NCBI RefSeq assembly: GCF_014725735.1
Contig: NZ_CP061368.1
Location: 269,001 to 333,000 of the forward strand
DNA length: 64,000 nt
Source: Wenzhouxiangella sp. AB-CW3
GTDB lineage: Bacteria > Pseudomonadota > Gammaproteobacteria > Xanthomonadales > Wenzhouxiangellaceae
Direction of reading: 5' to 3'
Shown here: piece by piece, positions 1 through 64,000 of the stretch
How the letters are laid out: each line of letters starts with the position of its first letter
How positions within the stretch are numbered: the stretch's first letter is position 1
The notes under the pieces: generated by a model
The model's input: only the letters and a program-made list of their open reading frames with translations
Told to the model about the DNA's origin: nothing
The model's database searches: none
Position numbers and translations under genes: made by a program

Positions 1-177
1 CGGCCCGCCGACTTCGGCCAGCCACTGGCCCTGGTGATCGAGCAGGCGATGACTGGCCGCCGGTTCGATCAGTGCCGAGCGGGGCCAGGCGGCCAGCAGC
101 AGCCACACACAGGCCAGCAGCAGGGTCGCGCCCGGCAGCCATGCGATCCGCAGCGGCACCTGCCGGGGCCCGTTCAT
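1..177 (-). CDS. pbpC: Penicillin-binding protein 1C (PbpC), N-terminal fragment running off the window
   Basis: Only the first 59 residues are in the window. They start MNGPRQVPLRIAWLPG, then a hydrophobic segment (about residues 16-31), then PRSALIEPAASHRLLDHQGQ, which resembles the short cytoplasmic tail, single transmembrane anchor and 'LLDRxGxxL' entry of PBP1C-type peptidoglycan glycosyltransferases. The ATG shares one base with the TGA of the upstream alpha-2-macroglobulin gene (TGATG at 175-179), so translation is probably coupled. In E. coli and many proteobacteria a macroglobulin gene directly precedes pbpC, which supports the call as much as the short sequence does. The catalytic domains lie outside the window. 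If correct, it would polymerise glycan strands at the periplasmic face of the inner membrane. Confidence 0.72.
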   Translation of the reverse strand, partial: MNGPRQVPLRIAWLPGATLLLACVWLLLAAWPRSALIEPAASHRLLDHQGQWLAEVGGP

Positions 178-3100
178 CAGTCGCTGCCCGGGCGTGCTAT
201 GCGCACGGTCGCGCCATGGCTGTGGCCGCGCACGTCGGGTTGGTACATCAGTTCGGCATGGGCCGGGGGCAGCGAGTAGCGCCCCGGGAACTGGGCCCGT
301 GCCCGGAAGGCAAAGTGGTGACTGCCGGCCGGCAGTTGGTCGAAGTAGTACACCACCTCGTGGTCACGCCAGGCGACAAAGTCGGGCTCGAGGCTGTCGG
401 GCCGGCTGGGTGTCGATTCCGGGGGCGCGGTATCCAGGCTGGGGTTGAGCAGTTCCATGCCGGCTGCCAGCGGCAGGCTGATGGCCACGTGATGGCGCTG
501 CAGCGGGCTGATCACGGTCAGGCGCTGTTCGATGACTTCGCCGACCGACCAGTCGATGTCCTGCCCGGCCTCCTCCAGGTGCTGTTCACGTTCAGGCTGT
601 TCGTGCTCGGGGTCGATACGCACCAGCGTGCGTTCCAGCACCAGGCCACGTGCCTGGGCCTCGGCGTGGCTGCCCGGGGGTTCCGGCACATAGATCATCT
701 GCTGCATGGCCGCTCCCTGGCCCTGGTCCAGGCGCAGGTGGTGGTCCTGTTCGCCGGATATCGCGTGGCGCAGCAATGGCGTGTCCACCGACAGGGTGTC
801 ATCGTCTAGTTGCCAGTCCAGGTACTCATCGGCTTCAAGCGGCCGTTGCATTTCCCCAACCAGGGCCATGATGGCTTCGGCATTGGCATTGCTGTGGCCC
901 CAGCCGTTCTCGTCGCCCAATCGCAGCAGTACGTCCACCAGGGTCTGCTCACGCCGGCCCTGTTCGGGTACTTCCCGCAGCGCGCGCAGCATGCGGGCGA
1001 TGACGCGGGTTTCCGACGGCAGAATCATGGGCGAGGCCGGCGACGGGCCCTGACGCAGTCCCGTGTACACGGGTTCGCCATCGCGCAACTGGAAGATCAG
1101 GCCGGCGTGCAGGCTGTCGGCCAGTTGGCCCAGCAGGACCGCCCCCGGGCTGCTGCCGGAGGCCAGGGCCAGGGTGACCTCGGCCATGGCTTCGAGCGAC
1201 AGGAACTGGCGTCGGCGCGCCAGCTCGGCGGCGTAGCCGGCATCCAGTTCGTCGTCGGCGGCCAGTGCGGTCAGCGCCATGGTGCGTTCGGTGTAGCGGC
1301 TGTAGAAGTAGGAATTGCGCCCTCGCAGGCTGGCCCTGAGGGCACGGTGCAGGCCATTGCGCAGTGATGCCGGTATCTCGAAGTCCTGTGCTTCGGCCTC
1401 GACCACCAGGTGCAGCGCCCAGGAGGTGACCGGCACATGGCTGCGCGATGACTGCGGCCACAGGCCGATGCTGCCATCGGAGCGCTGGACATCGACCAGG
1501 TAGTCAAGGGTCGAGGCCACGTGATGGTCGATCAGCTCGGTGCCTGACTGGGGGTAGAGCAGTTCGATCAGCGCTCGTGCCGCCAGCAGGCCGCGGGCGC
1601 GGCTGATGCGCTGCTCGGCGCCGGCATGCGGATAGGTCAGCAACTGATTGAGCGCGGCGGAAACCTGCAGGCTGCCCGAACGCGGGCTGAGCAGCAGGCT
1701 GCGCTCCAGGCTGCCGGTGCGCACCGGCTCGGCCGGGCCGGGCAGTTCGTGGGCGCGCTGATCATCATCGAATGGCAGCAGCAGGCGGTCGTTCAGGGCG
1801 CGCCGGTCGGGCAGCACGGGCAGATCGACGGCAAATGCATCGCCGACGCCATCGCTGTCGCGCTCTACGCCGATGGTGACCCGGGCGCGGGGCGTTTCAA
1901 GCTGCTCGGACGAGTGGTCTTCGGGCAAGGGCACGTACACCGGAAAGTCCAGCCGCTTGCTGCCGCTCTCGGACCACTCGAACGGTCGGCTGGTCTCGCC
2001 CAGGCTGTCCAGCCCGCTCAGTTGCAGGGCCGCCACGGCGCTGCCGCCATTGTCATCGAGTACGCGGCTGGTGGCCGACAGGGTGGCTTCGTCGCCATAG
2101 CGCACGAAACGCGGCAACGAGGGCTGGACGATGACCGGCAGGCGCACGGCGATGCGTCCGCGCTCGTGACCAAAGCGGTCGACCCCGGCCACCGCCTTGG
2201 CGCGCAGCAAGAAGTTGGTCAGGTCGTCGGGTAGGGTGATGGGCACCACGGCCTGGCCGGTGGCACCGACCGCGATGGCATGTTCGAAAAACGGAACACT
2301 CTCGAAGCGTTCGCGAATGGTCAGCCCGGCCAGAATCTCGTCGGCCATGCCGGTGCGCATGCGCTCCAGGGCACCATCACCGCCGGGTTCGGTGAGAAAC
2401 GGCAGGTAGCCGACCGGTCGGTTGCGGGTATCGCGCAGGGCCGTGCGCACGCGACGTTCGCGCAGGAAGTCGGGTAGCATGTCCAGGCGTTGTTCCTCGC
2501 CCAGGGCCAGCACGGCCTGGTCGACCAGCCACAGACTGACATGACCGGCCAGCGGCTGGTCGTTCTCGTCGCGCAGCGTCAGCTTCAGGTCGACTTCCTC
2601 GCCGGGCCGCGCCTCGGCCGGGTGGTCGATGTCGAGGTAGACGCGATGGGCGGCATTGTTGATTTCGATCCGGGTGCTGGCGGCCATCATCACCGGCTTG
2701 CCCAGGTCCATGCCGGCCTTGCGCGAGGCGGCGAAGTCGTCCTCGTCCAGGCGCCCGCGCTTGAGCAGCACATGCACCGGAACACTCGGCAGGTGTTCGC
2801 GCTCGATGGGCAGTTCGAACACCGCGCGACCGCCGCTGACATTCATCCAGTGATAATCATTGCCGCCATCGGGCTGTTCCACGATCACCAGTGCGCGCGC
2901 CTGCTCCAGCGGGCTTTGCAGCACCAGCCGGGCGGTTTCGCCGGGGCGATAGCTTTCTTCGGCGCTGACCAGCTCGAAGGTTTCCGACGGCGGCTTCGAC
3001 CAGGTGGCCCGGGCCTCGCCATCGTTGAACAGGTCCACCGAGATCGACTGAGCCCGGCCCAGGGCATCGCGTGCGGTCAGCTCCACCAGGTAGACGCCGG

Positions 3101-5996
3101 TATCGGCCAGCGGCAGGCTGACGGCCAGGGGTTCATCGTCGCTGACCAGCGAGCGTTCGGCGACCACCTCGTCGACCTGCTCGGTACTGTAGCGCGGCTG
3201 CCCGTCGCTGAAGTCCGAGGCCCGCAGGCGCGCCGCCCAGCGCCGCCGGATCAGGCGCAGCTCGATCTCGTGCCCGGCCAGCAGGTTCTCGTCCGGCCCG
3301 GCCACCAGCACTTCCACGTCCAGTTCGTCGGCCTGTTGCAGGTATCGCGGCGTGTTCAGGCCCAACAGGAAGGGGGGCAGGGCGAGCACGTCATGGGTGT
3401 CGGTGACGGTCTGGTCATCATCGCCGGTGACGGTGGCCTCGACCACATAGCGCCGCGGCTGGGCCGAGTCTTCCAGGGTGGGGTCGATCTCCAGCCGGGC
3501 CCGGCCCGTCTCGTCGGTGCGGCCGGGCCGGCTGCCGGCAGCATCGGTGGACAGCTCGCCCATGGAGGCATAGCGGGCATCGGTCGAAAACAGGAAGCCT
3601 TCGCGCCCGCGTGGCTGCCAGCGATAGGGGAACGGAGTGATCTGCCAGCGCACCGGACGGTCGCGGACCGTGCCGCCGGCGTAGTACTCGGCATCCAGCA
3701 CCAGCTCGAAGGGCGCGTCCAGGCCGACCCGGTCCGGCCCGTCCAGACGGACCTCGAAGCGCGGCAGCCGGTAGGGTGTGCGCTCCACGGTGACCGGGCC
3801 GCACAGGTCGTCGCTGCCCCGGCCGCCGAGCCGGGCGCTGAGCCGGTAATCGCCGGTGGCTTCGGTGGTCTCATCGAAGTGCCAGTAGAAACCGCCGGCC
3901 TCGTCGAGTTCGGTGCGGTGACGCCACTCGCTGCCGTCGGGCCCGCGCAGCAGCAGGTGGACGGTCTGGTCGGTCTGGAGAATCTGCCCGCGATGGACCT
4001 GGCGGGCGAAGCCGGCGATGTGCATGCCTTCCTCGGGCCGATAGACCGGGCGCTCGGTAAACAGGTGGCAGTGCCATTCGGCCTGCTCGCCACGGCGCTC
4101 GATGCTGCGTCGCGATGCCGTCCAGTCCAGCCAGTTGCCCGCCGGGCTCATGTGGCCGTCGAAGAAGCGCTCGGGTGGGTCGCCGTTGACGTCCAGCACC
4201 AGCCGGTCGTCGCCGTGACGAACCACGATACGCGCCGGTCGATGACTGCCCGAACGCGGGCGTGGTCGCCAGCGCCAGGCGCCGTCGGCGTCGGTATCCC
4301 CCCGGTCCAGCGTGACGAGAAGATCCCTGGAGTTGTCCTGGCGACGCGGCGGCGCCTCGATCTGCACCTGCGCGCCGTCGATGGGCTCGCCGGTCTCAAG
4401 CGAGGTGACTACAAAGCGCACATGTTCTTCTTCCTCGATGACTGTCAGCGACAGGTCGGTGACCTGCAGCCGCAGCCAGTGGCGGTCATCGCTGCCGTCC
4501 ATGCGTCTCACGCCGACCAGGTAATGACCCGGCTGCTCGGCACCGGCGAGTTGCTCCAGCCAAGGGGCCAGATCCAGTCCGAAGCGGGCCGAGGGCCCGT
4601 CCAGATCCAGTGGCAGCGGCTCGATGGTCGAGACCGGCGGGCTGCCCAGCAGCAGAATGCGCCGGGCCAGTTCTTCGCTGCCCATGCGCAGCGATTGCGG
4701 GCCCGAACCCCGGCGCGCGCCCGGTTCCTCGCCCGGGCCGGGTGGGCGCCGGTTTTCGTCGATGCGCACCGGGGCGTCGGTAAACGGCCAGTAGCGCAGG
4801 TCCTCGGCGTCGATGGGATGAATGCGCAGGTCCACCTGGGCATGACCCCGGCCGCGCAGTGGCAGCATTCTGGGGCCGAAGGTTTCCATCATCAGGCGTC
4901 CCTGGCCGCGGCCGATGCGCAGGAACGGGTCCGGTCCGGGAAAGCGCAGTGCCACGCTGGTGACGCCATGCAGGTCGAGCGTGCGGCCATGTCGATCCTC
5001 CAGGCCGGCCGGGTGCACGCTGAGGCGATAGAGCACGTCGGGCTGGAAATCCCCGCTCAAGCGGATTCTCGAGCCGGCCACGCGCCAGCTCAAGTTGTCG
5101 ACGGCCGGTTCGACCCGCAGCAGGTTGCGACCCAGCACCGGGTCGATGGCCGCCGGCGCGTCGCTCAGGTGCAGGTCGAGTACCCGGTTGTCGCCGTGGC
5201 AAAGCAGGGCGTCGTCGCCGGGGTAATCGCTGCCCTCGCGGGTGACGCTGCGCTGGGCATTGCCGCAGCCCAGGCTCAATGCCCGGAACGGCGTGCGGGT
5301 GCGAAAGCGCAGGGTCTGAAAAGCGCGCTGGTCGTCCTCGGCCGCGCTCAGGCGCAGCTGCACGCGCAGCTCGTGCCCTTCGGCCACGGGCTCATCGAGG
5401 CGAATGCGGTAGGACACCGGCCGCTGCGGCCCACTGCGTTCGAGTTGCTGCAGGCTGAAATCGGTGGCATCAAGCAGTCGTGTCGGTTCGCTGTCGACAG
5501 CGGGCAGGGCGTGGACCTCGAGGCTGAGCATGTCGGCGAGTGTCTCCAGCGGCACCGGGTCGGGAAAGGACAGCTCCACGGTTTTGATGGGGGCCAGATC
5601 GTCGGCACCGTCACGCGGCCGGCTGCTCTGGGCCGGTCGCATGAGGGTGTGCAGCGGGATGCGTTGCCCATCCACCTGCCATTCAAAGCGCGCCAAGGCC
5701 GGCCAGCGGTCGGCAGGGCGGAACTGCAGGGTCTGGCGATCCAGCCACTGGAACACGCCGGGGTGAGCCGGCGAGAAGCCGACCGATTCCGGCGGCGAGA
5801 GTACCAGTCCGGGTTCGACGTCCTGCGGTTCGTCGAAGAACACGGTGACCGGGTCCCAGGGACGTACAAAGGTATCGGGAACCAGTACCGCAGACGAGTC
5901 TCCGGCAGCCGGTGCCGGCAGCGGCAGACAGGTCAGGGCCAGCAGCGGCAGAAGCAGACCGAGGCGTTGCATGCGTTGGATCGAAAAACGGGTCAT
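177..5996 (-). CDS. Alpha-2-macroglobulin family protein lacking the thioester cysteine
   Basis: A 1939-residue exported protein. A Sec signal peptide occupies about residues 1-31 (hydrophobic GLLLPLLALTCLPLPAPAA); I see no clean lipobox. A long series of MG-type beta domains follows, then the A2M domain near residue 1240 (EHAIAVGATGQAVVPITL, then LPDDLTNFLLRAKAVAG) and an alpha-helical thioester-type domain. Family members with a thioester have CxEQ inside a 'YPxGCxEQ' context. Here the matching stretch is YPHAGAEQRIS with Gly1459 (codon 1620-1622) at the cysteine position, so no thioester can form. Other bacterial macroglobulins such as YfaS/MagD also lack it. Its start overlaps the stop of the upstream 1686-residue gene (ATGA, 5993-5996) and its end overlaps pbpC. 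Likely role: periplasmic protease capture or envelope protection. Confidence 0.9.
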   Translation of the reverse strand: MTRFSIQRMQRLGLLLPLLALTCLPLPAPAAGDSSAVLVPDTFVRPWDPVTVFFDEPQDVEPGLVLSPPESVGFSPAHPGVFQWLDRQTLQFRPADRWPALARFEWQVDGQRIPLHTLMRPAQSSRPRDGADDLAPIKTVELSFPDPVPLETLADMLSLEVHALPAVDSEPTRLLDATDFSLQQLERSGPQRPVSYRIRLDEPVAEGHELRVQLRLSAAEDDQRAFQTLRFRTRTPFRALSLGCGNAQRSVTREGSDYPGDDALLCHGDNRVLDLHLSDAPAAIDPVLGRNLLRVEPAVDNLSWRVAGSRIRLSGDFQPDVLYRLSVHPAGLEDRHGRTLDLHGVTSVALRFPGPDPFLRIGRGQGRLMMETFGPRMLPLRGRGHAQVDLRIHPIDAEDLRYWPFTDAPVRIDENRRPPGPGEEPGARRGSGPQSLRMGSEELARRILLLGSPPVSTIEPLPLDLDGPSARFGLDLAPWLEQLAGAEQPGHYLVGVRRMDGSDDRHWLRLQVTDLSLTVIEEEEHVRFVVTSLETGEPIDGAQVQIEAPPRRQDNSRDLLVTLDRGDTDADGAWRWRPRPRSGSHRPARIVVRHGDDRLVLDVNGDPPERFFDGHMSPAGNWLDWTASRRSIERRGEQAEWHCHLFTERPVYRPEEGMHIAGFARQVHRGQILQTDQTVHLLLRGPDGSEWRHRTELDEAGGFYWHFDETTEATGDYRLSARLGGRGSDDLCGPVTVERTPYRLPRFEVRLDGPDRVGLDAPFELVLDAEYYAGGTVRDRPVRWQITPFPYRWQPRGREGFLFSTDARYASMGELSTDAAGSRPGRTDETGRARLEIDPTLEDSAQPRRYVVEATVTGDDDQTVTDTHDVLALPPFLLGLNTPRYLQQADELDVEVLVAGPDENLLAGHEIELRLIRRRWAARLRASDFSDGQPRYSTEQVDEVVAERSLVSDDEPLAVSLPLADTGVYLVELTARDALGRAQSISVDLFNDGEARATWSKPPSETFELVSAEESYRPGETARLVLQSPLEQARALVIVEQPDGGNDYHWMNVSGGRAVFELPIEREHLPSVPVHVLLKRGRLDEDDFAASRKAGMDLGKPVMMAASTRIEINNAAHRVYLDIDHPAEARPGEEVDLKLTLRDENDQPLAGHVSLWLVDQAVLALGEEQRLDMLPDFLRERRVRTALRDTRNRPVGYLPFLTEPGGDGALERMRTGMADEILAGLTIRERFESVPFFEHAIAVGATGQAVVPITLPDDLTNFLLRAKAVAGVDRFGHERGRIAVRLPVIVQPSLPRFVRYGDEATLSATSRVLDDNGGSAVAALQLSGLDSLGETSRPFEWSESGSKRLDFPVYVPLPEDHSSEQLETPRARVTIGVERDSDGVGDAFAVDLPVLPDRRALNDRLLLPFDDDQRAHELPGPAEPVRTGSLERSLLLSPRSGSLQVSAALNQLLTYPHAGAEQRISRARGLLAARALIELLYPQSGTELIDHHVASTLDYLVDVQRSDGSIGLWPQSSRSHVPVTSWALHLVVEAEAQDFEIPASLRNGLHRALRASLRGRNSYFYSRYTERTMALTALAADDELDAGYAAELARRRQFLSLEAMAEVTLALASGSSPGAVLLGQLADSLHAGLIFQLRDGEPVYTGLRQGPSPASPMILPSETRVIARMLRALREVPEQGRREQTLVDVLLRLGDENGWGHSNANAEAIMALVGEMQRPLEADEYLDWQLDDDTLSVDTPLLRHAISGEQDHHLRLDQGQGAAMQQMIYVPEPPGSHAEAQARGLVLERTLVRIDPEHEQPEREQHLEEAGQDIDWSVGEVIEQRLTVISPLQRHHVAISLPLAAGMELLNPSLDTAPPESTPSRPDSLEPDFVAWRDHEVVYYFDQLPAGSHHFAFRARAQFPGRYSLPPAHAELMYQPDVRGHSHGATVRIARPGSD

Positions 5997-8900
5997 TGCG
6001 AAGCATCCATCAGTCGTTGGCGCACAGAGGCGGGAATGAGGTCATCGGGGGTATCGGTGCCGACCAGGGCCAGGCGCAGCCAGAGTGGTGACTGGTCGGC
6101 GGTCAGGCGAGCGCGCACCAGGTAACGGCCTGGCGCCAGGTCTTGGTGCATCTGCGCCACGCCAGTGCCCAGCGGTTCGCCAGCGGCGTCATGCAGAACC
6201 AGCTCGACGGCCTCGCGTTCGCTCTGAAGACCAATGCCAATGGTCTGTTCTTCGGCCAGCTCGAACTGGAACCACCGGCTTTCACCGGGACCCAGACGCA
6301 CGGACGGGCTCAGTCCTTCCGACAGGGTTTCGGCCGGCTCGGCGGTGACCTCGGGAAGGCCATCGGCCTGCTGACCCGGGGCCGCGGCAAAGCGCAGCTG
6401 CCATTGCCCGGCCGGCAGGATCGTCCAATGGCTATGGCCGCCCGGCAACCAGCGCTCGATGAGCTGATCGTCCAGGCGCAACTGCAGCAATCCATCCTGG
6501 TGCGGGCGAATGCGCTGCGCCTTCCGGCCGTCGCTGTCGATGGCGAGCGTCTCGCCGTCGAGCCGGTCGGGTTGCCATAGCGCCCAGTGTTCCGGGCCGT
6601 GGCGAAGCAGAACACGCCGGCCTCTCGCTGGGTCGATGACGTCGTCCTGCGGCCGGCTGCGCTGTCCGTCTTCGTCGATCTGCCAGTACGCCCGGCTGTC
6701 CCCGGCCAGGCGCAGGGGCCGATCGGAGCTCAGGCGCCACTCCTGCCAGCCGCTGTAGCCGCTTTGCCCGGCCCATTGCCAGGGGGTGTTCAGTTCGTCG
6801 GCCCCGAGCTCGACGCGGACCTTGAATGACTGGTCCTGGTCGCTGGCGTTGATCAGCCAGAGCGTATCGCCGTCGGCATCCAGGCGCACGCTGGCCGGTT
6901 CGGTGCCGGCAGACATCAGTTGTTGCAGTGTGCTGTTGTCGTCACTCGACAGGGCGGCGGCGCCGCCGGCTGGCAGGGCGACGCGCAGCGGACGGCCTGC
7001 CGGCCGTTCAAGATGCGCGGCACTGCCGGCCGGCAGGCGGATCAGGCGACTGCCGGAGTCCAGTGCGCCATGGGATTGTATTTCCAGGCGCTGTTCGCGC
7101 AGCCGTGCCGGTTGTTGTGCGCGGCGTTGATCGGCGCGGGCCAGGTGCAGGCGTTCGACCGCTGTGCCCGGCAGGGCCAGGGCCATGGCGTTCGAACCGG
7201 CCTGACCGGGAAGCTGCAAACCGAAGGCCCAGCCGCTGCCGCGGCCGTTGGCCAGTGCCTGCAACTGCACCGTGGCCACGGCCGAGTCGAGCTGCCAGAC
7301 CCTCAGGCTGTTCTCATCGGCATCGACCATGATCTCGCGGGAGTCGCCCACCGGCAGGCGCAGCGTTGATTCGGCGGCAAGACGAACCGCCTGCAGCTTG
7401 TGCGGTTGATGACCCTGCTCTCCCATCAGCCAGATCACCGGGCGGGAGGCCGGTATCCAGCCATGATCCACGCCGGTCAGTTCGCGTCCGCCTTCCAGCC
7501 AGTGCCAGCCGGTCAGATCGGAGGGGTGCAGGCGTGACAGGCCGTGGTGATCACGCCCGACGGCCAGCAACTCAAGCCCGGACAGCGGTGCTTTAAGTGA
7601 CATCAATTCGCCGGCCACCGGGGATCGTGTGTCGGCATCGGCCAGGCCCAGCCGGATGGGCGCGGGCACGTCGTCCAGCGGCCAGGCGCGCAGCCGCAAC
7701 TCGGCGCCGGCGGCTTCCGGGTCGAGCACGAAGCCGCCCAGCGTCGTTCGGCCGGTGCGGTTGCTCAAGACTTCCCAGCCGGTCTCGCCGCGCTGTTCCA
7801 GTGACACCCCGTGGGTGGCATGCGAGCGACTGGCAAAGGCCAGCAGCAGCCCGTGTTCGGGAATCGTGTCGGGAACATTGACGGCCATGCTCTCGGCCTG
7901 GCCGCCGGCAATCTCGCGCTGCTCGCCCATGGCCAGCGGTCGTCCTTCCGGCAGGGCGATGCGGTCGTAGTGCAGGTCGACAGAGCCGCTGCCCGAATTC
8001 ACGGCGCTCAGACGGAGCCGGTATCGGCCGGCCGGCAGCTGGCGGCTGATCAGCATGTTCCAGTCGTCCGGGCGGTGGTCGCTGAAGTCGATCCGCTGTC
8101 CGTCTTCGTCTTCCAGCCGGGCCTGCAGGTCGAGCCGGCCTCCGGTCCAGAGACGCACCAGCGCCGCTTCGTCCAGTGACAGCCAGTGGTCGCTGGGCAG
8201 TCGCGCCTGTCGGCGCTGTCCGGGCACCAGTTCCCGCGTGCGCAGTCGCAGCGAGTAGTCACGACGATCATCCACGCGCGCGGCCTGGACGGCCAGCCGG
8301 TAGTTGCCGGCCGGCAGGGTCTGGAAACGTCCGGCGGCAAAGTCCGACACCGGCTGCCAGTCGTCGTCTTCCCTGTATTTCAGGCGCGCCTCCATGGCCT
8401 CATCCAGCGTCAGCCTGACGCGCATCCGGTCGGGCAGGTTGAAGTCCCACAGGTCGGGCTGGCGCGGCTCGCTTTCGCGCCAGTGGTGTGTCAGGCGCTG
8501 ATTGGCTTCGAGTCTGTGGGGGCCGTGGCCCTGGAAAACGGGCGTGGGTGCCGGATGTTCGGGCCGCACCGAGGTCAGCACCCGCGCGGCAACGGCGCCC
8601 GGCAGCACCACGATACGATGCCGGCCGGGCTGCAGTTCGGCCGTCAGGGGCGTGGAAGATCCGGGGCGAACAACGGGCCAGCCATCGGGGCCTTCGATCT
8701 GTACGCTGAAGTCGCTCTTCAGCCCCCGGGCCTGAATCCGATAGCGCCCGGCCTGCTCGATGTCGATCTCGTAGACTGCGGCCTTGCCGGGCTCGATCGT
8801 GGTCCGGCCGGTGGCTTCGAGATCGAGCTCGCCGGCATCCAGCAGCGGTGTGGCGGCCACCTGCAGCCCCAGTTCCCCGGCACTGCGACCGCGCACGGCG

Positions 8901-11053
8901 TTGACCATGCGGTACTCGCCCGGCCCGAGGTGGCGTTGCAGCAGGAAATTACGGCCGCTGCCGCCGGCCGAAGATGAACCCAGGTCGACCCGTACCCGAT
9001 TGCGCAAGCTGACTTCGGTGTCGAGCAGGCCAATGGTCTCCAGGCGGTACAGGGCGGGCCGGGTGACCTGCACCAGGTGACTGCGTTCGCTGCCGCGTCT
9101 CATGTCGAGGATCACGGGCTGCCCGGTTCTGAGCGTGGGCAGGGGGCGGCGCTCCGGCTCCTGTTCAAGGGTCAGGCCGCTGAGCTCGTCGATGCTCTCG
9201 GGGCCGAAGTCGGGCAGCGATGCGTGCAGGTTGTAGATCTCGGCCTTCTCGCCCTGATTGCGTACCCAGACGGTATGCGTTCCCACTTGACCCAGGCTCA
9301 GCTCGTCTTGCCAGGGCCCGTCGGCCGACAGGCCGATATCCAGCCTGCTGCCATCGGCGCGGCTGGCGCGAACCACCTGGCCGGCGCGGCCGCGAACCTC
9401 GAAGGAGCGCTGGCTTTCGGCCGCCTGGGTGACCGGCAAGGGGGTGTCCAGCCGTAGTGGCAGTGGCCGCAGTATCGCGCCGCCGTGGCCCTGGTCGAAG
9501 TCGTTCAGGCGCAGTATTCGGCGATTGCGCGAGGTGACCGATTCTAGAACGCCGCGGTCGCGTTCGCCGGATTCGACGGGTACGGTCTCCGGCCGGGTGG
9601 CCGTGTGTCGAAGACGCAGTTCGGCGATGCCGGGATGGTTGCGAGCCGGCCTCAGCTGGAGGGCGTAGAGGCCTTCGTTCAGGGTGAGATCCTTGCGCGA
9701 CGAAAACTGCCATTCACCGGCCAGCCCGTGGCGGGTATCCGAGTACAGGGGCCTGAGTTTCCATTCGACCATGGCCTCGGACTGCTCGGTCAGTTCGATG
9801 CGGTACTCGCCGGAACGGGCGACCCGGAACAGCAGCTCGGTCTGGCGCAGAAGGTTGAAGCGCCGGGCCCAGCCGCGCTCGGTGTCGAGTACCGGCATCT
9901 GCTCGGTCACGACCTCGAACTCCCCGCTGCGCCGATATCGGTCGATCACCAGGGCCGTGGCGTCAATGGTGTCGCGCGGGTCGCTGGCGCCGACCAGGCT
10001 GATCAGGTGTGGGTCGCGACCGAGCTGACTCAGCGGGTAGGAGCGACCCTGGTGCAGCGCGGCAAGACGGTAGCGACCGCCCGGCCGGTAACGGACCTGC
10101 AGCAGGCGCTCGCCCGGGCTGGTGTCGGAGATCACCAGCCTCGGGTCGCGCGCGTTGCGCGACATGTTCCGCACGTTGCCGCTGGTGCGGTTCGGATCGG
10201 TGCCGGCGCTCCAGCGGGAGACGGCCAGCCTGGCGGTGTCGGCCTCTTCGGGTCTGAGTTCGAACAGGTTGGGGCCTTCTTCCACGCGCCAGTAGTCCAC
10301 CCCGAACGGGCTGGTTTCATACTCCCACCAGCCCCAGGCCGGCATGCGGGGCACGCCCTTGCGCACATAAAGCGATACATCGTCGCTGTCCTCGGCCCAG
10401 GTGGTGCCGGGGCCGCCGTAGGCGGCCAGACGATAGGTGCCGGCCTCCAGGCGGGTGTGAATGCGACGCCAGGCCAGCGGTTCGCCGCCGGCCGGATCGA
10501 TCTCGCGTGCTTCGGGTTCCAGGTCCTCGATCCAGTCGCCGTTGCGCCACAGACGGACGTCGGCCAGGTAGCGTCCGGCCAGTTCGATGGTGACCGTGCG
10601 CGGGCGATCCACCACCAACCACCAGGAACGCTGCTCGAAATCCTGCAACTCGGTGGTCAGCAGGCGGGTTTCCTCAAGTACCGGCAGGTCATCGAAATCG
10701 TTGCGCTCGGTGAATGGATGCAGGTGCATCTCGATCTCGCCGGTGGCATCGGCGGGTGCGTGCAGGCGCACTTTCAGTTCACCGGCCTCGGCGATCAGGT
10801 CCTGGCGTTCGGGGTGTCGCGCCGACGGGCCCATGATGTGATCGACGGTCTGCACGGCCACCGGCTGTTCGCCCCGGGCGACAACGGCGTAGCGCCCGTC
10901 GGCCGGCAACGCAACCACCTGCTCGATCAGCGCCTGAGCGGGCCAGGTCTGGTGCAACGGTTGGTCGGTGACCGGCAGCAGTTCACCGGCCATGGCCGGC
11001 AGGCAGAGCAGTCCCAGGCAGCCGGCCAGGCAACGAAAACGATCACGAGCCAT
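5993..11053 (-). CDS. Very large secreted protein of repeated beta-sandwich (jelly-roll/PPC-like) units, function unknown
   Basis: 1686 residues. The signal peptide is clear (RFRCLAGCLGLLCLPAMA, cleavage near residue 22). No enzymatic motif was recognised. A signature recurs along the protein, a 'G-x-Y-R-(L/I)' strand: DGRYAVVARG, AGTYRLAAYGG, GGRYRLAALHQ, SGEYRIELTEQ, PGEYRMVNAVRG, AGRYRIQARGL, PGRHRIVVLPG, AGNYRLAVQAA, AGRYRLRLSAV, PGRYLVRARLT. This pattern is typical of carbohydrate-binding or pre-peptidase C-terminal jelly-roll domains, so I infer about ten or more tandem beta-sandwich modules. It is first in the operon and its TGA overlaps the ATG of the macroglobulin gene. On the minus strand a GGGGAG Shine-Dalgarno stands about 5 bases before the ATG, behind a GC-rich hairpin (11072-11087). 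It may be a structural partner of the macroglobulin; that is inference from coupling only. Confidence 0.7.
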   Translation of the reverse strand: MARDRFRCLAGCLGLLCLPAMAGELLPVTDQPLHQTWPAQALIEQVVALPADGRYAVVARGEQPVAVQTVDHIMGPSARHPERQDLIAEAGELKVRLHAPADATGEIEMHLHPFTERNDFDDLPVLEETRLLTTELQDFEQRSWWLVVDRPRTVTIELAGRYLADVRLWRNGDWIEDLEPEAREIDPAGGEPLAWRRIHTRLEAGTYRLAAYGGPGTTWAEDSDDVSLYVRKGVPRMPAWGWWEYETSPFGVDYWRVEEGPNLFELRPEEADTARLAVSRWSAGTDPNRTSGNVRNMSRNARDPRLVISDTSPGERLLQVRYRPGGRYRLAALHQGRSYPLSQLGRDPHLISLVGASDPRDTIDATALVIDRYRRSGEFEVVTEQMPVLDTERGWARRFNLLRQTELLFRVARSGEYRIELTEQSEAMVEWKLRPLYSDTRHGLAGEWQFSSRKDLTLNEGLYALQLRPARNHPGIAELRLRHTATRPETVPVESGERDRGVLESVTSRNRRILRLNDFDQGHGGAILRPLPLRLDTPLPVTQAAESQRSFEVRGRAGQVVRASRADGSRLDIGLSADGPWQDELSLGQVGTHTVWVRNQGEKAEIYNLHASLPDFGPESIDELSGLTLEQEPERRPLPTLRTGQPVILDMRRGSERSHLVQVTRPALYRLETIGLLDTEVSLRNRVRVDLGSSSAGGSGRNFLLQRHLGPGEYRMVNAVRGRSAGELGLQVAATPLLDAGELDLEATGRTTIEPGKAAVYEIDIEQAGRYRIQARGLKSDFSVQIEGPDGWPVVRPGSSTPLTAELQPGRHRIVVLPGAVAARVLTSVRPEHPAPTPVFQGHGPHRLEANQRLTHHWRESEPRQPDLWDFNLPDRMRVRLTLDEAMEARLKYREDDDWQPVSDFAAGRFQTLPAGNYRLAVQAARVDDRRDYSLRLRTRELVPGQRRQARLPSDHWLSLDEAALVRLWTGGRLDLQARLEDEDGQRIDFSDHRPDDWNMLISRQLPAGRYRLRLSAVNSGSGSVDLHYDRIALPEGRPLAMGEQREIAGGQAESMAVNVPDTIPEHGLLLAFASRSHATHGVSLEQRGETGWEVLSNRTGRTTLGGFVLDPEAAGAELRLRAWPLDDVPAPIRLGLADADTRSPVAGELMSLKAPLSGLELLAVGRDHHGLSRLHPSDLTGWHWLEGGRELTGVDHGWIPASRPVIWLMGEQGHQPHKLQAVRLAAESTLRLPVGDSREIMVDADENSLRVWQLDSAVATVQLQALANGRGSGWAFGLQLPGQAGSNAMALALPGTAVERLHLARADQRRAQQPARLREQRLEIQSHGALDSGSRLIRLPAGSAAHLERPAGRPLRVALPAGGAAALSSDDNSTLQQLMSAGTEPASVRLDADGDTLWLINASDQDQSFKVRVELGADELNTPWQWAGQSGYSGWQEWRLSSDRPLRLAGDSRAYWQIDEDGQRSRPQDDVIDPARGRRVLLRHGPEHWALWQPDRLDGETLAIDSDGRKAQRIRPHQDGLLQLRLDDQLIERWLPGGHSHWTILPAGQWQLRFAAAPGQQADGLPEVTAEPAETLSEGLSPSVRLGPGESRWFQFELAEEQTIGIGLQSEREAVELVLHDAAGEPLGTGVAQMHQDLAPGRYLVRARLTADQSPLWLRLALVGTDTPDDLIPASVRQRLMDASQ

Positions 11054-11200
11054 GCAAACTCTCCCCGAATAGCGCGCCCGTCCGGGCGCTTGAACGACAG
11101 ATGTGAAAGCCGGGTAGATTACAGCACGCTGGCCGGGCAGGCACGGGGCGTGGTCATGGCCATACCGGGGCAGAATGTGGCAGAAATGTGGCAGGACAGC
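11054..11200. other. Short intergenic region ahead of the macroglobulin operon, with a 5'-leader hairpin
   Basis: This 147-bp gap separates the gamma-glutamyltransferase stop from the envelope operon start, both on the minus strand. A GC hairpin (arms GCGCCC and GGGCGC around a GGAC loop, read on the minus strand) lies at 11072-11087, just upstream of the ribosome binding site of the 1686-residue gene. I could not assign a convincing promoter. Confidence 0.4.
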
Positions 11201-12745
11201 TCAGGATGAGCTCGTGGCGCTTCCCAGGCGGCGCGGATCGGCTGCTGCCGCGTCCGGCCCGACGGCATGAACGCCACCGAAATACATGTTGCGCTCGGGC
11301 CAGCGTCGGGCGTGGGGTTGGTGTTCATCCAGCCACTCGGTCACTCCATCGGGCCAGGCGCCCTCTTCCAGTTCGATGGCCAGTTGGCCGTTCTCCAGGT
11401 GCATGCGCGGGGCGGCGATTGCCGCATCCAGCGGCAGGTCGAAATCGACCAGGTTGCAGATCACCTGTGCCAGCGCCGTGCGGATACGGTTGGAGCCGCC
11501 GCTGCCCAGCAGCCAGCGGCTCTGACCCCGGCGGAGCATCATGGGAGCCATCATCGAGGCCAGGCGGCGGTTGGTGGGCCAGCGGTGAAAACCGTTGCGG
11601 TTGAGATCTTCCTCCCCCAGCATGTTGTTGAGCAGGATGCCGGTGCCGGGCAGCACGTAACCCGAGCCCTCGCCGTTGGACAGGGTCAGGCTGATGCCCA
11701 GTTCATGCCCGTCGTCGATGCTGATCTGGGTGGTGCCCCGCCTGGCCTGCGGGCCGGCCTGCATCAGGGCCAGGAAAGCCTTTCTCAGTGCCCGGTCGCT
11801 GTTGAACAGTTCCGGCTGCTCCAGTTTCCGGCGCCATTGCTCGGTCTGCTCCAGTGATTGCAGCAGGGCCTTGAGGTGGGGGGCATTGCCGAACGCCTGC
11901 CCGCCGGGCAGGTGTTGCTCCAGCCCGTGGCTGGCCAGTGCCAGCATCATGCCGCCAAAAGCCGGTGGCGGCGTGGACCAGATGCGTGCATCGCGATATG
12001 TCCAGCTCAGGGGGCGCCGCCAGCGCGGCCGGTAGCAGGCCAGGTCCTCCAGGCCAAGATGCCCGCCGTTGTCGGCCGAGTCGCTTGCAAGCTGTCGCGC
12101 CGTATCGCCCTGGTAGAACAGGACCACACCCTCGCGGCCCATGGCATCGAGAAAGTCAGCCAGTGGCCGATTGCGAATCAGTGTTCCTTCAGTTGGCAGG
12201 GCGTCGTGACGATCATTCAGGCCGAACAGGCGCGCACAGTCATCGCTGGCGCGCACGATGGGCTCGAGAATGCGCACCGTGTAGTGCTGAATGGCATTGA
12301 GTGCCACGCCCTGGCGTGCCAGTTCCATGGCCGGTTCGACCAGCGTCGAGAGTGGTACACGGCCATGACGTTCGTGCAGGGCCGAAAGCCCGGCCAGCAT
12401 TCCGGGCGTGGCGATCGAGGCCATGCCGACGTGGAATTCCTGTACATCCGGGCCGAAGTTGCCGAGGATCGGATAGAAGTCCAGCGCATCGCGACGGCGT
12501 CTGCGTGGTGTCTGGGTGAAGGCATCCAGCGCCAGCGGCGCCCGACCGCGGCAGTGCACCAGGCCGTGCAGGCCGCCGCCGATGGAGCACAACAACGGTT
12601 CGGCCACCGCGGCGGCCAGCGCTGCGGACACGGCCGCATCGGCCGCATTGCCCCCGGCACGCAATATCGCCACTGCCGCCTGAGTGGTCTCCTCATGTCC
12701 GCTGGCCACCCGCCAGCCGGCCCGCCGTGATCGTCCGGGTTTCAT
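11201..12745 (-). CDS. ggt: Gamma-glutamyltransferase family protein (Ntn hydrolase)
   Basis: 514 residues from the ATG at 12745 (MKPGRSRRAGWRVASG); the frame stays open upstream but through non-conserved, repeat-rich DNA, so I reject a longer start. The N-terminal signature is present: AILRAGGNAADAAVSA and CSIGGGLHG. The autoprocessing site is also present: RRGTTQISIDDG, with Thr338 as the predicted nucleophile freed by self-cleavage, and downstream GSGYVLPGTGILLNN matches the small-subunit substrate pocket. Family members cleave gamma-glutamyl bonds such as glutathione, or modify other gamma-glutamyl or acylated substrates. I see no signal peptide, whereas classical bacterial GGT is periplasmic, so this copy may be cytoplasmic or act on another substrate. 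Confidence 0.85.
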   Translation of the reverse strand: MKPGRSRRAGWRVASGHEETTQAAVAILRAGGNAADAAVSAALAAAVAEPLLCSIGGGLHGLVHCRGRAPLALDAFTQTPRRRRRDALDFYPILGNFGPDVQEFHVGMASIATPGMLAGLSALHERHGRVPLSTLVEPAMELARQGVALNAIQHYTVRILEPIVRASDDCARLFGLNDRHDALPTEGTLIRNRPLADFLDAMGREGVVLFYQGDTARQLASDSADNGGHLGLEDLACYRPRWRRPLSWTYRDARIWSTPPPAFGGMMLALASHGLEQHLPGGQAFGNAPHLKALLQSLEQTEQWRRKLEQPELFNSDRALRKAFLALMQAGPQARRGTTQISIDDGHELGISLTLSNGEGSGYVLPGTGILLNNMLGEEDLNRNGFHRWPTNRRLASMMAPMMLRRGQSRWLLGSGGSNRIRTALAQVICNLVDFDLPLDAAIAAPRMHLENGQLAIELEEGAWPDGVTEWLDEHQPHARRWPERNMYFGGVHAVGPDAAAADPRRLGSATSSS

Positions 12746-13073
12746 GGATAGTGACTCTGCCACAGAAGGGGGCGCATTGCCGGTCCATCGTAGCGGCCGA
12801 CCCTGTTCTTCTCCCGACGTCCCGGCCGGACTGACACCTCCCCCGTCGTCCCGGCCGGACCTAGTATCTCCTCCCATCGTCCCGGCCGTAGCGTAGCGGA
12901 GAGCCGGGACCTCGCAGTTTTCCGTTGGCACGGCGCCGTGCTAGGCATCACCGTGCGGGGTCCCGGATATCGCCTGCGGCGATTCCGGGACGACGAGGGG
13001 TGGCGGCTTGCTTTTCACCTGCATATGTCAGACAATATCCGGCTATTTTCAATCGACCCAGGAACCACCTGTC
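12746..13073. repeat. Intergenic REP-like hairpins and a roughly 30-bp direct repeat
   Basis: The core CGTCCCGGCCG occurs three times (12818, 12847, 12878; spacings 29 and 31 bp). The third copy pairs with GCCGGGAC at 12903-12910 to form a hairpin. A second, stronger hairpin lies at 12960-12991: 15-base and 14-base arms around a TGC loop with one bulged base. Sequences of this kind resemble bacterial REP/BIME intergenic repeats. No gene is visible in the interval apart from the leader of the bL31 gene. Confidence 0.6.
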
Positions 13074-13325
13074 ATGAAGCCCGAAATCCATCCCGAATAC
13101 CGTGAAGTGGTGTTCCAGGACACATCCAGCGACCTGGTCTTCAAGACCCGTTCGACCGTTCAGACCAAGGACACCATCAAGTGGGAAGACGGCAACGAGT
13201 ATCCGCTGGTCAAGGTGGAAGTCTCGAGCAAGTCTCATCCCTTCTACACCGGCAAGCACAAGATCATGGACTCCGGTGGCCGTGTCGACCGCTTCAAGCA
13301 GCGCTACGGCAAGGGCAAGAAGTAA
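13074..13325 (+). CDS. rpmE2: 50S ribosomal protein bL31 type B
   Basis: 83 residues starting [20 protein letters not shown], followed by [20 protein letters not shown] and the conserved C-terminal [20 protein letters not shown] segment of bL31. The zinc-binding CxxC pairs of type A bL31 are absent, which defines the zinc-independent paralogue. In many bacteria the type B copy is derepressed by Zur under zinc limitation, but I do not see a convincing Zur box in the leader. The ATG at 13074 is chosen because family members begin at MKxxIHPxY; AGGA lies about ten bases upstream. Confidence 0.95.
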
Positions 13326-13345
13326 GCTCTCACGCGTGGTCGTGT

Positions 13346-13368
13346 CTGCCGGCGCACTGCACCGGCAG
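13346..13368 (+). terminator. Hairpin after rpmE2, possible terminator without a T-tract
   Basis: CTGCCGG and CCGGCAG arms enclose a short inner GCA/TGC stem with one C-A mismatch, 20 bp after the bL31 stop. No run of T follows, so intrinsic termination is doubtful. Confidence 0.3.
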
Positions 13369-13520
13369 CCAGCCCCAGGCGGATCATTTCCGCATTTTTC
13401 ACGCCTCCGCTTCGCTACCTGCGAGTGGCGGTGCCTGCCCGTTTTACCTGCCTGCTGGTTTGTCTCGCCCCGATCGGCCATAATCGGTGGTCAGGGAACT
13501 GCTGATCGAGGAGCAAACCG

Positions 13521-13910
13521 ATGAAGGTCAAGGGATTTACGATGATCGAGCTGTTGATCGCGGTGGTGATTGTCGCGGTGCTGGCAGCCATTGCCATTCC
13601 CATGTATCAGGATCATGTCGATCGTACCCGCCGTGCCGATGCCGTGACCGGCCTGACGGAGCTGGCCCAGGAGCTGGAGCGCTGCTTTACGAGGAACAAT
13701 TCCTACACCGGCACTGGCTGTCCCTCGGGAACCGAGTCGTCACCGGACGGCCACTACAACATTGCGATCACCGCCGGCGACGACAGCTTTACACTGGCGG
13801 CAACACCCACTGGCGTTCAGGATCGTGATGACTGCCGCGAGTTGTCACTGACTCACCGCGGCGAGAGAGATGCCAATCCGGACATGGCTGAATGCTGGAG
13901 AACCGAATGA
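13521..13910 (+). CDS. pilE: Type IV pilin (PilE-like)
   Basis: 129 residues. The class III prepilin signal is textbook: a short basic leader MKVKG, cleavage after Gly5, then FTMIELLIAVVIVAVLAAIAIPMY with Glu at mature position 5 and the usual hydrophobic alpha1-N helix. The body keeps the PilE-type 'DHVDRTRRADAVTGL' region. Two cysteine pairs are likely (RCFTRNNSYTGTGC; DDCREL...AECWRTE), the second probably closing the C-terminal D-loop. A GAGGAG ribosome binding site precedes the ATG. No other pilus genes are nearby, so this is an isolated pilin, either a minor pilin or an orphan; which one cannot be told from sequence. Confidence 0.88.
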   Translation: MKVKGFTMIELLIAVVIVAVLAAIAIPMYQDHVDRTRRADAVTGLTELAQELERCFTRNNSYTGTGCPSGTESSPDGHYNIAITAGDDSFTLAATPTGVQDRDDCRELSLTHRGERDANPDMAECWRTE

Positions 13911-13955
13911 GGGTTCAGGCCGAATAGCATTCCGGCAGCGCTGCTCCGGCAGCCT

Positions 13956-15221
13956 TCAGGCACTGGCTTGCGGAGGCTGCTCGCTGTCGGAGTCGGCCGT
14001 TTCATCCTGTTCGGGGTACATTTCCAGCACCGCCGGCGAGGTGGCGAACTGTGGAACCCAGTCCCCTTGGTCATCGGCCGGTACCGGCGGGCTGACCAGC
14101 ATGCGGTAACGGGCGAAGCCGGCGGGGATGAAGGCGGCCAGGGCGATGAAGGCCAGCAGGCTGGTTGGATGAACGTGCTGCATCAACACACCGGCGATCA
14201 TGGGTCCGGCGATCGCACCTGAGCCATACATCAACTGAAGCGCCGAGGTGGTTTCCAGCATGTGTTCGGGGTCGACGTGGTCGTTGGTGTGGGCCGCCGA
14301 CAGGGCGTAGATGCTGAAGGCCGTGGCGCCATAGGCGAATCCGCCGGCCAGCACCAGCACGGGCTCGATGCTGGCCAGCCACAGTGCCAGCAACGCGGCC
14401 AGGCCGGAAGACAGGCAGACCCAGCTCAGCACGGTGCGCCGATCGAAGCGATCGGATAGCCAGCCGACTGGCCACATCATCAGGATGCCGCCAAGAATGG
14501 TAAGTGCCATGAACCCGGCGATGCCGCCGGCGCCTAGTCCCAGGGCCGCGGCCATGACCGCACCCAGACCCCAGAATGCGCCGGTGCCGATGCCTGAAAA
14601 GACCGCTCCGACCACGCCCAGGGGAGAGATCGAGTACAGCTTTGAGAGCCCCAGTCGGTGCGATTCGACCAGCGGCGGTTCGCTGACCCGGGTCAGTGCC
14701 ACCGGCACCAGGCCCAGAGACATCAGGACCGAGCCCAATGCGAACAGATGCAGCGTGGCGACATCGCCGGCCAGCAGCAGCAACTGTCCGATGCCCAGCC
14801 CGATCAGCGTGGTGGTCATGTAAACCGAGAAGATGTGGCCGCGTTGCTCGTTGCCGGTCTGCTCGTTGAGCCAGCTTTCGATGACGATGTAGAGTCCGAC
14901 CACGCACACACCGGCCATGGCCCTGGCCAGCAGCCAGACTGTCGGGTGTATGAACAGCCCGTGCAGTAGCACGGTCACCGAGCACAGCGAGGCCAGCGTG
15001 GCGAACACGCGGATGTGCCCGACCCGCCGGATCATGTTGGGCACGATGAAGGTGCCGGCGACAAAGCCGGCAAAGTACCCTGCCATGACCAGGCCCAGCA
15101 GGGTGCTGGAGAATCCTTCTATCTGGCCGCGCACCCCCAGCAATGTGCCGATCAGGCCGTTGCCGGCCAGCATCAGGCCAATGCCGAAGAGCAGGGTGGT
15201 GATGGCGAAAATGCTGCGCAT
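13956..15221 (-). CDS. Major facilitator superfamily transporter (YcaD-like)
   Basis: 421 residues from the ATG at 15221; a TTG seven codons upstream is possible. About 12 hydrophobic segments are visible. MFS signatures include a first-loop motif around NMIRRVGHIRVF and a second-half equivalent GWLSDRFDRRTVLSW, and an acidic RAMAGVCVVGLYIVIESWLNE segment resembles the YcaD/MFS_1-like group. It would move a small molecule across the inner membrane by a proton-coupled mechanism; the substrate is not predictable. It is convergent with the pilin gene. Confidence 0.88.
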   Translation of the reverse strand: MRSIFAITTLLFGIGLMLAGNGLIGTLLGVRGQIEGFSSTLLGLVMAGYFAGFVAGTFIVPNMIRRVGHIRVFATLASLCSVTVLLHGLFIHPTVWLLARAMAGVCVVGLYIVIESWLNEQTGNEQRGHIFSVYMTTTLIGLGIGQLLLLAGDVATLHLFALGSVLMSLGLVPVALTRVSEPPLVESHRLGLSKLYSISPLGVVGAVFSGIGTGAFWGLGAVMAAALGLGAGGIAGFMALTILGGILMMWPVGWLSDRFDRRTVLSWVCLSSGLAALLALWLASIEPVLVLAGGFAYGATAFSIYALSAAHTNDHVDPEHMLETTSALQLMYGSGAIAGPMIAGVLMQHVHPTSLLAFIALAAFIPAGFARYRMLVSPPVPADDQGDWVPQFATSPAVLEMYPEQDETADSDSEQPPQASA

Positions 15222-15296
15222 GGGGTGTCTGGGGTTTGCCAACGGTACGACGGTGTCAGAGCGTGATTGTAAGCCTGCCTCGACCGGCGTAAAGAA

Positions 15297-16448
15297 CTAT
15301 CGCGGCAGGAACAGCGCCTGCAGATCGTTGAGGTAGCGTTTGCCGCGGGCCGTTCGGAAGATGCACGTCTCGTCGCTGTCGATCAAACCCAGTTCGCGGG
15401 CCCGGTCCATGGATTCTGCAATGCGCTCGCGGTCCAGACCGGTGCGCGTCTCGAACTCTGTCCAGGGCACGGGCTGGTCCAGGCGGAAACGATTGAGAAA
15501 GTACTCGAAGGGCAGTTGCTCATCGGGCACGATGGCTTCTTCGGCAATAAACGACCCGTTCTCTTGTGCCTTCAGGTACGGGCGCGGATGGGACTTGCGG
15601 CGCGTGCGCAGAATATGGCCTTTGGCCGGCAGGGTGATCTTGCCATGGGCACCGGCGCCGATGCCCAGGTAGTCGCCGAAGCACCAGTAGTTCAGGTTGT
15701 GCCGGCTGGCCTGGCCCGGTGCGGCCCAGGCCGAAATCTCGTAGCTGGTCAGCCCCGCGTCCAGCAGGCGCTCCTGGCAGGTCTGCTGCATGTCCCAGAT
15801 GATTTCTTCCTCGGGCAGTTCAGGCGGACGGGCGGCAAACACGGTGTTGGGCTCGATGGTGAGCTGGTAGTGCGACAGATGGCGCGGTTCGAAAGCCAGG
15901 GCCTGTTCCAGGTCCGCCAGCGCCTGCTCGATGGTCTGACCGGGCAGGGCCCACATCAGGTCCAGGTTGAAGCGTTCGAAGCCGGCGCGCGTGACCGCCT
16001 CGATGGCCCTGGAGGCCTCCGTGGCCGAATGAATCCGCCCCAGTCGCTTGAGTTGCTCGTTGTCGAAACTCTGCACCCCGAGGCTGATGCGATTGACGCC
16101 GGCGGCACGGTAACCCTCGAAACGATCATGTTCCACCGCGCCGGGATTGGCCTCCATGGTGATCTCGGCATCCGGCGCCAGCGCGAGGCGTGCGCGCACC
16201 CCCGAGAGCAGCCGATCAATGGCGTCGGCGGAAAACAGGCTGGGCGTGCCGCCGCCGATAAAGATGCTCGAGAGCGTTCGTCCCCACACCCGCGGCAGAT
16301 CGACCTCCAGGTCGGCCAGCAGGGCATCGATGTAGTCGCCCTCGGGCAGTTCACCGGCCAGTGCATGCGAGTTGAAGTCGCAATATGGGCATTTGGCGAT
16401 GCACCAGGGGAGGTGGAGGTAGAGGGAGAGGGGTGGGGGGGTTAGCAC
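15297..16448 (-). CDS. hemW: Heme chaperone HemW (radical SAM family)
   Basis: 383 residues. The radical SAM cluster motif is C16-x3-C20-x2-C23 (PWCIAKCPYCDFNSH), followed by the HemW-typical IFIGGGTPSLF, NLDLMWALPGQT and the NYW.FGDYLGIGAGAHGK region. HemW was formerly annotated as an oxygen-independent coproporphyrinogen oxidase; it lacks that enzyme's fourth cysteine feature and acts in heme delivery. The family start 'xxxPPLSLYxHxPWC' fits the GTG at 16448. That start codon lies in a C-rich mRNA stretch (G-rich plus strand, 16430-16463) with no Shine-Dalgarno, so initiation may be weak. It follows rph-rdgB on the same strand, a common neighbourhood. Confidence 0.93.
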   Translation of the reverse strand: MLTPPPLSLYLHLPWCIAKCPYCDFNSHALAGELPEGDYIDALLADLEVDLPRVWGRTLSSIFIGGGTPSLFSADAIDRLLSGVRARLALAPDAEITMEANPGAVEHDRFEGYRAAGVNRISLGVQSFDNEQLKRLGRIHSATEASRAIEAVTRAGFERFNLDLMWALPGQTIEQALADLEQALAFEPRHLSHYQLTIEPNTVFAARPPELPEEEIIWDMQQTCQERLLDAGLTSYEISAWAAPGQASRHNLNYWCFGDYLGIGAGAHGKITLPAKGHILRTRRKSHPRPYLKAQENGSFIAEEAIVPDEQLPFEYFLNRFRLDQPVPWTEFETRTGLDRERIAESMDRARELGLIDSDETCIFRTARGKRYLNDLQALFLPR

Positions 16449-16463
16449 GGGGTGGGGGAGGGG
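16430..16463 (+). other. Potential G-quadruplex over the hemW start codon
   Basis: The plus strand has five G-tracts of 4, 7, 4, 5 and 4 bases, separated by loops of 1, 7, 1 and 1 bases. This meets the usual G-quadruplex pattern. It is on the template strand of hemW, and the complementary start codon CAC sits in the 7-base loop. Confidence 0.5.
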
Positions 16464-16464
16464 T

Positions 16465-16606
16465 GTGTTAGGTGTTAAGTGTTAGGTGTGAAGTGTGAAG
16501 TGTGAAGTGTGAAGGGGTGGTGCTTTGAAGGTAGTGCCTGGTGCCTCGGGCCTCGAGCCTAGAACCTCGAACCTTGAACCTCGAACCTCGAACCTAGAAC
16601 CTCGAA
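16465..16606. repeat. Two heptanucleotide tandem arrays between hemW and rdgB
   Basis: The first array (16465-16513) is seven heptamers: GTGTTAG, GTGTTAA, GTGTTAG, then four GTGTGAA. The second (16544-16606) is nine heptamers of the CCTCGAA type with variants CCTAGAA, CCTTGAA, CCTCGAG and CCTCGGG. Period is exactly 7 bp in both. The second array runs into the 3' end of rdgB. Related arrays occur at 25121, 29529 and 62558. They resemble in design the heptameric STRR repeats described in cyanobacteria; any homology is not implied. Confidence 0.9.
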
Positions 16607-17211
16607 CCTGCCTTTAATCGGTTGATCAGGTCTTTTAGGGCTTTGCCGCGGTGGCTGACTCGGGATTTTTCGCCCATTGGCAGTTCGGCGGCTGCGGCGC
16701 CGAGTTCGGTGTCGTAGAACAGGGGGTCGTAGCCGAAGCCGTCTTTGCCGCGTGGTGTTTCCAGGATGTGGCCTTGCCAGATTCCGTGGGTGATGATTGG
16801 GGCTGGGTCGCGGTCGTGTTGCAGCAAGACCAGGCAGCAGTGGAAGGCGGCGGCGCGGCGTTCCATGGGCAGGCCGTTCAGCTTCTTGAGCAGCAGGGCG
16901 TTGTTGTCGGCATCGCTGGCCTGGTCGCCGGCAAAGCGTGCCGAGTGAATGCCGGGGCGACCGTCCAGTGCTTCGACGACCAGGCCGGAATCGTCGGCCA
17001 GGGCCGGCAGGCCGCTTGCGCGGCTGGCCTCGCGTGCCTTGATCAGTGCGTTCTCGACGAAGGTCAGCCCGGTCTCTTCGGGCGGTGATACGTCGAAGTC
17101 GGCCTGGCTGGACACGGCCACGCCGATGGGTTCGAGCAGGTGCGACAGCTCCCTGAGTTTGCCGGCGTTGCCGCTGGCCAGGACGATGCGGTCAATGGCC
17201 CTTGAGCGCAT
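16594..17211 (-). CDS. rdgB: dITP/XTP pyrophosphatase (RdgB/HAM1)
   Basis: 205 residues. Family motifs: [14 protein letters not shown] at the N-terminus (nucleotide-binding SxNxxKxxE), [38 protein letters not shown] and [11 protein letters not shown], then SHRGKAL near the end. The enzyme hydrolyses non-canonical purine triphosphates to monophosphates and so keeps inosine and xanthosine out of DNA. Its start overlaps the 3' end of rph by 20 bases, so the pair is coupled. The last four residues (GSRF) and the stop codon are written by the heptamer array (GGT TCG AGG TTC TAG), showing that the repeat reached the coding end of this gene. Confidence 0.95.
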
Positions 17212-17914
17212 GGTCCTGGATCTCGATGAGTTCAGCTACTCCTTTCGTGGCCAGGTCGAGCATGGCGTCGAATTCTTCGCGCCGGAAGGCATGGCCCTCG
17301 GCCGTGCCCTGGACTTCGATAAAGCCGCCGCCATCGTTCATGACCACGTTCAGGTCGGTGTCTGCCGCCGAGTCCTCGGCGTAGTCGAGGTCGAGCACGG
17401 CATCCGGACCCAGCATGCCCACCGAGACCGCAGCAATGCGTCCATGAATGGGGCTGCGCTTGATCTTGCCGCTGTCGAAGAGCTTGTCCATGGCATCGAT
17501 CAGGGCCACGTAGGCGCCGGTGATGGATGCCGTGCGGGTGCCGCCGTCGGCCTGGATGACATCGCAGTCCAGCGTCACGGTGCGCTCGCCCAGGGCTTCC
17601 AGGTCGATAACCGCGCGCAGGCTGCGGCCGATCAGGCGCTGGATCTCCAGCGTGCGTCCGCCCTGCTTGCCGCGCGTGGCTTCGCGCATGTTGCGGGTTC
17701 CGGTTGCGCGCGGCAGCATGCCGTATTCGGCCGTCACCCAGCCCTGGCCCTTGCCCCGCAGCCAGGGCGGTACGCGGTCCTCGACGCTGGCGGTGCACAG
17801 CACGCGCGTTTCGCCGCAGGAGATCAATACCGAGCCTTCGGCATGCTTGGTGAAATGACGGTCAATGCGCACCGGACGCAGCTCGTCCGGGCGTCGGCCT
17901 GAGGGTCGTGACAA
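17192..17914 (-). CDS. rph: Ribonuclease PH
   Basis: 240 residues. It opens with [21 protein letters not shown] and carries the RNase PH motifs: [36 protein letters not shown] with the conserved arginines, and [22 protein letters not shown] with the metal-binding aspartates, then [18 protein letters not shown]. It trims tRNA 3' ends by phosphorolysis. It overlaps rdgB by 20 bases and is divergent from yicC, with 71 bp between start codons, so both promoters must lie in that gap or inside the coding ends. Confidence 0.96.
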
Positions 17915-17985
17915 TTCGGAATTCCTTTCTCTTCGCAGGCTGGCAAGGGTACCATGTTGCCCTGTTTCCCGACCTTCGGAAAGTC

Positions 17986-18855
17986 ATGATCAGGAGCATG
18001 ACGGCCTACGCACAGGCCACGGCACCCTCGGCCCATGGTCAGCTGACCTGGGAGTTGCGTTCGGTCAACCAGCGCTACCTCGATGTTTCGCCGCGCCTGC
18101 CCGAGGATTTCCGGGTGCTGGAGCCGACGGTCAGGCAGCGGCTGAAAGAGCGCCTGGCGCGTGGCAAGGTCGAGGTTTCGCTGCGTTTCCAGGCCGATTC
18201 CGCGATGGCCGGCGACCGGCTGAAGGTCAACCATGAGCTGGCCCGCGCCCTGGTCGATGCCCACGACGAGATTGCCGAGCTGGCCGGTGGCAGCGCCGAG
18301 CCGGACCTGGTGCACCTGCTGGACTGGCCCGGGCTGATCGAGCAGTCGCGCCCGGATCTGGAGGAAGACCGCGATCAGGCGCTGGCGCTGTTCGACCAGG
18401 CCGTGGATGCCCTGGTGGATGCCCGCGAGCGCGAGGGTGCGGCCATTGCCGAAATGCTGGGCACCCGGCTGGCCGGGATGCAGCGTGAAGCCGAGTCCGT
18501 GCGTGGTCATCTGCCCGAGATCCGCAAGGCCCTGGAACAGCGTTTCAGGGATCGCCTGGCGGCGCTGGAGGCTCCGGTGGAGCCCGGGCGCCTGGAGCAG
18601 GAACTGGTACTGCAGCTGCAGAAGCTCGATGTAGATGAAGAGCTGGATCGGCTGGATGCCCATGTCGCCGAGCTCAATCGGGTGCTCACGCTCGACGAGC
18701 CGGTGGGGCGGCGCCTGGATTTCCTGATGCAGGAGCTCAATCGCGAGGCCAATACGCTGGGCTCCAAGGCTGCCCTGGCAGAGATCGGTCAGGCCGCGGT
18801 GGAATTGAAAGTGCTGATCGAGCAGATGCGCGAGCAGGTGCAGAATGTCGAATAA
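17986..18855 (+). CDS. yicC: YicC/YloC family endoribonuclease
   Basis: 289 residues from the ATG at 17986, where the family start MIRSMTAYAQA lies; the frame is open further upstream but that part is not conserved. The conserved N-terminal segment WELRSVNQRYLDVSPRLP and C-terminal DEELDRLDAHVAELNRVL, then GRRLDFLMQELNREANTLGSK (YicC and DUF1732 signatures) are intact. Family members are RNases reported to act on small RNAs. Its 3' end overlaps gmk by 11 bases, the usual arrangement with gmk-rpoZ-spoT. Confidence 0.93.
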   Translation: MIRSMTAYAQATAPSAHGQLTWELRSVNQRYLDVSPRLPEDFRVLEPTVRQRLKERLARGKVEVSLRFQADSAMAGDRLKVNHELARALVDAHDEIAELAGGSAEPDLVHLLDWPGLIEQSRPDLEEDRDQALALFDQAVDALVDAREREGAAIAEMLGTRLAGMQREAESVRGHLPEIRKALEQRFRDRLAALEAPVEPGRLEQELVLQLQKLDVDEELDRLDAHVAELNRVLTLDEPVGRRLDFLMQELNREANTLGSKAALAEIGQAAVELKVLIEQMREQVQNVE

Positions 18856-19486
18856 GCCGACCGGCGAACTGTATGTGATTTCCGCGGCCAGCGGCACCGG
18901 CAAGACCAGCCTGATTGCCGCGCTGCTGGAGCGCTGTCCGCAACTGGCATTGTCGGTCTCCGACACCACGCGTCCGGCCCGTCGCGGCGAGATCGACGGT
19001 CAGCACTATCACTTCATTGATGCCGAAGACTTTCGGCAGGGCATTGCGCAGCAGCGCTACCTAGAGCATGCCGAGGTCTACGGGAACTACTACGGCACCT
19101 CCCGCGAGCGCGTCGAGCAGGCCTGGGCGTCGGGTCGCGACGTGCTGCTGGAAATCGATGTCCAGGGGGCCGAACAGGTGCGGCAGGCCTTTCCCGATGC
19201 CGCGCTGATCTTCATCCTGCCACCCTCGATGGCCACGCTGGAGGCCCGTCTCAAGGGCCGCGGGCTGGATGAGCCGGCGGTCGTTCAGCGCCGCCTGGAC
19301 GAGGCTCGCGGCGAAATCGCAGCCTGCGAGCAGTTTGACTGGCTGTTGATCAACGACGATTTCGATCGTGCCGTCGATGATCTCGAGGCCGTGATCGCGG
19401 CCTGGCCGCTGCGCCGACGGCGCGGCATCGGGCATGCGCGCTGCCTGTTGGATGCCGAGACGAATCCGATTACAATAAAGGATTGA
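18845..19486 (+). CDS. gmk: Guanylate kinase
   Basis: 213 residues. P-loop SAASGTGKTSL near residues 14-24, then the GMP-binding SVSDTTRPARRGEIDGQHYHF and the YGNYYGTSRE segment, and LLEIDVQGAEQV. It phosphorylates GMP to GDP using ATP and so feeds both GTP synthesis and the ppGpp pool made by the downstream spoT product. It overlaps yicC by 11 bases. The C-terminal tail is a little longer than usual and lies over a likely rpoZ promoter. Confidence 0.97.
   Translation: MSNKPTGELYVISAASGTGKTSLIAALLERCPQLALSVSDTTRPARRGEIDGQHYHFIDAEDFRQGIAQQRYLEHAEVYGNYYGTSRERVEQAWASGRDVLLEIDVQGAEQVRQAFPDAALIFILPPSMATLEARLKGRGLDEPAVVQRRLDEARGEIAACEQFDWLLINDDFDRAVDDLEAVIAAWPLRRRRGIGHARCLLDAETNPITIKD
19448..19476 (+). 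promoter_or_regulatory. Putative sigma-70 promoter for rpoZ-spoT inside the end of gmk
   Basis: TTGGAT (19448) and TACAAT (19471) are separated by 17 bp; the -10 box matches five of six consensus bases while the -35 keeps only TTG. A small hairpin CGGGCA-AGCG-TGCCCG follows at 19491-19506, before the rpoZ start at 19539. Confidence 0.35.
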
Positions 19487-19538
19487 TTTTCGGGCAAGCG
19501 TGCCCGGATCCAACACCATTTCAGGATAGACCGACACC

Positions 19539-19811
19539 ATGGCACGAGTAACCGTAGAAGACTGTATCGAAGCCGTACCCAATCGCTTCGAGCTGGTAAT
19601 GACCGCCGCCCAGCGCGCCCGCATGATTGCCAATGGCGCCGACCCCCTGGTCGAAGAAGAGTCCGACAAGCCCACCGTGATTGCCTTGCGCGAGATCGCC
19701 GAAGGCGAGGTCGACGACGACAATATCGCCAATCTGCAGGCCGAGCTGGACGCCCGCCTGGCCGCCATGCAGGCCGAAATCCCGCAGCCTCCCGAAGACG
19801 ATCTCGACTGA
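19539..19811 (+). CDS. rpoZ: RNA polymerase omega subunit
   Basis: 90 residues: [20 protein letters not shown] then [20 protein letters not shown] and [14 protein letters not shown], the characteristic omega signature. Omega helps assemble beta' into the polymerase and contributes to one of the two ppGpp binding sites, which fits its place directly before spoT. Confidence 0.97.
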
Positions 19812-19875
19812 TCGAGTCGGGACCGGAGGTTCCGCCATCGATCGTGCACCCAGTTCCCACTCCGGAAATTCTCTC

Positions 19876-21990
19876 ATGCTGCCCGGCCCGGTTCGCGAGC
19901 TGAGAGACCTGCTCAATACCTACCTCGAGCCACAGCAGGTGGCCGTGGTGTTGCGCGCCTATGAAGCCGGTGCCGTTGCCCACGAAGGGCAGAAGCGTCG
20001 CTCCGGCGAGGACTACATCTTCCACCCGGTGGCCGTGGCGCGCATCCTGGCCGGCATGCGCATGGACTACCAGACCATCGCCGCGGCCATTCTGCACGAC
20101 ACCATCGAGGACACCCACCTCGAACATGCCGACCTGGAACGCGATTTCGACGAACAGATTGCCAAACTCGTCGACGGTGTAACCAAGCTCGACAAGATGA
20201 AGTTCCGCACCCGCCAGGAAGCGGATGCCGAGAGCTTCCGCAAGTTGCTGCTGGCCATGAGTCGCGACCTGCGGGTGATCTTCATCAAGCTGGCCGACCG
20301 CCTGCACAACATGCGCACCATCGAGGTCATGAGTCCGGGCGCCCGACGTCGGATTTCGGCCGAGACCCTGCAGATCTACACCTCCATCGCCGGTCGTCTG
20401 GGCATGAACGAGTTGCGCGAGGAGCTCGAGGAGCTGGGTTTTCGTCATCTGCATCCCAACCGCTACCGCGTGATTCGCCGCCGGGTGCGCAAGAACGCCG
20501 GCAATCGTGCGGAGATCATCGATTCGGTGACCGAGGCGTTGAAGAAGCGTCTGAGCGAAGCCGGTATTCCGGCAAGGGTGGAGGGACGAACCAAGACGAC
20601 CTACAGCATCTACTGCAAGATGCGCGACAAATCGCTGTCGTTCGACGAGGTCATGGACCTTTACGCCTTCCGCATCGTGACCCATTCCGAGCCGCATTGT
20701 TACCAGGCGCTGGGCGTGGCGCATGCGCTCTACAAGCCCAAGCCCGGCAGTTTCAAGGACTATATTGCGCTGCCCAAGCCCAACGGCTATCAGTCGTTGC
20801 ATACCGTGCTGGGTTCGCCGTTCGATGTGCCGGTGGAAATCCAGATCCGTACCGAGGAGATGGACCTGGTGGCCGAGAAGGGTGCCGCGGCACACTGGCT
20901 GTACAAGGCTACGCCCGATGGCTCGACCGCCGTGCGTGCGCGCGAGTGGCTGCTCAAGCTGGTCGAGACGCAGTCGCGTGCCGGTGACTCGGTGGAGTTT
21001 CTCGACGCGGCCAAGGCCGAGTTGTTCCCCGACGAGATCTTCGTGTTCACCCCGCGCGGCAAGATCATCGACCTCAAGGCCGATGCCACGGCGCTGGATT
21101 TCGCCTATGCCATTCACACCGATGTTGGCAACGAGGCCGTTGGCGCGATCATCGACAAGGAAAAGCTGCCGCTCAATACCCGCCTTGAAACCGGTCAGAC
21201 GGTGGAGATCCTCACCGAGCCGGGTTCGGCTCCAGAACCGGAATGGCTGGAGTTCGTGGTCACCTCCAAGGCCCGAACGTCGATCCGCTCTCATCTGAAG
21301 AATCTCGAACAGGCCGATTCGGTGGCCGTGGGCGACCGTCTGCTCGACCAGGCCCTGGCCCGGCGCGGCTACTCCATGGAGCGGGTGTCGGACCGGCGCC
21401 TGGCCCGATACCTGAAAAAGCTCGGCCTGGACCGGATCGAGGACCTGCTGATCCGCATTGCCCGAGGCGACATGCTGGCCGGGGTGGTGGCCCAGAAACT
21501 GCTGCCGCTGACCCAACGTCGTCAAACCGAGGGCCCGGCCACCGAGACGCTGACCATTGGCGGCACCGAAGGCAGCGCCATCGACTACGCCAACTGCTGC
21601 CATCCCGTGCCGGGCGATCCGATCATGGGCTACCTGTCGCCGGGCAAGGGCATCGTCATTCATCGACAGCGCTGCCGCAACGTGCCTGAACTCAGGAAAG
21701 CGCATTTCGAACGTTGCCTGGATGTCGCCTGGGCGCCGGTCATGCGGGGGCAGTTCTCGGTACGACTGAAGATCGTCACCATCAACGGTCCCGGCGTACT
21801 GGCTTCGGTGTCGGCCACGCTGAGCGAGGTTGGTGCCAATATCGAGCGAGTCGAGCAGCCGTCGACCACGCGCGAAACCGCCATTCTGCATTTCACGCTG
21901 GGTGTCAGGGATCGCAACCAGTTGGCTCGCATCATACGCCGACTGCGAAGAAACCGGCATGTGCTCAAGGTTGTTCGCGAGATCGCATGA
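19876..21990 (+). CDS. spoT: Bifunctional (p)ppGpp synthetase/hydrolase SpoT
   Basis: 704 residues from the ATG at 19876 (MLPGPVRELRDLLNTYL). The HD hydrolase motif is intact (AAILHDTIEDT, His74-Asp75), as is the synthetase domain (RTKTTYSIYCKM, MDLYAFRIV, GSFKDYIALPKPNGYQSLHT), so both activities are expected. TGS domain: IFVFTPRGKIIDLKADATALDFAYAIHT. The zinc-finger region has YANCCHPVPGDPI, and a C-terminal ACT domain starts around RLKIVTINGPGVLASVS. It makes and degrades ppGpp in response to nutrient stress. Order gmk-rpoZ-spoT-ridA-recG is the classic gammaproteobacterial one, here with one extra gene inserted. Confidence 0.96.
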   Translation: MLPGPVRELRDLLNTYLEPQQVAVVLRAYEAGAVAHEGQKRRSGEDYIFHPVAVARILAGMRMDYQTIAAAILHDTIEDTHLEHADLERDFDEQIAKLVDGVTKLDKMKFRTRQEADAESFRKLLLAMSRDLRVIFIKLADRLHNMRTIEVMSPGARRRISAETLQIYTSIAGRLGMNELREELEELGFRHLHPNRYRVIRRRVRKNAGNRAEIIDSVTEALKKRLSEAGIPARVEGRTKTTYSIYCKMRDKSLSFDEVMDLYAFRIVTHSEPHCYQALGVAHALYKPKPGSFKDYIALPKPNGYQSLHTVLGSPFDVPVEIQIRTEEMDLVAEKGAAAHWLYKATPDGSTAVRAREWLLKLVETQSRAGDSVEFLDAAKAELFPDEIFVFTPRGKIIDLKADATALDFAYAIHTDVGNEAVGAIIDKEKLPLNTRLETGQTVEILTEPGSAPEPEWLEFVVTSKARTSIRSHLKNLEQADSVAVGDRLLDQALARRGYSMERVSDRRLARYLKKLGLDRIEDLLIRIARGDMLAGVVAQKLLPLTQRRQTEGPATETLTIGGTEGSAIDYANCCHPVPGDPIMGYLSPGKGIVIHRQRCRNVPELRKAHFERCLDVAWAPVMRGQFSVRLKIVTINGPGVLASVSATLSEVGANIERVEQPSTTRETAILHFTLGVRDRNQLARIIRRLRRNRHVLKVVREIA

Positions 21991-22028
21991 TGTGAGAATG
22001 ACCGCCGTTCTGATTATCGATTGCAGGC

Positions 22029-22634
22029 ATGCTACTCAACCATCTTATTGTCGATGACTTTCTGTCCGACCCCGAAACCGTCAGAAAGGTGGCGCTCGGC
22101 CTGAACTATCCGAAACCGGAGAAAACAACCTATTTCCCCGGCAGGAACTCGGAAGTGCCGCTGCCCACCGGCGATCTGGACAAAGTGGTTCAGGACATCG
22201 TCGGCGAGCCGCTGCGCCCGGCCCCGGGAACGGCTCACGGCAAGTGCCGCATCACGCTGGAAGGCGACACGGGCGATGGCAATGTGCACATTGACAAGGC
22301 GCACTGGTCGGGCATTCTGTATCTGAACCTGCCGCACCAGTGCCAGGGAGGAACGGATTTCTTCCGTCACCGGCCCACCGACACCGAACGGGCCCCGGTC
22401 ACCCCGGAAGACCTGAAGAAGATGGGATACCAGCGCCCTACCGAGGTCTGGGACGACTTCCTGCTCAAGGACACCAACGACATGAGCAAGTGGGAAAAGA
22501 TCTACAGCGTGCCCATGCGCTTCAATCGTCTGACCCTGTTTCGGCCATGGCAGTGGCACAACGCCGGGCCCAGCTTCGGCCAGTGCAAGGAAACCGGCCG
22601 CCTGGTCATGCTGCTGTTTTATGTCCAGGCCTGA
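22029..22634 (+). CDS. DUF6445-type protein, possible iron/2-oxoglutarate-dependent oxygenase fold
   Basis: 201 residues, no signal peptide. The order HID-x-AHWSGILYLNLP, then RFNRLTLFRPWQWHNAGPSFG, then RLVMLLFYVQ resembles the His-x-Asp...His arrangement of double-stranded beta-helix oxygenases, with HID near residue 83 and WHNAG near 177. In the literature such DUF6445 proteins often sit beside flavin-dependent halogenases and TonB receptors; here it lies between spoT and ridA. I cannot give a substrate. The start at 22029 is the first ATG, 38 bases after spoT. Confidence 0.6.
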   Translation: MLLNHLIVDDFLSDPETVRKVALGLNYPKPEKTTYFPGRNSEVPLPTGDLDKVVQDIVGEPLRPAPGTAHGKCRITLEGDTGDGNVHIDKAHWSGILYLNLPHQCQGGTDFFRHRPTDTERAPVTPEDLKKMGYQRPTEVWDDFLLKDTNDMSKWEKIYSVPMRFNRLTLFRPWQWHNAGPSFGQCKETGRLVMLLFYVQA

Positions 22635-22673
22635 GCGGGCCTGAAACCTGAACATCCGGGAGAATCCATCATC

Positions 22674-23060
22674 ATGAACAAGCATCCGATCCATTCCGAC
22701 CAGGCGCCCGCTGCAATCGGCCCGTATTCCCAGGCCGTGCGTGCCGGCGATACCGTCTACCTGTCGGGCCAGATTCCGCTGGACCCGGCCACCGGCGAGG
22801 TGGTCGAGGGTGACTTCGAGGCGCTGGTTGGTCGGGTGTTCGACAACCTGGCGGCGGTGGCCGAGGCTGCCGGCGGATCCCTGGACGACATTGTCAAGCT
22901 CAATATCTTTCTCACCGACCTCGGTCAGTTTGCCGTGGTCAACCGGCTGATGGGCGAGCGCTTTTCCGAGCCCTATCCGGCCCGGGCCACGATCGAGGTT
23001 GCGGCGCTTCCCAAGGGTGTGCCGGTTGAAATGGACGCGGTTCTGGTGCTGCCCGGCTAG
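22674..23060 (+). CDS. ridA: 2-iminobutanoate/2-iminopropanoate deaminase RidA
   Basis: 128 residues. Rid family signature: [25 protein letters not shown] at the N-terminus and [21 protein letters not shown] at the C-terminus, with the catalytic arginine in the ARATIEV stretch. It hydrolyses reactive enamine/imine intermediates released by PLP enzymes. Placement between spoT and recG is common in gammaproteobacteria. GGAGAA precedes the ATG. Confidence 0.96.
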
Positions 23061-23066
23061 TCCGTC

Positions 23067-25115
23067 ATGTCCCGCCCGGTGGGTGATCTGCCCGGTGTCG
23101 GGCCGCAGGTGGCTGCGCGGCTCAAGGCGCTGGGCATCCTCGTGGAAACCGACCTGCTGTTTCATCGTCCGCTACGCTACGAGGACCGCACCCGCATCAC
23201 GCCCATGAACCGGGTGCGGCCCGACGCCCGGGTGCAGGTGGAGGGCCGGGTGATGCACCAGGAAGTCGTGCAGCGCCGGCGGCGCATGCTGCTGGTCACC
23301 CTGGCCGACGACAGCGGCCAGATTACCCTGCGCTATTTTCGTTTCTATCCCAGCCAGTTGCGGATGTTCCGGGTCGGCAATCGCATCCGCTGCTTCGGCG
23401 ATGTGCGTTTCGGGCCGGAAGGCTTTGAGATGGCCCATCCCGAATGCCGGGTGCTTGGCGCCGGGACGGATCATGCCTTGCCCGAGCACCTCACGCCCGT
23501 CTATCCGGTCACCCAGGGACTGGCGCGGGCCACCCTGACCGGGCTGATCGATCGTGCCGTTGAAAGGGTCGAGAATGGCCAGCTCGAATTGATCGATCCG
23601 CTGGTCGGGCTGAATGACTTGATGGCGCTGGACCAGGCCGTACTGACCATCCACCGGCCCGGTCCGGGCGAAAACCTCGATGCGCTGGCCGACGGGTATC
23701 ATCGTGCTGTCCAGCGTCTGGCCTGTGAGGAGTTGCTGGCCCACCATCTCGCCCTGGCGCGGCTCAATCGGGCCCGGCAGCGTCAGCACGCCGTGGCGCT
23801 GGGCCCCGGGACGGCGCTGCGGAATAGCCTGCTGGAGCGTGTCGGTTTCGAGCCCACGGCAGCCCAGCGGCGCGTGGTGTCCGAGATCGTGGATGATCTG
23901 GTCGATGAGCGCCCCATGCGGCGCCTGCTGCAGGGCGATGTCGGCTCCGGCAAGACTCTGGTGGCGGCCAGCGCCATGCTGACCGCGGTTGCGGCCGGTC
24001 GTCAGGCGGCCATTGTCGCGCCCACCGAGATCCTGGCCGAGCAACACTTCAATACGCTCTCGGGCTGGCTGGAGCCGCTGGGGCTGAAACTGGCCTGGCT
24101 GGCCGGCAAGGTAAAGGGCAAGGCCCGTCGCCAGGCGCTGGAGGCGCTGGCCGGGGAGGCCGATATTGCCATCGGCACCCATGCCCTGTTTCAGGCCGGC
24201 GTGCGTTTTCGTGACCTGGCGCTGATCGTGGTCGACGAACAGCACCGCTTCGGTGTTCATCAGCGCCTGTCGCTGGCGGCCAAGGGCAGTGCCGGTGAGC
24301 GCGTGCCCCACCAACTGGTCATGACCGCCACCCCGATTCCCAGAACGCTGGCCATGACCGCCTATGCCGGACTGGAAGTCTCGGTCATCGATGAATTGCC
24401 GCCCGGGCGCAAGCCGGTGACCACGGTGGCCATCAGTCAGGGCCGGCGCGAGGAGATCATCGAGCGGCTGCGTCGCGCCCTGGCCGAGGGCCGCCAGGCC
24501 TACTGGGTGTGTCCGCTGATCGAGGAGTCGGATCTGCTCGAGGCCCAGGCGGCCGAATCCACGGCCAGCGAACTGGAACGCGCCCTGCCGGGGTTTTCCG
24601 TCGGGCTGATCCACGGGCGCATGAAAGCGGCCGAAAAACAGGACATCATGGCGCGTTTCAGCGCCGGTGACATTGACCTGCTGGTGGCCACCACGGTGAT
24701 CGAGGTCGGGGTCGATGTGCCCAATGCCAGCCTGATGATGATCGAGAATGCCGAACGCCTGGGACTCTCGCAGCTACACCAGTTGCGCGGGCGGGTCGGG
24801 CGCGGCAGCGCTCAGGCGGCCTGCGTGCTGATCTACAAGCCGCCGCTGGGCGACACCGCGCGGGCGCGCCTGGAAACCATGCGCGAAACCACCGATGGCT
24901 TCGTCATCGCCGAAAAGGACCTGGAACTGCGCGGCCCCGGCGAGGTGCTGGGCACCCGCCAGACCGGCATGCTGAGATTCCGGGTGGCCGATCTCGGCCG
25001 CGACGCCGAACTGCTCGACCCGGTCAGGAATCTTGCCGAACGGCTGGACCGCGGGGGTGCCGATATCGTTATTGAACGCTGGATTGGAGAGGCGGAGCAG
25101 TTTGTGGACGTTTGA
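23067..25115 (+). CDS. recG: ATP-dependent DNA helicase RecG
   Basis: 682 residues. The N-terminal wedge (OB-fold) domain begins VGDLPGVGPQVAARLKALGI; the helicase core has Walker A GDVGSGKT (residues 290-297), APTEILAEQH, the DEQH box (VVDEQHRFGVHQR), motif III TATPIPRTLA, motif V TTVIEVGVDVPNA and motif VI QLRGRVGRG. The C-terminal TRG segment (FVIAEKDLELRGPGEVLGTRQTG) is complete. RecG remodels stalled forks and R-loops. It starts 6 bases after the ridA stop. Confidence 0.97.
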   Translation: MSRPVGDLPGVGPQVAARLKALGILVETDLLFHRPLRYEDRTRITPMNRVRPDARVQVEGRVMHQEVVQRRRRMLLVTLADDSGQITLRYFRFYPSQLRMFRVGNRIRCFGDVRFGPEGFEMAHPECRVLGAGTDHALPEHLTPVYPVTQGLARATLTGLIDRAVERVENGQLELIDPLVGLNDLMALDQAVLTIHRPGPGENLDALADGYHRAVQRLACEELLAHHLALARLNRARQRQHAVALGPGTALRNSLLERVGFEPTAAQRRVVSEIVDDLVDERPMRRLLQGDVGSGKTLVAASAMLTAVAAGRQAAIVAPTEILAEQHFNTLSGWLEPLGLKLAWLAGKVKGKARRQALEALAGEADIAIGTHALFQAGVRFRDLALIVVDEQHRFGVHQRLSLAAKGSAGERVPHQLVMTATPIPRTLAMTAYAGLEVSVIDELPPGRKPVTTVAISQGRREEIIERLRRALAEGRQAYWVCPLIEESDLLEAQAAESTASELERALPGFSVGLIHGRMKAAEKQDIMARFSAGDIDLLVATTVIEVGVDVPNASLMMIENAERLGLSQLHQLRGRVGRGSAQAACVLIYKPPLGDTARARLETMRETTDGFVIAEKDLELRGPGEVLGTRQTGMLRFRVADLGRDAELLDPVRNLAERLDRGGADIVIERWIGEAEQFVDV

Positions 25116-25120
25116 GGGGA

Positions 25121-25219
25121 AGGTGTAAAGGTGAAAGGGCGCGCGTTGACCGCTGACAAAGTCAGCTCTCTCTCGCCTCTACTTTCTCCTTCCTTTTACC
25201 TTTCACCTTTTACCTCACC
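25121..25219. repeat. Inverted heptamer arrays after recG
   Basis: A purine-rich left arm (AGGTGTAAAGGTGAAAGGG from 25121) faces a pyrimidine-rich right arm (TTTTACC, TTTCACC, TTTTACC, TCACC; 25194-25219) across about 55 bp. The 7-bp period is clear on the right arm. The arms are complementary enough to form a long imperfect stem. Confidence 0.75.
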
Positions 25220-25222
25220 GCA

Positions 25223-25243
25223 CCTCAGCCCACTGGGCTGAGG
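25223..25243 (-). terminator. Perfect hairpin across the stop codon of the secreted protein gene
   Basis: CCTCAGCCCA and TGGGCTGAGG form a 10-bp stem around a single base, an unusually tight loop, and include the TGA at 25225-25227. No T-tract follows on the minus strand, so a role in 3'-end protection or attenuation is as likely as termination. Confidence 0.45.
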
Positions 25244-26367
25244 CGCACCACGAACTCGGTCATGTACCAGGTTGTGGTGGCTTCGAAGCCGGAATCGCTC
25301 AGGCCGTAGACCCACAGCCGGCCCTGTTCGTCGGTATTGACCTCGAAATCCTGTCCGGCGGTGCTGACCCGCTTGAGTTGCCATGGTGAATCGGGGTCGC
25401 CGCACCACTGGTCGTCCAGGCGGTTGGCCATGTCGCCCACGGCCAGTGCGTAGCGTCCGGGAGCTGATTGCTGGCCGAGGTCGATGGACGGGCGGCGCAT
25501 GGGCGGCATCTCGCCCGAGCCGTTGTCTTCGAGCACGTAGTCCGGCTGCTCGCCCGATGCACCCAGGCGCACGAATACCGACTCGCCCGGCGAGCCGCCG
25601 ACACCGAAACAGCCCGATGGAACGTTAGTGGCGAACTGCATTTCCAGCTCCAGTCGGTAACGGGTATCCGGCTCCAGGCCGTCGATCAGCCGCATCAGGA
25701 CCATCATCAGGTCGTCGGTGCGGTTGTTGCCACTGATCGCCAGGCCGTGGCGTCCGCTCCACTGCGCGGGCAGTTCCTCGTGGCCCCAGTCCAGCTCCAT
25801 GAACTCTTCTTCGCCCTGCCAGTAGTCGAGAAACAGGGCCTCGAATCCGGCCGGCCCGCGGTCGAGATTGAAGCGCCGGGTTTCATCGAACCGATCCTGG
25901 GCCGGGCAGCGCGAGCCGTCCATGCGGGTCAGGCGCTCCAGATTCAGCTCGCCGTCGGCCAGGAAGGTATCCACGGGTGCGTAGGACAGCGTTGCCGCAT
26001 CACACCCGGTCAGCTGCAGCTCGATCTCTCCCCACACTTCGCCCTGAATGTCCTGGTGGTTGAAGCCGTCCGGAAAACTGGCGCCCCGGTAACGACGCAT
26101 TTCCGCGTTCAGGGTATCGCCGCCGGCATCGCCCAGCCCGAGCAACCACAGGGGATCGCCGTTCATGTCGTAGGTGAACCAGGCCACCAGCACCTGACTC
26201 TTGTCCAGCATCTCGATCTGCACACCATGGCCGGGGCGTTCGGGTTCATACCAGTTGCCGGTGATGTCGGAGTCGATGTAGTTTGCCTGCCCGTCGGCGG
26301 CCAGTGCCGGAAAGGCCATCAGTGCGAAAATGGCCGCAACAAGGAGGATCTGCAAGGCTCGTTTCAT
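25225..26367 (-). CDS. Secreted protein with an N-terminal 'GNWYEPxRPGHGVQIE' module, function unknown
   Basis: 380 residues from the ATG at 26367, chosen because a clean signal peptide follows (KRALQILLVAAIFALMAFPALA, cut near residue 24). The first mature domain reads SDITGNWYEPERPGHGVQIE, then VLVAWFTYDMNGDPLWLLGLG, a beta-rich module recurrent in secreted proteins of Xanthomonadales-like genomes. Residues from about 180 form a second beta-rich domain (LEPDTRYRLELEMQFATN) resembling a carbohydrate- or ligand-binding sandwich. Cysteines TGCDAA, SRCPAQ, SGCFGV and QWCGDP could pair in the periplasm or outside. No catalytic motif was recognised. Confidence 0.75.
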   Translation of the reverse strand: MKRALQILLVAAIFALMAFPALAADGQANYIDSDITGNWYEPERPGHGVQIEMLDKSQVLVAWFTYDMNGDPLWLLGLGDAGGDTLNAEMRRYRGASFPDGFNHQDIQGEVWGEIELQLTGCDAATLSYAPVDTFLADGELNLERLTRMDGSRCPAQDRFDETRRFNLDRGPAGFEALFLDYWQGEEEFMELDWGHEELPAQWSGRHGLAISGNNRTDDLMMVLMRLIDGLEPDTRYRLELEMQFATNVPSGCFGVGGSPGESVFVRLGASGEQPDYVLEDNGSGEMPPMRRPSIDLGQQSAPGRYALAVGDMANRLDDQWCGDPDSPWQLKRVSTAGQDFEVNTDEQGRLWVYGLSDSGFEATTTWYMTEFVVRLSPVG

Positions 26368-26446
26368 GGCGTCGATTGCGTTGACAGCGGTGAATTTCAC
26401 CCTCAAAGGTAACAAGAGTGATGCGCACTGTCACCCCTTTTCAGTA

Positions 26447-28064
26447 CCTTGATCCCCGGATAAGGATTCGCCTGAAAACGAAGAAGCGCACCAGTTGGAG
26501 TGGTTACGGCACAATGCCGGGTGACAAAACCAATCACTCCAAAGGTGCGCTTGATGGACAGGATAACGGGAACGCCGACCAAGGTCGAAGTGGATTTCAC
26601 GGATGCGCGTCTGACGCATCGAGGTGGATGGGTTTTTCTGGGTCAGGCCTTCAAGCGGCTGGATCTGGGCAGACGTCTGTCGCAGGCGCTGTCGCTCAAG
26701 CGACGTCGCCGGGGCGCGTCGGATGCTGAGATGGTGTTGAGCCTGGTCGCCTCGCAGGTGGCGGGAGGCGGTGCGCTATCGGATGTGGATGCGTTGCGTT
26801 GCGACGACACGTCTGGTCGCTTGCTGGGTTTGGCGGAGGTCCCTGACCACCGTCGCCTGGGCGAGTGCTTGAGCCGCTTCGGTGCGGCAGACGTTGAGGG
26901 ACTTGAGCGACTGGTGGGCTCGGTAGCGGCTGAGCTGGCGCCTGAGGTGATTGCTCATGAGCAAAGCCGGCGGGGCTATGTGCCAGTGTTTATCGATGGC
27001 TCGGCCATTGAGGTTGAAGGCCGGCTGTTCGAAGGTGCGGGCAAGGGCTATGACGGCACCCAGCAGTACTGGCTGCACGGGGTGTTCGTTGGCGGGCTTA
27101 GGGCTGCCGGTCATCTGCATCCAGGCGGAGTGGCGGTGACGGCGGGCTGGCGCGAGCAGCTGGAATCGATCCGCCAGTGGTTCGATCCGGATGACGCCGT
27201 CTGGGTTCATGTGGACAACGCTTATTACGGCCGTGAGTTTGTCGACTTCTGTCACCAGCAGGGCTGGGGCTACTCGGTCAGCGTCACCCACGATGGCTTC
27301 CGGGCGCCGGTCCTGCGCATGCTCCAGGGCTTGCCTGAGTCGGCCTGGACTGACATCGGCATGGGGGAACAAGCCACGCTGGTCCATCACCGTCCTCAAG
27401 GCTGGCGCGAACACGCCCATGTGGTGATCCGGCGCACCCATGACGGTGCCCAGCAGCGGCTGGAGCCGGCCTATACCGTCACCCTGGTCTCCCGCGATGA
27501 TCTCCCGGTGGGCGAACTGGTGGCACGCCACCGCCAGAAGCAGGGCCAGGAGAACGCCTTCAAGGGGCCGCTGATCGATCTGGATCTGCACCATCCGCCC
27601 TGTCGACGCTTCCATGCCAATCAGGCCTACTACTTGTGCGGGCAACTCGCCCAGATCCTGCTCAGAATGCTGCAGTACGACTTCCTGCCCGCCGAGAGCC
27701 GCAAACACTCGATCCGGCCTATCATCCGCTACCTCATCCACACCCCGGCTCGACTGGTAAGGCGAGCGCGGCAGTGGCGGCTGGACTTTGCCAAGACCAC
27801 CTTCCGACTCGATTGGCTGTATCACGCCGCCTGCCAGCTCGAGTAGCCGTCTACGACCTCACTCAGGCCATCAAGATCGACTGGAGAGCACCGGTCACGG
27901 GCAGGTGCGGCCCGATGACACAAAACTTCAGCACAACACCCCTCAAACACCGCTCTCAAGCATCCGACGGACCTCATTCAAAAGAAGAGGGACTCCAATA
28001 CGTGCCGCCGGAAGCCTGCCCGGCAATCTCTGAGCCGCTTGGCAGGCTTATCAGGGAATCAAGG
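26447..28064 (+). mobile_element. IS1380-family insertion sequence
   Basis: Likely ends are imperfect 18-bp inverted repeats with 16 matches: CCTTGATCCCCGGATAAG at 26447 and its complement-type CTTATCAGGGAATCAAGG at 28047-28064. The 1618-bp length and ends beginning CC fit IS1380/ISEcp1-type elements. The flanks do not give an adjacent duplication: CAGTA precedes the left end directly, while CAGTA lies five bases beyond the right end, so the exact right boundary or an old rearrangement is uncertain. Confidence 0.72.
26554..27846 (+). CDS. IS1380-family transposase
   Basis: 430 residues from the ATG at 26554 ([17 protein letters not shown]). The DDE core matches the family: [23 protein letters not shown] (first Asp), [17 protein letters not shown] (second Asp), and [21 protein letters not shown] (final Glu), then [21 protein letters not shown]. 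The ORF is uninterrupted, so it may be active. It sits about 380 bp upstream of the citrate synthase start, transcribed in the same direction. Confidence 0.93.
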
Positions 28065-28226
28065 GGTTTCAGTAGTGCGGTGCTGCAAGTCCGGCGCTCG
28101 ATATGCGATACTAATGCGTTCCGTACGGCCCGGTACTGCGGGTGGCCAGAGCGTCAGCGGCCGCCAAGCGGCAGTTCGGCCTGCCTGCAACCCCTTTACA
28201 AGCAACCGCCTGCCAAGGAGAGCCCG
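28065..28226. other. Residual gltA leader between the insertion sequence and the citrate synthase start
   Basis: Only about 160 bp remain between the inferred right end of the element and gltA. AAGGAG at 28215-28220 is the clear ribosome binding site. The native promoter may be within this stretch or may have been displaced; I cannot place boxes confidently. Confidence 0.5.
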
Positions 28227-29516
28227 GTGACAGAGCGCAAACTCACCCTGACCGATTCCGAATCCGGAAAAAGCCTGGACCTGCCGGTCGTTGCCGGCAC
28301 CGAAGGTGATCCCACGCTGGATATCAGCAAGCTTTATTCGACGCTGGGCTACTTCAGCTTTGATCCTGGTTATGGCGCCACCGCAAGCTGCAAGAGCGAC
28401 ATCACCTACATCGATGGCGATGCCGGCATCCTGCGCTATCGCGGCTATCCCATCGAGCAACTGGCAGAGCAGTCCAGTTTCGTCGAGGTGGCCTACCTGC
28501 TGCTCAACGGTGAGTTGCCCGATGCCGACCAGTATGCCGGGTTCGAGCGCGACATCACCTACCACACCATGGTGCACGAGAAGCTCAACACCTTCATGCA
28601 GGGCTTCCATTACAACGCACATCCCATGGCCATCCTGTCTGGCGTGGTCGGCTCCATGGCCGCCTTCTACCACGACAAGCTGGATGTCAACGATCCCGAG
28701 CAGCGCGTGCTGGCGGCCAAGCGGCTGATTGCCAAGATGCCGACCATTGCCGCGGCGGCCTACCGTCACCACATGGGTTGGCCCAGTGCCTATCCGCGCA
28801 ACTCCCTGGGCTATTCAGAGCGCTTCCTGCACATGATGTTCTCGGTGCCGGCCGAACCCTACGAGGTCAATCCGGTGGCTGCCAGGGCACTGGACCTGCT
28901 GTTCATCCTGCACGCTGATCACGAACAGAACGCCTCGACCTCCACCGTGCGCCTGGTCGGCTCGACCGGGGCCAACCCCTATGCCTGCGTGGCCGCCGGC
29001 ATTGCTGCGTTGTGGGGGCCGGCCCATGGCGGCGCCAACGAGGCTGTGCTCAACATGCTCAACGAGATCGGCGATGTCAGCCAGGTGGGCAAGTACGTCG
29101 AAAAGGCCAAGGACCGCAACGACCCGTTCCGGCTGATGGGTTTCGGTCATCGCGTCTACAAGAACTTCGATCCGCGCGCGACCATCATTCGCAAGGCCTG
29201 CCACGAAGTGCTCGAAGAGCTGGGCCAGCAGGACCCGCTGCTCGACCTGGCCATGGAGCTGGAAAGAATCGCCCTGGAAGACGACTACTTCGTCGAGCGC
29301 AAGCTCTACCCCAATGTCGACTTCTATTCCGGCATCATCTACAAGGCGCTGGGCATTCCGACCAGCATGTTTACCGCCATGTTCGCCATCGGCCGCACCG
29401 TCGGCTGGGTCAGCCAGTGGCTGGAACAGGCCGGCACTCCCCACCGCATCGGCCGCCCCCGCCAGGTCTATACCGGGGCCGGCGAGCGTGATTATGTGGA
29501 TATCGCCAAGCGCTGA
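28227..29516 (+). CDS. gltA: Citrate synthase (type II)
   Basis: 429 residues starting at GTG 28227, six bases after AAGGAG; the frame is open upstream into the insertion sequence but that part is not protein-like. The order of motifs is complete: [46 protein letters not shown] with catalytic His267, and [15 protein letters not shown] with His308, then the aspartate-containing [10 protein letters not shown] region. It condenses acetyl-CoA with oxaloacetate, and the N-terminal extension is that of the hexameric, NADH-sensitive gram-negative enzyme. Confidence 0.97.
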
Positions 29517-29528
29517 TGCGCTTGGCGA

Positions 29529-29646
29529 GGTGAAAGGGATAAGGAAAAAGGTGATAAGGTGAAAGGAAATTCAGGCTGGTACTTGATCCGTTAGCCTGGT
29601 GCTCCTGAATGCCCCTTGTTTTTCCTTTTACCTTTTACCTTTTCCC
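29529..29646. repeat. Inverted heptamer-like arrays after gltA
   Basis: The left arm (29529-29569) contains GGTGAAA, GGAAAAA, GGTGATAA and GGTGAAA; the right arm (about 29607-29646) contains TTTTTCC, TTTTACC, TTTTACC, TTTTCCC. They are separated by about 40 unique bases and could fold into a long stem between the convergent gltA and SDR genes. Confidence 0.7.
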
Positions 29647-29656
29647 ATATTTCCTC

Positions 29657-30478
29657 TCACAAAAACAAATCCGGCAACAACTCCTCGCCCGGCTTCACCG
29701 CATAACGATCCAGATCCGTCACCCCCGCCTTCTCCAGCACTTCGTCGTCGATGAAGAAGTGTCCGGTGAACTGGCGTGATGGTCGCGTCAGTACCCAATG
29801 GGCGGCGTCGGCCATGATTTCGGGCTTGCGGCAGTTTTCCGGGTTGACTTCGCCGCCGAGCATGGCCAGGGCGGCGGTGGCGATGACGGTTCTGGGCCAC
29901 AGCGCGTTGACGGCAATGCCGCGATCACGAAACTCTTCCGACATGCCCAGCACGCACATGCTCATGCCATACTTGGCCATGGTGTAGGCCACGTGCGGGG
30001 CGAACCATTTCGGGTCCATGTTCAGCGGCGGTGACAGGTTGAGGATGTGCGGGTTGTCGGCTTGTTCCAGCCACGGCAGAGCCTGTTGCGAGCAGACGAA
30101 GGTGCCGCGGGTATTGACGCTGTGCATCAGGTCATATCGCTTCATGGGCACTTCGGGGGTGGGTGCCAGGTAAATGGCCGAGGCGTTGTTGACCAGGATG
30201 TCGATGCCCCCGAAGTGGTCGGCGGCCGCTGTCATGGCCTCGCCCACGGCCTGTTCGTCGCGGATGTCGACTTTCAGCGGCAGGGCGCGGCCGCCTGCGG
30301 CCTCGATGTCTTCCGCCGCGCTGTGGATGGTGCCCGGCAGTTTGGGGTGGCGGCGGTCGGTCTTGGCGGCGATGGCGACGTTGGCGCCATCGCGCGCGGC
30401 ACGCAGTGCGATGGCCAGGCCGATGCCGCGCGAGGCGCCGGTGATGAACAGGGTCTTGTTGGCGAGTGACTGGGTCAT
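29657..30478 (-). CDS. Short-chain dehydrogenase/reductase (HSDL2-like)
   Basis: 273 residues from ATG 30478 (MTQSLANKTLFITGASRGIG). SDR motifs: TGASRGIG cofactor loop, DILVNNASAIYL, and the catalytic Tyr-x3-Lys as AYTMAKYGMSMCVLGMSEE. KTDRRHPKLPGTIHSAAEDIEAAGG and the LNLSPPLNMDPKWFA stretch are typical of the hydroxysteroid dehydrogenase-like 2 group, so the likely reaction is NAD(P)-dependent oxidoreduction of a lipid or acyl derivative. Substrate unknown. Divergent from the DedA-like gene with 73 bp between starts. Confidence 0.88.
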   Translation of the reverse strand: MTQSLANKTLFITGASRGIGLAIALRAARDGANVAIAAKTDRRHPKLPGTIHSAAEDIEAAGGRALPLKVDIRDEQAVGEAMTAAADHFGGIDILVNNASAIYLAPTPEVPMKRYDLMHSVNTRGTFVCSQQALPWLEQADNPHILNLSPPLNMDPKWFAPHVAYTMAKYGMSMCVLGMSEEFRDRGIAVNALWPRTVIATAALAMLGGEVNPENCRKPEIMADAAHWVLTRPSRQFTGHFFIDDEVLEKAGVTDLDRYAVKPGEELLPDLFL

Positions 30479-30551
30479 GAATGCTGTCCTATTCCGGTGT
30501 GAGGGGTATGCTACATCGGAGAAGGGGTACACGGCGCGCGCCGGCTGAAGC

Positions 30552-32603
30552 ATGGATACCGGGTTTCTCGCCAATCTCAATCAGCTGCTCCAGTCTCATC
30601 CGGTCTGGCTGGTGGCGATGGCCTTTGCCTTCGCGCTGCTTGAATCACTGGCCATTGTCGGAATTTTCATCCCGGGCATCGTTCTGTTGTTCATCGTCGG
30701 CACGGTGATCGGTGCCGACCCGGTGCTGTTCTTCTGGTGCTGGCTGGGGGCGGCCGCCGGCGCACTGTGTGGCGATCTGGTCAGTCACTGGGCGGGTTCG
30801 CGCTTCCGGTCGGAGATTCCGCGGCTCTGGCCCCTGAGTCGGCGCCCCGACATGCTCGCCGCCGGACAGGACGCGGTACTCCGCCATGGTGGCAAGGCGG
30901 TGATCATCGGTCGCTTTGTCGGGCCGCTGCGACCGGTGGTGCCGCTGGTTGCGGGCATGATGAGCATGCCCATGCGTGCTTTTCTGGCCTTCTCCATTCC
31001 GGCCTGCGTGTTGTGGGCGCCGGCTTACCTGCTGCCGGGCATGCTGTTTGGCGCCTCGCTGGAACTTGCTGCCGAGTTTGCCGGCCGCCTGGTGGTGATC
31101 CTGCTGGTCGTGGTGCTGGGTGGCTGGATGGCAGTCTGGCTGACGCGGCTGGTTTACAACTTTACCGCCCGTCGCAGCGCCTGGTGGCTCAAGTCGCTGA
31201 TTCGCTGGAGCAGCGAGCACCCGCTGCTGGGGCGAGTGGTGGCGCCGCTGTTCGAGCCCGGCAAGCGCGAGTTGCTTTCCGTGGCCCTGCTGGGATTACT
31301 GCTCCTGGTGTCGCTGGCGTTGCTGCTGGGGGTTTTGCTGGTCGCACCGTTCGCTACCGGGGCCTTGGGTGCCGAGCAACAGGTGGCCGGCTGGGCGGCG
31401 AGTCTGCGCAGTCATGCCGCCGACCCCGTTTTTGCCGCGCTGTCGCTGGCCGGTGAGATGCCGGTGATGGGTATGGTGGCCGCCATCATGACGCTGTTGC
31501 TGCTGGCGGTTCGACGCACCAATGCGGCCTGGCACTGGCTGGTGGCCACGGCCGGGGCATGGCTGCTGGCGGCCATGCTGGCCGCATTGATGAGGCGGCT
31601 GGTTGAGGCGCCGGAAGCGATGCCTTCGCTGGGCGAGATTCCCCATCGCGCAACCGTGCTGACCACTGCGGTGCTCGGGTTCTTTGCCGTGATGATTGCC
31701 AAGGATCTGCCGGCCGGATTGCGCAAATGGCCTTACCTGCTGACCAGTCTCATGCTGATGCTGGTCTGCCTGGCCAATCTGTACCTGGGGCGGGTATCTC
31801 TTGGCGGCATTCTCGCGGCCCTGGCCCTGGGGGGCGGTTGGGTCGCGCTGGTGGGTATCGGCTATCGCCAGCGTGCCCTGCCGCGCAGCCGGCCGTTCCT
31901 GGTGGCCCTGGTGTTCTATGGCCTGCTGGTCATTCTGGGCGGTCAGCATGCCGGGAATCACCTGCAATCGATGCTCGAGGCCTCCCGCCTGGCGCCGACG
32001 GAACGTCATCTGAGCCTGTCGGAGTGGCTGTCCGAGGGTTGGGCGGCCCTGCCCGAGCGACGATCGCGGATCGGTGCCGCCGCGCTGCAGCGCTTCGATC
32101 TGCAGGTCGCTGGCGATCTGGATGCGCTGGCCTATCAGCTCGAGTCTGCCGGCTGGCATCGGCCCGAAACGGAAGTGGCGAGCCCGTGGACCCGGCTGGC
32201 CGAACCCGGGGACGATGCCCTGGCCATGCCGCACCTGCCGCGTGAGTTTGCCGGGCGTCCGGAGCACCTGGTGCGTGTTCTGCCCGTCGGCGAGGAGCAG
32301 ATGGTGGTGCTGAGGCTGTGGTCGTCCGGTGCCAGGGTGCAGCCAGGGGGAGTGCCGATCTGGCTTGGCCAGGTGCGAACCGTAGCTCCGGCGCGACTGT
32401 TCGGGCTGATCCGTTATTGGACAGTGACCGAGCCGGAAGGCAAGCCGGCCGATGCACAGTTGGAAAGCGCGTTGTCAGGTCATGTGCAATTGACCGTTTC
32501 GGAGGCGTTACGGCTGTACTTCGAGCCGGCGCTCAGTGTGCCGAGTCATCCGGCTCATCGGCCGGGTCCTGCAGAAGGCTCACGAGGGCTTCCAGTCGAC
32601 TGA
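30552..32603 (+). CDS. DedA - degenerate PAP2 - LssY C-terminal fusion membrane protein
   Basis: 683 residues in three parts. Residues about 1-205 are a DedA/SNARE-associated domain (ALLESLAIVGIFIPGIVLL, then GRFVGPLRPVVPLVAGMMSMP). Residues about 240-460 have the helical layout of a PAP2 phosphatase, but the catalytic motifs are not there: where PSGHA should be it reads GEIPHRAT (His365), and the SRxxxxxHxxxD region reads ANLYLGRVSLGG without its Arg, His or Asp. Residues about 480-660 match the LssY C-terminal region (PEHLVRVLPV, MVVLRLWSSG, PIWLGQVRTV). DedA proteins move or flip lipids; this fusion probably works in envelope lipid recycling, with the middle domain likely non-enzymatic. 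The last 71 bases overlap the opposite gene. Confidence 0.85.
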   Translation: MDTGFLANLNQLLQSHPVWLVAMAFAFALLESLAIVGIFIPGIVLLFIVGTVIGADPVLFFWCWLGAAAGALCGDLVSHWAGSRFRSEIPRLWPLSRRPDMLAAGQDAVLRHGGKAVIIGRFVGPLRPVVPLVAGMMSMPMRAFLAFSIPACVLWAPAYLLPGMLFGASLELAAEFAGRLVVILLVVVLGGWMAVWLTRLVYNFTARRSAWWLKSLIRWSSEHPLLGRVVAPLFEPGKRELLSVALLGLLLLVSLALLLGVLLVAPFATGALGAEQQVAGWAASLRSHAADPVFAALSLAGEMPVMGMVAAIMTLLLLAVRRTNAAWHWLVATAGAWLLAAMLAALMRRLVEAPEAMPSLGEIPHRATVLTTAVLGFFAVMIAKDLPAGLRKWPYLLTSLMLMLVCLANLYLGRVSLGGILAALALGGGWVALVGIGYRQRALPRSRPFLVALVFYGLLVILGGQHAGNHLQSMLEASRLAPTERHLSLSEWLSEGWAALPERRSRIGAAALQRFDLQVAGDLDALAYQLESAGWHRPETEVASPWTRLAEPGDDALAMPHLPREFAGRPEHLVRVLPVGEEQMVVLRLWSSGARVQPGGVPIWLGQVRTVAPARLFGLIRYWTVTEPEGKPADAQLESALSGHVQLTVSEALRLYFEPALSVPSHPAHRPGPAEGSRGLPVD

Positions 32604-33129
32604 CAGGGTCGCTCATCTCAAGCAGGGCCTGGGCATGCTCGAGTTCCAGCGGCAGCAGCGCGGCCAGGCAGCGCCCCAGCTCGACGGCATCGTCGATGTC
32701 GATATCGATGTCACTGGCGGTTTGTCGATGACTCAGCAATTCCTGCATCAGGGTCTGAAGGGCAGCAAACCGGGCCGGCACGGCCGCGGCCGGTTCTGGA
32801 GGCAGCCAGTCGACCGTGCCGATCAACAGTCCATCGTCGCGCGCGCGTGTATCGATGATGCGGAACCGGCGTCGGCCTTCGCAGCGAAGCCCGAGCAAGC
32901 CATCGTCAAGGGTCGAGAAATCGGTAATGATGGCCTCTGTTCCGATGCGCGCATGGCGGGCGCGTCCGGCCTGCGCTGCCGGCCAGGCACAGATCACGCC
33001 GAAGCCGCTGTCGGCGCGAGTGCAGTCGCGCACCATGCTCAGGTAGCGCTGTTCGAAAATGCGAAGCGGCAGCGTCGCGCCGGGAAACAGCACGGTCTGC
33101 AGCGGGAACAGGGGCAGTTCGGTGCTCAC
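32533..33129 (-). CDS. Stand-alone Lon N-terminal (LON substrate-binding) domain protein
   Basis: 198 residues: MSTELPLFPLQTVLFPGATLPLRIFEQRYLSM is the standard opening of the LON-SB domain, followed by GFGVICAW and the beta-rich middle; the AAA+ and protease domains of Lon are absent. Such small proteins are widespread in proteobacteria, with proposed but unsettled roles in substrate recognition or peptidase-linked regulation. The GTG start overlaps the mpl stop (GTGA, 33126-33129), so the two are coupled. Its 3' end overlaps the DedA fusion gene on the other strand by 71 bp. Confidence 0.87.
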   Translation of the reverse strand: MSTELPLFPLQTVLFPGATLPLRIFEQRYLSMVRDCTRADSGFGVICAWPAAQAGRARHARIGTEAIITDFSTLDDGLLGLRCEGRRRFRIIDTRARDDGLLIGTVDWLPPEPAAAVPARFAALQTLMQELLSHRQTASDIDIDIDDAVELGRCLAALLPLELEHAQALLEMSDPVSRLEALVSLLQDPADEPDDSAH

Positions 33130-34484
33130 GCGAGGCGGTCGAAGAAGCGTTGTGGCGCGGATTCAAAGCCGCGGTTGCTCATGAACACGACATGGTCGCC
33201 GGGCCGGACCTTGCCGGCCAGGTCGTCGAGCAGCGCTTCGACACGGCTGCGCGGACGGCCCTCGCCCCCGCATCGTTCCAGCACATCGTGTGGGTCCCAG
33301 TCCATGGCCTCACTGGTGCGCAGCCAGACATGGTCGGCGGCGGCCAGGGCGGCCGGGAGTTCGTTGACATGAAAACCGCCGCGCATGGTGTTGCTGGCCG
33401 GTTCCAGGGCGACCAGAATGCGCGCGTTGCCGACGGCCCTGCGCAGCCCCTCCAGGGTGAGTCGAATGGCGGTGGGGTGATGCGCGAAGTCGTCGTAGAC
33501 ATGGACACCGCCACACTCGCCCAGTCGTTCCAGGCGCCGCTTGACGCCGCCGAAGCGGGCCAGTGCCTCGATGGCCCTGGCGACCGGGACGCCGGCCTCG
33601 CCGGCCGCGGCGATGGCGGCCAGTGCATTGAGTGCATTGTGGCGGCCGGTCTGGGTCCAGTTCAGTTCGCCCTGTGATTCGCCCTGGTGGAATATCTCCA
33701 GGCGGCGACCGGAAGGCTCGATCAACCGTACCTGCCATTGCCCACTGTCGCTGTCGTGAAAACCAAACGGGACCTGTCGGGTCCAGCAGCCCATGTCCAG
33801 CACTTCAGCCAGTTCGCTGTCAGCGGCGTTGACCAGGATGCTGCCGTTGCCGGCAATGGTTCGCACCAGGTGATGGAACTGGGTCTGGATCGAGGCCAGG
33901 TCGGGGTAGATGTCGGCGTGGTCGAACTCGAGGTTGTTGAGGATGGCGATGCGGGGGCGGTAGTGCACGAACTTGGCCCGCTTGTCGAAAAAGGCCGTAT
34001 CGTATTCGTCGGCCTCGACCACGAAATACTCCTCGCCGGCACGAGCCGAGACACCGAAGTCGGTGGGAATGCCGCCGATGAGAAAGCCCGGTGCCAGCCC
34101 GGCCTGTTCCAGTATCCAGGCCAGCATGCTGGCGGTAGTGGTCTTGCCATGCGTACCGGCCACGGCCAGTACCTTGCGCCGACGCAGGTAGTTTTCGCCC
34201 AGCCAGCGCGGGCCCGAAGTAAACGGGATGTTCTCGTTGAGGATGTGCTCCACGGCCGGGTTGCCGCGACCCAGGGCGTTGCCGACGATGACCAGGTCGG
34301 TGTCGGCGGCGATGTGCTCGGGCCGATAGCCCTCGGCCAGGTCGATGCCCAGTTGCTCGAGCTGGGTGCTCATCGGAGGGTAGACGTTCTGGTCCGATCC
34401 GCTGACTTCGTGTCCGTCAGCGCGAGCCAGGGCGGCCACGCCACCCATGAAGGTGCCGCAGATTCCGAGAATATGTATTTTCAC
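33126..34484 (-). CDS. mpl: UDP-N-acetylmuramate:L-alanyl-gamma-D-glutamyl-meso-diaminopimelate ligase
   Basis: 452 residues. Mur ligase layout: N-terminal MKIHILGICGTFMGGVAALARADGH (Mpl-specific GTFMGG), ATP-binding AVAGTHGKTTTASML near residues 107-120, EADEYDTAFFDKRAKFVHY and NNLEFDHADIYPD, then VYDDFAHHPTAIR and ALEPASNTMRGGFH. Mpl recycles the murein tripeptide by joining it to UDP-MurNAc, and is a peptidoglycan recycling enzyme. It overlaps both neighbours by four bases (34481-34484 and 33126-33129), giving a tight three-gene minus-strand operon. Confidence 0.96.
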   Translation of the reverse strand: MKIHILGICGTFMGGVAALARADGHEVSGSDQNVYPPMSTQLEQLGIDLAEGYRPEHIAADTDLVIVGNALGRGNPAVEHILNENIPFTSGPRWLGENYLRRRKVLAVAGTHGKTTTASMLAWILEQAGLAPGFLIGGIPTDFGVSARAGEEYFVVEADEYDTAFFDKRAKFVHYRPRIAILNNLEFDHADIYPDLASIQTQFHHLVRTIAGNGSILVNAADSELAEVLDMGCWTRQVPFGFHDSDSGQWQVRLIEPSGRRLEIFHQGESQGELNWTQTGRHNALNALAAIAAAGEAGVPVARAIEALARFGGVKRRLERLGECGGVHVYDDFAHHPTAIRLTLEGLRRAVGNARILVALEPASNTMRGGFHVNELPAALAAADHVWLRTSEAMDWDPHDVLERCGGEGRPRSRVEALLDDLAGKVRPGDHVVFMSNRGFESAPQRFFDRLA

Positions 34485-34981
34485 AGGGGTCCAGCCAACG
34501 TGGTGATGACAAACAGGGTCAGAGCAAACAATATCACCGCGACGGCCAGGCCGGCGGCGAAGGTGGTGTCGAGCGCATGCCGCCAGATGTGGGCATCGAC
34601 GGCAAATGACCAGATGAACACGATCAGAGCGGCCAGCGCGGTCCAGGTGGCGGGTTCGCCGGCGCCGGCGCTGACGGTCAGTGGCAGGCTGATGGCGGTC
34701 AGCAGGGCGCTGGTGCCGAACTGGGCGGTGACGGTCTGCTGCCAGCGTTGGGGTAGTCGTCTGAGGGTCAGGACGATGCGGGCCAGGATCAGCGGCAGCA
34801 CCAGCGCCAGTGCCAGCACCAGTCCGGCCTGATCAGGCGCCTCGCCCAGTGTCATGGCCATGCCCGATACCAGCAGGTACAGTAGCATGGCCAGGGCCAG
34901 GGAGGTGTTGCCGACAGGCAGGTCCTGGGGTCCCAGGCGCAGGGTCACGATTCCGAACAGGCGCGCGATGAAGTCAGACAT
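34481..34981 (-). CDS. Small multi-pass inner-membrane protein of unknown function
   Basis: 166 residues from the ATG at 34981 (MSDFIARLFGIVTLRLG). Four or five hydrophobic segments follow: LALAMLLYLLVSGMAM, GLVLALALVLPLILAR, ALLTAISLPLTV, WTALAALIVFIWSFAV and GLAVAVILFALTLFVIT. No motif beyond that. It is the first gene of the mpl operon (ATGA overlap at 34481-34484) and its start codon overlaps that of the divergent TusA-like gene by two bases. Confidence 0.72.
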   Translation of the reverse strand: MSDFIARLFGIVTLRLGPQDLPVGNTSLALAMLLYLLVSGMAMTLGEAPDQAGLVLALALVLPLILARIVLTLRRLPQRWQQTVTAQFGTSALLTAISLPLTVSAGAGEPATWTALAALIVFIWSFAVDAHIWRHALDTTFAAGLAVAVILFALTLFVITTLAGPL

Positions 34982-35243
34982 GGAACAACATGATCCGCCC
35001 GGACAAGTGCTGGATTGCAGCGGCAGTGTCTGCCCCGAACCCGTGTTGCAGACTCGCCGCGCGGTTGCCGGCATGAGCCCCGGAGATATTCTCGAGGTGT
35101 GGGCCACCGACCCCCTGGCTGAACTGGACTTGGCCGTCTACTGTGAGCATGCGGGTCACGAGTTGCTGCTGGCAGAAACCGTCGACGGCACGGTGCATGT
35201 CCGGATTCGTGTCAGCCCAGGGCGTCAGCCAGGCGCTGGTTGA
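34980..35243 (+). CDS. tusA: TusA-like sulfurtransferase
   Basis: 87 residues: DCSGSVCPEPVLQTRRAVAGM is the SirA/TusA signature with the catalytic Cys in the CPEP motif, then GDILEVWATDPLAELDLAVYCEHAGHELL. TusA proteins relay persulfide sulfur for tRNA thiolation or molybdopterin. The ATG at 34980 overlaps the divergent gene's start by two bases; an ATG at 34968 (MKSD...) is also possible and would place the start inside the other gene. Its end overlaps adk on the other strand by 32 bases. The symbol is tentative: TusA-like paralogues are hard to tell apart. Confidence 0.85.
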   Translation: MEQHDPPGQVLDCSGSVCPEPVLQTRRAVAGMSPGDILEVWATDPLAELDLAVYCEHAGHELLLAETVDGTVHVRIRVSPGRQPGAG

Positions 35244-35772
35244 TGTCCTCGATGCTGCCGATGCCGTCAATCTCGGCCAGCAGTCCGTGTTCGCGATAGT
35301 GCTCCGATACAGGGGCGGTCTGCTCCCGGTAGACCTTCAGGCGATTGCGGACCACTTCCTCGGTATCGTCGGAACGCCCTTCCTCTTCGGCACGTCGGGC
35401 CAGTCGCTGAATGATCTGTTCTTCGTCGACTCGCAGCTCCAGGGCCTTTTCCACTGGTTGCTCCAAACGCTCGAGCAGTTCGTCCAGTGCGCGTGCCTGG
35501 GCGAGATTGCGAGGGTAGCCGTCGAGAATGAAGCCCGGCTGCACATCCGCCGCGCCAAGACGTTCTTCGATCAGGCCCAGCACCAGTTCGTCGGGCACGA
35601 GCTCGCCGCGGTCCATGAAGGACCGGGCCTGCCGGCCCAGGGGCGTTTCATCGGCCACTGCCGAGCGCAGCAGGTCGCCGGTGGAGATGTGTGGAACCTT
35701 GATGCGGTCCTTGAGTAGGGCAGCCTGGGTGCCCTTGCCTGAGCCAGGCGGGCCGAGCAGTACGATACGCAT
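35212..35772 (-). CDS. adk: Adenylate kinase
   Basis: 186 residues. P-loop LLGPPGSGKGTQAALL, ISTGDLLRSAVADET, FILDGYPRNLAQARALDELL and RLARRAEEEGRSDDTEEVVRNRL are all in place. It interconverts ATP+AMP and 2 ADP. The segment between RLARRAEEEGR and SDDTEE is short, so this is the short-lid form without the zinc or INSERT domain of the 214-residue enterobacterial enzyme. It is convergent with the TusA-like gene, overlapping by 32 bases. Confidence 0.96.
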   Translation of the reverse strand: MRIVLLGPPGSGKGTQAALLKDRIKVPHISTGDLLRSAVADETPLGRQARSFMDRGELVPDELVLGLIEERLGAADVQPGFILDGYPRNLAQARALDELLERLEQPVEKALELRVDEEQIIQRLARRAEEEGRSDDTEEVVRNRLKVYREQTAPVSEHYREHGLLAEIDGIGSIEDINQRLADALG

Positions 35773-35961
35773 GGTTTGCTGTTTGTCGCAATGAGGGGAA
35801 ATGGAAACAAGCCGGCAAAATTAACCGGAATGGGTCTTGAGTGTCAAATGGGCCGGGGTTATGAGTGCATAACCAGAAAGTGTGTCTTGTGTCATGTTTC
35901 TGGGCAGGACATTCCGTTATTCTGCCGGGTCTGAAACCCGCATCTTCAAAGACAGCCAGTC

Positions 35962-37224
35962 ATGGCAAGACGAAATCTTCTGTATGCCCAGTCCGGCGGT
36001 GTCACGCCGGTCATCAATGCCACCGCGGCCGCGGTCATCGAGGCTGCGCGCCGCAGGACTGATGCATTCGGTCAGGTGCTGGCCGCTCGGGATGGCATCG
36101 TCGGTGTGCTGACAGAGCGGCTGATTGATACGGCCAGTCTGCAGGATGACGAGCTCGCCGCGCTCTCTCATACGCCGGGAGGCGTCTTCGGTTCCTGCCG
36201 CTACAAGCTTCGCGACGTGGCCGAGGACCGGCGCGAGTACGAGCGCATCATCGAGGTTTTTCGGGCCCACGATATCGGCTGTTTCCTCTACAACGGCGGA
36301 AACGATTCGGCCGATACTGCATGGAAGCTCTCGCAGGTGGCCGAGCGGCTCGAGTATCCGCTGCAATGCATTGGTGTGCCCAAGACCATCGACAACGACC
36401 TGGCGGTGACCGACAGTTCGCCGGGTTTCGGTTCCGTGGCCAAGTACGTGGCGGTGTCCATTCTCGAAGCCAGTCTTGATGTGTTGTCCATGGCTTCCAC
36501 CTCGACTCGGGTGTTCGTGCTGGAAGTGATGGGCCGGCATGCGGGCTGGATTGCCGCGGCCGCGGGCCTGGCGCAGCGCGAGCAAGGCGATCCGCCCCAG
36601 GTGATCCTGTTGCCCGAGCGCGGCTTCGACCAGGCGCGCTTTCTGGATGCCGTGCAGCAATCAGTCGAGCGGAATGGCTACTGTTCAGTGGTGGTTTCAG
36701 AAGGACTGCGGGACCAGCAAGGTCAGTTTCTGGCCGATGCCGGTGGCAAGGATGCTTTCGGCCATCGTCAGCTCGGCGGTGTCGGACCCATGATCGCAGA
36801 GCTGATCACGGACCAGCTTGGTTTCAAGAACCACTGGGCGGTGGCCGACTACCTGCAGCGTTCGGCTCGGCACATTGCCTCGCAGACCGATCTCGAGCAT
36901 GCGCGTGCGGTCGGCGAGGCCGCCGTCGAGCTGGCCGTCGAGGGGCAGAACGGCGTCATGCCGGTGATTCGCCGGATTTCGGACCATCCCTACCGCTGGA
37001 CCACCGAGGCGGCATCCCTTGAGCGCATCGCCAATCAGGAAAAGACCCTGCCGGATCACTTCATTTCCGAGGATGGATTCGGCATTACGCCGGCCTGTCG
37101 GGAGTACCTGGCGCCGCTGATTCGCGGCGAGGCCTTTCCGCCGTTTGCCGCCGATGGTCTGCCGCGCTATGTGCGACCGAGGCTGGCCGAATTGCCGCGC
37201 CGGCTGGATCGTTTTCCGCTCTGA
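35962..37224 (+). CDS. Diphosphate-dependent 6-phosphofructokinase
   Basis: 420 residues. PFK layout: QSGGVTPVINATAAAVI, PGGVFGSCRYK, CFLYNGGNDSADTAWKLS, GVPKTIDNDLAVTDSSPGFGS and VLEVMGRHAGWIAAA. Two residues mark the PPi type: Asp115 in GGND (ATP enzymes have Gly in GGDG) and Lys141 in PKTIDND (ATP enzymes have Gly). It should use pyrophosphate, reversibly, rather than ATP to convert fructose 6-phosphate to fructose 1,6-bisphosphate. It is followed after 91 bp by PEP carboxykinase in the same direction, so the pair forms a glycolysis/gluconeogenesis module. Confidence 0.93.
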   Translation: MARRNLLYAQSGGVTPVINATAAAVIEAARRRTDAFGQVLAARDGIVGVLTERLIDTASLQDDELAALSHTPGGVFGSCRYKLRDVAEDRREYERIIEVFRAHDIGCFLYNGGNDSADTAWKLSQVAERLEYPLQCIGVPKTIDNDLAVTDSSPGFGSVAKYVAVSILEASLDVLSMASTSTRVFVLEVMGRHAGWIAAAAGLAQREQGDPPQVILLPERGFDQARFLDAVQQSVERNGYCSVVVSEGLRDQQGQFLADAGGKDAFGHRQLGGVGPMIAELITDQLGFKNHWAVADYLQRSARHIASQTDLEHARAVGEAAVELAVEGQNGVMPVIRRISDHPYRWTTEAASLERIANQEKTLPDHFISEDGFGITPACREYLAPLIRGEAFPPFAADGLPRYVRPRLAELPRRLDRFPL

Positions 37225-37315
37225 CTGCCGGCGGTTCGTCGCCATATTGCAACCCGCGCTGCAAGCGGCTACCCTGCCGGGTTTATCCCGCATAGTCTGC
37301 CCGCCGCCAAACATC

Positions 37316-39070
37316 ATGTCTTCCAAACTTACAGCGCTCAATGAATGGGTCGATCAGGTCGCCACGCACACCCGCGCCAGCCAGGTCTCTTGGTGTGATG
37401 GATCTGCAGCCGAAAATGAACGTCTGATTGCTGCGATGCTGGAGTCCGGCGATCTCGAAAAGCTCAATCCGGACACCCACCCCGACTGCTATCTGCACCG
37501 CTCCGATCCGGACGATGTGGCCCGGGTCGAACACCTGACCTTTGTCTGCACGGAAGACCCGGACCAGGCCGGGCCCAATAACAACTGGATGGCCCCGGCC
37601 GAGGCCCATGCCCTGATGAAGGGGCTGTTTGCCGGCTGCATGGAGGGCCGCACGCTCTACGTTGTGCCCTATTGCATGGGTCCCGTCGATTCACCGCTGT
37701 CGCGCTGCGGTGTGGAAATCACTGACAGCCCTTATGTCGTGGTCAATATGCGCCTGATGACGCGCATGGGGGCCGATGCGCTGGCGCGCATCGAGAACGA
37801 CGGTCATTTCGTCAAGGGTCTGCACTCGACCGGCGAGCTTGACCCGGACCGGCGCTACATCATGCATTTCCCGGAGGAACTCAGCATTCAGAGTTTCGGT
37901 TCGGGCTATGGCGGCAATGCCCTGCTGGGCAAGAAGTGCCATGCGCTGCGCATTGCCAGTTACCAGGCGCGAACCGAGGGCTGGCTGGCTGAACACATGC
38001 TGATTGTCGGTATCGAGAACCCGCAGGGCGAGGTTCGTTACGTGGCCGGCGCATTCCCGTCGGCCTGTGGCAAGACCAACCTGGCCATGCTGATTCCGCC
38101 GGCAGCCTACCGCGAGGCCGGCTGGAAGGTATGGACAGTTGGCGACGACATCTGCTGGTTGCACCCGGGCGAGGACGGGCGCCTGTGGGCGATCAATCCG
38201 GAAGCTGGCTTCTTCGGTGTGGCGCCGGGCACCGGCAACAAGACCAATCCGAATGCCCTGGCCATGCTGGATTGCGAGGCCATTTTTACGAATGTGGCGG
38301 TCACCGAGGACAACCAGCCCTGGTGGGAAGGTCTGGACGACCGCGTGCCGGCGAAAGACTGGCGCGGGCGTGATTTCGATCCGCGGCAGGGCCCGGCGGC
38401 CCATCCGAACTCACGCTTCACGGTTTCGATCAAGCGTTGCCCGAGTTATTCCGAGGTCGCCGAGAGCGCATCGGGCGTGCCGATCGACGCTATCCTGTTC
38501 GGCGGACGTCGGGCCGGCCTCGCTCCGCTGGTGCTGGAGGCGCGCGACTGGCGCCATGGTGTGCTGCTGGGTGCCGGCATGGCGTCGGAGACCACGGCTG
38601 CGGCGACCGGCGCGGTGGGTGTGGTGCGGCGCGACCCCATGGCCATGAAGCCATTCTGCGGGTACAACTTTGGCGACTACTGGGCGCACTGGCTGGAGGT
38701 GGGTTCGAAACTGAGCCATCCTCCGAAGATCTTCCAGGTCAACTGGTTCCGGCGCGACGCCGACGGCCGCTTCATCTGGCCCGGCTTTTCCGACAACATG
38801 CGCGTGCTGGAGTGGGTGCTCGACCGTTGCCTGGGGCAAGCCCAGGTTCGTGAAACGGCGGTTGGTGGCTTGCCGGAGGATGGAGCCATCAATACTGATG
38901 GCCTGGAGCAGCACCCGGACATGGAAGCGCTGCTCGAGGTGGAACCGTCGGCCTGGCTGGCTGAACTGGACGATATTGCCGCCCACCTGGAGCAATTCGG
39001 CGGTCGTGTGCCGGGTGAGCTGCGCCAGGAGCTGGACCGGGTCGCAACGCGGCTTGGCGAGGCGGGATGA
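37316..39070 (+). CDS. pckG: Phosphoenolpyruvate carboxykinase (GTP)
   Basis: 584 residues from ATG 37316 (MSSKLTALNEWVDQV). The nucleotide-binding loop GAFPSACGKTNLAML contains the reactive Cys251 typical of the GTP class; other signatures are SGYGGNALLGKKCHALRIAS, FGGRRAGLAPLV and PFCGYNFGDYWAHWL. It converts oxaloacetate and GTP to PEP, CO2 and GDP. Downstream of PPi-PFK in the same orientation, it suggests a combined control of carbon flow. The following gap (39071-39430) is low-coding. Confidence 0.97.
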   Translation: MSSKLTALNEWVDQVATHTRASQVSWCDGSAAENERLIAAMLESGDLEKLNPDTHPDCYLHRSDPDDVARVEHLTFVCTEDPDQAGPNNNWMAPAEAHALMKGLFAGCMEGRTLYVVPYCMGPVDSPLSRCGVEITDSPYVVVNMRLMTRMGADALARIENDGHFVKGLHSTGELDPDRRYIMHFPEELSIQSFGSGYGGNALLGKKCHALRIASYQARTEGWLAEHMLIVGIENPQGEVRYVAGAFPSACGKTNLAMLIPPAAYREAGWKVWTVGDDICWLHPGEDGRLWAINPEAGFFGVAPGTGNKTNPNALAMLDCEAIFTNVAVTEDNQPWWEGLDDRVPAKDWRGRDFDPRQGPAAHPNSRFTVSIKRCPSYSEVAESASGVPIDAILFGGRRAGLAPLVLEARDWRHGVLLGAGMASETTAAATGAVGVVRRDPMAMKPFCGYNFGDYWAHWLEVGSKLSHPPKIFQVNWFRRDADGRFIWPGFSDNMRVLEWVLDRCLGQAQVRETAVGGLPEDGAINTDGLEQHPDMEALLEVEPSAWLAELDDIAAHLEQFGGRVPGELRQELDRVATRLGEAG

Positions 39071-39430
39071 GTGAATCCTGGGCCCTTGTCGCATTGGTCT
39101 TTTGAGATGGCGTGAAAATCGTTTCGCTTTATCCAAAAACAGTTGAATATCAAGCTTTTCTTTGTTCAGAGAAGATTAGCTTCGCGTTCAGAATGTATTG
39201 GCAATCCCCTTTTCATCGCCATTCGATGATGCTAGTATCGGCGGCGAGTCGGAGGGCCGGCCTTGCTCGGGTCGCCATTTTGGCGTGCCGGTGTAGCCGG
39301 ACTTTTCGCTCAGGCCGTGCGCTGTGAATAATCAGGTGCACTGTCGAACGCATATAGAAAAGCCCTTAAATGGTGCAAATCAGAAGATAGCTTATTGAGT
39401 GCAAATCAAGAAGACAAACTGGAGAGTCTG
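39071..39430. other. Regulatory-looking gap before the first TonB receptor
   Basis: 360 bp, more AT-rich than the coding DNA around it. It holds two near-identical direct repeats, GTGCAAATCAGAAGA (39373) and GTGCAAATCAAGAAGA (39399), 26 bp apart and close to the receptor start. They could be regulator binding sites. GGAGAG at 39421 is a plausible ribosome binding site. No gene is visible. Confidence 0.5.
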
Positions 39431-42337
39431 ATGAAGTTGTATAAGCGAAATTCATTAACAGAGTCGGTACGGCTGGCTCTTGGGGTCGGGTTGATCGCGA
39501 CCGCCATGGCGACCGGTGGATCGGTCTGGGCGCAGGACACCGATGATGACGGTGATCTTGACGACATTATTGATCGCATTGCCGTAACCGGTACTCGCGT
39601 AGTCTCGCCCGGCCTGCTGTCGAGCAGCCCCATTACTTCGATTGATGATTCAGAGTTGCAGTTCCGCCAGTCTGCGTCGATCGAAGACGTCATCCGTGAG
39701 CTGCCTGTCGCGGTGCCGGCGCTTGGCCCGGGTACCAATAACGGAACCGGCGGCGGTAGCACGGTCAACCTCCGTGGCCTGGGTTCGAACCGAAACCTGG
39801 TGCTCATCAACGGCCGTCGTATCGTGCCGTTCAACCTGACCGGTCAGGTCGACACCAACATTGTCCCCGTTGCCCTGCTTGAGCGGGCCGACCTGGTGAC
39901 TGGTGGTGCCTCCGCCGTGTACGGTGCTGACGCCGTCTCCGGCGTGCTCAACTTCGTGATGCGTTCGGATTTCGAAGGCGTGGAGCTGTCGAGCTTCTAC
40001 GGCATGTCGGAAAAGGGTGATGCCGATCGCACCCGCACCGACTTCATTGTTGGCGCCAACACCTCAGATGGTCGCGGTAACGTCACCATGGCCCTCAGCT
40101 ACACCGATATCGAGCCCCTGACGATGGGTGAGCGTGACATCGGTGAGTTCTCCCTGTTTTCCGATACCGGCCAGCCCGGTGGTTCCTCGGCCGGCGTGCC
40201 CACCTTCTCGCTGGTGGAGCTGGTAGAAGGTGAGGGATCCGTACTGGCCCAGTGGGATCCGGATCAGGGGCGGTTTACCGACGACCTGCAGCTCTACAAC
40301 TACAACCCGACGAACTTCTACCAGGGCGCACTGGAGCGTACGCAGGCCACGGCGCTGGCCCGCTACGAAATCATCCCCGAAGTGGAAGCCTACGGTGAGT
40401 TCATTTACATGGACAACACGCGCCGGGCGCAGTTGGCCCCGTCGGGCACCTTCTTCAATAACTGGAATGTCCCGATTGGCAATCCGTTCCTCACCGACGA
40501 GGGTCGTGCCCAGATCTGTGCCACGCACGATATCGCCCCTGAGGACTGCGTTGCCGGCAGCACCGAAGAAGTCACGATGCAGGCCCGTCGTCGCATGACC
40601 GAGCTTGGACCGCGTCTGAACGACTTCGAGAACGACGTTTACCAGTACACGGTAGGCGCGCGTGGCGACATCGGCATCAACTGGACTTATGACGCGTACT
40701 GGTCGCAGGGCCAGGCGTCGCAGGTTCAGACACAGGGCAACTGGGGTTCCAATTCCCGCGTTCAGCAGGCCCTGCGTGCGGTTGAAGTTGATGAGTGCCT
40801 GGACGATTCCAACAACTGTGTTCCGCTGAACCTGTTCGGACCGGAAGGTTCGATCACCGACGAGATGATCGACTTCATCAACCTGTCGTCGTTGTCGACC
40901 CAGACGGTCGATCAGGAGGTTGGAGCATTGACCTTCGCCGGCGATCTGGGCGACATTCGCAGCCCGATGGCCGATGAGCCGATCGGTGTTGCTGTCGGTG
41001 CTGAGTATCGACGTGTCGCTGCCGCCACCCTGTCCGATCAGGCTTCGCAGATTCAGGGCGAAGTGCTGGGGACCGGTGCGCCCACCCCCGATCGCTCGGG
41101 CGCCTTCACGCTGCGTGAAGTCTACGCCGAAATGATTGCCCCGATTGTCCAGGGCGTCACCTTCGAAGGTGGTTATCGCTACACCGACTTCTCGGTTGCC
41201 GATGAAAGCTCGACCTCGTACGACACCTGGAAGGCCGGCCTCAACTGGGAGGCCACCGACGAGCTGCTGGTTCGAGGCATGGTGCAGCGCGCCACGCGTG
41301 CGCCTAACGTGAACGAGCTGTTCGCTCCGCAGGTCTCCGGCCTGTCGAACCTGGGCACCGACCCCTGCCAGGGCGATCGGATCAACCAGGACGAAGCCGG
41401 TACCCCGGGTACGCTGTCCAATCTCTGTGTGCAGACGGGCGTTCCGACCGGCGTCGTGGGTAACCTGCCTTCGCCGGCTGCTGGCCAGATCAACGTGCTC
41501 TCCGGCGGCAACCCCGAGCTGGGCCCCGAGGAAGCCGATACCTGGACGGCCGGGGTTGTTTGGCAGCCGTTCTTCGTCGATGACCTGACCGTCACGGTGG
41601 ACTACTATCGCATCGAGATTGAAGATCAGATCTCCTCGCCCAGTTCCACCGACCTGCTGGAGCAGTGCTACGATCCGGCTCTCAACCCGGGTTTCGAGTT
41701 CAACGAGGCCTGTTCGTTGATCCTGCGCAGCCCGACCGGTGGCGACCTCAATGCTTCGGATGCGCTTGGCGTGGTCACGGCACTGTCCAACTCGGGTCGG
41801 TCGAAGACCGAAGGTATCGACCTGGGCGTGAACTACGGCATGCCGCTCCCGAACGACATGGGTGACCTGAGCTTCACGCTCAACCTTACCCGTGTCTTGA
41901 ACTGGGAGTTTCAGGACAGCCCGGCCTCCTCTGCACGTGATTGCCTTGGCTACTACAGCGTGGCATGTAACGAAGCAACCGGCGCCGGCCTGATTCACGA
42001 GACGCGCTTCAACCAGCGGACGACCTGGACGCGTGGTGATTACGATGTCTCGCTGAACTGGCGCTACATGAGCGGTCTGGACGTCGAGCCGGGATCCGGT
42101 GATTGGCTGGACGACTTCTCGAGCATCAGTAGCTTCAGCTACTTCGACCTGTCGGGTGCATGGCGCATCAACGAGAATGTCCGGCTCAATGCCACTATCA
42201 ACAACCTGTTCGACAAGAGCGCTCCGAACGTCGGCGACACCATTGGCTCGACGGCAGCCAACAGCGGTAACACCTTCCCGCAGTTCTACGATGTGCTGGG
42301 TCGGTTCTACACGCTTGGGGTGAACGTCAGCTTCTAA
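39431..42337 (+). CDS. TonB-dependent outer-membrane receptor
   Basis: 968 residues from ATG 39431 (MKLYKRNSLTESVRLALG). Signal peptide to about GGSVWA, then an acidic DTDDDGDLDDI stretch and a TonB-box-like DRIAVTGTRVVSPG. The plug domain contains NLRGLGSNRNLVLINGRRIVPF, SAVYGADAVSGVLNFVMR. The beta-barrel ends in the expected aromatic terminus FYTLGVNVSF. It belongs to the large-plug group with 'GSRxxV(L/M)INGRR' seen in Xanthomonadales and Caulobacter; the transported compound (vitamin, siderophore, carbohydrate or peptide) cannot be told. A second such receptor and a TonB operon follow. Confidence 0.93.
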   Translation: MKLYKRNSLTESVRLALGVGLIATAMATGGSVWAQDTDDDGDLDDIIDRIAVTGTRVVSPGLLSSSPITSIDDSELQFRQSASIEDVIRELPVAVPALGPGTNNGTGGGSTVNLRGLGSNRNLVLINGRRIVPFNLTGQVDTNIVPVALLERADLVTGGASAVYGADAVSGVLNFVMRSDFEGVELSSFYGMSEKGDADRTRTDFIVGANTSDGRGNVTMALSYTDIEPLTMGERDIGEFSLFSDTGQPGGSSAGVPTFSLVELVEGEGSVLAQWDPDQGRFTDDLQLYNYNPTNFYQGALERTQATALARYEIIPEVEAYGEFIYMDNTRRAQLAPSGTFFNNWNVPIGNPFLTDEGRAQICATHDIAPEDCVAGSTEEVTMQARRRMTELGPRLNDFENDVYQYTVGARGDIGINWTYDAYWSQGQASQVQTQGNWGSNSRVQQALRAVEVDECLDDSNNCVPLNLFGPEGSITDEMIDFINLSSLSTQTVDQEVGALTFAGDLGDIRSPMADEPIGVAVGAEYRRVAAATLSDQASQIQGEVLGTGAPTPDRSGAFTLREVYAEMIAPIVQGVTFEGGYRYTDFSVADESSTSYDTWKAGLNWEATDELLVRGMVQRATRAPNVNELFAPQVSGLSNLGTDPCQGDRINQDEAGTPGTLSNLCVQTGVPTGVVGNLPSPAAGQINVLSGGNPELGPEEADTWTAGVVWQPFFVDDLTVTVDYYRIEIEDQISSPSSTDLLEQCYDPALNPGFEFNEACSLILRSPTGGDLNASDALGVVTALSNSGRSKTEGIDLGVNYGMPLPNDMGDLSFTLNLTRVLNWEFQDSPASSARDCLGYYSVACNEATGAGLIHETRFNQRTTWTRGDYDVSLNWRYMSGLDVEPGSGDWLDDFSSISSFSYFDLSGAWRINENVRLNATINNLFDKSAPNVGDTIGSTAANSGNTFPQFYDVLGRFYTLGVNVSF

Positions 42338-42362
42338 TTGCTGAACTGTCGTTAGCCTTGCA

Positions 42363-42395
42363 GGGCGGGTCCTTTCGGGGGCCCGCCCTTTTTTT
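42363..42395 (+). terminator. Intrinsic terminator of the first TonB receptor
   Basis: GGGCGGGTCC pairs with GGGCCCGCCC around a six-base loop with one G-T pair, and a run of seven T follows directly (42389-42395). It lies 26 bases after the receptor stop. Confidence 0.9.
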
Positions 42396-42462
42396 AGCAG
42401 GCATCGCTGATACTGCGACTGCCGTGTGGAGTCTTCTTTCCCCTTCGTTGGGTTTGCTAAAA

Positions 42463-42512
42463 GAATTCACCACAGAGGCACAGAGGGCACAGGGAAAGAA
42501 ACGGAAAGAGAG
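42463..42512. repeat. Dispersed CACAGAGGCACAGAGGG-type repeat
   Basis: The stretch CACCACAGAGGCACAGAGG followed by GCACAGGGAAAG matches a purine-rich intergenic motif I know from many unrelated bacterial genomes ('ACCACAGAG(G)CACAGAG'). Only one copy is present in this window. Confidence 0.45.
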
Positions 42513-42614
42513 TTGGAGTTTAAAGGGGTGCCGCTGCGTGCCCACTGTGATCCAGTCTCTTGTTTATGTCGAGACAGTGGGTTGCGGATCGTGCGGGGGA
42601 GTAGGCCGCACCTT

Positions 42615-42895
42615 TTATCGGGCTTCGGGAAGTCCTTCCTTGAGCGCCAGCAGTGTTTCGTCCCAGGGCATGTCTGCATTGCCCACCTTGCGGCTCAGCC
42701 GCATGGCTTCGAGCAGGGCATCCTCGGCCCGCTGGGCCTGGCCCCTGGCGCTGGCGACACGTGCCATTCCGGCGTGAAACAGTGGTTCCTCGTCGTCCAG
42801 CCGGATGGCTCTGGCATACAGCGCCTCGGCACGTTCGAGTTCGCCGAGCCGCTCGAAATTGCGCCCGATCGACCAATGCAGATAGGGGTCGCGAG
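42615..42895 (-). pseudogene. 3' part of the transglutaminase-like TPR gene, cut off by IS66
   Basis: Read on the minus strand, 90 codons before TAA at 42615 encode RDPYLHWSIGRNFERLGELE, then RAEALYARAIRLDDEEPLFH and further TPR-like helices, ending in ALKEGLPEAR. It has no start of its own and begins at the 8-bp duplication 42888-42895 that matches the one at 45220-45227. Joining it to the 5' part gives ...GIRSRD-PYLHW... in the same frame. Confidence 0.88.
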
Positions 42896-42916
42896 GTAAC
42901 CGGTCATTACAGACCG

Positions 42917-44485
42917 TTACCGACTGACCCTCTGCAAGTCCGACACCAGCGGTTCGCCAGCGAACGTGTCTTTCCAGACCTGTGGCACCAGCTCTCCGAC
43001 CCGGCTGGCCGGGTGCTCGTTGACGCGCTGTAGCACATCCACCAGGTAGGTGTAGGGGTCGACCTCATGCAGCCGGCAGGTCACCAGCAGGCTCTGGATC
43101 ACGCCGATATGACGAGCGCCGAGTTCCGACCAGCTAAAGAGCCAGTTCTTGCGGCCCATCGGGATCGGCCGAAGGGCCCGCTCCAGATGATTGGTATCGA
43201 TCGGGACATCGGGGTCGCTCAGGAACACCTGCAAAGCGGCCTGACGCCCCGCCACATAGCCGAGCGCCTTGAGCAAAGGGCTGGACCTGGCCAGATCCAT
43301 GCGTTGACGCTGCTGATCACACCAGGCCCAGAAGGCCTTGACGACCGGGAGACTGTGCTCGGCCCGCCAAGTCAGCTTCTTGTCGCCATGCAGATCCTTC
43401 TGGCGGATCTGGCGCTCGATCTGGTAGAGCTGACCGATCAGCTCCAGCGCCTCGTTGGCAGCCTTGGGCTCGGCTTTCAGCGCCGCCTCGAACTTGCGTC
43501 TGGCGTGCGCCCAGCAGTTGGCATGAGTGACGGCAGGACGTTGGTCCACATACTTGGTATAAGCCGAGTGCCCGTCGGTCACCAAGGTGCCATCGAGCTG
43601 CTCACCCAGAGCCTGGGTCACGACTTTGCTGCCGCGTGAGTCGGAGAAGATGAAGCAGACTTCATCATCCTCCCCATACACCGGCCAGAACCAGCCCTGT
43701 TTCATCTTGCCCGGCTTGCCACGTCCAGCCTTGATCGGCGTTTCGTCCATCGCCAGGACTTTCGAGCGCAGGATGTGTTCGAGCTGGGCATCATAAACGG
43801 GCTTGAGCAGCCTGATGGCTCGCTCAACCAGTTGGGTCAGCGTATTGCGGCTGACCGTAATGCCGCTCATAGCCAGCCGCTGATGCTGACGGTACAGGGG
43901 CAGGTGATAGCAGAACTTGTCGATCAGCAGGCCGGCCAGGAAGCTGACATCGGCCAGGCTGCCCTCCAGCACGTTGGCCGGGGTGGGTGCGGTGTGGATG
44001 TGGTCGCTACGCTTGTCCTTGACCACGGCCCGGCGATACTCCAGCACCACGTAGCTACCGGGCCGTTGGGCCAGACGATGCGTGACCTTCTCATCGATCA
44101 CCTCACGGTGCTCCCGGGGGATCGATTCGGCCTCCGGATCCGCTACATGGATCACTTCGACCGGCACGTCCTCGTTGAAGCGAAGACCCGAGTCGGTAAC
44201 CGCATCACCGCGTTCCTTGGCACCCTTGCGACGGGTATAGCTGACTTGTTCAGTCGGTGTCGGGGATTCTGATTCAGGCAACGCATTGAACAGCAGTCCG
44301 CTACGGGCATCCTGATCGATCAGGCGCTTCTCGGACTTGCGCCCAAAGACTTGACGTTGAAGCCAGGCAAGCTGTTGCTTGACGGACTGAAGCTCCTCGC
44401 GCAGCGCGTCATTCTCATTACGCAACTGGACATTCTCGCTCGTCGTGCTATCCGTCTTGGAAGTGGCCTCAACCATGGGCTGCAT
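42917..44485 (-). CDS. tnpC: IS66 transposase TnpC
   Basis: 522 residues. Coiled-coil leader (NENDALREELQSVKQQLAWL) with QRQVFGRKSEKR, then the DDE domain: LAMDETPIKAGRGKPG, LVTDGHSAYTKY and the late DTNHLERALRPI with the third acidic residue, then HANCWAHARRKF between. The full length of a functional IS66 TnpC is present. Overlaps tnpB by 17 bases. Confidence 0.96.
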   Translation of the reverse strand: MQPMVEATSKTDSTTSENVQLRNENDALREELQSVKQQLAWLQRQVFGRKSEKRLIDQDARSGLLFNALPESESPTPTEQVSYTRRKGAKERGDAVTDSGLRFNEDVPVEVIHVADPEAESIPREHREVIDEKVTHRLAQRPGSYVVLEYRRAVVKDKRSDHIHTAPTPANVLEGSLADVSFLAGLLIDKFCYHLPLYRQHQRLAMSGITVSRNTLTQLVERAIRLLKPVYDAQLEHILRSKVLAMDETPIKAGRGKPGKMKQGWFWPVYGEDDEVCFIFSDSRGSKVVTQALGEQLDGTLVTDGHSAYTKYVDQRPAVTHANCWAHARRKFEAALKAEPKAANEALELIGQLYQIERQIRQKDLHGDKKLTWRAEHSLPVVKAFWAWCDQQRQRMDLARSSPLLKALGYVAGRQAALQVFLSDPDVPIDTNHLERALRPIPMGRKNWLFSWSELGARHIGVIQSLLVTCRLHEVDPYTYLVDVLQRVNEHPASRVGELVPQVWKDTFAGEPLVSDLQRVSR

Positions 44486-44849
44486 TATACCTTGCTACAG
44501 CGCCGACAGGATGCTGATAGCGCTTGAACTGACGCGATTTCTGGACCTGAACACCATCAAGCAACAGCTTCAACTCCGTCCAGCTCAAGGCCTGTTTCTC
44601 GCCACGCTGGCAGTTGTAGTTGAATTGCCCTTGCTCGAGTCGCTTGGACCAAAGACAGTAGCCGCCACGATCAAAGTACAGCACCTTCATGTAGGTCCGT
44701 CGGCGATTGATGAACACGAACAGGTGACCACTCATCGGGTCTTCATTGAGCTGGTTGCGCGCCAGTGCCGCCAACCCGTCAAACTGCTTGCGCATGTCGG
44801 TGGGCCGCGCGTACAGCCACACTCGAACACGGTCTTCTGGAAAGAACAT
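44469..44849 (-). CDS. tnpB: IS66 accessory protein TnpB
   Basis: 126 residues from ATG 44849, which shares a base with the tnpA stop (TGATG); an ATG eight codons upstream is also open. Sequence FFPEDRVRVWLYARPTDMRKQFDGLAAL and GHLFVFINRRRTYMKVLYFD is the IS66 Orf2 (TnpB) signature. Required for IS66 transposition in characterised members; biochemical role unresolved. Confidence 0.94.
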   Translation of the reverse strand: MFFPEDRVRVWLYARPTDMRKQFDGLAALARNQLNEDPMSGHLFVFINRRRTYMKVLYFDRGGYCLWSKRLEQGQFNYNCQRGEKQALSWTELKLLLDGVQVQKSRQFKRYQHPVGAVARYNAAHG

Positions 44850-45139
44850 CAGCTGCGACGGAAGCGGAGGCACACACCATTACCGAGGTCCAGCTCAATG
44901 TCCCAGCCAGGGTCAGTTGCCGCCAGACCCCCCAGGTCGATCCATGGCTCAGACTCTGCCGATTCCTCGGCACGAGAGTCAGATTCCGATGACAGCTTGC
45001 GTTTCCAGTTACAAAAGGTGCTCAATGAAAGCCCCTCGCGTCGGCAGAAGACGCTTTGAGTCAAGCCGCTATCAGCCTGCTTGGAAATCAGACTTCTCCA
45101 TTGATCAGCAGATCGGCGGATACGGGTCGTGCGTGACAT
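44849..45139 (-). CDS. tnpA: IS66 accessory protein TnpA
   Basis: 96 residues. The N-terminal half TRIRRSADQWRSLISKQADS then GLTQSVFCRREGLSLSTFCNWKRKL is the helix-turn-helix of IS66 OrfA. It is the first of the three IS66 genes in transcription order and ends on the tnpB start. Confidence 0.93.
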   Translation of the reverse strand: MSRTTRIRRSADQWRSLISKQADSGLTQSVFCRREGLSLSTFCNWKRKLSSESDSRAEESAESEPWIDLGGLAATDPGWDIELDLGNGVCLRFRRS

Positions 45140-46035
45140 GGTTTGCTCCTTGGTGAGTTCGGGAGCAGGTTAGCGGCCCACATCCGCTTGGGGAAGAACG
45201 GCCCCGAATGACCGGTTACGTCGCGAGAGCGAATGCCATCAATGCGCTCCAGCATCTTCTCGGCCAGATATTCCTGCTCTTCGCGCTGATACAGTTCGTA
45301 GAGGTTGAACAGTACGCTGGTGTTCTCGGGGGCTAACTCCAGTGCCCTTTCGAAATGCCGGCGCGCTTCGTCGGTGTGGCCCAGGCGATTCTCGATCACG
45401 CCGCGGTTGTTGAGTGCGGCCGAGAATTCCGGCGCCAGCTCCAGGGCCACGTCGCTCCATTGTCGTGCGGCTTCCAGCCAGCCTTCTCCCAGCAGTTCGG
45501 CCGCGCGATTGTTGTAGAAGTGCGCCAGGAGTCGCTCCCGGCTGATGTCGCGCGCCCGCCGGGTATTGGCCAGTTGGCGGGAGCGGATGGGGTCGGGCTC
45601 GAAGTCCACCACGGCACGACGCTGGGGTGTGACCACCCGGACATTGACATGGCCCGACTCATACACCGAGCTGCCGTCGCGTCGCCAGTTGATCGGGGCC
45701 TGGACCTCGCGCGCGGTGGTGTCCAGGCCGAGGTGGTCGGCCATGGCCAGAAAGATCAGCGTGAAGGACAGGCAGTTGGCCTGACCGTCCTCAATGGCGC
45801 CGGTCACGTCGCGAGTGGGTGAGTGCAGGTAGCTGAGGTTCAGTCCGCCGGACCTGAGCATGTAACGCACGACCTGGTCGAGCCGTCGATCGCTGGAGCG
45901 GGTGTGGCGAATAATCCTTGCATCGAGTTGCTCGATGATTTCATCGGGCAACGTCAATACGGCCTCGGGTTCCGGTGGCGGCGGCGCCGCGGATACCGTC
46001 ATCGCCAGTGCTGCCGCTTGAACCCATTGCATCAT
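45088..46035 (-). pseudogene. 5' part of a transglutaminase-like TPR protein, truncated by IS66
   Basis: Signal-like start MMQWVQAAALAMTVSAAPPPP, then a transglutaminase-like core: EDGQANCLSFTLIFLAMADH with the candidate Cys, SGHVNVRVVTPQRRAVVDFEPD with the candidate His and Asp. TPR helices follow (YNNRAAELLGEGWLEAARQW, LNNRGVIENRLGHTDEARRHF, LFNLYELYQREEQEYL). Codons after 45228 read into the insertion sequence; the last 43 or so residues are IS-derived. Removing the element and one copy of GTCGCGAG rejoins the fragments in frame into a 362-residue protein. It lies between the two TonB receptors, so it may serve the same uptake module. Confidence 0.88.
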
Positions 46036-46499
46036 GCGCTCTCGCTAGATTCGGGTCAGGTCGCCGGTCCTTCCGGGTGTTTCGGAATCAATTCTGCTCC
46101 GGGCGAAAAATGGAATTCCGATCTTATAGACCATGAGTTGGCCAATTGATTCCTCGGGAAATCCACGAAAATTGGACGATTGGGGTCGCCTGGATTGGGT
46201 CTTTTACGCGCCGTGGCCATTTTGCGAGTGGTCATCAGGCGTGGGTGAGTTGTGTTTTTTGCTGTCAATTCAAGCAGTTAAAAAGCCGTATCCGGATGTT
46301 GTGAATTGATCATGATGAGGTTCAGGAAATATTAAGAAAGTGTTGCGCTTGTGCAGGCAGCTTGCTAGCATTGAAGCGGTGGAAGTTAGGTTTTCAGCAC
46401 TGTTGCTTAAGGTCGATGGTGCGATTTCCAAATACACATCACAACATCCGACTCGATAACCAAACCAGAAATCTTTGTAACTTGATGGAGGCAATCAGA
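46036..46499. other. AT-rich leader of the second TonB receptor
   Basis: 464 bp between the interrupted gene and the receptor, divergent. More AT-rich than surroundings, with several A/T runs that suit a regulated promoter, but no box can be placed with confidence. GGAGG at 46487 is the ribosome binding site for the receptor at 46500. Confidence 0.4.
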
Positions 46500-49400
46500 A
46501 TGGTTGAGTTCAATAAAAGGCTATTGCCTGCGGCGATCGCCGTTGCGCTGGCCGGTGTTTACGGCATGCCGTCGGCATTTGCCCAGCAGAATGACGAGGC
46601 AGAAACCGAGGAAGAGGCAGCAGATCTGGACCGGATCGTCGTAACCGGTTCACGTATTCGAAGCATTGACATGGTGACCACCCAGCCGGTGACCACCATC
46701 GACAGCGACTATCTCACCGAGCGCGGCCAGGTCAACGTGCAGGACGCCGTGACCGATATCCCGGGCGTTTCGGCAGCGGCTTCGCCGATTCTGCCGTCAA
46801 ATACCGCAGCGGCCGGCCAGGGTCTCGGGCAGCGCACCATCAACCTGTTCGGGCTGGGTTCGCAGCGTACCCTGACCCTGGTCAACGGCAGTCGCTTCGT
46901 TTCCAGTAACTCCCCGGTTGGGGGCGCATCCGCCCCTGGTGGTCAGCTTGACGTCAACAATATCCCGGTGGGCCTGGTCGAGCGCATCGAAGTCATGAAT
47001 GTGGGTGGCTCGGCCATCTATGGCGCTGATGCCGTGGCCGGTGTGGTCAACTACATCCTCAAGGACGACTACGAGGGCATGGAGCTGGCTGCCGACTACC
47101 GTTTCATCGGTGAGGACATCGGCAACGAGGTCTCCATCCGCGGTCTGCTGGGCGGCAACTTCGACAACAATCGAGGCAACCTGGTATTCGGTATCGAGTA
47201 CAACGAAATGGACAACATTCCGGCCCGGGATGTTCCGTCGTTTGCCAACACCTATTCTTCGTTTACCCCGGTCGGCGATGACATGGTGCCCGATCCGGAG
47301 ACCGGCGAAGTGCCGGGCAACCAGGTTCGGCTCTATCCCGACCCCCGTGCCGGCATTCTGTCGTTCACCGGCATCATCGCTCCGGGGCCGCTGGCCATCA
47401 CCAATGTTGGTCTCGGTATCTGGCCTGACGGGCAGTTCCGTCAGTTCGATGGTCAGGGCGGCATCATTCCGTATGACCCGGGCACCCCGACGGGTAACCA
47501 GGTGTGGGGCTCCGGCGGTGACGGTCTGGACCTTGAGGCCACGAATACGGCCCAGGAAGGCTACGAGCGCTGGAACGTCGTCAGTATCGGTCATTACGAC
47601 ATCAACGACCATGTGCGGGCCACCACCCAGGTGTTTGCCAACCGCTACTTCGCCGAGAACCCGGGTTACCAGGCCCAGCTCTACAGTTCCGGCGCCTTTG
47701 GCGGCATGAGTGCTGCCCTGCAGTTCCCGCTGGACCACCCCTTCCTGCCCCAGGCTGCACGTGACGAGCTTGAAGGCGTGATGCCGGTCGATGAGGATGG
47801 CAATGCCCAGGACTTCTTCTACCTGCATCGTGGCTGGACCAATCTCGGTGCGCGTGAAGTCACCAATGAAAGCAACACCTTCAGCTCGCGCGTCGGTCTG
47901 GAAGGCGAGTTCGAGTTGGCCGACCGCGACTGGTTCTGGGAAGTTGGCTATCAGTATGGCGAAAGCGGCATTTCCTCCTCGTCGACGGGCGTCAATGACT
48001 GGCGCTGGCTGGCGGCCATGGACGTGGCTACCAATCCCGAAACCGGCCAGATCGACTGCCGCTTCAACTTCGAGGAAGGCTACGGTGAAGAGTTGCGGCC
48101 GCGTGGCATGGGTATCGCCGCGGCCGATATGCCCCTGGGCAATCCGGGCGACTGCGTGCCGTTCAACCCCTTCGGTGAAGTCTCCGAGGAAGCCAAGGAT
48201 TACATCAGCTACAGCACGGGCGGTCGCACCCGGATCGAGCAGGAAGTCTACAGCGCCTTTATCGGCGGTGATCTGTTCGAACTGCCCGCCGGCATGCTGG
48301 CCTTTGCCGGTGGCGTGGAGCACCGTACCGAGTTCGCTTCCTTCACCGCCAGCCCGGTTGCCAGCCTGAAGGGTCTGTCCGACAACTCGTTGGCTGGTGG
48401 ATATGACACCACCGACGTCTACGGCGAATTCCTGGCCCCGCTGGTTTCGCCGGACATGGAGATCCCGTTCCTGAACGCGCTGACCTTCGAAGGCTCCTAC
48501 CGGGCCATCGACAACAGCCTGGCCGGCACCGATGACACCTGGGCGATTGGTCTGAACTACCGTCCGATCGAAGACGTCATGATTCGTGCCAACATGCAGG
48601 AAACCGTGCGTGCCCCGGCGGTGACCGAACTGTTCCTGCCGGTGGTCGAGAGCAGCCAGTTCGCGAACGACCCCTGTGACGGCCGTTTCCGCGGCTCGGG
48701 GCCGGATCCGGCAACGCGTCAGGCCAACTGTGATGCCGAAGGTATTCCGGCGGACTTTGTCAGCATTGCGCCCAACGCATCGCGTCGCGGTTTCTCCGGC
48801 GGCAACCTCGATCTCGAAAACGAGCAGGCCGAAAGCTACAACATCGGTATTGCCTACAGCCCGTCCTTTATCCCCGGGCTGCTGCTGCAGGTCGACTACA
48901 TCGAGATCGATATCGAGGACGCCATCGTCAGCTTCTCGCTCAACGACATCATGGAAGCCTGTTACGACTCCACGGACTTCCCGAACCAGTTCTGTGACAT
49001 GTTCGATCGTGGTCCGGACTTCCAGGTGCCGACGACCGATGCCTTTACCTCGGGCTACGTGAATGCCGCGATGCGCGAGTTCCGTGCCGTGTCCTACGAC
49101 ATTCGTTACGATACCGATGTCAACGACCTGCCGGGGCTGGGCGGACTGTTCGGTGATACCTATGCCGGTCGCCTGCATGTCAACCTGCGCGCTTACAACC
49201 AGAAGAAGAATGCCACTTCAAATACAGGCTTCGACTTCAGCGACATCACCGGGCAGCACAACAGTCCGGACTGGCGTGGAGATTTGCGTCTCCGGCACAC
49301 GCTTGGTGACCTGACCACCCTGCTGGATATTTCCTATCACGGCCGGGGCCGTCGCGACAACTTCCAGACCAGCGACGTGCAGTACCTCGATCAGGATGGC

Positions 49401-49589
49401 AATCCGTACACTCACATTCCGAGCCAGACCAGGGCCAACCTGGCGGTCAACTACACCCTGCCGACCGGTACGGTGTTGCGGGCTCGTGTGACCAACCTGT
49501 TCGACAAGTTGCCTGGTCCTCTTGAGCGAGGCGTTGCTCGCTGGGAGTTCGGTCGCAGCTACAACATCGGTCTGACCCACCGTTTCTAA
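46500..49589 (+). CDS. TonB-dependent outer-membrane receptor
   Basis: 1029 residues from ATG 46500 (MVEFNKRLLPAAIAVAL), signal cleavage near PSAFA-QQN. A TonB-box-like LDRIVVTGSRIRS, then a plug with INLFGLGSQRTLTLVNGSRFV and SAIYGADAVAGVVNYILKDD. The barrel ends GRSYNIGLTHRF with C-terminal Phe. It is a paralogue of the receptor at 39431 with a similar plug but different extracellular loops. Ligand unknown. Close to the TonB operon that starts 404 bp downstream. Confidence 0.93.
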   Translation: MVEFNKRLLPAAIAVALAGVYGMPSAFAQQNDEAETEEEAADLDRIVVTGSRIRSIDMVTTQPVTTIDSDYLTERGQVNVQDAVTDIPGVSAAASPILPSNTAAAGQGLGQRTINLFGLGSQRTLTLVNGSRFVSSNSPVGGASAPGGQLDVNNIPVGLVERIEVMNVGGSAIYGADAVAGVVNYILKDDYEGMELAADYRFIGEDIGNEVSIRGLLGGNFDNNRGNLVFGIEYNEMDNIPARDVPSFANTYSSFTPVGDDMVPDPETGEVPGNQVRLYPDPRAGILSFTGIIAPGPLAITNVGLGIWPDGQFRQFDGQGGIIPYDPGTPTGNQVWGSGGDGLDLEATNTAQEGYERWNVVSIGHYDINDHVRATTQVFANRYFAENPGYQAQLYSSGAFGGMSAALQFPLDHPFLPQAARDELEGVMPVDEDGNAQDFFYLHRGWTNLGAREVTNESNTFSSRVGLEGEFELADRDWFWEVGYQYGESGISSSSTGVNDWRWLAAMDVATNPETGQIDCRFNFEEGYGEELRPRGMGIAAADMPLGNPGDCVPFNPFGEVSEEAKDYISYSTGGRTRIEQEVYSAFIGGDLFELPAGMLAFAGGVEHRTEFASFTASPVASLKGLSDNSLAGGYDTTDVYGEFLAPLVSPDMEIPFLNALTFEGSYRAIDNSLAGTDDTWAIGLNYRPIEDVMIRANMQETVRAPAVTELFLPVVESSQFANDPCDGRFRGSGPDPATRQANCDAEGIPADFVSIAPNASRRGFSGGNLDLENEQAESYNIGIAYSPSFIPGLLLQVDYIEIDIEDAIVSFSLNDIMEACYDSTDFPNQFCDMFDRGPDFQVPTTDAFTSGYVNAAMREFRAVSYDIRYDTDVNDLPGLGGLFGDTYAGRLHVNLRAYNQKKNATSNTGFDFSDITGQHNSPDWRGDLRLRHTLGDLTTLLDISYHGRGRRDNFQTSDVQYLDQDGNPYTHIPSQTRANLAVNYTLPTGTVLRARVTNLFDKLPGPLERGVARWEFGRSYNIGLTHRF

Positions 49590-49603
49590 ACCGGTCTGTA
49601 ACC

Positions 49604-49630
49604 CCTTCCCCGGCCGCCGGCCGGGGAAGG
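49604..49630 (+). other. Strong hairpin after the second TonB receptor
   Basis: CCTTCCCCGGCC and GGCCGGGGAAGG form a perfect 12-bp stem around GCC, 14 bases after the stop. No T-tract, so it may block exonucleases rather than terminate. Confidence 0.6.
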
Positions 49631-49661
49631 TCAGACGCTCCAAATCTTGGTTTGCAATTCA

Positions 49662-49689
49662 TGGCCCGGCACTGCCGGGCCACTTTTTT
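49662..49689 (+). terminator. Intrinsic terminator of the second TonB receptor
   Basis: TGGCCCGGC and GCCGGGCCA form a 9-bp stem with an ACT loop, followed by C and six T. It closes the receptor transcription unit about 70 bp after its stop. Confidence 0.88.
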
Positions 49690-49892
49690 GACGACTGCGC
49701 GTAGAGCAAGTGCAGCCCTTGGCTCGTCACTTGCGTGAATCGCCCCCAGCCAGGATGAGAGCCGCCTCCCCTGGAGCTGAAGTTCCGCCCCCAAATCAAA
49801 GGTCCGGTTCCGCCGCTCCGGTCTCCGTTCGCCCATCTGATGCCGCCTTAGCCCCTGTCATCAGGGCGTTTCAGAGAAAAACGCACGGGCGC

Positions 49893-49922
49893 TTGCGTTG
49901 GCGCCTCGGACGTGCGTAGAAT
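49893..49922 (+). promoter_or_regulatory. Putative promoter of the TonB operon
   Basis: TTGCGT and TAGAAT are spaced by 18 bp, with the start of the first gene about 70 bp further on. The -10 box matches five of six consensus bases, the -35 only three. The rest of 49690-49993 shows nothing I can name. Confidence 0.3.
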
Positions 49923-49993
49923 GTGTGCCTTTCCGGTTTCGCGCAGGGCGGAGCCGACGAATCACCCAATCCAAAACACGTGATGAACTGGGC

Positions 49994-50785
49994 ATGAAGA
50001 TACTGACCAAACGACAAGCTTTCGGCCTCGGCGCTTCCATCGCCGGCGGTCTTTTTCTGCTGACGAGCTTCAGCGTCTACACGCAGGAGATCGAGCCGGT
50101 GCTCGAGACCAGCCGTCAGGCCGCTGAGGGTACCCGCGAGTCTCAGGAGCGCATCGACGAGCTCGATCAGCGTACCCAGGAGCTGCTGAGCGAGTACCGG
50201 GCGAACCTGAACCAGCTCGAGCAGCTCAACCGCTACAACGCTTCCCAGGAGCGCCAGGTTGAGTCGCAGCGCCGCGAGCAGGAATCGCTGCGCAACGACA
50301 TCAACAACATCGCCAGCCTCCAGCGCGCCGTGCAGCCGCTGATGGAGGACATGGTCGACGCGCTGGGTCGCCTCGTCGAGGCCGACGTCCCCTTCCTGCT
50401 GGAAGAGCGCCGCGAGCGCGTCGAGCGCCTGCAGAACGCCATGGACGATCCCGATCGTTCTCCCGCCCAGCGCTATCGCATGGTGATCGAGGCTTACCAG
50501 ATCGAGAACGAGTATGGCCGCACCATCGAAGGCTACCGTGGCGATATCGAAGTCGACGGGCGGCTCTACGAGAATGTCGAGTTCCTCCGCATCGGCCGTG
50601 TGTCGCTGATCTTCCGCACCGACGATAACGAAGTCATCAAACGCTACGATGCTTCGGCCGGTGGCTGGGTCGATCTCGACCGCGCCTACCTCGATGACAT
50701 CAGAACCGCCTCGCGAATTGCCCGTGAGCGCATTCCGCCGGACCTGATGTTCATTCCGGTGACCGCGCCGCGCGACGCCGAATAA
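49994..50785 (+). CDS. DUF3450 family periplasmic coiled-coil protein, first gene of a TtpC-type TonB operon
   Basis: 263 residues from ATG 49994 (MKILTKRQAFGLGASIAGG), with a signal or anchor segment GLGASIAGGLFLLTSFSVYT. From about residue 30 to 130 it is almost all heptad coiled coil (ETSRQAAEGTRESQERIDEL, EYRANLNQLEQLNRYNASQE), then a beta-rich part RTIEGYRGDIEVDGRLYENV...GRVSLIFRTDD typical of DUF3450. Members precede TtpC-like ExbB genes in Vibrio/Shewanella-type TonB2 clusters, so it probably works with that complex in the periplasm. Confidence 0.85.
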   Translation: MKILTKRQAFGLGASIAGGLFLLTSFSVYTQEIEPVLETSRQAAEGTRESQERIDELDQRTQELLSEYRANLNQLEQLNRYNASQERQVESQRREQESLRNDINNIASLQRAVQPLMEDMVDALGRLVEADVPFLLEERRERVERLQNAMDDPDRSPAQRYRMVIEAYQIENEYGRTIEGYRGDIEVDGRLYENVEFLRIGRVSLIFRTDDNEVIKRYDASAGGWVDLDRAYLDDIRTASRIARERIPPDLMFIPVTAPRDAE

Positions 50786-50799
50786 CGGAGGTGGAACGG

Positions 50800-52215
50800 A
50801 TGATCAACACACGACACATTAAACTGAATGCAACCTCCGAGGGCAGGGATGATATGACCTCCAAGACTTCCAACCGACTGGTCGCGGTCGTGGCCGCCTC
50901 GGTGCTGGCGCTGGGCGCCTTTGCACCCGCCTTGCAGGCCCAGCCGCAAACGCTTGCAGACGTGCTGCGGGCCATGCAGACCGAGCGCGATCAGGTGGCC
51001 GCAGAGAACCGTGAGCGTGAAGAGCGCTTTCGCCAGGAGCAGGTCGATCGCGAAGCCGAGCTGAACCGGGTACGCAACGAGGTGCAGGCCGCCGAAGAAG
51101 AGGCCAGCCGTCTCGAAAACCTGCGTAACGAGCTTGATCGCGAGCTCGAAGAGCTGCGCGCCCAGCTGACCGAGCGCCAGGGCGAGTTTGGCGAGCTGTT
51201 TGGTGTAGCCCGTGCCGCGGCTGCCGACCTCAATGAAGAGCTCGAGGAATCGTTGATCTCTTCCCAGAAGCCGGGGCGTGGAGAAGGACTCTCCCGCATG
51301 GCCCAGGCCGGAACGCTGCCGACCATCGATGAGCTCGAAGGTCTCTGGTTCACCATGCTGGACCAGGCGACCGAGCAGGGTCGCGTGGTGCGCTACGAAG
51401 CACCGGTGATTCGTGCTGACAACACCTCGGTCGATGAGACCGTGGTGCGTGTCGGGCCGTTTACCGCCTTCACTGATCGCGGCTTCATGACCTACGAGGC
51501 TGGCACCCTGCGCTATCTGCCCCGCCAGCCCGGTGGTGGCGCCGTGCGGGCCGCCCAGCGTGTTTTCAACCATACTGACGACGGCGTGGTTCGCGGCATG
51601 ATCGACCCCTCCCTGGGCACCCTGCTCGGGCTGGTGATCGAGACCCCGACGATCCGTGAGCGCATCGACCAGGGTCAGTGGATTGGCTACGCCATTATCG
51701 TGGTAGCAATTTTCGGTATTCTGCTGGCCGTCTACCGCTGGGTTGTCCTGACTGTGACCTCGATTCGGGTCCGCAAGCAGATGAAGTCTTCAACGCCTTC
51801 GGAAAACAATCCGCTTGGCCGCATCATGCTGGCTTACAACGAGCACCGGCATGAGGACCTGGAGACGCTGCAGTTGCATCTGGACGACGCCGTCCTCAAG
51901 GAGATTCCGAAGCTTGAACGCGGCCTGAACCTGGTCAAGGTTCTCGCTGCCGTCGCCCCCCTGATGGGTCTGCTCGGTACGGTGATCGGCATGATTGTCA
52001 CCTTCCAGGCCATTACCCTGTTTGGTACGGGCGATCCGCAGCTGATGGCCGGCGGTATCTCCCAGGCCCTGATCACCACGGTGCTGGGTCTGATTGCGGC
52101 GGTACCATTGCTGCTGCTGCATGCCTTCGCTGCCGGGGCATCGCGACGCCTGTCGCAGGTCCTGGAAGAGCAGTCGGTCAGTTTCGTGGCCGATGCCGGC
52201 GACGACAAGAAGTGA
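50800..52215 (+). CDS. TtpC-like MotA/TolQ/ExbB proton-channel protein
   Basis: 471 residues from ATG 50800, eight bases after GGAGG; an ATG at 50854 directly before the signal-like segment is possible too. A hydrophobic leader (RLVAVVAASVLALGAFAPAL) is followed by a long periplasmic coiled coil (about residues 60-130), a beta-rich middle part, a membrane segment WIGYAIIVVAIFGILLAVYRW, and the TolQ/ExbB domain (LVKVLAAVAPLMGLLGTVIG, GGISQALITTVLGLIAAVPLL). TtpC is an extra ExbB-like subunit needed in Vibrio TonB2 systems. It pairs with the ExbB part of the next gene. Confidence 0.9.
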   Translation: MINTRHIKLNATSEGRDDMTSKTSNRLVAVVAASVLALGAFAPALQAQPQTLADVLRAMQTERDQVAAENREREERFRQEQVDREAELNRVRNEVQAAEEEASRLENLRNELDRELEELRAQLTERQGEFGELFGVARAAAADLNEELEESLISSQKPGRGEGLSRMAQAGTLPTIDELEGLWFTMLDQATEQGRVVRYEAPVIRADNTSVDETVVRVGPFTAFTDRGFMTYEAGTLRYLPRQPGGGAVRAAQRVFNHTDDGVVRGMIDPSLGTLLGLVIETPTIRERIDQGQWIGYAIIVVAIFGILLAVYRWVVLTVTSIRVRKQMKSSTPSENNPLGRIMLAYNEHRHEDLETLQLHLDDAVLKEIPKLERGLNLVKVLAAVAPLMGLLGTVIGMIVTFQAITLFGTGDPQLMAGGISQALITTVLGLIAAVPLLLLHAFAAGASRRLSQVLEEQSVSFVADAGDDKK

Positions 52216-52243
52216 TGCCGTTCGTACCTGAGGCGAGAGAACT

Positions 52244-53209
52244 GTGCTACTTGAACTGCTGAATCCGGCCAACGTGGTCGCCATCATCGGGAACTATCTC
52301 GATGCTGGCGGCCCCGTGGTGGTCGCCTTGCTGTGCAGCACGGCCCTGATGTGGCTGCTGATCAGTGAGCGTACGCTGTATTTCTGGTTTGCCGGCCCGC
52401 GACTGCGCAAGAAGCAGAACCGGCGCTGGCAGGAAATCAGCGATCACCGCAGCTGGGAATCCTACGCTTTTCGTGAGCGGCTGATCTCCGAGGTCCGGGT
52501 CGAGAACGAGCGTTTCATGAACGTGATCAAGGCCCTGATCCTGATCACGCCGCTGCTTGGCCTGCTGGGTACCGTGACCGGCATGATCCAGGTCTTCCAG
52601 GTGATCGTGGAAACGGGAGCCTCAAATGCCCGCCTGATGGCGGAAGGGATCTCCCGGGCCACGATCCCGACCATGACCGGACTGGCCGTGTCGCTGACCG
52701 GGGTGTTTTCCATCAGTTACCTGGAGCGGCGTAACGATGTGCTGACCACGCGCATGGCCGAGGAGCTGGATGTCGAGGCGGCCATGGCCTACGGTGCAAC
52801 GCGCCGAATGACCGGGTCGGACATGGACGAGGCGGAAGTGAATATCACGCCGCTGCTCGATATCGTATTCATCCTGCTGATCTTTTTCATCGTGACAGCG
52901 ACCTTCCTGGACGAGATCGGTATCGGTCTGCAGACTCCACAGGACGATCCCCCTGACGAGATCACCCGGCCACCGCCCACGCTGGTACTCAGTGTGCGCA
53001 GTGACGGCTTTGTCATGGTGGACGATGCCCGGACCATTGATCCGCGCTCGGTCACGCCGGTGGTCGAAGCATTCAGGGCGGAGAATCCCGAGGGTGTGGT
53101 CCTGTTGAACGCAGCCCCGGATGCGCGTGTCGAAACAACTGTACTGGTGCTGGACCAGTCGCGTCAGGCGGGTGTAGACCCGGCGGTGGCTATCCAGGAG
53201 CGCCAATAA
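52244..53209 (+). CDS. ExbB-ExbD fusion protein
   Basis: 321 residues from GTG 52244. Residues 1-188 are an ExbB/TolQ protein (ALILITPLLGLLGTVTGMIQ, then GISRATIPTMTGLAVSLTGV). Residues 189-321 are an ExbD protein starting at MTGSDMDEAEVNITPLLDIV with the essential Asp and the single membrane helix FILLIFFIVTATFL, then a periplasmic domain ending in QAGVDPAVAIQ. The two are usually separate genes. The junction CGAATGACC is in frame; a one-base shift would give the usual TGA/ATG overlap. Both termini at the join are cytoplasmic, so the fusion is topologically sound. ATG 52808 or 52823 could give a free ExbD. Confidence 0.88.
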   Translation: MLLELLNPANVVAIIGNYLDAGGPVVVALLCSTALMWLLISERTLYFWFAGPRLRKKQNRRWQEISDHRSWESYAFRERLISEVRVENERFMNVIKALILITPLLGLLGTVTGMIQVFQVIVETGASNARLMAEGISRATIPTMTGLAVSLTGVFSISYLERRNDVLTTRMAEELDVEAAMAYGATRRMTGSDMDEAEVNITPLLDIVFILLIFFIVTATFLDEIGIGLQTPQDDPPDEITRPPPTLVLSVRSDGFVMVDDARTIDPRSVTPVVEAFRAENPEGVVLLNAAPDARVETTVLVLDQSRQAGVDPAVAIQERQ

Positions 53210-53224
53210 CGGGTTGATTGAACT

Positions 53225-53635
53225 ATGATTAGACGTAACAGAAGATCAGGTGCAGGTGACGAGGGTGATGTCAACGTCACACCGTTGCTCGACATCGTCT
53301 TCATCATGCTGATTTTCTTCATTGTCACCGCGACGTTCATTTCGGAGCCGGGTATTACAGTCAACCGGCCGGATGCCGATACGGCCGAAGAACAGCGGCT
53401 GGTGTCCATTCTGGTGGCGATCAACTCCAATAACGAAATCTGGATCAATCGCCAGGAGGTGCCCCTTGAGGGGGTGCGGTCCGCGGTTGAACGCTTGCGG
53501 CGGGAGAACCCCCGCGGCAGTGCCGTTGTCCAATCAGATGGCGGCGCACACAGCGAGTACCTCGTCGAGGTGCTAGACCAGATTCGTGCTGCCGGCGTAG
53601 ATGACGTTGTTGCCGTATCCATTAGAAGATCATGA
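53225..53635 (+). CDS. exbD: ExbD-family biopolymer transport protein
   Basis: 136 residues: GDVNVTPLLDIVFIMLIFFI has the essential aspartate and membrane helix; the periplasmic part ends EVLDQIRAAGVDDVVAVSIR, close to the ExbD part of the preceding fusion (EVLDQ/VLDQ...AGVD). It is the second ExbD of the operon. Its stop overlaps the tonB start (ATGA, 53632-53635). Confidence 0.94.
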   Translation: MIRRNRRSGAGDEGDVNVTPLLDIVFIMLIFFIVTATFISEPGITVNRPDADTAEEQRLVSILVAINSNNEIWINRQEVPLEGVRSAVERLRRENPRGSAVVQSDGGAHSEYLVEVLDQIRAAGVDDVVAVSIRRS

Positions 53636-54234
53636 GTACAATTCTTAGACTGCTAGGCGGGATCCCAGGCGCCGTGATCGTCACGGTCGGGCTGTTTTTG
53701 CTTCTTGCCACCGTGATTACCCAGCGCCAGGATGTTGATCTCGGCGATGAAACTGCGATCGAGATCAACGTCACTCGACAGATCGAGGATCGGGCCGATC
53801 AGCGTGTGGAGGATTTCCAGCGGCCAGTGTTGGATCAGCCACCGCCGCCGCCGCCCATGGTGACCGATACCGACTTCCGGCCCACCATGGATGTTCAGAT
53901 GGGCGCCTTGCCCGATCTGACCGGCGTGGATGTCGAAATCGGCACCGGCTTCGATCCGGACCGAGATGCGCAGCCACTGGTGCGGATTCCGCCACAGTAT
54001 CCAACGCAGTGCATTGGTCGGGCACAGGACGTGGAAACCGTGATGGTCGAATTCGACGTCACGCCAGAGGGTAACGTGGTCGATCCTCGGGTTCTGGACA
54101 CGACCAACCCATGCTTCAACCGCGCGGCAATGCGAGCGGTGCAACGCTGGAGATACAATCCGCGCGTCGTCGACGGGGTACAACAACCAAGAACAGGTGT
54201 CCGCACCGCGATCGATTTTGCACTGGAGGAATAG
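53632..54234 (+). CDS. tonB: TonB-family energy transducer
   Basis: 200 residues. N-terminal membrane helix GAVIVTVGLFLLLATVI, a short proline stretch DQPPPPPPMV, then the TonB C-terminal domain: LVRIPPQYPTQCIGRA, VMVEFDVTPEGNVVDPRVL, NRAAMRAVQRWRYNPRVVDG. Two cysteines (PTQC and TNPC) may form a disulfide, as in TonB2-like proteins. The proline-rich linker is short, so it may need the DUF3450 and TtpC partners to span the periplasm. Confidence 0.93.
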   Translation: MSTILRLLGGIPGAVIVTVGLFLLLATVITQRQDVDLGDETAIEINVTRQIEDRADQRVEDFQRPVLDQPPPPPPMVTDTDFRPTMDVQMGALPDLTGVDVEIGTGFDPDRDAQPLVRIPPQYPTQCIGRAQDVETVMVEFDVTPEGNVVDPRVLDTTNPCFNRAAMRAVQRWRYNPRVVDGVQQPRTGVRTAIDFALEE

Positions 54235-54235
54235 G

Positions 54236-55681
54236 GTGAACTTGTTTTCTACCGTACAGGCACGGCTCCTGGCGGCCTGCACGCTGTGCATGGGCCTGAT
54301 GATGACGGCCTCGCTGGTCTGGGCTGAAACTCTGAATCCCCAGGTAGCGGGTGATCTGCTCGATGCCTATGAAGAGATGGAGGAGGACAACTACGACGAG
54401 GCTCTGAGGCTGCTCAATCGGCTCATGGATCGGCGGGGCGATGCCATGACACCCTTCGACCGTGCCTCTGTGCTTCAGATTCGTGGTTCGGCCCATGTCA
54501 ACCTCGACATGCTGGATGAAGCGATCGACGATTTTCGTACCGTGTTGCGACTCGATGCCCTGCCTTCAGAGACACAGAACCAGATGCGGCTCAACCTGGG
54601 GCAGCTCTACTTCATGACCGAGCGCTTCGAGGAGTCGCTGGAGTTCTTCGACGAGTGGATCGGGACTGAAGGGGTAGAGATTACCCACTCCACGTGGTTC
54701 ATGATTGCAGCCGCCAATTACAACCTCGAGAACTACGAAGATGCGCTGGAGCCGATCAGCACGGCCATGGAGTTGGTCGACGAGCCAACGCGTCGCTACT
54801 ACGACCTGAAGAATGTCCTGCTGTCGAATCTGGAGCGTACCGAGGAGCGTACCGAATTGATGGCGGAGATGGTGCAACACTGGCCTGAGGAGTTGCCTTA
54901 CTGGCGCCAGCTTGCTTCGCTTTATATGGAGCAGGATGACATGTTCCGGGCGTTCGCCATCATGGAAGCAGCCTATGTCAATGACATGCTCAGCGACGAG
55001 AGTGACATTGTCATGCTGGCCCAGTACTACTCCAACTTCGACAACCCTCACCGCGGTGCTAATCTCCTGGAGAAGGAAATGGAAGCAGGGCGCGTGGAGC
55101 GTAATGTCGATAACCTGCAGATGCTCTCGCAAATGCTGAGTCAGGCACGCGAACACCGTCGTTCGATTCCGGTCCTGCGAGAGGCCGCCGAACTTTCCGA
55201 TGATGGTCGGCTCTTTTTCCGTCTCGGTCAGGCGCTGATGGCATCCGAGAACAATGAAGATGCCGAAGAAGCGTTTGCTGCCGCCATCGATCAGGGTGGA
55301 CTGGACTCTGACAAGCTCGGCGAAGCCTGGTTGCTGCTCGGCAATTCCAGGCTCAATCAGGCCGGTCCGGGTGATCGTGACCAGCGAATGAGTGCCGACG
55401 AGGCATTTGCCGAAGCTGCCCGTTTCCCGATTGCCCAGCGGCAGGCCAATGAATGGCGCTCCTATATCGAGGCGATCAATACCACGGAACGGCGCCAGGC
55501 CCAGCTTGAGCAGGAGCAGCAGGAGCGTCTGGCCGAGGCCGCCGAGGACCGCCTGCTGACAGCCTGTCGCGCGCAGCAGCTTGGCGGAAGGCGCCTGAGC
55601 GAGGAGTGCGAGCGGCTGCTTGAGGAAGACCGCCGCCGCCGCGAAGAGCCGGTCGAGCCGGAAGCCGAAACCCAAGAGTAA
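54236..55681 (+). CDS. Periplasmic TPR protein of the TonB operon
   Basis: 481 residues from GTG 54236, five bases after GGAGGA and overlapping nothing. Signal peptide RLLAACTLCMGLMMTASLVWA. TPR-type helices run through most of the protein (YDEALRLLNRLMDRRGDAMT, ALASVLQ-like turns, LNLGQLYFMTERFEESLEFF, YNLENYEDALEPISTAMELV, ANLLEKEMEAG), ending in a charged EEDRRRREEPVEPEAE tail. A TPR gene after tonB is typical of TtpC-type clusters and was reported to help transport; here it probably scaffolds the complex. Confidence 0.88.
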   Translation: MNLFSTVQARLLAACTLCMGLMMTASLVWAETLNPQVAGDLLDAYEEMEEDNYDEALRLLNRLMDRRGDAMTPFDRASVLQIRGSAHVNLDMLDEAIDDFRTVLRLDALPSETQNQMRLNLGQLYFMTERFEESLEFFDEWIGTEGVEITHSTWFMIAAANYNLENYEDALEPISTAMELVDEPTRRYYDLKNVLLSNLERTEERTELMAEMVQHWPEELPYWRQLASLYMEQDDMFRAFAIMEAAYVNDMLSDESDIVMLAQYYSNFDNPHRGANLLEKEMEAGRVERNVDNLQMLSQMLSQAREHRRSIPVLREAAELSDDGRLFFRLGQALMASENNEDAEEAFAAAIDQGGLDSDKLGEAWLLLGNSRLNQAGPGDRDQRMSADEAFAEAARFPIAQRQANEWRSYIEAINTTERRQAQLEQEQQERLAEAAEDRLLTACRAQQLGGRRLSEECERLLEEDRRRREEPVEPEAETQE

Positions 55682-55746
55682 TGATGATGGCGGCGCAGCC
55701 CCGGGCTGCGCCGCTCTCTCCCCCCAGGGATTGCCTGGAGTAACCC

Positions 55747-57789
55747 ATGCAAGCTCCTTCAGCGGTTCTAGACCGTGTTCGTCAGTTCTATGTTGAGGGT
55801 CGAATTGTCGATGCCACCGATCTGTGTATCGATGGCTTGATTGATGCCCCCGATGACCCTGAATTGCATTTTCTGCTGGCGCTGTGCGATGAGCAACAGG
55901 GCCGGTTTCAGGAAGCCCGAGCGCGGCTGGAGCGTGTGCTGAACGGTGCGGCCGAGCATGTCGAGGCACGCTTCAATCTCGCCCGTATGCTGGCTGCTGG
56001 CGGCGAGATCGAGCAGGCCCGGGCGCATCTGTCCGAGTGCGTGTCGCTGAACCCGGGGCACGCGGCGGCCCACACCCTGAGAGCGCGCATGGACCTGGTC
56101 GAGGGCCACCGGAAGCAGGCCCGGGCCGGATTCCGCACCGCCTTGCGCGCCGACGAGAACCATGTACCCGCGCTGTTGAGTCTGGCGTCCCTGCACCTGG
56201 ATGCCGCCGAGCTGGATCAGGCCAACGAATACGCCTCGCGAGCCGTACAGCTCGCGCCGACGGATGTCCGCGCACAACTGGTCATGGCGCAGGTGTTCAT
56301 GGCCAGGGGAATGTTTGACTTTGCCGAGCGTTGCCTGGGTAATGCGCTGTCGCTGGATGGTGGGCGCCTGGAGACGCACATTGTCCATGCGGAGTTGTTG
56401 CAGCATCAGGGTCGCCATCATGATGCGGTGTCCGCTTTCGAGCGCGCCCGTGCGGCCGGGGCCGAGCTTGGGGAGCTGTTGCCGGGGTTGGCCATCAGCC
56501 TGGCCCAGGTCGGACGGCTGGCCGAGGTCAATGCGCTGATCGATGTGTATGAGCCGGCTCCGAGTGATCAGGCCCTGTTGATCCACCTTTCCGATCTCCT
56601 CGTCGCACAAGGTGATGCCGACGGCCTGGCCCGGTTGGCCGGGCGAGTCGGTCGAACACTTCCGTCGCTCAGGTCCTGGCTGGAAGCCAGCCGTGCCGAG
56701 CTGATTGAAGACCACGGCACAGCCCTGGATAGGGCGGAGTCCTTGCTTGAAGAAGACGACCCCGATTTGCAGCTTCGGGCGCGTCTGCTGGTCGGCCGGA
56801 TTGGTGTGGAAAGGAACGATCCGGAATCGGTGGCCGATGCAGTGGCCTGTCTGGCCGAGCAGCGCCAGGCCAGTGAGACGATGTGCTGGGAGGCCGCGCA
56901 ACTGCTGCGCGATGTGAATTTGCCCGAAGCCGGGGAGCGTGTCCTCGGTCATCTGCTGGAGCGCAAGAAGCTGGATGAGCAGGTGCGTGCCCGGACCCAG
57001 AACCTGCGTGTGGACCTGCTGGACCGTGCTGGCGACTACCAGGCGGCCACCGAACTGATGGAGCATGCGGCCTGGCGGCAGCCCGTACTGGGCGAACCGG
57101 CTTATCTGGAGTGGCGCGGAGATGTCGAAGAGGCGCTGGCCCCCGTACTGGCCGAGGACTGGGAGGGTTTGCCATCCGATGGTGACGGTTCCAATCCGGT
57201 GTTTGTCGGTGGGTGGCCTTACGAAGGGCGCGACCTGATGCTTGCCGCGCTTGCCCGGATGCCGGGCCTGGGTGTGATGCCCGAGGCCGAATGGTCCGGG
57301 CGCCTGGAGTGTCTGGAGCTGCCAGTGGATGTCCGCCGTTTTGGCAGGGCCGACCCGGCGTTGCTGCATCTGGCCCGACGGCGATACCTGCGTCACCAGC
57401 CCAGGGGGCGCCGGCCCGTGGAGCCGGCCTTTGTGCAGGCAGCCGATCTGGCACAGATTGCTCGCCTGTTTCCCGGTGCGGCCTATATTCGTCCGACTGC
57501 CACCGAGCACTATCTCCGGATGCAATGGCAGTTGGCTGGTTACCAACGGATCCAGGACATGCTCGATGCCTGGCGCCATGACCTGGACGTGCTGGGGCAT
57601 CTGCGTGATGCGCTGCCGATCAGTATCATCGACGTGCCTGTTGACAGGCTGCTCACCGATCCTGCCGATGCACTGGCCAGATTGCATGAGGCGCTGTCGG
57701 TTGCACAGGGCGAAGACATGAGCGGCTTGCTCAAGCACCTGGCCGACAGGCTGGGCTACCGCCAACCGGATCACTGGCAGAACTATTGA
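55747..57789 (+). CDS. TPR protein with a degenerate sulfotransferase-like C-terminal domain
   Basis: 680 residues, no signal peptide. Residues 1-460 are TPR repeats (AEHVEARFNLARMLAAGGEI, EQARAHLSECVSLNPGHAAA, LLSLASLHLDAAELDQANEY). From about residue 480 the order NPVFVGGWPYEGRDLMLAAL resembles the 5'-PAPS loop 'FxVGxPRSGTTxL' of TPR-sulfotransferases, and a LFPGAAYIRPTATEHYLRMQ part resembles their 3'-phosphate loop region, but the PRSGT core is changed to WPYEG and the usual Ser/Thr are missing. I infer a non-catalytic or altered derivative. It follows the TonB operon after 65 bp. Confidence 0.65.
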   Translation: MQAPSAVLDRVRQFYVEGRIVDATDLCIDGLIDAPDDPELHFLLALCDEQQGRFQEARARLERVLNGAAEHVEARFNLARMLAAGGEIEQARAHLSECVSLNPGHAAAHTLRARMDLVEGHRKQARAGFRTALRADENHVPALLSLASLHLDAAELDQANEYASRAVQLAPTDVRAQLVMAQVFMARGMFDFAERCLGNALSLDGGRLETHIVHAELLQHQGRHHDAVSAFERARAAGAELGELLPGLAISLAQVGRLAEVNALIDVYEPAPSDQALLIHLSDLLVAQGDADGLARLAGRVGRTLPSLRSWLEASRAELIEDHGTALDRAESLLEEDDPDLQLRARLLVGRIGVERNDPESVADAVACLAEQRQASETMCWEAAQLLRDVNLPEAGERVLGHLLERKKLDEQVRARTQNLRVDLLDRAGDYQAATELMEHAAWRQPVLGEPAYLEWRGDVEEALAPVLAEDWEGLPSDGDGSNPVFVGGWPYEGRDLMLAALARMPGLGVMPEAEWSGRLECLELPVDVRRFGRADPALLHLARRRYLRHQPRGRRPVEPAFVQAADLAQIARLFPGAAYIRPTATEHYLRMQWQLAGYQRIQDMLDAWRHDLDVLGHLRDALPISIIDVPVDRLLTDPADALARLHEALSVAQGEDMSGLLKHLADRLGYRQPDHWQNY

Positions 57790-57869
57790 CCGGCCCGGCG
57801 TTTCGGTCTCGCTCCCCTGGTCGGACCCGGACTGAAGCGTCTGCGCCCTGTGATAATATCGGGCCGCAG

Positions 57870-60800
57870 ATGAAATCGGTGGCTTGCAATGACGTGCGAT
57901 ATCAACCCGCCATCCTGACCTGGTGGCTGGCGATGCTGTTGCTTATCCTGGCAACCGCGTCAACAGCAGCCCACGACCTCGGTCCGGTGGTGCGATCGAT
58001 TTCGGTGTCCGACGGGCTGCCCGACAGCATGGTCGAGGCGGTTATCCAGGATGCTCATGGTTATGTCTGGATCGGCACGCAAAGCGGCCTGGTTCGCCAT
58101 GAAGGCGATCGGTTGAATATTCTGGGTGCCGATCCGGACAGCGACGATCCATTGCCCGGGCGCAATATCATGACGCTGGCCGCCCACAGCGACGGCACGG
58201 TCTGGGCCGCGGTCTCCGGGCAGGGCGTGGTCCAGATCGGCCCTGACCTCCTGCAGAAGCGCCATCTTGCGCCCAAGGCCAGAGGGGGGTCTTTGCCCGA
58301 CTCCAATGTCTGGAGCATGGTCGAGGACTGTCAGGGCGACATGTGGATGGCCCTGATGCAGGGGGGAGTGGTGCGCTTCCGCCCGGACACCGGCGAGTTG
58401 CAGCACTTTCCCCAGACCGAGGAGTCCGGACTCCATCCGGACGGCTTTCAGGTCAGCCTGGACCGTGGTGATGACTGCCGAATCTGGCTGGCGCAGACAG
58501 AACAGGTCAACGTGATCACCCCCGGCGAAGAGGATCGATTCCGCAAGGTGGCACCATCGTCGGAAGGGGGTACCATCCTGACCGTGCGCGTGCTTGATGG
58601 TGAGGTCTATTACAACGATCGTTCGCGCCTTTACAGGATTCGGGAATCGCATGACGAACCGGAGAAAGTGCTGCGCGCCGCGGGTGTTATCACGGACTTC
58701 ACCCTCGCCCCGGACGATGCCGACATTCTCGTGTCCAGCTACGCCGGCCTGTATCGCCTGCCCCGCAACGGTGCAACCCCAAGCTTGATCAGCGCCATTC
58801 AGGGACTGAACGACGGCTTGCCAAGCTCCACCTTGATGAGCGTGATGGTCGACCGTGAGGGGGGTACCTGGATGGGTATTCCACGACACGGAGTCGCGTA
58901 CCTGGCTCCGGGGCATGAAGCCTTCAGGCGCTATCAGTCAGTGCCCGGACGTGAGTCGGCACTGGACCTCGATGTCGTTTTTGCGCTGACCGAGCTGCCC
59001 GAGGCCAACCGGCTCTGGATGGGTGGCAGGTCGCGGGAGAGCATGCGCGTGCTGGACCTGAATACCGGCAGTGTCCAGAGCCTGGGCGAGTACCTGGACA
59101 ATCCGGAACTCGAAGAGATGGCCGCACCCGTTGCCGATCTGCATGTTGAACAGGACACCATGCTGGCAACATCCCTCCAATTTGTTGACCGTATCCATGC
59201 TGACGGCACGTCGGAGCGCCTTATCGACCGTGAAACCGTGGATGGCGGCACACCCAGCTTCGCCTTGCCCGATGGTGAGGCACATGTCTGGGTGGGAACC
59301 ATTGATGTCGGTTTGATCCGGCTGAATACCGAAACGGGTGAACGGGAGCACTTCTGGGGAGAGGGTGAAGGTCGTTATCATTGGCCGGAGGGGCGTCCGG
59401 TAGCGCTGGAGTCAGGCCCGGATGGACAGTGGTGGGCGCTTGCCGGCGGAGGTATCTACCGGCTGGAAGAAGATGGCTTCGTCCGTCAGGTTGAGCCCTC
59501 ACGCCCCCCCTTTCTCGCCGGTGGCTGGCACGGGGAGGAGTTATGGGCGGCTACCGAAACCCACCTCAAACGCTGGCGTCGGAATGGTCACGCGCTTGAA
59601 CAGACCGACCGGTTTGAAATGGCCGGGCACTTGCGTCCGGGGCGTGTCCTCAGGATCCTTCGACAGGAAGATGACTCGATCTGGCTGGCTCGATCCAGTG
59701 GCCTGGTCCACCTGGATCCTGATACTGGACATTTCCGTGAGTTTACCCGCGCCGATGGGCTGGCAGTCAGCGAGCTTCGTCGTCGGGCCATTACCTGGCT
59801 GGCCGACGGCCGCCTGGTGCTGGGTGGTACGGGCGGCCTGGTCGTGGTGGATACCGACCTGGTGGGCGGAACCCGGGTAGAGCCCCCGATTTACGTGCGT
59901 GGCGTGAGCGTTGGGGGCCGTTTCCACGCCCTGTCTCCTGATCGTGAGCAACGCGAAAGGATCATGCTGTCTCACAACGAGAACAGCTTTTACGTCGACT
60001 ACACCGCGCTGTCCTACCTGTCGTTTGACCAGAATCGCTATCGTGTTCGGCTGGAGGGGTGGGATGACAAGTGGCTGGAACTGGTGGGTCAGACACGCTT
60101 TCACTACAGCAACTTGCCGCCCGGCGATTACCGTTTTCAGGTCCGGGCGGCAGCGGCCGATGGCCACTGGAACGAAACGGGAGATGCCGTCGAACTGTCG
60201 ATTCGGCAGCCCCCGTGGCTGAGTGGCTGGGCGCTGTCGGCCTACGCGATACTGGGTTTGACCGGTGTGGGTGCCGGCTGGAAAAGCTATTCCAATGCCC
60301 GTCGTCGGCGTCGTGAAATGCGCGAGGTACGACAGAAGCGGGTGCAGGCCGAGGAGCAGCGCCAGGTCATCGAGCGCCTAAATCGCAATCTGGATCCGCA
60401 AAGGCTGGCGACTACCATTGGCGAGGAGATGCTGGAAGTCACCGGTGGACGCGTCGCGTGGGTCGGCCTGACACAGGAGCATCTGCCCCGCCAAGTGATC
60501 CCGGTCGGTCAAGCGGACGAAGGGATCAGCCGTGAGGAATGGCGAAGTCGACTCAATGCTGCTGACGGCGAGACCTCCATGGCCGTCTCGCTGGAAAGCG
60601 AGGGCGAAGTCTTAGGTCAGGTGCTGATCGGTGCCGGTGCGGCCGGGTTTGTGCCCGCAGGCATCGAGCGGGTCAACCTGTTGCGGGAGATGTGCGGACA
60701 GGCACTGCGCAATGCCGCCCTGCTGGAACAAGTCCGGGCCCTGGCGGTGAGTGCAGAGCAGGCCAGTGCGGCCAAGTCCGAATTCCTGGCGACCATGAGT

Positions 60801-61829
60801 CACGAAATCCGTACCCCCCTGCACGGTGTGCTGGGCATGGTCGAGCTGCTATACGAATCAGAAAACGATCCCGCGCAGCAGGGGATTCTCAATACACTAA
60901 GGCAGTCCGGCTTGCAGTTGCAGCGCATCATCGACGATGTACTCGACATCTCGCGCATCGAGGCTGGTCGCCTGAGCCTGCACCCACAGCCCTTTGAACT
61001 GACGGCCATGCTCGAGCAGGTCATCGATCTGCACGCGCCCAATGCCGCCCGCAAGGGACTGGATTTGCGCCTGCGCATGGCATCCACGTTGCCGATCATG
61101 GCCATCGGCGATGCCGATCGCATTTCCCAGGTGCTGGGCAACCTGCTCAGCAATGCCGTCAAGTTCACCAACTTCGGTGGAATTGAACTCAATGCCGAGC
61201 TCGATGCGAAGGGCATGCTGCGCCTCACGGTCAGTGACTCGGGCTCCGGAATCAGCGCCCGGGATCGTGACCGATTGTTTGAACCGTTTACGCAGCTCGA
61301 CGCGTCCATCACGCGGTCACACAGCGGGTCGGGTCTGGGTCTGGCCATCTGCCGACGTCTGGTCAATGCCATGGACGGGCAACTGGAGCTGCTGGACAGT
61401 TGTTATCCGGGCAGCCGCTTTATGGTGCGGCTACCCCTGTTTCCGCAATCGCTTGGCAAGCCGGCACTGCCGCGAACCCGTCTGCTCGAGGGCATGGCCA
61501 TTGCCGTACTGGCCGAAGCGCCCACGCGTCGGGTGCTGCACCGCCTGTGTCGACGCTGGGGCGTGCAACTGATCAATGCCACCACCTCCGAACCGCGCCT
61601 GTGTTCGATTCTGCTGGTCGATGCGCGTTGCAGTCAGGTGCTGACCGACCCGGAAGAGTGGTGCGAGTACGCCACCCGCATTGCCTGGTTGCAGTCGCCC
61701 TACCTGCGCTCCAGTCCGGAAGAGGCGCGATTGCCCGAGGAAGCACACTTTCTGCGCTGGCCGCTGGTGGAGAGCCGACTGATCGGCATGTTGCTGGACC
61801 TGGCCATAGCCGGTGGACGCAAGCGCTGA
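57870..61829 (+). CDS. Hybrid sensor histidine kinase (two-component propeller, Y_Y_Y, GAF, HisKA, HATPase, pseudo-receiver)
   Basis: 1319 residues from ATG 57870. Signal-like start WWLAMLLLILATASTAAHD, then a two-component-type beta-propeller (repeated 'DGxxWxG/A' strands: YVWIGTQSGLVRHE, TVWAAVSGQGVVQI, GTWMGIPRHGVAYL), the Y_Y_Y domain near residues 695-770, one membrane helix (about 782-803), a GAF-like part (about 835-960), HisKA FLATMSHEIRTPLHG with His978, and HATPase with NLLSNAVKF (N box near 1091) and GSGLGLAICRRLV. The tail from 1207 looks like a receiver (SILLVDARCSQ, Asp1251) but the acidic pair is missing (VLAEAPTRR). No response regulator is adjacent. Confidence 0.9.
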   Translation: MKSVACNDVRYQPAILTWWLAMLLLILATASTAAHDLGPVVRSISVSDGLPDSMVEAVIQDAHGYVWIGTQSGLVRHEGDRLNILGADPDSDDPLPGRNIMTLAAHSDGTVWAAVSGQGVVQIGPDLLQKRHLAPKARGGSLPDSNVWSMVEDCQGDMWMALMQGGVVRFRPDTGELQHFPQTEESGLHPDGFQVSLDRGDDCRIWLAQTEQVNVITPGEEDRFRKVAPSSEGGTILTVRVLDGEVYYNDRSRLYRIRESHDEPEKVLRAAGVITDFTLAPDDADILVSSYAGLYRLPRNGATPSLISAIQGLNDGLPSSTLMSVMVDREGGTWMGIPRHGVAYLAPGHEAFRRYQSVPGRESALDLDVVFALTELPEANRLWMGGRSRESMRVLDLNTGSVQSLGEYLDNPELEEMAAPVADLHVEQDTMLATSLQFVDRIHADGTSERLIDRETVDGGTPSFALPDGEAHVWVGTIDVGLIRLNTETGEREHFWGEGEGRYHWPEGRPVALESGPDGQWWALAGGGIYRLEEDGFVRQVEPSRPPFLAGGWHGEELWAATETHLKRWRRNGHALEQTDRFEMAGHLRPGRVLRILRQEDDSIWLARSSGLVHLDPDTGHFREFTRADGLAVSELRRRAITWLADGRLVLGGTGGLVVVDTDLVGGTRVEPPIYVRGVSVGGRFHALSPDREQRERIMLSHNENSFYVDYTALSYLSFDQNRYRVRLEGWDDKWLELVGQTRFHYSNLPPGDYRFQVRAAAADGHWNETGDAVELSIRQPPWLSGWALSAYAILGLTGVGAGWKSYSNARRRRREMREVRQKRVQAEEQRQVIERLNRNLDPQRLATTIGEEMLEVTGGRVAWVGLTQEHLPRQVIPVGQADEGISREEWRSRLNAADGETSMAVSLESEGEVLGQVLIGAGAAGFVPAGIERVNLLREMCGQALRNAALLEQVRALAVSAEQASAAKSEFLATMSHEIRTPLHGVLGMVELLYESENDPAQQGILNTLRQSGLQLQRIIDDVLDISRIEAGRLSLHPQPFELTAMLEQVIDLHAPNAARKGLDLRLRMASTLPIMAIGDADRISQVLGNLLSNAVKFTNFGGIELNAELDAKGMLRLTVSDSGSGISARDRDRLFEPFTQLDASITRSHSGSGLGLAICRRLVNAMDGQLELLDSCYPGSRFMVRLPLFPQSLGKPALPRTRLLEGMAIAVLAEAPTRRVLHRLCRRWGVQLINATTSEPRLCSILLVDARCSQVLTDPEEWCEYATRIAWLQSPYLRSSPEEARLPEEAHFLRWPLVESRLIGMLLDLAIAGGRKR

Positions 61830-61886
61830 ATCCGGCCGTGATTGCAGGTACACTCTGAAGACGTTGTTGCCAGGGAGAATGTCGCA

Positions 61887-62471
61887 ATGGAATGGATTGT
61901 ATTGGCGATCATCGTTATCGCGGTGGTCTTCTCGATTGTTCTGTACAACCGGCTGGTCGCCGGTCGTAACCGCTACAAGAACGCCTTCGCCCAGATCGAC
62001 GTGCAGCTCAATCGCCGTCACGACCTGATTCCCAACCTGGTCGAAGTCGCCCGGCGATACATGAGCCATGAGCGCGAGACGCTTGAAGCCGTGATCCAGG
62101 CCCGCAACGGTGCCCAGCAGCAGTTGCGGCAGACTGCATCCGATCCGACCGATCCGGATGGCATGCGCAAACTGTCGGAAGCCGAACAGGGACTGTCGGG
62201 CGCCCTGGGAAGGTTGTTTGCCCTGTCGGAGAACTATCCGGACCTCAAGGCCAACCAGAACATGATGCAGTTGTCCGAAGAGCTGACCAGCACGGAAAAC
62301 AAGGTAGCCTTCGCCCGCCAGGCCTTCAACGACGCGGTGATGAATTACAACATCCTGCGCGAGAGCTTCCCCAGCAACATCATCGCCAACATGTTCAGTT
62401 TCAAGCCGGCAGAACTGCTCGAAATCGACGCACCGGAGAAGCGCGAAGCGGTGAAGGTGGATTTTGGTTGA
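61887..62471 (+). CDS. lemA: LemA family protein
   Basis: 194 residues from ATG 61887. N-terminal anchor MEWIVLAIIVIAVVFSIVLY, then the LemA helical domain: NRYKNAFAQIDVQLNRRHDL, IPNLVEVARRYMSHERETLE and the ENYPDLKANQNMMQLSEELT, STENKVAFARQAFNDAVMNY segment, which is highly characteristic. Paired with M48 peptidases throughout bacteria; exact role unsettled, possibly substrate delivery or envelope stress. GGGAG precedes the start. Confidence 0.95.
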   Translation: MEWIVLAIIVIAVVFSIVLYNRLVAGRNRYKNAFAQIDVQLNRRHDLIPNLVEVARRYMSHERETLEAVIQARNGAQQQLRQTASDPTDPDGMRKLSEAEQGLSGALGRLFALSENYPDLKANQNMMQLSEELTSTENKVAFARQAFNDAVMNYNILRESFPSNIIANMFSFKPAELLEIDAPEKREAVKVDFG

Positions 62472-62557
62472 GGGAAGGGTTGAGTGTGAAGGGCGGGCGT
62501 TAGTTGTGGTTTGGAGGGCAGTCTGAGGATGTTGCTTCCGGAACGCGCTTGCGTTGG

Positions 62558-62684
62558 GTGTTATGTGTTAGGTGTTAGGTGTTATAAAACAATGACTTAA
62601 TCAAGGTGCAACTACAGCCACCTCAAACTCCTCCCCTTAACACTTAACACTTAACACTTAACACTTAACACTTAACACTTCACA
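62558..62684. repeat. Opposed heptamer arrays between lemA and the M48 gene
   Basis: Four GTGTTAR-type heptamers (62558-62585) face six CTTAACA plus one CTTCACA heptamers (62636-62684) across 50 bp of unique sequence. CTTAACA is the reverse complement of TGTTAAG, so the two arms can pair. The same heptamer (GTGTTAG/GTGTTAA) is found at 16465. The remaining parts of 62472-62717 show no gene. Confidence 0.9.
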
Positions 62685-62717
62685 CCTAGACCCCCTTGCT
62701 GCCTACTGGAACGTGAG

Positions 62718-64000
62718 ATGAACTTCTTCGAGCACCAAGACCGGGCCCGGCGTCAGACCGGTCTGCTGGTATTTCTGTTCGGCCTGGCCGTGCTGGGGAT
62801 CGTGCTGGCGGCCAATGCCGTGGTGCTGTTTACCGTCGGGCCGGATCCTGAGCTGCTTGTCGGGGTGACCATTTTCACTGGTGGAACCATCCTACTGGCC
62901 AGCCTGGTGCGCACCATGCAGATGCGCAGTGGCGGTGGAGAGGTGGCTCGCCAGTTGGGGGGTACGCTGGTCGATCACGATACCAGCGACCCGCTGCGCC
63001 GACGTTTGCGCAACGTGGTCGAGGAAATGGCCATTGCCTCGGGAGTACCCGTGCCCGAGATCTACGTGCTCGAACACGAACAGGGCATCAATGCCTTTGC
63101 TGCCGGCTATTCGCCGGCCGATGCTGCGGTGGCCGTGACCCGGGGTGCGCTGGAGAATCTCGACAGGCATGAGCTGCAGGGCGTGATCGCCCATGAGTTC
63201 AGTCATATTCTCAATGGCGACATGCGGCTCAACATTCGCCTGATTGGTTTTCTGTTCGGCATTCTGGTCATCGCCATACTTGGCCGGCGAATGCTGTTTT
63301 CCGCCCGTTTCGCGCGTGACAGTCGCGGTGCGGGGGGAGCCGTGATGATCGGTCTGGTGATTGTCATCATCGGCTATATCGGCCTGTTCTTCGGACGCTG
63401 GATTCGTGCCGCCGTATCGCGTCAGCGCGAGTTCCTGGCTGATGCCTCGGCCGTGCAGTTCACCCGCCACCCCGACGGCATTGCCGGCGCACTCAAGAAG
63501 ATCAAGGCGCTGTATGCCGGCTCTTACCTGACTACCGACGCCGAAGAAGTCGGGCACATGATGTTCGGTCAGGCCATGGGCTACCAGATGTTTGCCACGC
63601 ATCCCCCCCTCGAGGACCGAATTCGCGCCATCGACCCATCGTTTCAGCCCGACGACATCGAGCGCATTGCCCGGCGCATGGACCGGCATTCGCAAGCCCG
63701 GGCGGCCGAGGCCGAGGAGGCTGCGCGTGAAGAAACGCCAGAACGCGGGCCCGGTGGGCTGACATTGGACGCCGACCGCCTCTCGGAGAAGATAGGCCAG
63801 CCGGGACTCAGCCAGGTATTTCTGGCCGCCGCCCTGGTCGCGGCCATACCGCGTCAGCTCGAGCGTGCTGCCCATTCAGACGAGTGGGCGCAGGAGGTGA
63901 TCTGCTATCTCCTGCTATCGGATGATCCCGACGTGCGCGAGGAACAATTGCTGGCAGTCGTCCGCAGCCTGGGCAGCGAAAGCGAGGGCCAGGTGCGTGC
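62718..64000 (+). CDS. M48 family metallopeptidase (HtpX-like), partial at window end
   Basis: At least 427 residues; open at 64000. Two N-terminal membrane helices (TGLLVFLFGLAVLGIVLAAN, VGVTIFTGGTILLASLV), the zinc site HEFSH (residues 159-163), a further pair of helices (LIGFLFGILVIAIL; AVMIGLVIVIIGYIGLFFG), and the third ligand Glu in SRQREFLADASAVQFT. HtpX degrades misfolded membrane proteins. The part past 300 (ATHPPLEDRIRAIDPSFQ, then a long acidic and helical extension) makes it longer than the roughly 290-residue E. coli HtpX. It probably forms an operon with lemA, separated by the heptamer arrays. Confidence 0.9.
   Translation, partial: MNFFEHQDRARRQTGLLVFLFGLAVLGIVLAANAVVLFTVGPDPELLVGVTIFTGGTILLASLVRTMQMRSGGGEVARQLGGTLVDHDTSDPLRRRLRNVVEEMAIASGVPVPEIYVLEHEQGINAFAAGYSPADAAVAVTRGALENLDRHELQGVIAHEFSHILNGDMRLNIRLIGFLFGILVIAILGRRMLFSARFARDSRGAGGAVMIGLVIVIIGYIGLFFGRWIRAAVSRQREFLADASAVQFTRHPDGIAGALKKIKALYAGSYLTTDAEEVGHMMFGQAMGYQMFATHPPLEDRIRAIDPSFQPDDIERIARRMDRHSQARAAEAEEAAREETPERGPGGLTLDADRLSEKIGQPGLSQVFLAAALVAAIPRQLERAAHSDEWAQEVICYLLLSDDPDVREEQLLAVVRSLGSESEGQVR

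Follow-up and report, generated by a model that had tools for sequence, protein, structure and literature searches.

A conserved ExbB-ExbD fusion protein in the TonB2-type operon of Wenzhouxiangella sp. AB-CW3

The Ton motor of Escherichia coli has been described as a homopentamer of ExbB around two ExbD helices, both located in the pore, which yields an ExbB5-ExbD2 complex (PMC6778125). In Vibrio, the genes of the tonB2 operon are arranged in the order ttpB-ttpC-exbB2-exbD2-tonB2-ttpD, with ttpB in first position and the TPR gene ttpD in last position, and V. vulnificus was reported to depend on all six products for taking up siderophores (PMC6957404). Two further systems can be likened to the locus studied here by description alone. 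The Xanthomonas campestris cluster tonB-exbB-exbD1-exbD2 carries a tandem exbD pair, as does AB-CW3, and neither a fusion nor ttp genes are described in the accessible part of its report (PMC3551730). The gliding motor of Myxococcus combines an AglR ring with two different MotB-type axle proteins, AglQ and AglS, whose heterodimer formation is called unknown in the accessible part of the source (PMC9389320); this motor is unfused and has another function than the motor of AB-CW3.

ExbB and ExbD, parts of a membrane motor that drives the uptake of nutrients, are usually two proteins. Wenzhouxiangella sp. AB-CW3, a soda-lake bacterium, encodes an operon of the order ttpB-ttpC-exbB::exbDa-exbDb-tonB-ttpD, with all genes on the same strand and closely spaced (Table 1). 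In gene set and order it belongs with the Vibrio TonB2 (Ttp) system, which has six genes, separate exbB and exbD genes and one ExbD, whereas in AB-CW3 ExbB is fused to the first ExbD within one ORF and an ExbD is added. The fused ExbD is termed ExbDa and the free ExbD is termed ExbDb. TtpB, TtpC and TtpD were assigned by position and domain content, the Vibrio proteins themselves not being the basis of comparison. Unfused two-ExbD operons also exist in another class of the phylum (for example L106, L118 and L121), with separate exbB and exbDa genes unlike AB-CW3, and L106 shares the syntenic ttpB, ttpC, exbB, exbDa, exbDb, tonB and ttpD set.

The fused reading frame and its surroundings

The fusion is encoded by a single open frame that joins ExbB and ExbD in one chain, and the preliminary description, which had proposed such a polypeptide followed by a second, free ExbD, was borne out on both points. 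Pfam models detect MotA_ExbB at residues 75-172 (E 3.6e-20; 72.4 bits against a gathering score of 22.9) and ExbD (PF02472) at residues 195-312 (E 6.6e-21; 75.1 bits against a gathering score of 25.4). The protein thus belongs to the MotA/TolQ/ExbB proton-channel family (PF01618), also by its predicted ExbB/TolQ fold and its pore threonines, and to the ExbD/TolR family by its domain, the equivalent of the transmembrane Asp25 and the periplasmic fold. The equivalog models for ExbB of the E. coli type, TIGR02797 and TIGR02805, score below their curated cut-offs (24.2 of 206.2 bits and 22.5 of 135.35 bits, respectively).

Table 1. Features of the AB-CW3 operon (positions in the window, i.e. the whole 64,000-nucleotide stretch of DNA analyzed) and of the second fusion (positions in the respective locus)
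Feature	Position	Strand	Basis or remark
TtpB-like DUF3450 protein	49994..50785	+	PF11932, E 1.3e-73; TtpB identity from position and size; start set at first internal Met of the 49898-50785 frame
TtpC-like ring protein, 474 aa	50791..52215	+	Long N-terminal region and MotA_ExbB domain at 339-459; start possibly at a later ATG
Fused exbB::exbDa frame, 321 aa	52244-53209	+	GTG start
ExbB2-type moiety, residues 1-178, tail ...LDVE	52244..52777	+	Pfam, model match, end of unfused L121 ExbB
Thr110, pore Thr148 of E. coli ExbB	52571..52573	+	Alignment to E. coli ExbB
Arg138, at E. coli Glu176 position	52655..52657	+	Alignment to E. coli ExbB
Thr143, pore Thr181 of E. coli ExbB	52670..52672	+	Alignment to E. 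coli ExbB
New junction residues 179-186 (AAMAYGAT)	52778..52801	+	Fused against unfused junctions; exact borders approximate, deduced from the comparison
Met181 codon	52784..52786	+	Commonest in-frame linker ATG (17/25 junctions), not fixed
ExbDa moiety, residues 187-321	52802..53206	+	Pfam, TolR-like model, ExbDa side of ExbD tree
Asp206, essential TM Asp25 of ExbD	52859..52861	+	Alignment to ExbD
Tryptic peptide across the fusion junction			MAEELDVEAAMAYGATR
ExbDb, free ExbD, 136 aa	53225..53635	+	PF02472, E 1.3e-24
TonB	53632..54234	+	PF03544, E 4.7e-12; overlaps exbDb by 4 nt
TtpD-like TPR protein, last of conserved set	54197..55681	+	TPR models; start uncertain
Second fusion, L146	3605-4558	-	
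Second fusion, L155	4673-5620	-	
Second fusion, L156	4033-4980	-	
Second fusion, L157	4467-5414	-	

Domain folds and linker were read from an AlphaFold model built on 63 rows (pLDDT 75.0, pTM 0.49), from which no packing of ExbD on ExbB was drawn; a first model on 22 rows (pLDDT 62.8) was set aside. The predicted ExbB helices extend up to residue 174, the linker at 178-198 has pLDDT below 50 and ExbD follows from residue 202, its moiety consisting of one transmembrane helix (202-224) and a periplasmic domain. Residues 13-185 of the model match E. coli ExbB (5sv0_C) with Z 11.8 and an rmsd of 4.4 Å over 173 residues, and 17 of the top 20 rows of the structure search are ExbB or TolQ chains; helical models can reach Z values of about 13 without specificity, so this match carries weight chiefly in combination with the sequence evidence. 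The periplasmic part (residues 240-319) matches TolR (5by4) with Z 11.4 and an rmsd of 2.6 Å over 80 residues.

Thr110, Thr143 and Asp206 are invariant in 22 fused proteins, on which the statement relies because the motifs used for collecting rows partly force the counts at the Thr148, Thr181 and Asp25 positions in the wider set. Both pore threonines are also present in 41 distinct TtpC segments. At the position of E. coli ExbB Glu176, a residue which we take to be important, the fused ExbB has Arg (20) or Lys (4) in all 24 sequences and is in this respect not an E. coli-type ExbB; the 36 other ExbB rows have Lys (20), Arg (6), Gln (6), Met (2), Asn (1) or Tyr (1), so that Glu is absent from all 60 ExbB rows. 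In TtpC, the same position is occupied by Gln in 20 of 41 segments, Glu in 8, Met in 5 and other residues in 8. TonB2-type ExbB, mostly with Arg or Lys, and TtpC, most often with Gln, are possibly complementary subunits of a ring. Compared with the E. coli ExbB5-ExbD2 motor (6tyi), both domains are shared by sequence and predicted fold and the pore threonines and transmembrane aspartate are kept, whereas the E. coli motor has separate proteins, Glu176 in place of Arg or Lys, no TtpC and one kind of ExbD.

AB-CW3 expresses TonB complex subunits together with 14 of 16 TonB-dependent receptors, one of which is its most abundant protein, and an uptake of peptides or proteins has been suggested in the accessible part of that report (PMC7691419). 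Two TonB-dependent receptors are encoded 5' of the operon at 46362-49589 and 39395-42337 in the window and are likely clients of this motor; an IS66-family transposase (42917-44485) lies between their genes. Directly 3' of ttpD, a large TPR protein (55747-57789) shows a weak C-terminal sulfotransferase-like match (Pfam E 3.4e-4, under the curated cut-off), and a long ORF after the fused operon of G024 (L042 10619-12832) contains stretches that resemble this protein by eye. A 1347-aa sensor kinase (Y_Y_Y, HisKA, HATPase; 57786-61829) also adjoins the operon. Elsewhere in the window, a 1939-aa bacterial alpha-2-macroglobulin-like protein (177-5996) stands beside a 1686-aa protein that has no Pfam match at 1e-8.

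Conservation and origin of the fusion

A full-length, stop-free fusion is found in 24 of 43 genomes of the Wenzhouxiangella family, distributed over three genera (AB-CW3 itself and, at 67-91% identity, a further 23); Wenzhouxiangella limi strain C33 224 is one of the carriers, as are several MAGs that bear the Wenzhouxiangella label. One additional copy is truncated by a contig end and yet spans the junction (G006), and another is split by contig ends (G012). The remaining 17 genomes have either only matches of at most 44% identity (15) or no match at E<=1e-25 (2), and no unfused or re-split copy of the fusion type is listed among the 43. Separate genes in all relatives, named in the preliminary description as a counter-argument, are therefore refuted. 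Likewise, its alternative of a sequencing error or frameshift is ruled out by the 24 genomes with an intact copy, which leaves its other suggestion, a natural if unusual design; the AB-CW3 assembly itself combines nanopore and Illumina reads according to the accessible part of its report (PMC7691419). The fusion is thus confirmed as genuine, natural and inherited. In seven fused genomes of at least 90% completeness (G000, G007, G013, G016, G019, G023, G030), nothing but the fusion matches at E<=1e-25, and an unfused copy of the ExbB2 type was thus not found in them; more distant ExbB/TolQ-type genes do exist.

The arrangement of the gene is equally constant. GTG is the chosen start in 26 of 26 copies, where the codon nearest to the start of the match was selected, and in G024 an ATG lies two codons 5' of it. 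The ExbB TM3 motif and the ExbD transmembrane motif are 58 residues apart in 23 of 25 junctions and 60 in the other two. The fusion is adjoined by ttpC on its upstream side in 26 of 26 fused loci and followed by exbDb and tonB in 24, the other two ending at contig ends. Along 24 fused sequences, pN/pS is 0.41 in the N-terminal region, 0.10 in TM2-TM3, 0.55 in the linker, 0.07 in the ExbD transmembrane segment and 0.24 in the periplasmic domain. The linker evolves as coding sequence, because even at 0.55 amino-acid changes are fewer than silent changes.

Of the unfused relatives found, the nearest are syntenic operons that belong to another class. L106, for example, is 50% identical to AB-CW3 in TtpB, 56% in TtpC, 49% in ExbB, 60% in ExbDa, 62.5% in ExbDb, 52% in TonB and 39% in TtpD, and in the family of these L106-type relatives (L116-L130), ExbB and ExbDa are 46-55% identical to the fusion among the matches listed. 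Since these relatives keep exbB, exbDa and exbDb separate, the fusion is the derived state. Of 16 unfused loci, 14 gave a readable junction; exbB terminates 3-15 nt ahead of the exbDa ATG in these, and the two genes are in frame with each other in 13 of them. The unfused ExbB of L121 ends with ...SEDLEVE-stop, whereas the fusion reads ...AEELDVE-AAMAYGAT-RR at the matching point; residues 179-186 thus stand where unfused relatives have a stop, an intergenic spacer and a start codon, which seem to have been turned into about eight coding residues. A gapless alignment of the Arg pair maps the ancestral exbDa ATG to about residue 186, where no ATG, GTG or TTG is found in 25 fused sequences; Met181 was considered as a vestige of this start, which the alignment places nearer to residue 186. 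The loss of a TGA/ATG overlap by a one-base change, as first proposed for the junction, disagrees both with this spacing and with the mapped ATG, which falls at about residue 186 and not at 189.

Phylogenetic analyses were performed for the ring and axle proteins. In the ExbB tree, the 24 fused rows are set apart by a single branch (SH-aLRT 100) and lie among rows of the other class; a motif filter dropped some loci, 60 rows were kept, and support comes from a quick search with SH-aLRT alone. The ExbD tree splits an ExbDa side from an ExbDb side (99/88 in a careful search, 97 in a quick search), and both sides hold members of the fused family together with unfused members of families f264, f266 and f235. 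On this phylogeny, ExbDa and ExbDb are separate paralogs that stand side by side in the unfused operons of f264, f266 and f235. The ExbD of single-ExbD operons of the Wenzhouxiangella family falls on the ExbDb side. Counter to a simple two-paralog picture, the first ExbD of f256 two-ExbD operons is likewise placed with ExbDb (L107 and L110 in the quick tree, L110 in the careful tree). The careful tree comprises 112 rows over few columns (128) and 8 of the 24 fused genomes, leaving out the L107, L066, L069 and L140 rows; the quick tree comprises 10 of the 24 with SH-aLRT alone. In a TtpC tree (quick search, read from the Newick string, SH-aLRT alone), the fused-family rows (100) sit among the same unfused families. 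The simplest reading of these trees is that the two-ExbD operon entered the Wenzhouxiangella family by transfer and was fused afterwards; transfer in the reverse direction is a less simple possibility. The operon at 49898-55681 is nearest to that of another class, while other members of the family bear a different, single-ExbD TonB2-type operon, and its horizontal transfer is probable.

Another stop-free ExbB-ExbD frame was detected in 4 of 137 genomes of a family in the order of G780, namely in G1033 and, at 65-72% identity to it, in G1162, G1164 and G1166. All four operons read ttpB-ttpC-exbB-exbDa-exbDb-[exbB'::exbDa']-tonB-tonB'-ttpD. In the ExbD tree, the ExbD halves of these fusions group together (100/99) next to the free ExbDa of their own family (96/88), on the ExbDa side, although by BLAST they score better to ExbDb than to ExbDa of AB-CW3 in four of four cases, contrary to the tree. 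Judged from the trees, this second fusion is independent of that in the Wenzhouxiangella family, and ExbB has therefore been joined to an ExbDa-type ExbD at least twice, each time beside TtpC and a free ExbDb. As the second clade also has an unfused ExbB-ExbDa pair, its fusion may be auxiliary.

Elsewhere, no other stop-free ExbB-ExbD is listed for the class (369 genomes searched, 77 matching at 1e-25), the phylum (398 searched, 71 at 1e-20) or the class of G780 (385 searched, 23 at 1e-45), and the order of G780 (299 searched, 168 matching at 1e-30) yielded one fusion, G1033, among the matches listed. The genomes of 61 relatives were searched as well (matches listed); the sets overlap and amount to 1693 counted genomes, including the 43 of the family. 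The AB-CW3 fusion served as query, which reaches TonB2-type ExbB best, and the best few candidates per genome were considered in the larger sets. Ten long open frames, part of those in the tables, were inspected (G404, G203, G530, G895, G207, G192, G1103, G126, G146 and L129, the last a 442-aa ExbD frame), and ExbB and ExbD lie in separate frames in all ten. Among plasmids, 22 records match; annotated genes under two-domain matches are two features and some matches are unannotated. An apparent fusion in G051 (open frame 344) has two stops between ExbB and ExbD in translation. An apparent TtpC::ExbB fusion in a single genome, G087 (L112 735-2825, minus strand, 696 aa), was traced to a frame shift in the TtpC C-terminus, since the usual TtpC end and its TGATG overlap with ExbB are present in another frame (DNA read by eye); it is therefore gone as direct evidence for mixed rings. 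Phrase searches of a literature collection largely lacking subscription papers returned no report of ExbB-ExbD or TolQ-TolR fusions. In the genomes searched, ExbB-ExbD fusions of TonB2-type motors are rare outside the Wenzhouxiangella family.

Proposed assembly of a tethered motor

The preliminary description pointed out that a 1:1 fusion would force five ExbD copies into each ring unless subunits are freed, which presumes a homopentamer. As the neighboring gene codes for a further ring-type protein, the ExbB-type TtpC, the problem disappears with a mixed ring. The proposal that the fusion is the force-generating part of a TonB2-type motor, with a mixed TtpC/fusion ring and an axle of tethered ExbDa and free ExbDb, is given an even chance. 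Here, a pentameric ring would consist mostly of TtpC, which has its own MotA/ExbB domain, and contain one fusion subunit, or two at the most. From the cytoplasm, the tethered ExbDa helix would enter the pore and pair with a free ExbDb to form a heterodimeric axle; with one fusion per TtpC ring, a 5:2 stoichiometry, e.g. TtpC4 : fusion1 : ExbDb1, would thus be kept without spare helices. Proton flow past Asp206 and the ExbDb aspartate would drive TonB against outer-membrane receptors, in AB-CW3 probably for the uptake of peptides or proteins. The proposal is favored by the conservation of the fusion and of its neighbors ttpC and exbDb, by the seven genomes in which the fusion is the sole ExbB2-type match, by the paralogous ExbD pair of unfused operons and by the second fusion, which again stands beside TtpC and a free ExbDb. 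Many of the TonB2-type operons seen carry a single ExbD, so a heterodimer is no general need of such systems.

The C-terminus of ExbB and the N-terminus of ExbD are both cytoplasmic, and 27 residues separate helix 129-174 from helix 202-224 in the model. Such a linker could extend to about 90 Å, a geometry that would permit a tethered axle, and the assembly is topologically possible on both grounds. A single flexible tether at the free cytoplasmic end of the axle could swivel by bond rotation, whereas two tethers would braid and wind up; by this reasoning, continuous rotation would be possible only with a single tethered axle helix. Otherwise, the motor would work without continuous turning or the linker would be cut. 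A singly tethered motor, in which one ring subunit of a mixed TtpC/ExbB ring is covalently joined to half of an asymmetric ExbDa-ExbDb axle, is considered slightly less than evenly probable.

In one alternative, the fusion would be a precursor or leaky source from which internal initiation or proteolysis frees ExbDa, and a normal motor of separate subunits would assemble. Residue 181 is an in-frame ATG in 17 of 25 junctions, in AB-CW3 its duplex energy with the 16S tail (-5.9) resembles the mean of genuine ExbDb starts (-5.59), and the linker, predicted to be flexible, would be open to proteases. No start codon of the linker is conserved, however. The Met181 position is otherwise CTG, CTA, CTT or TTG (8/25), and Met189 and Met194, both present in AB-CW3 and put forward earlier as internal starts, are ATG in only 2 (TTG in 9) and 7 of 25 junctions, respectively. 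In L014 and L026, the stretch running from 25 to 2 codons ahead of the ExbD motif NITPLLD is free of ATG, GTG and TTG; L014 lacks any start codon between TM3 and this motif, and L026 has a sole GTG directly before it. The linkers of the second fusion in L155, L156 and L157 contain no Met before the ExbD motif (Met alone examined). Duplex energies at the internal site average -5.38 (n=25; -4.82 where the codon is ATG and -6.56 where it is not), which is close to the value at random in-frame positions (-4.17, s.d. 2.82, n=1040) and not as strong as at the exbDa starts of unfused relatives (-7.02, n=12, from 12 of 16 loci); the fusion's own start has -7.73. By these energies, internal starts cannot be told from ExbDb starts, and positions lacking a start codon do at least as well, so they are weak evidence. 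Owing to the absence of a conserved start codon and to the duplex energies, a conserved role for internal initiation is unlikely, although some free ExbDa may arise in this way in AB-CW3 itself; as a whole, release of ExbDa is regarded as an unlikely but still appreciable explanation.

A homopentamer of the fusion, with five ExbDa of which two helices are in the pore and three outside in the membrane and with TtpC as a separate ring or peripheral protein, would agree with the complete ExbB domain and both pore threonines of the fusion and with the homopentamer formed by E. coli ExbB (PMC6778125). It would, however, leave every ring with three surplus helices that each bury an aspartate, which seems wasteful; two tethered axle helices would stop continuous rotation; Arg or Lys at the Glu176 position in 24 of 24 sequences would place five such residues in one ring, presumably at a cost; and exbDb would be superfluous, yet all 24 loci that extend to its position retain it. 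This arrangement is therefore considered improbable. Less probable again is a nearly neutral fusion, in which a stop was lost once, the tether has no mechanistic meaning and assembly sets the stoichiometry as before. The linker is indeed the least constrained region of the fusion (pN/pS 0.55 against 0.07 to 0.41 elsewhere), but the lack of a re-split copy among the family genomes, despite identity down to 67%, and the second, independent fusion of the same kind of pair argue against it.

A natural tether fixes ExbB and ExbDa at 1:1 and limits their motion, and stoichiometry, heterodimerization and rotation therefore each become testable, as do mixed rings. If the full-length fusion works and both pore helices are tethered, continuous rotation would not occur and the Ton motor would be no free rotary engine; if only one helix is tethered, an obligate hetero-ring and a heterodimeric axle would be revealed. 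As the fusion arose twice, this constraint is arguably tolerated or useful.
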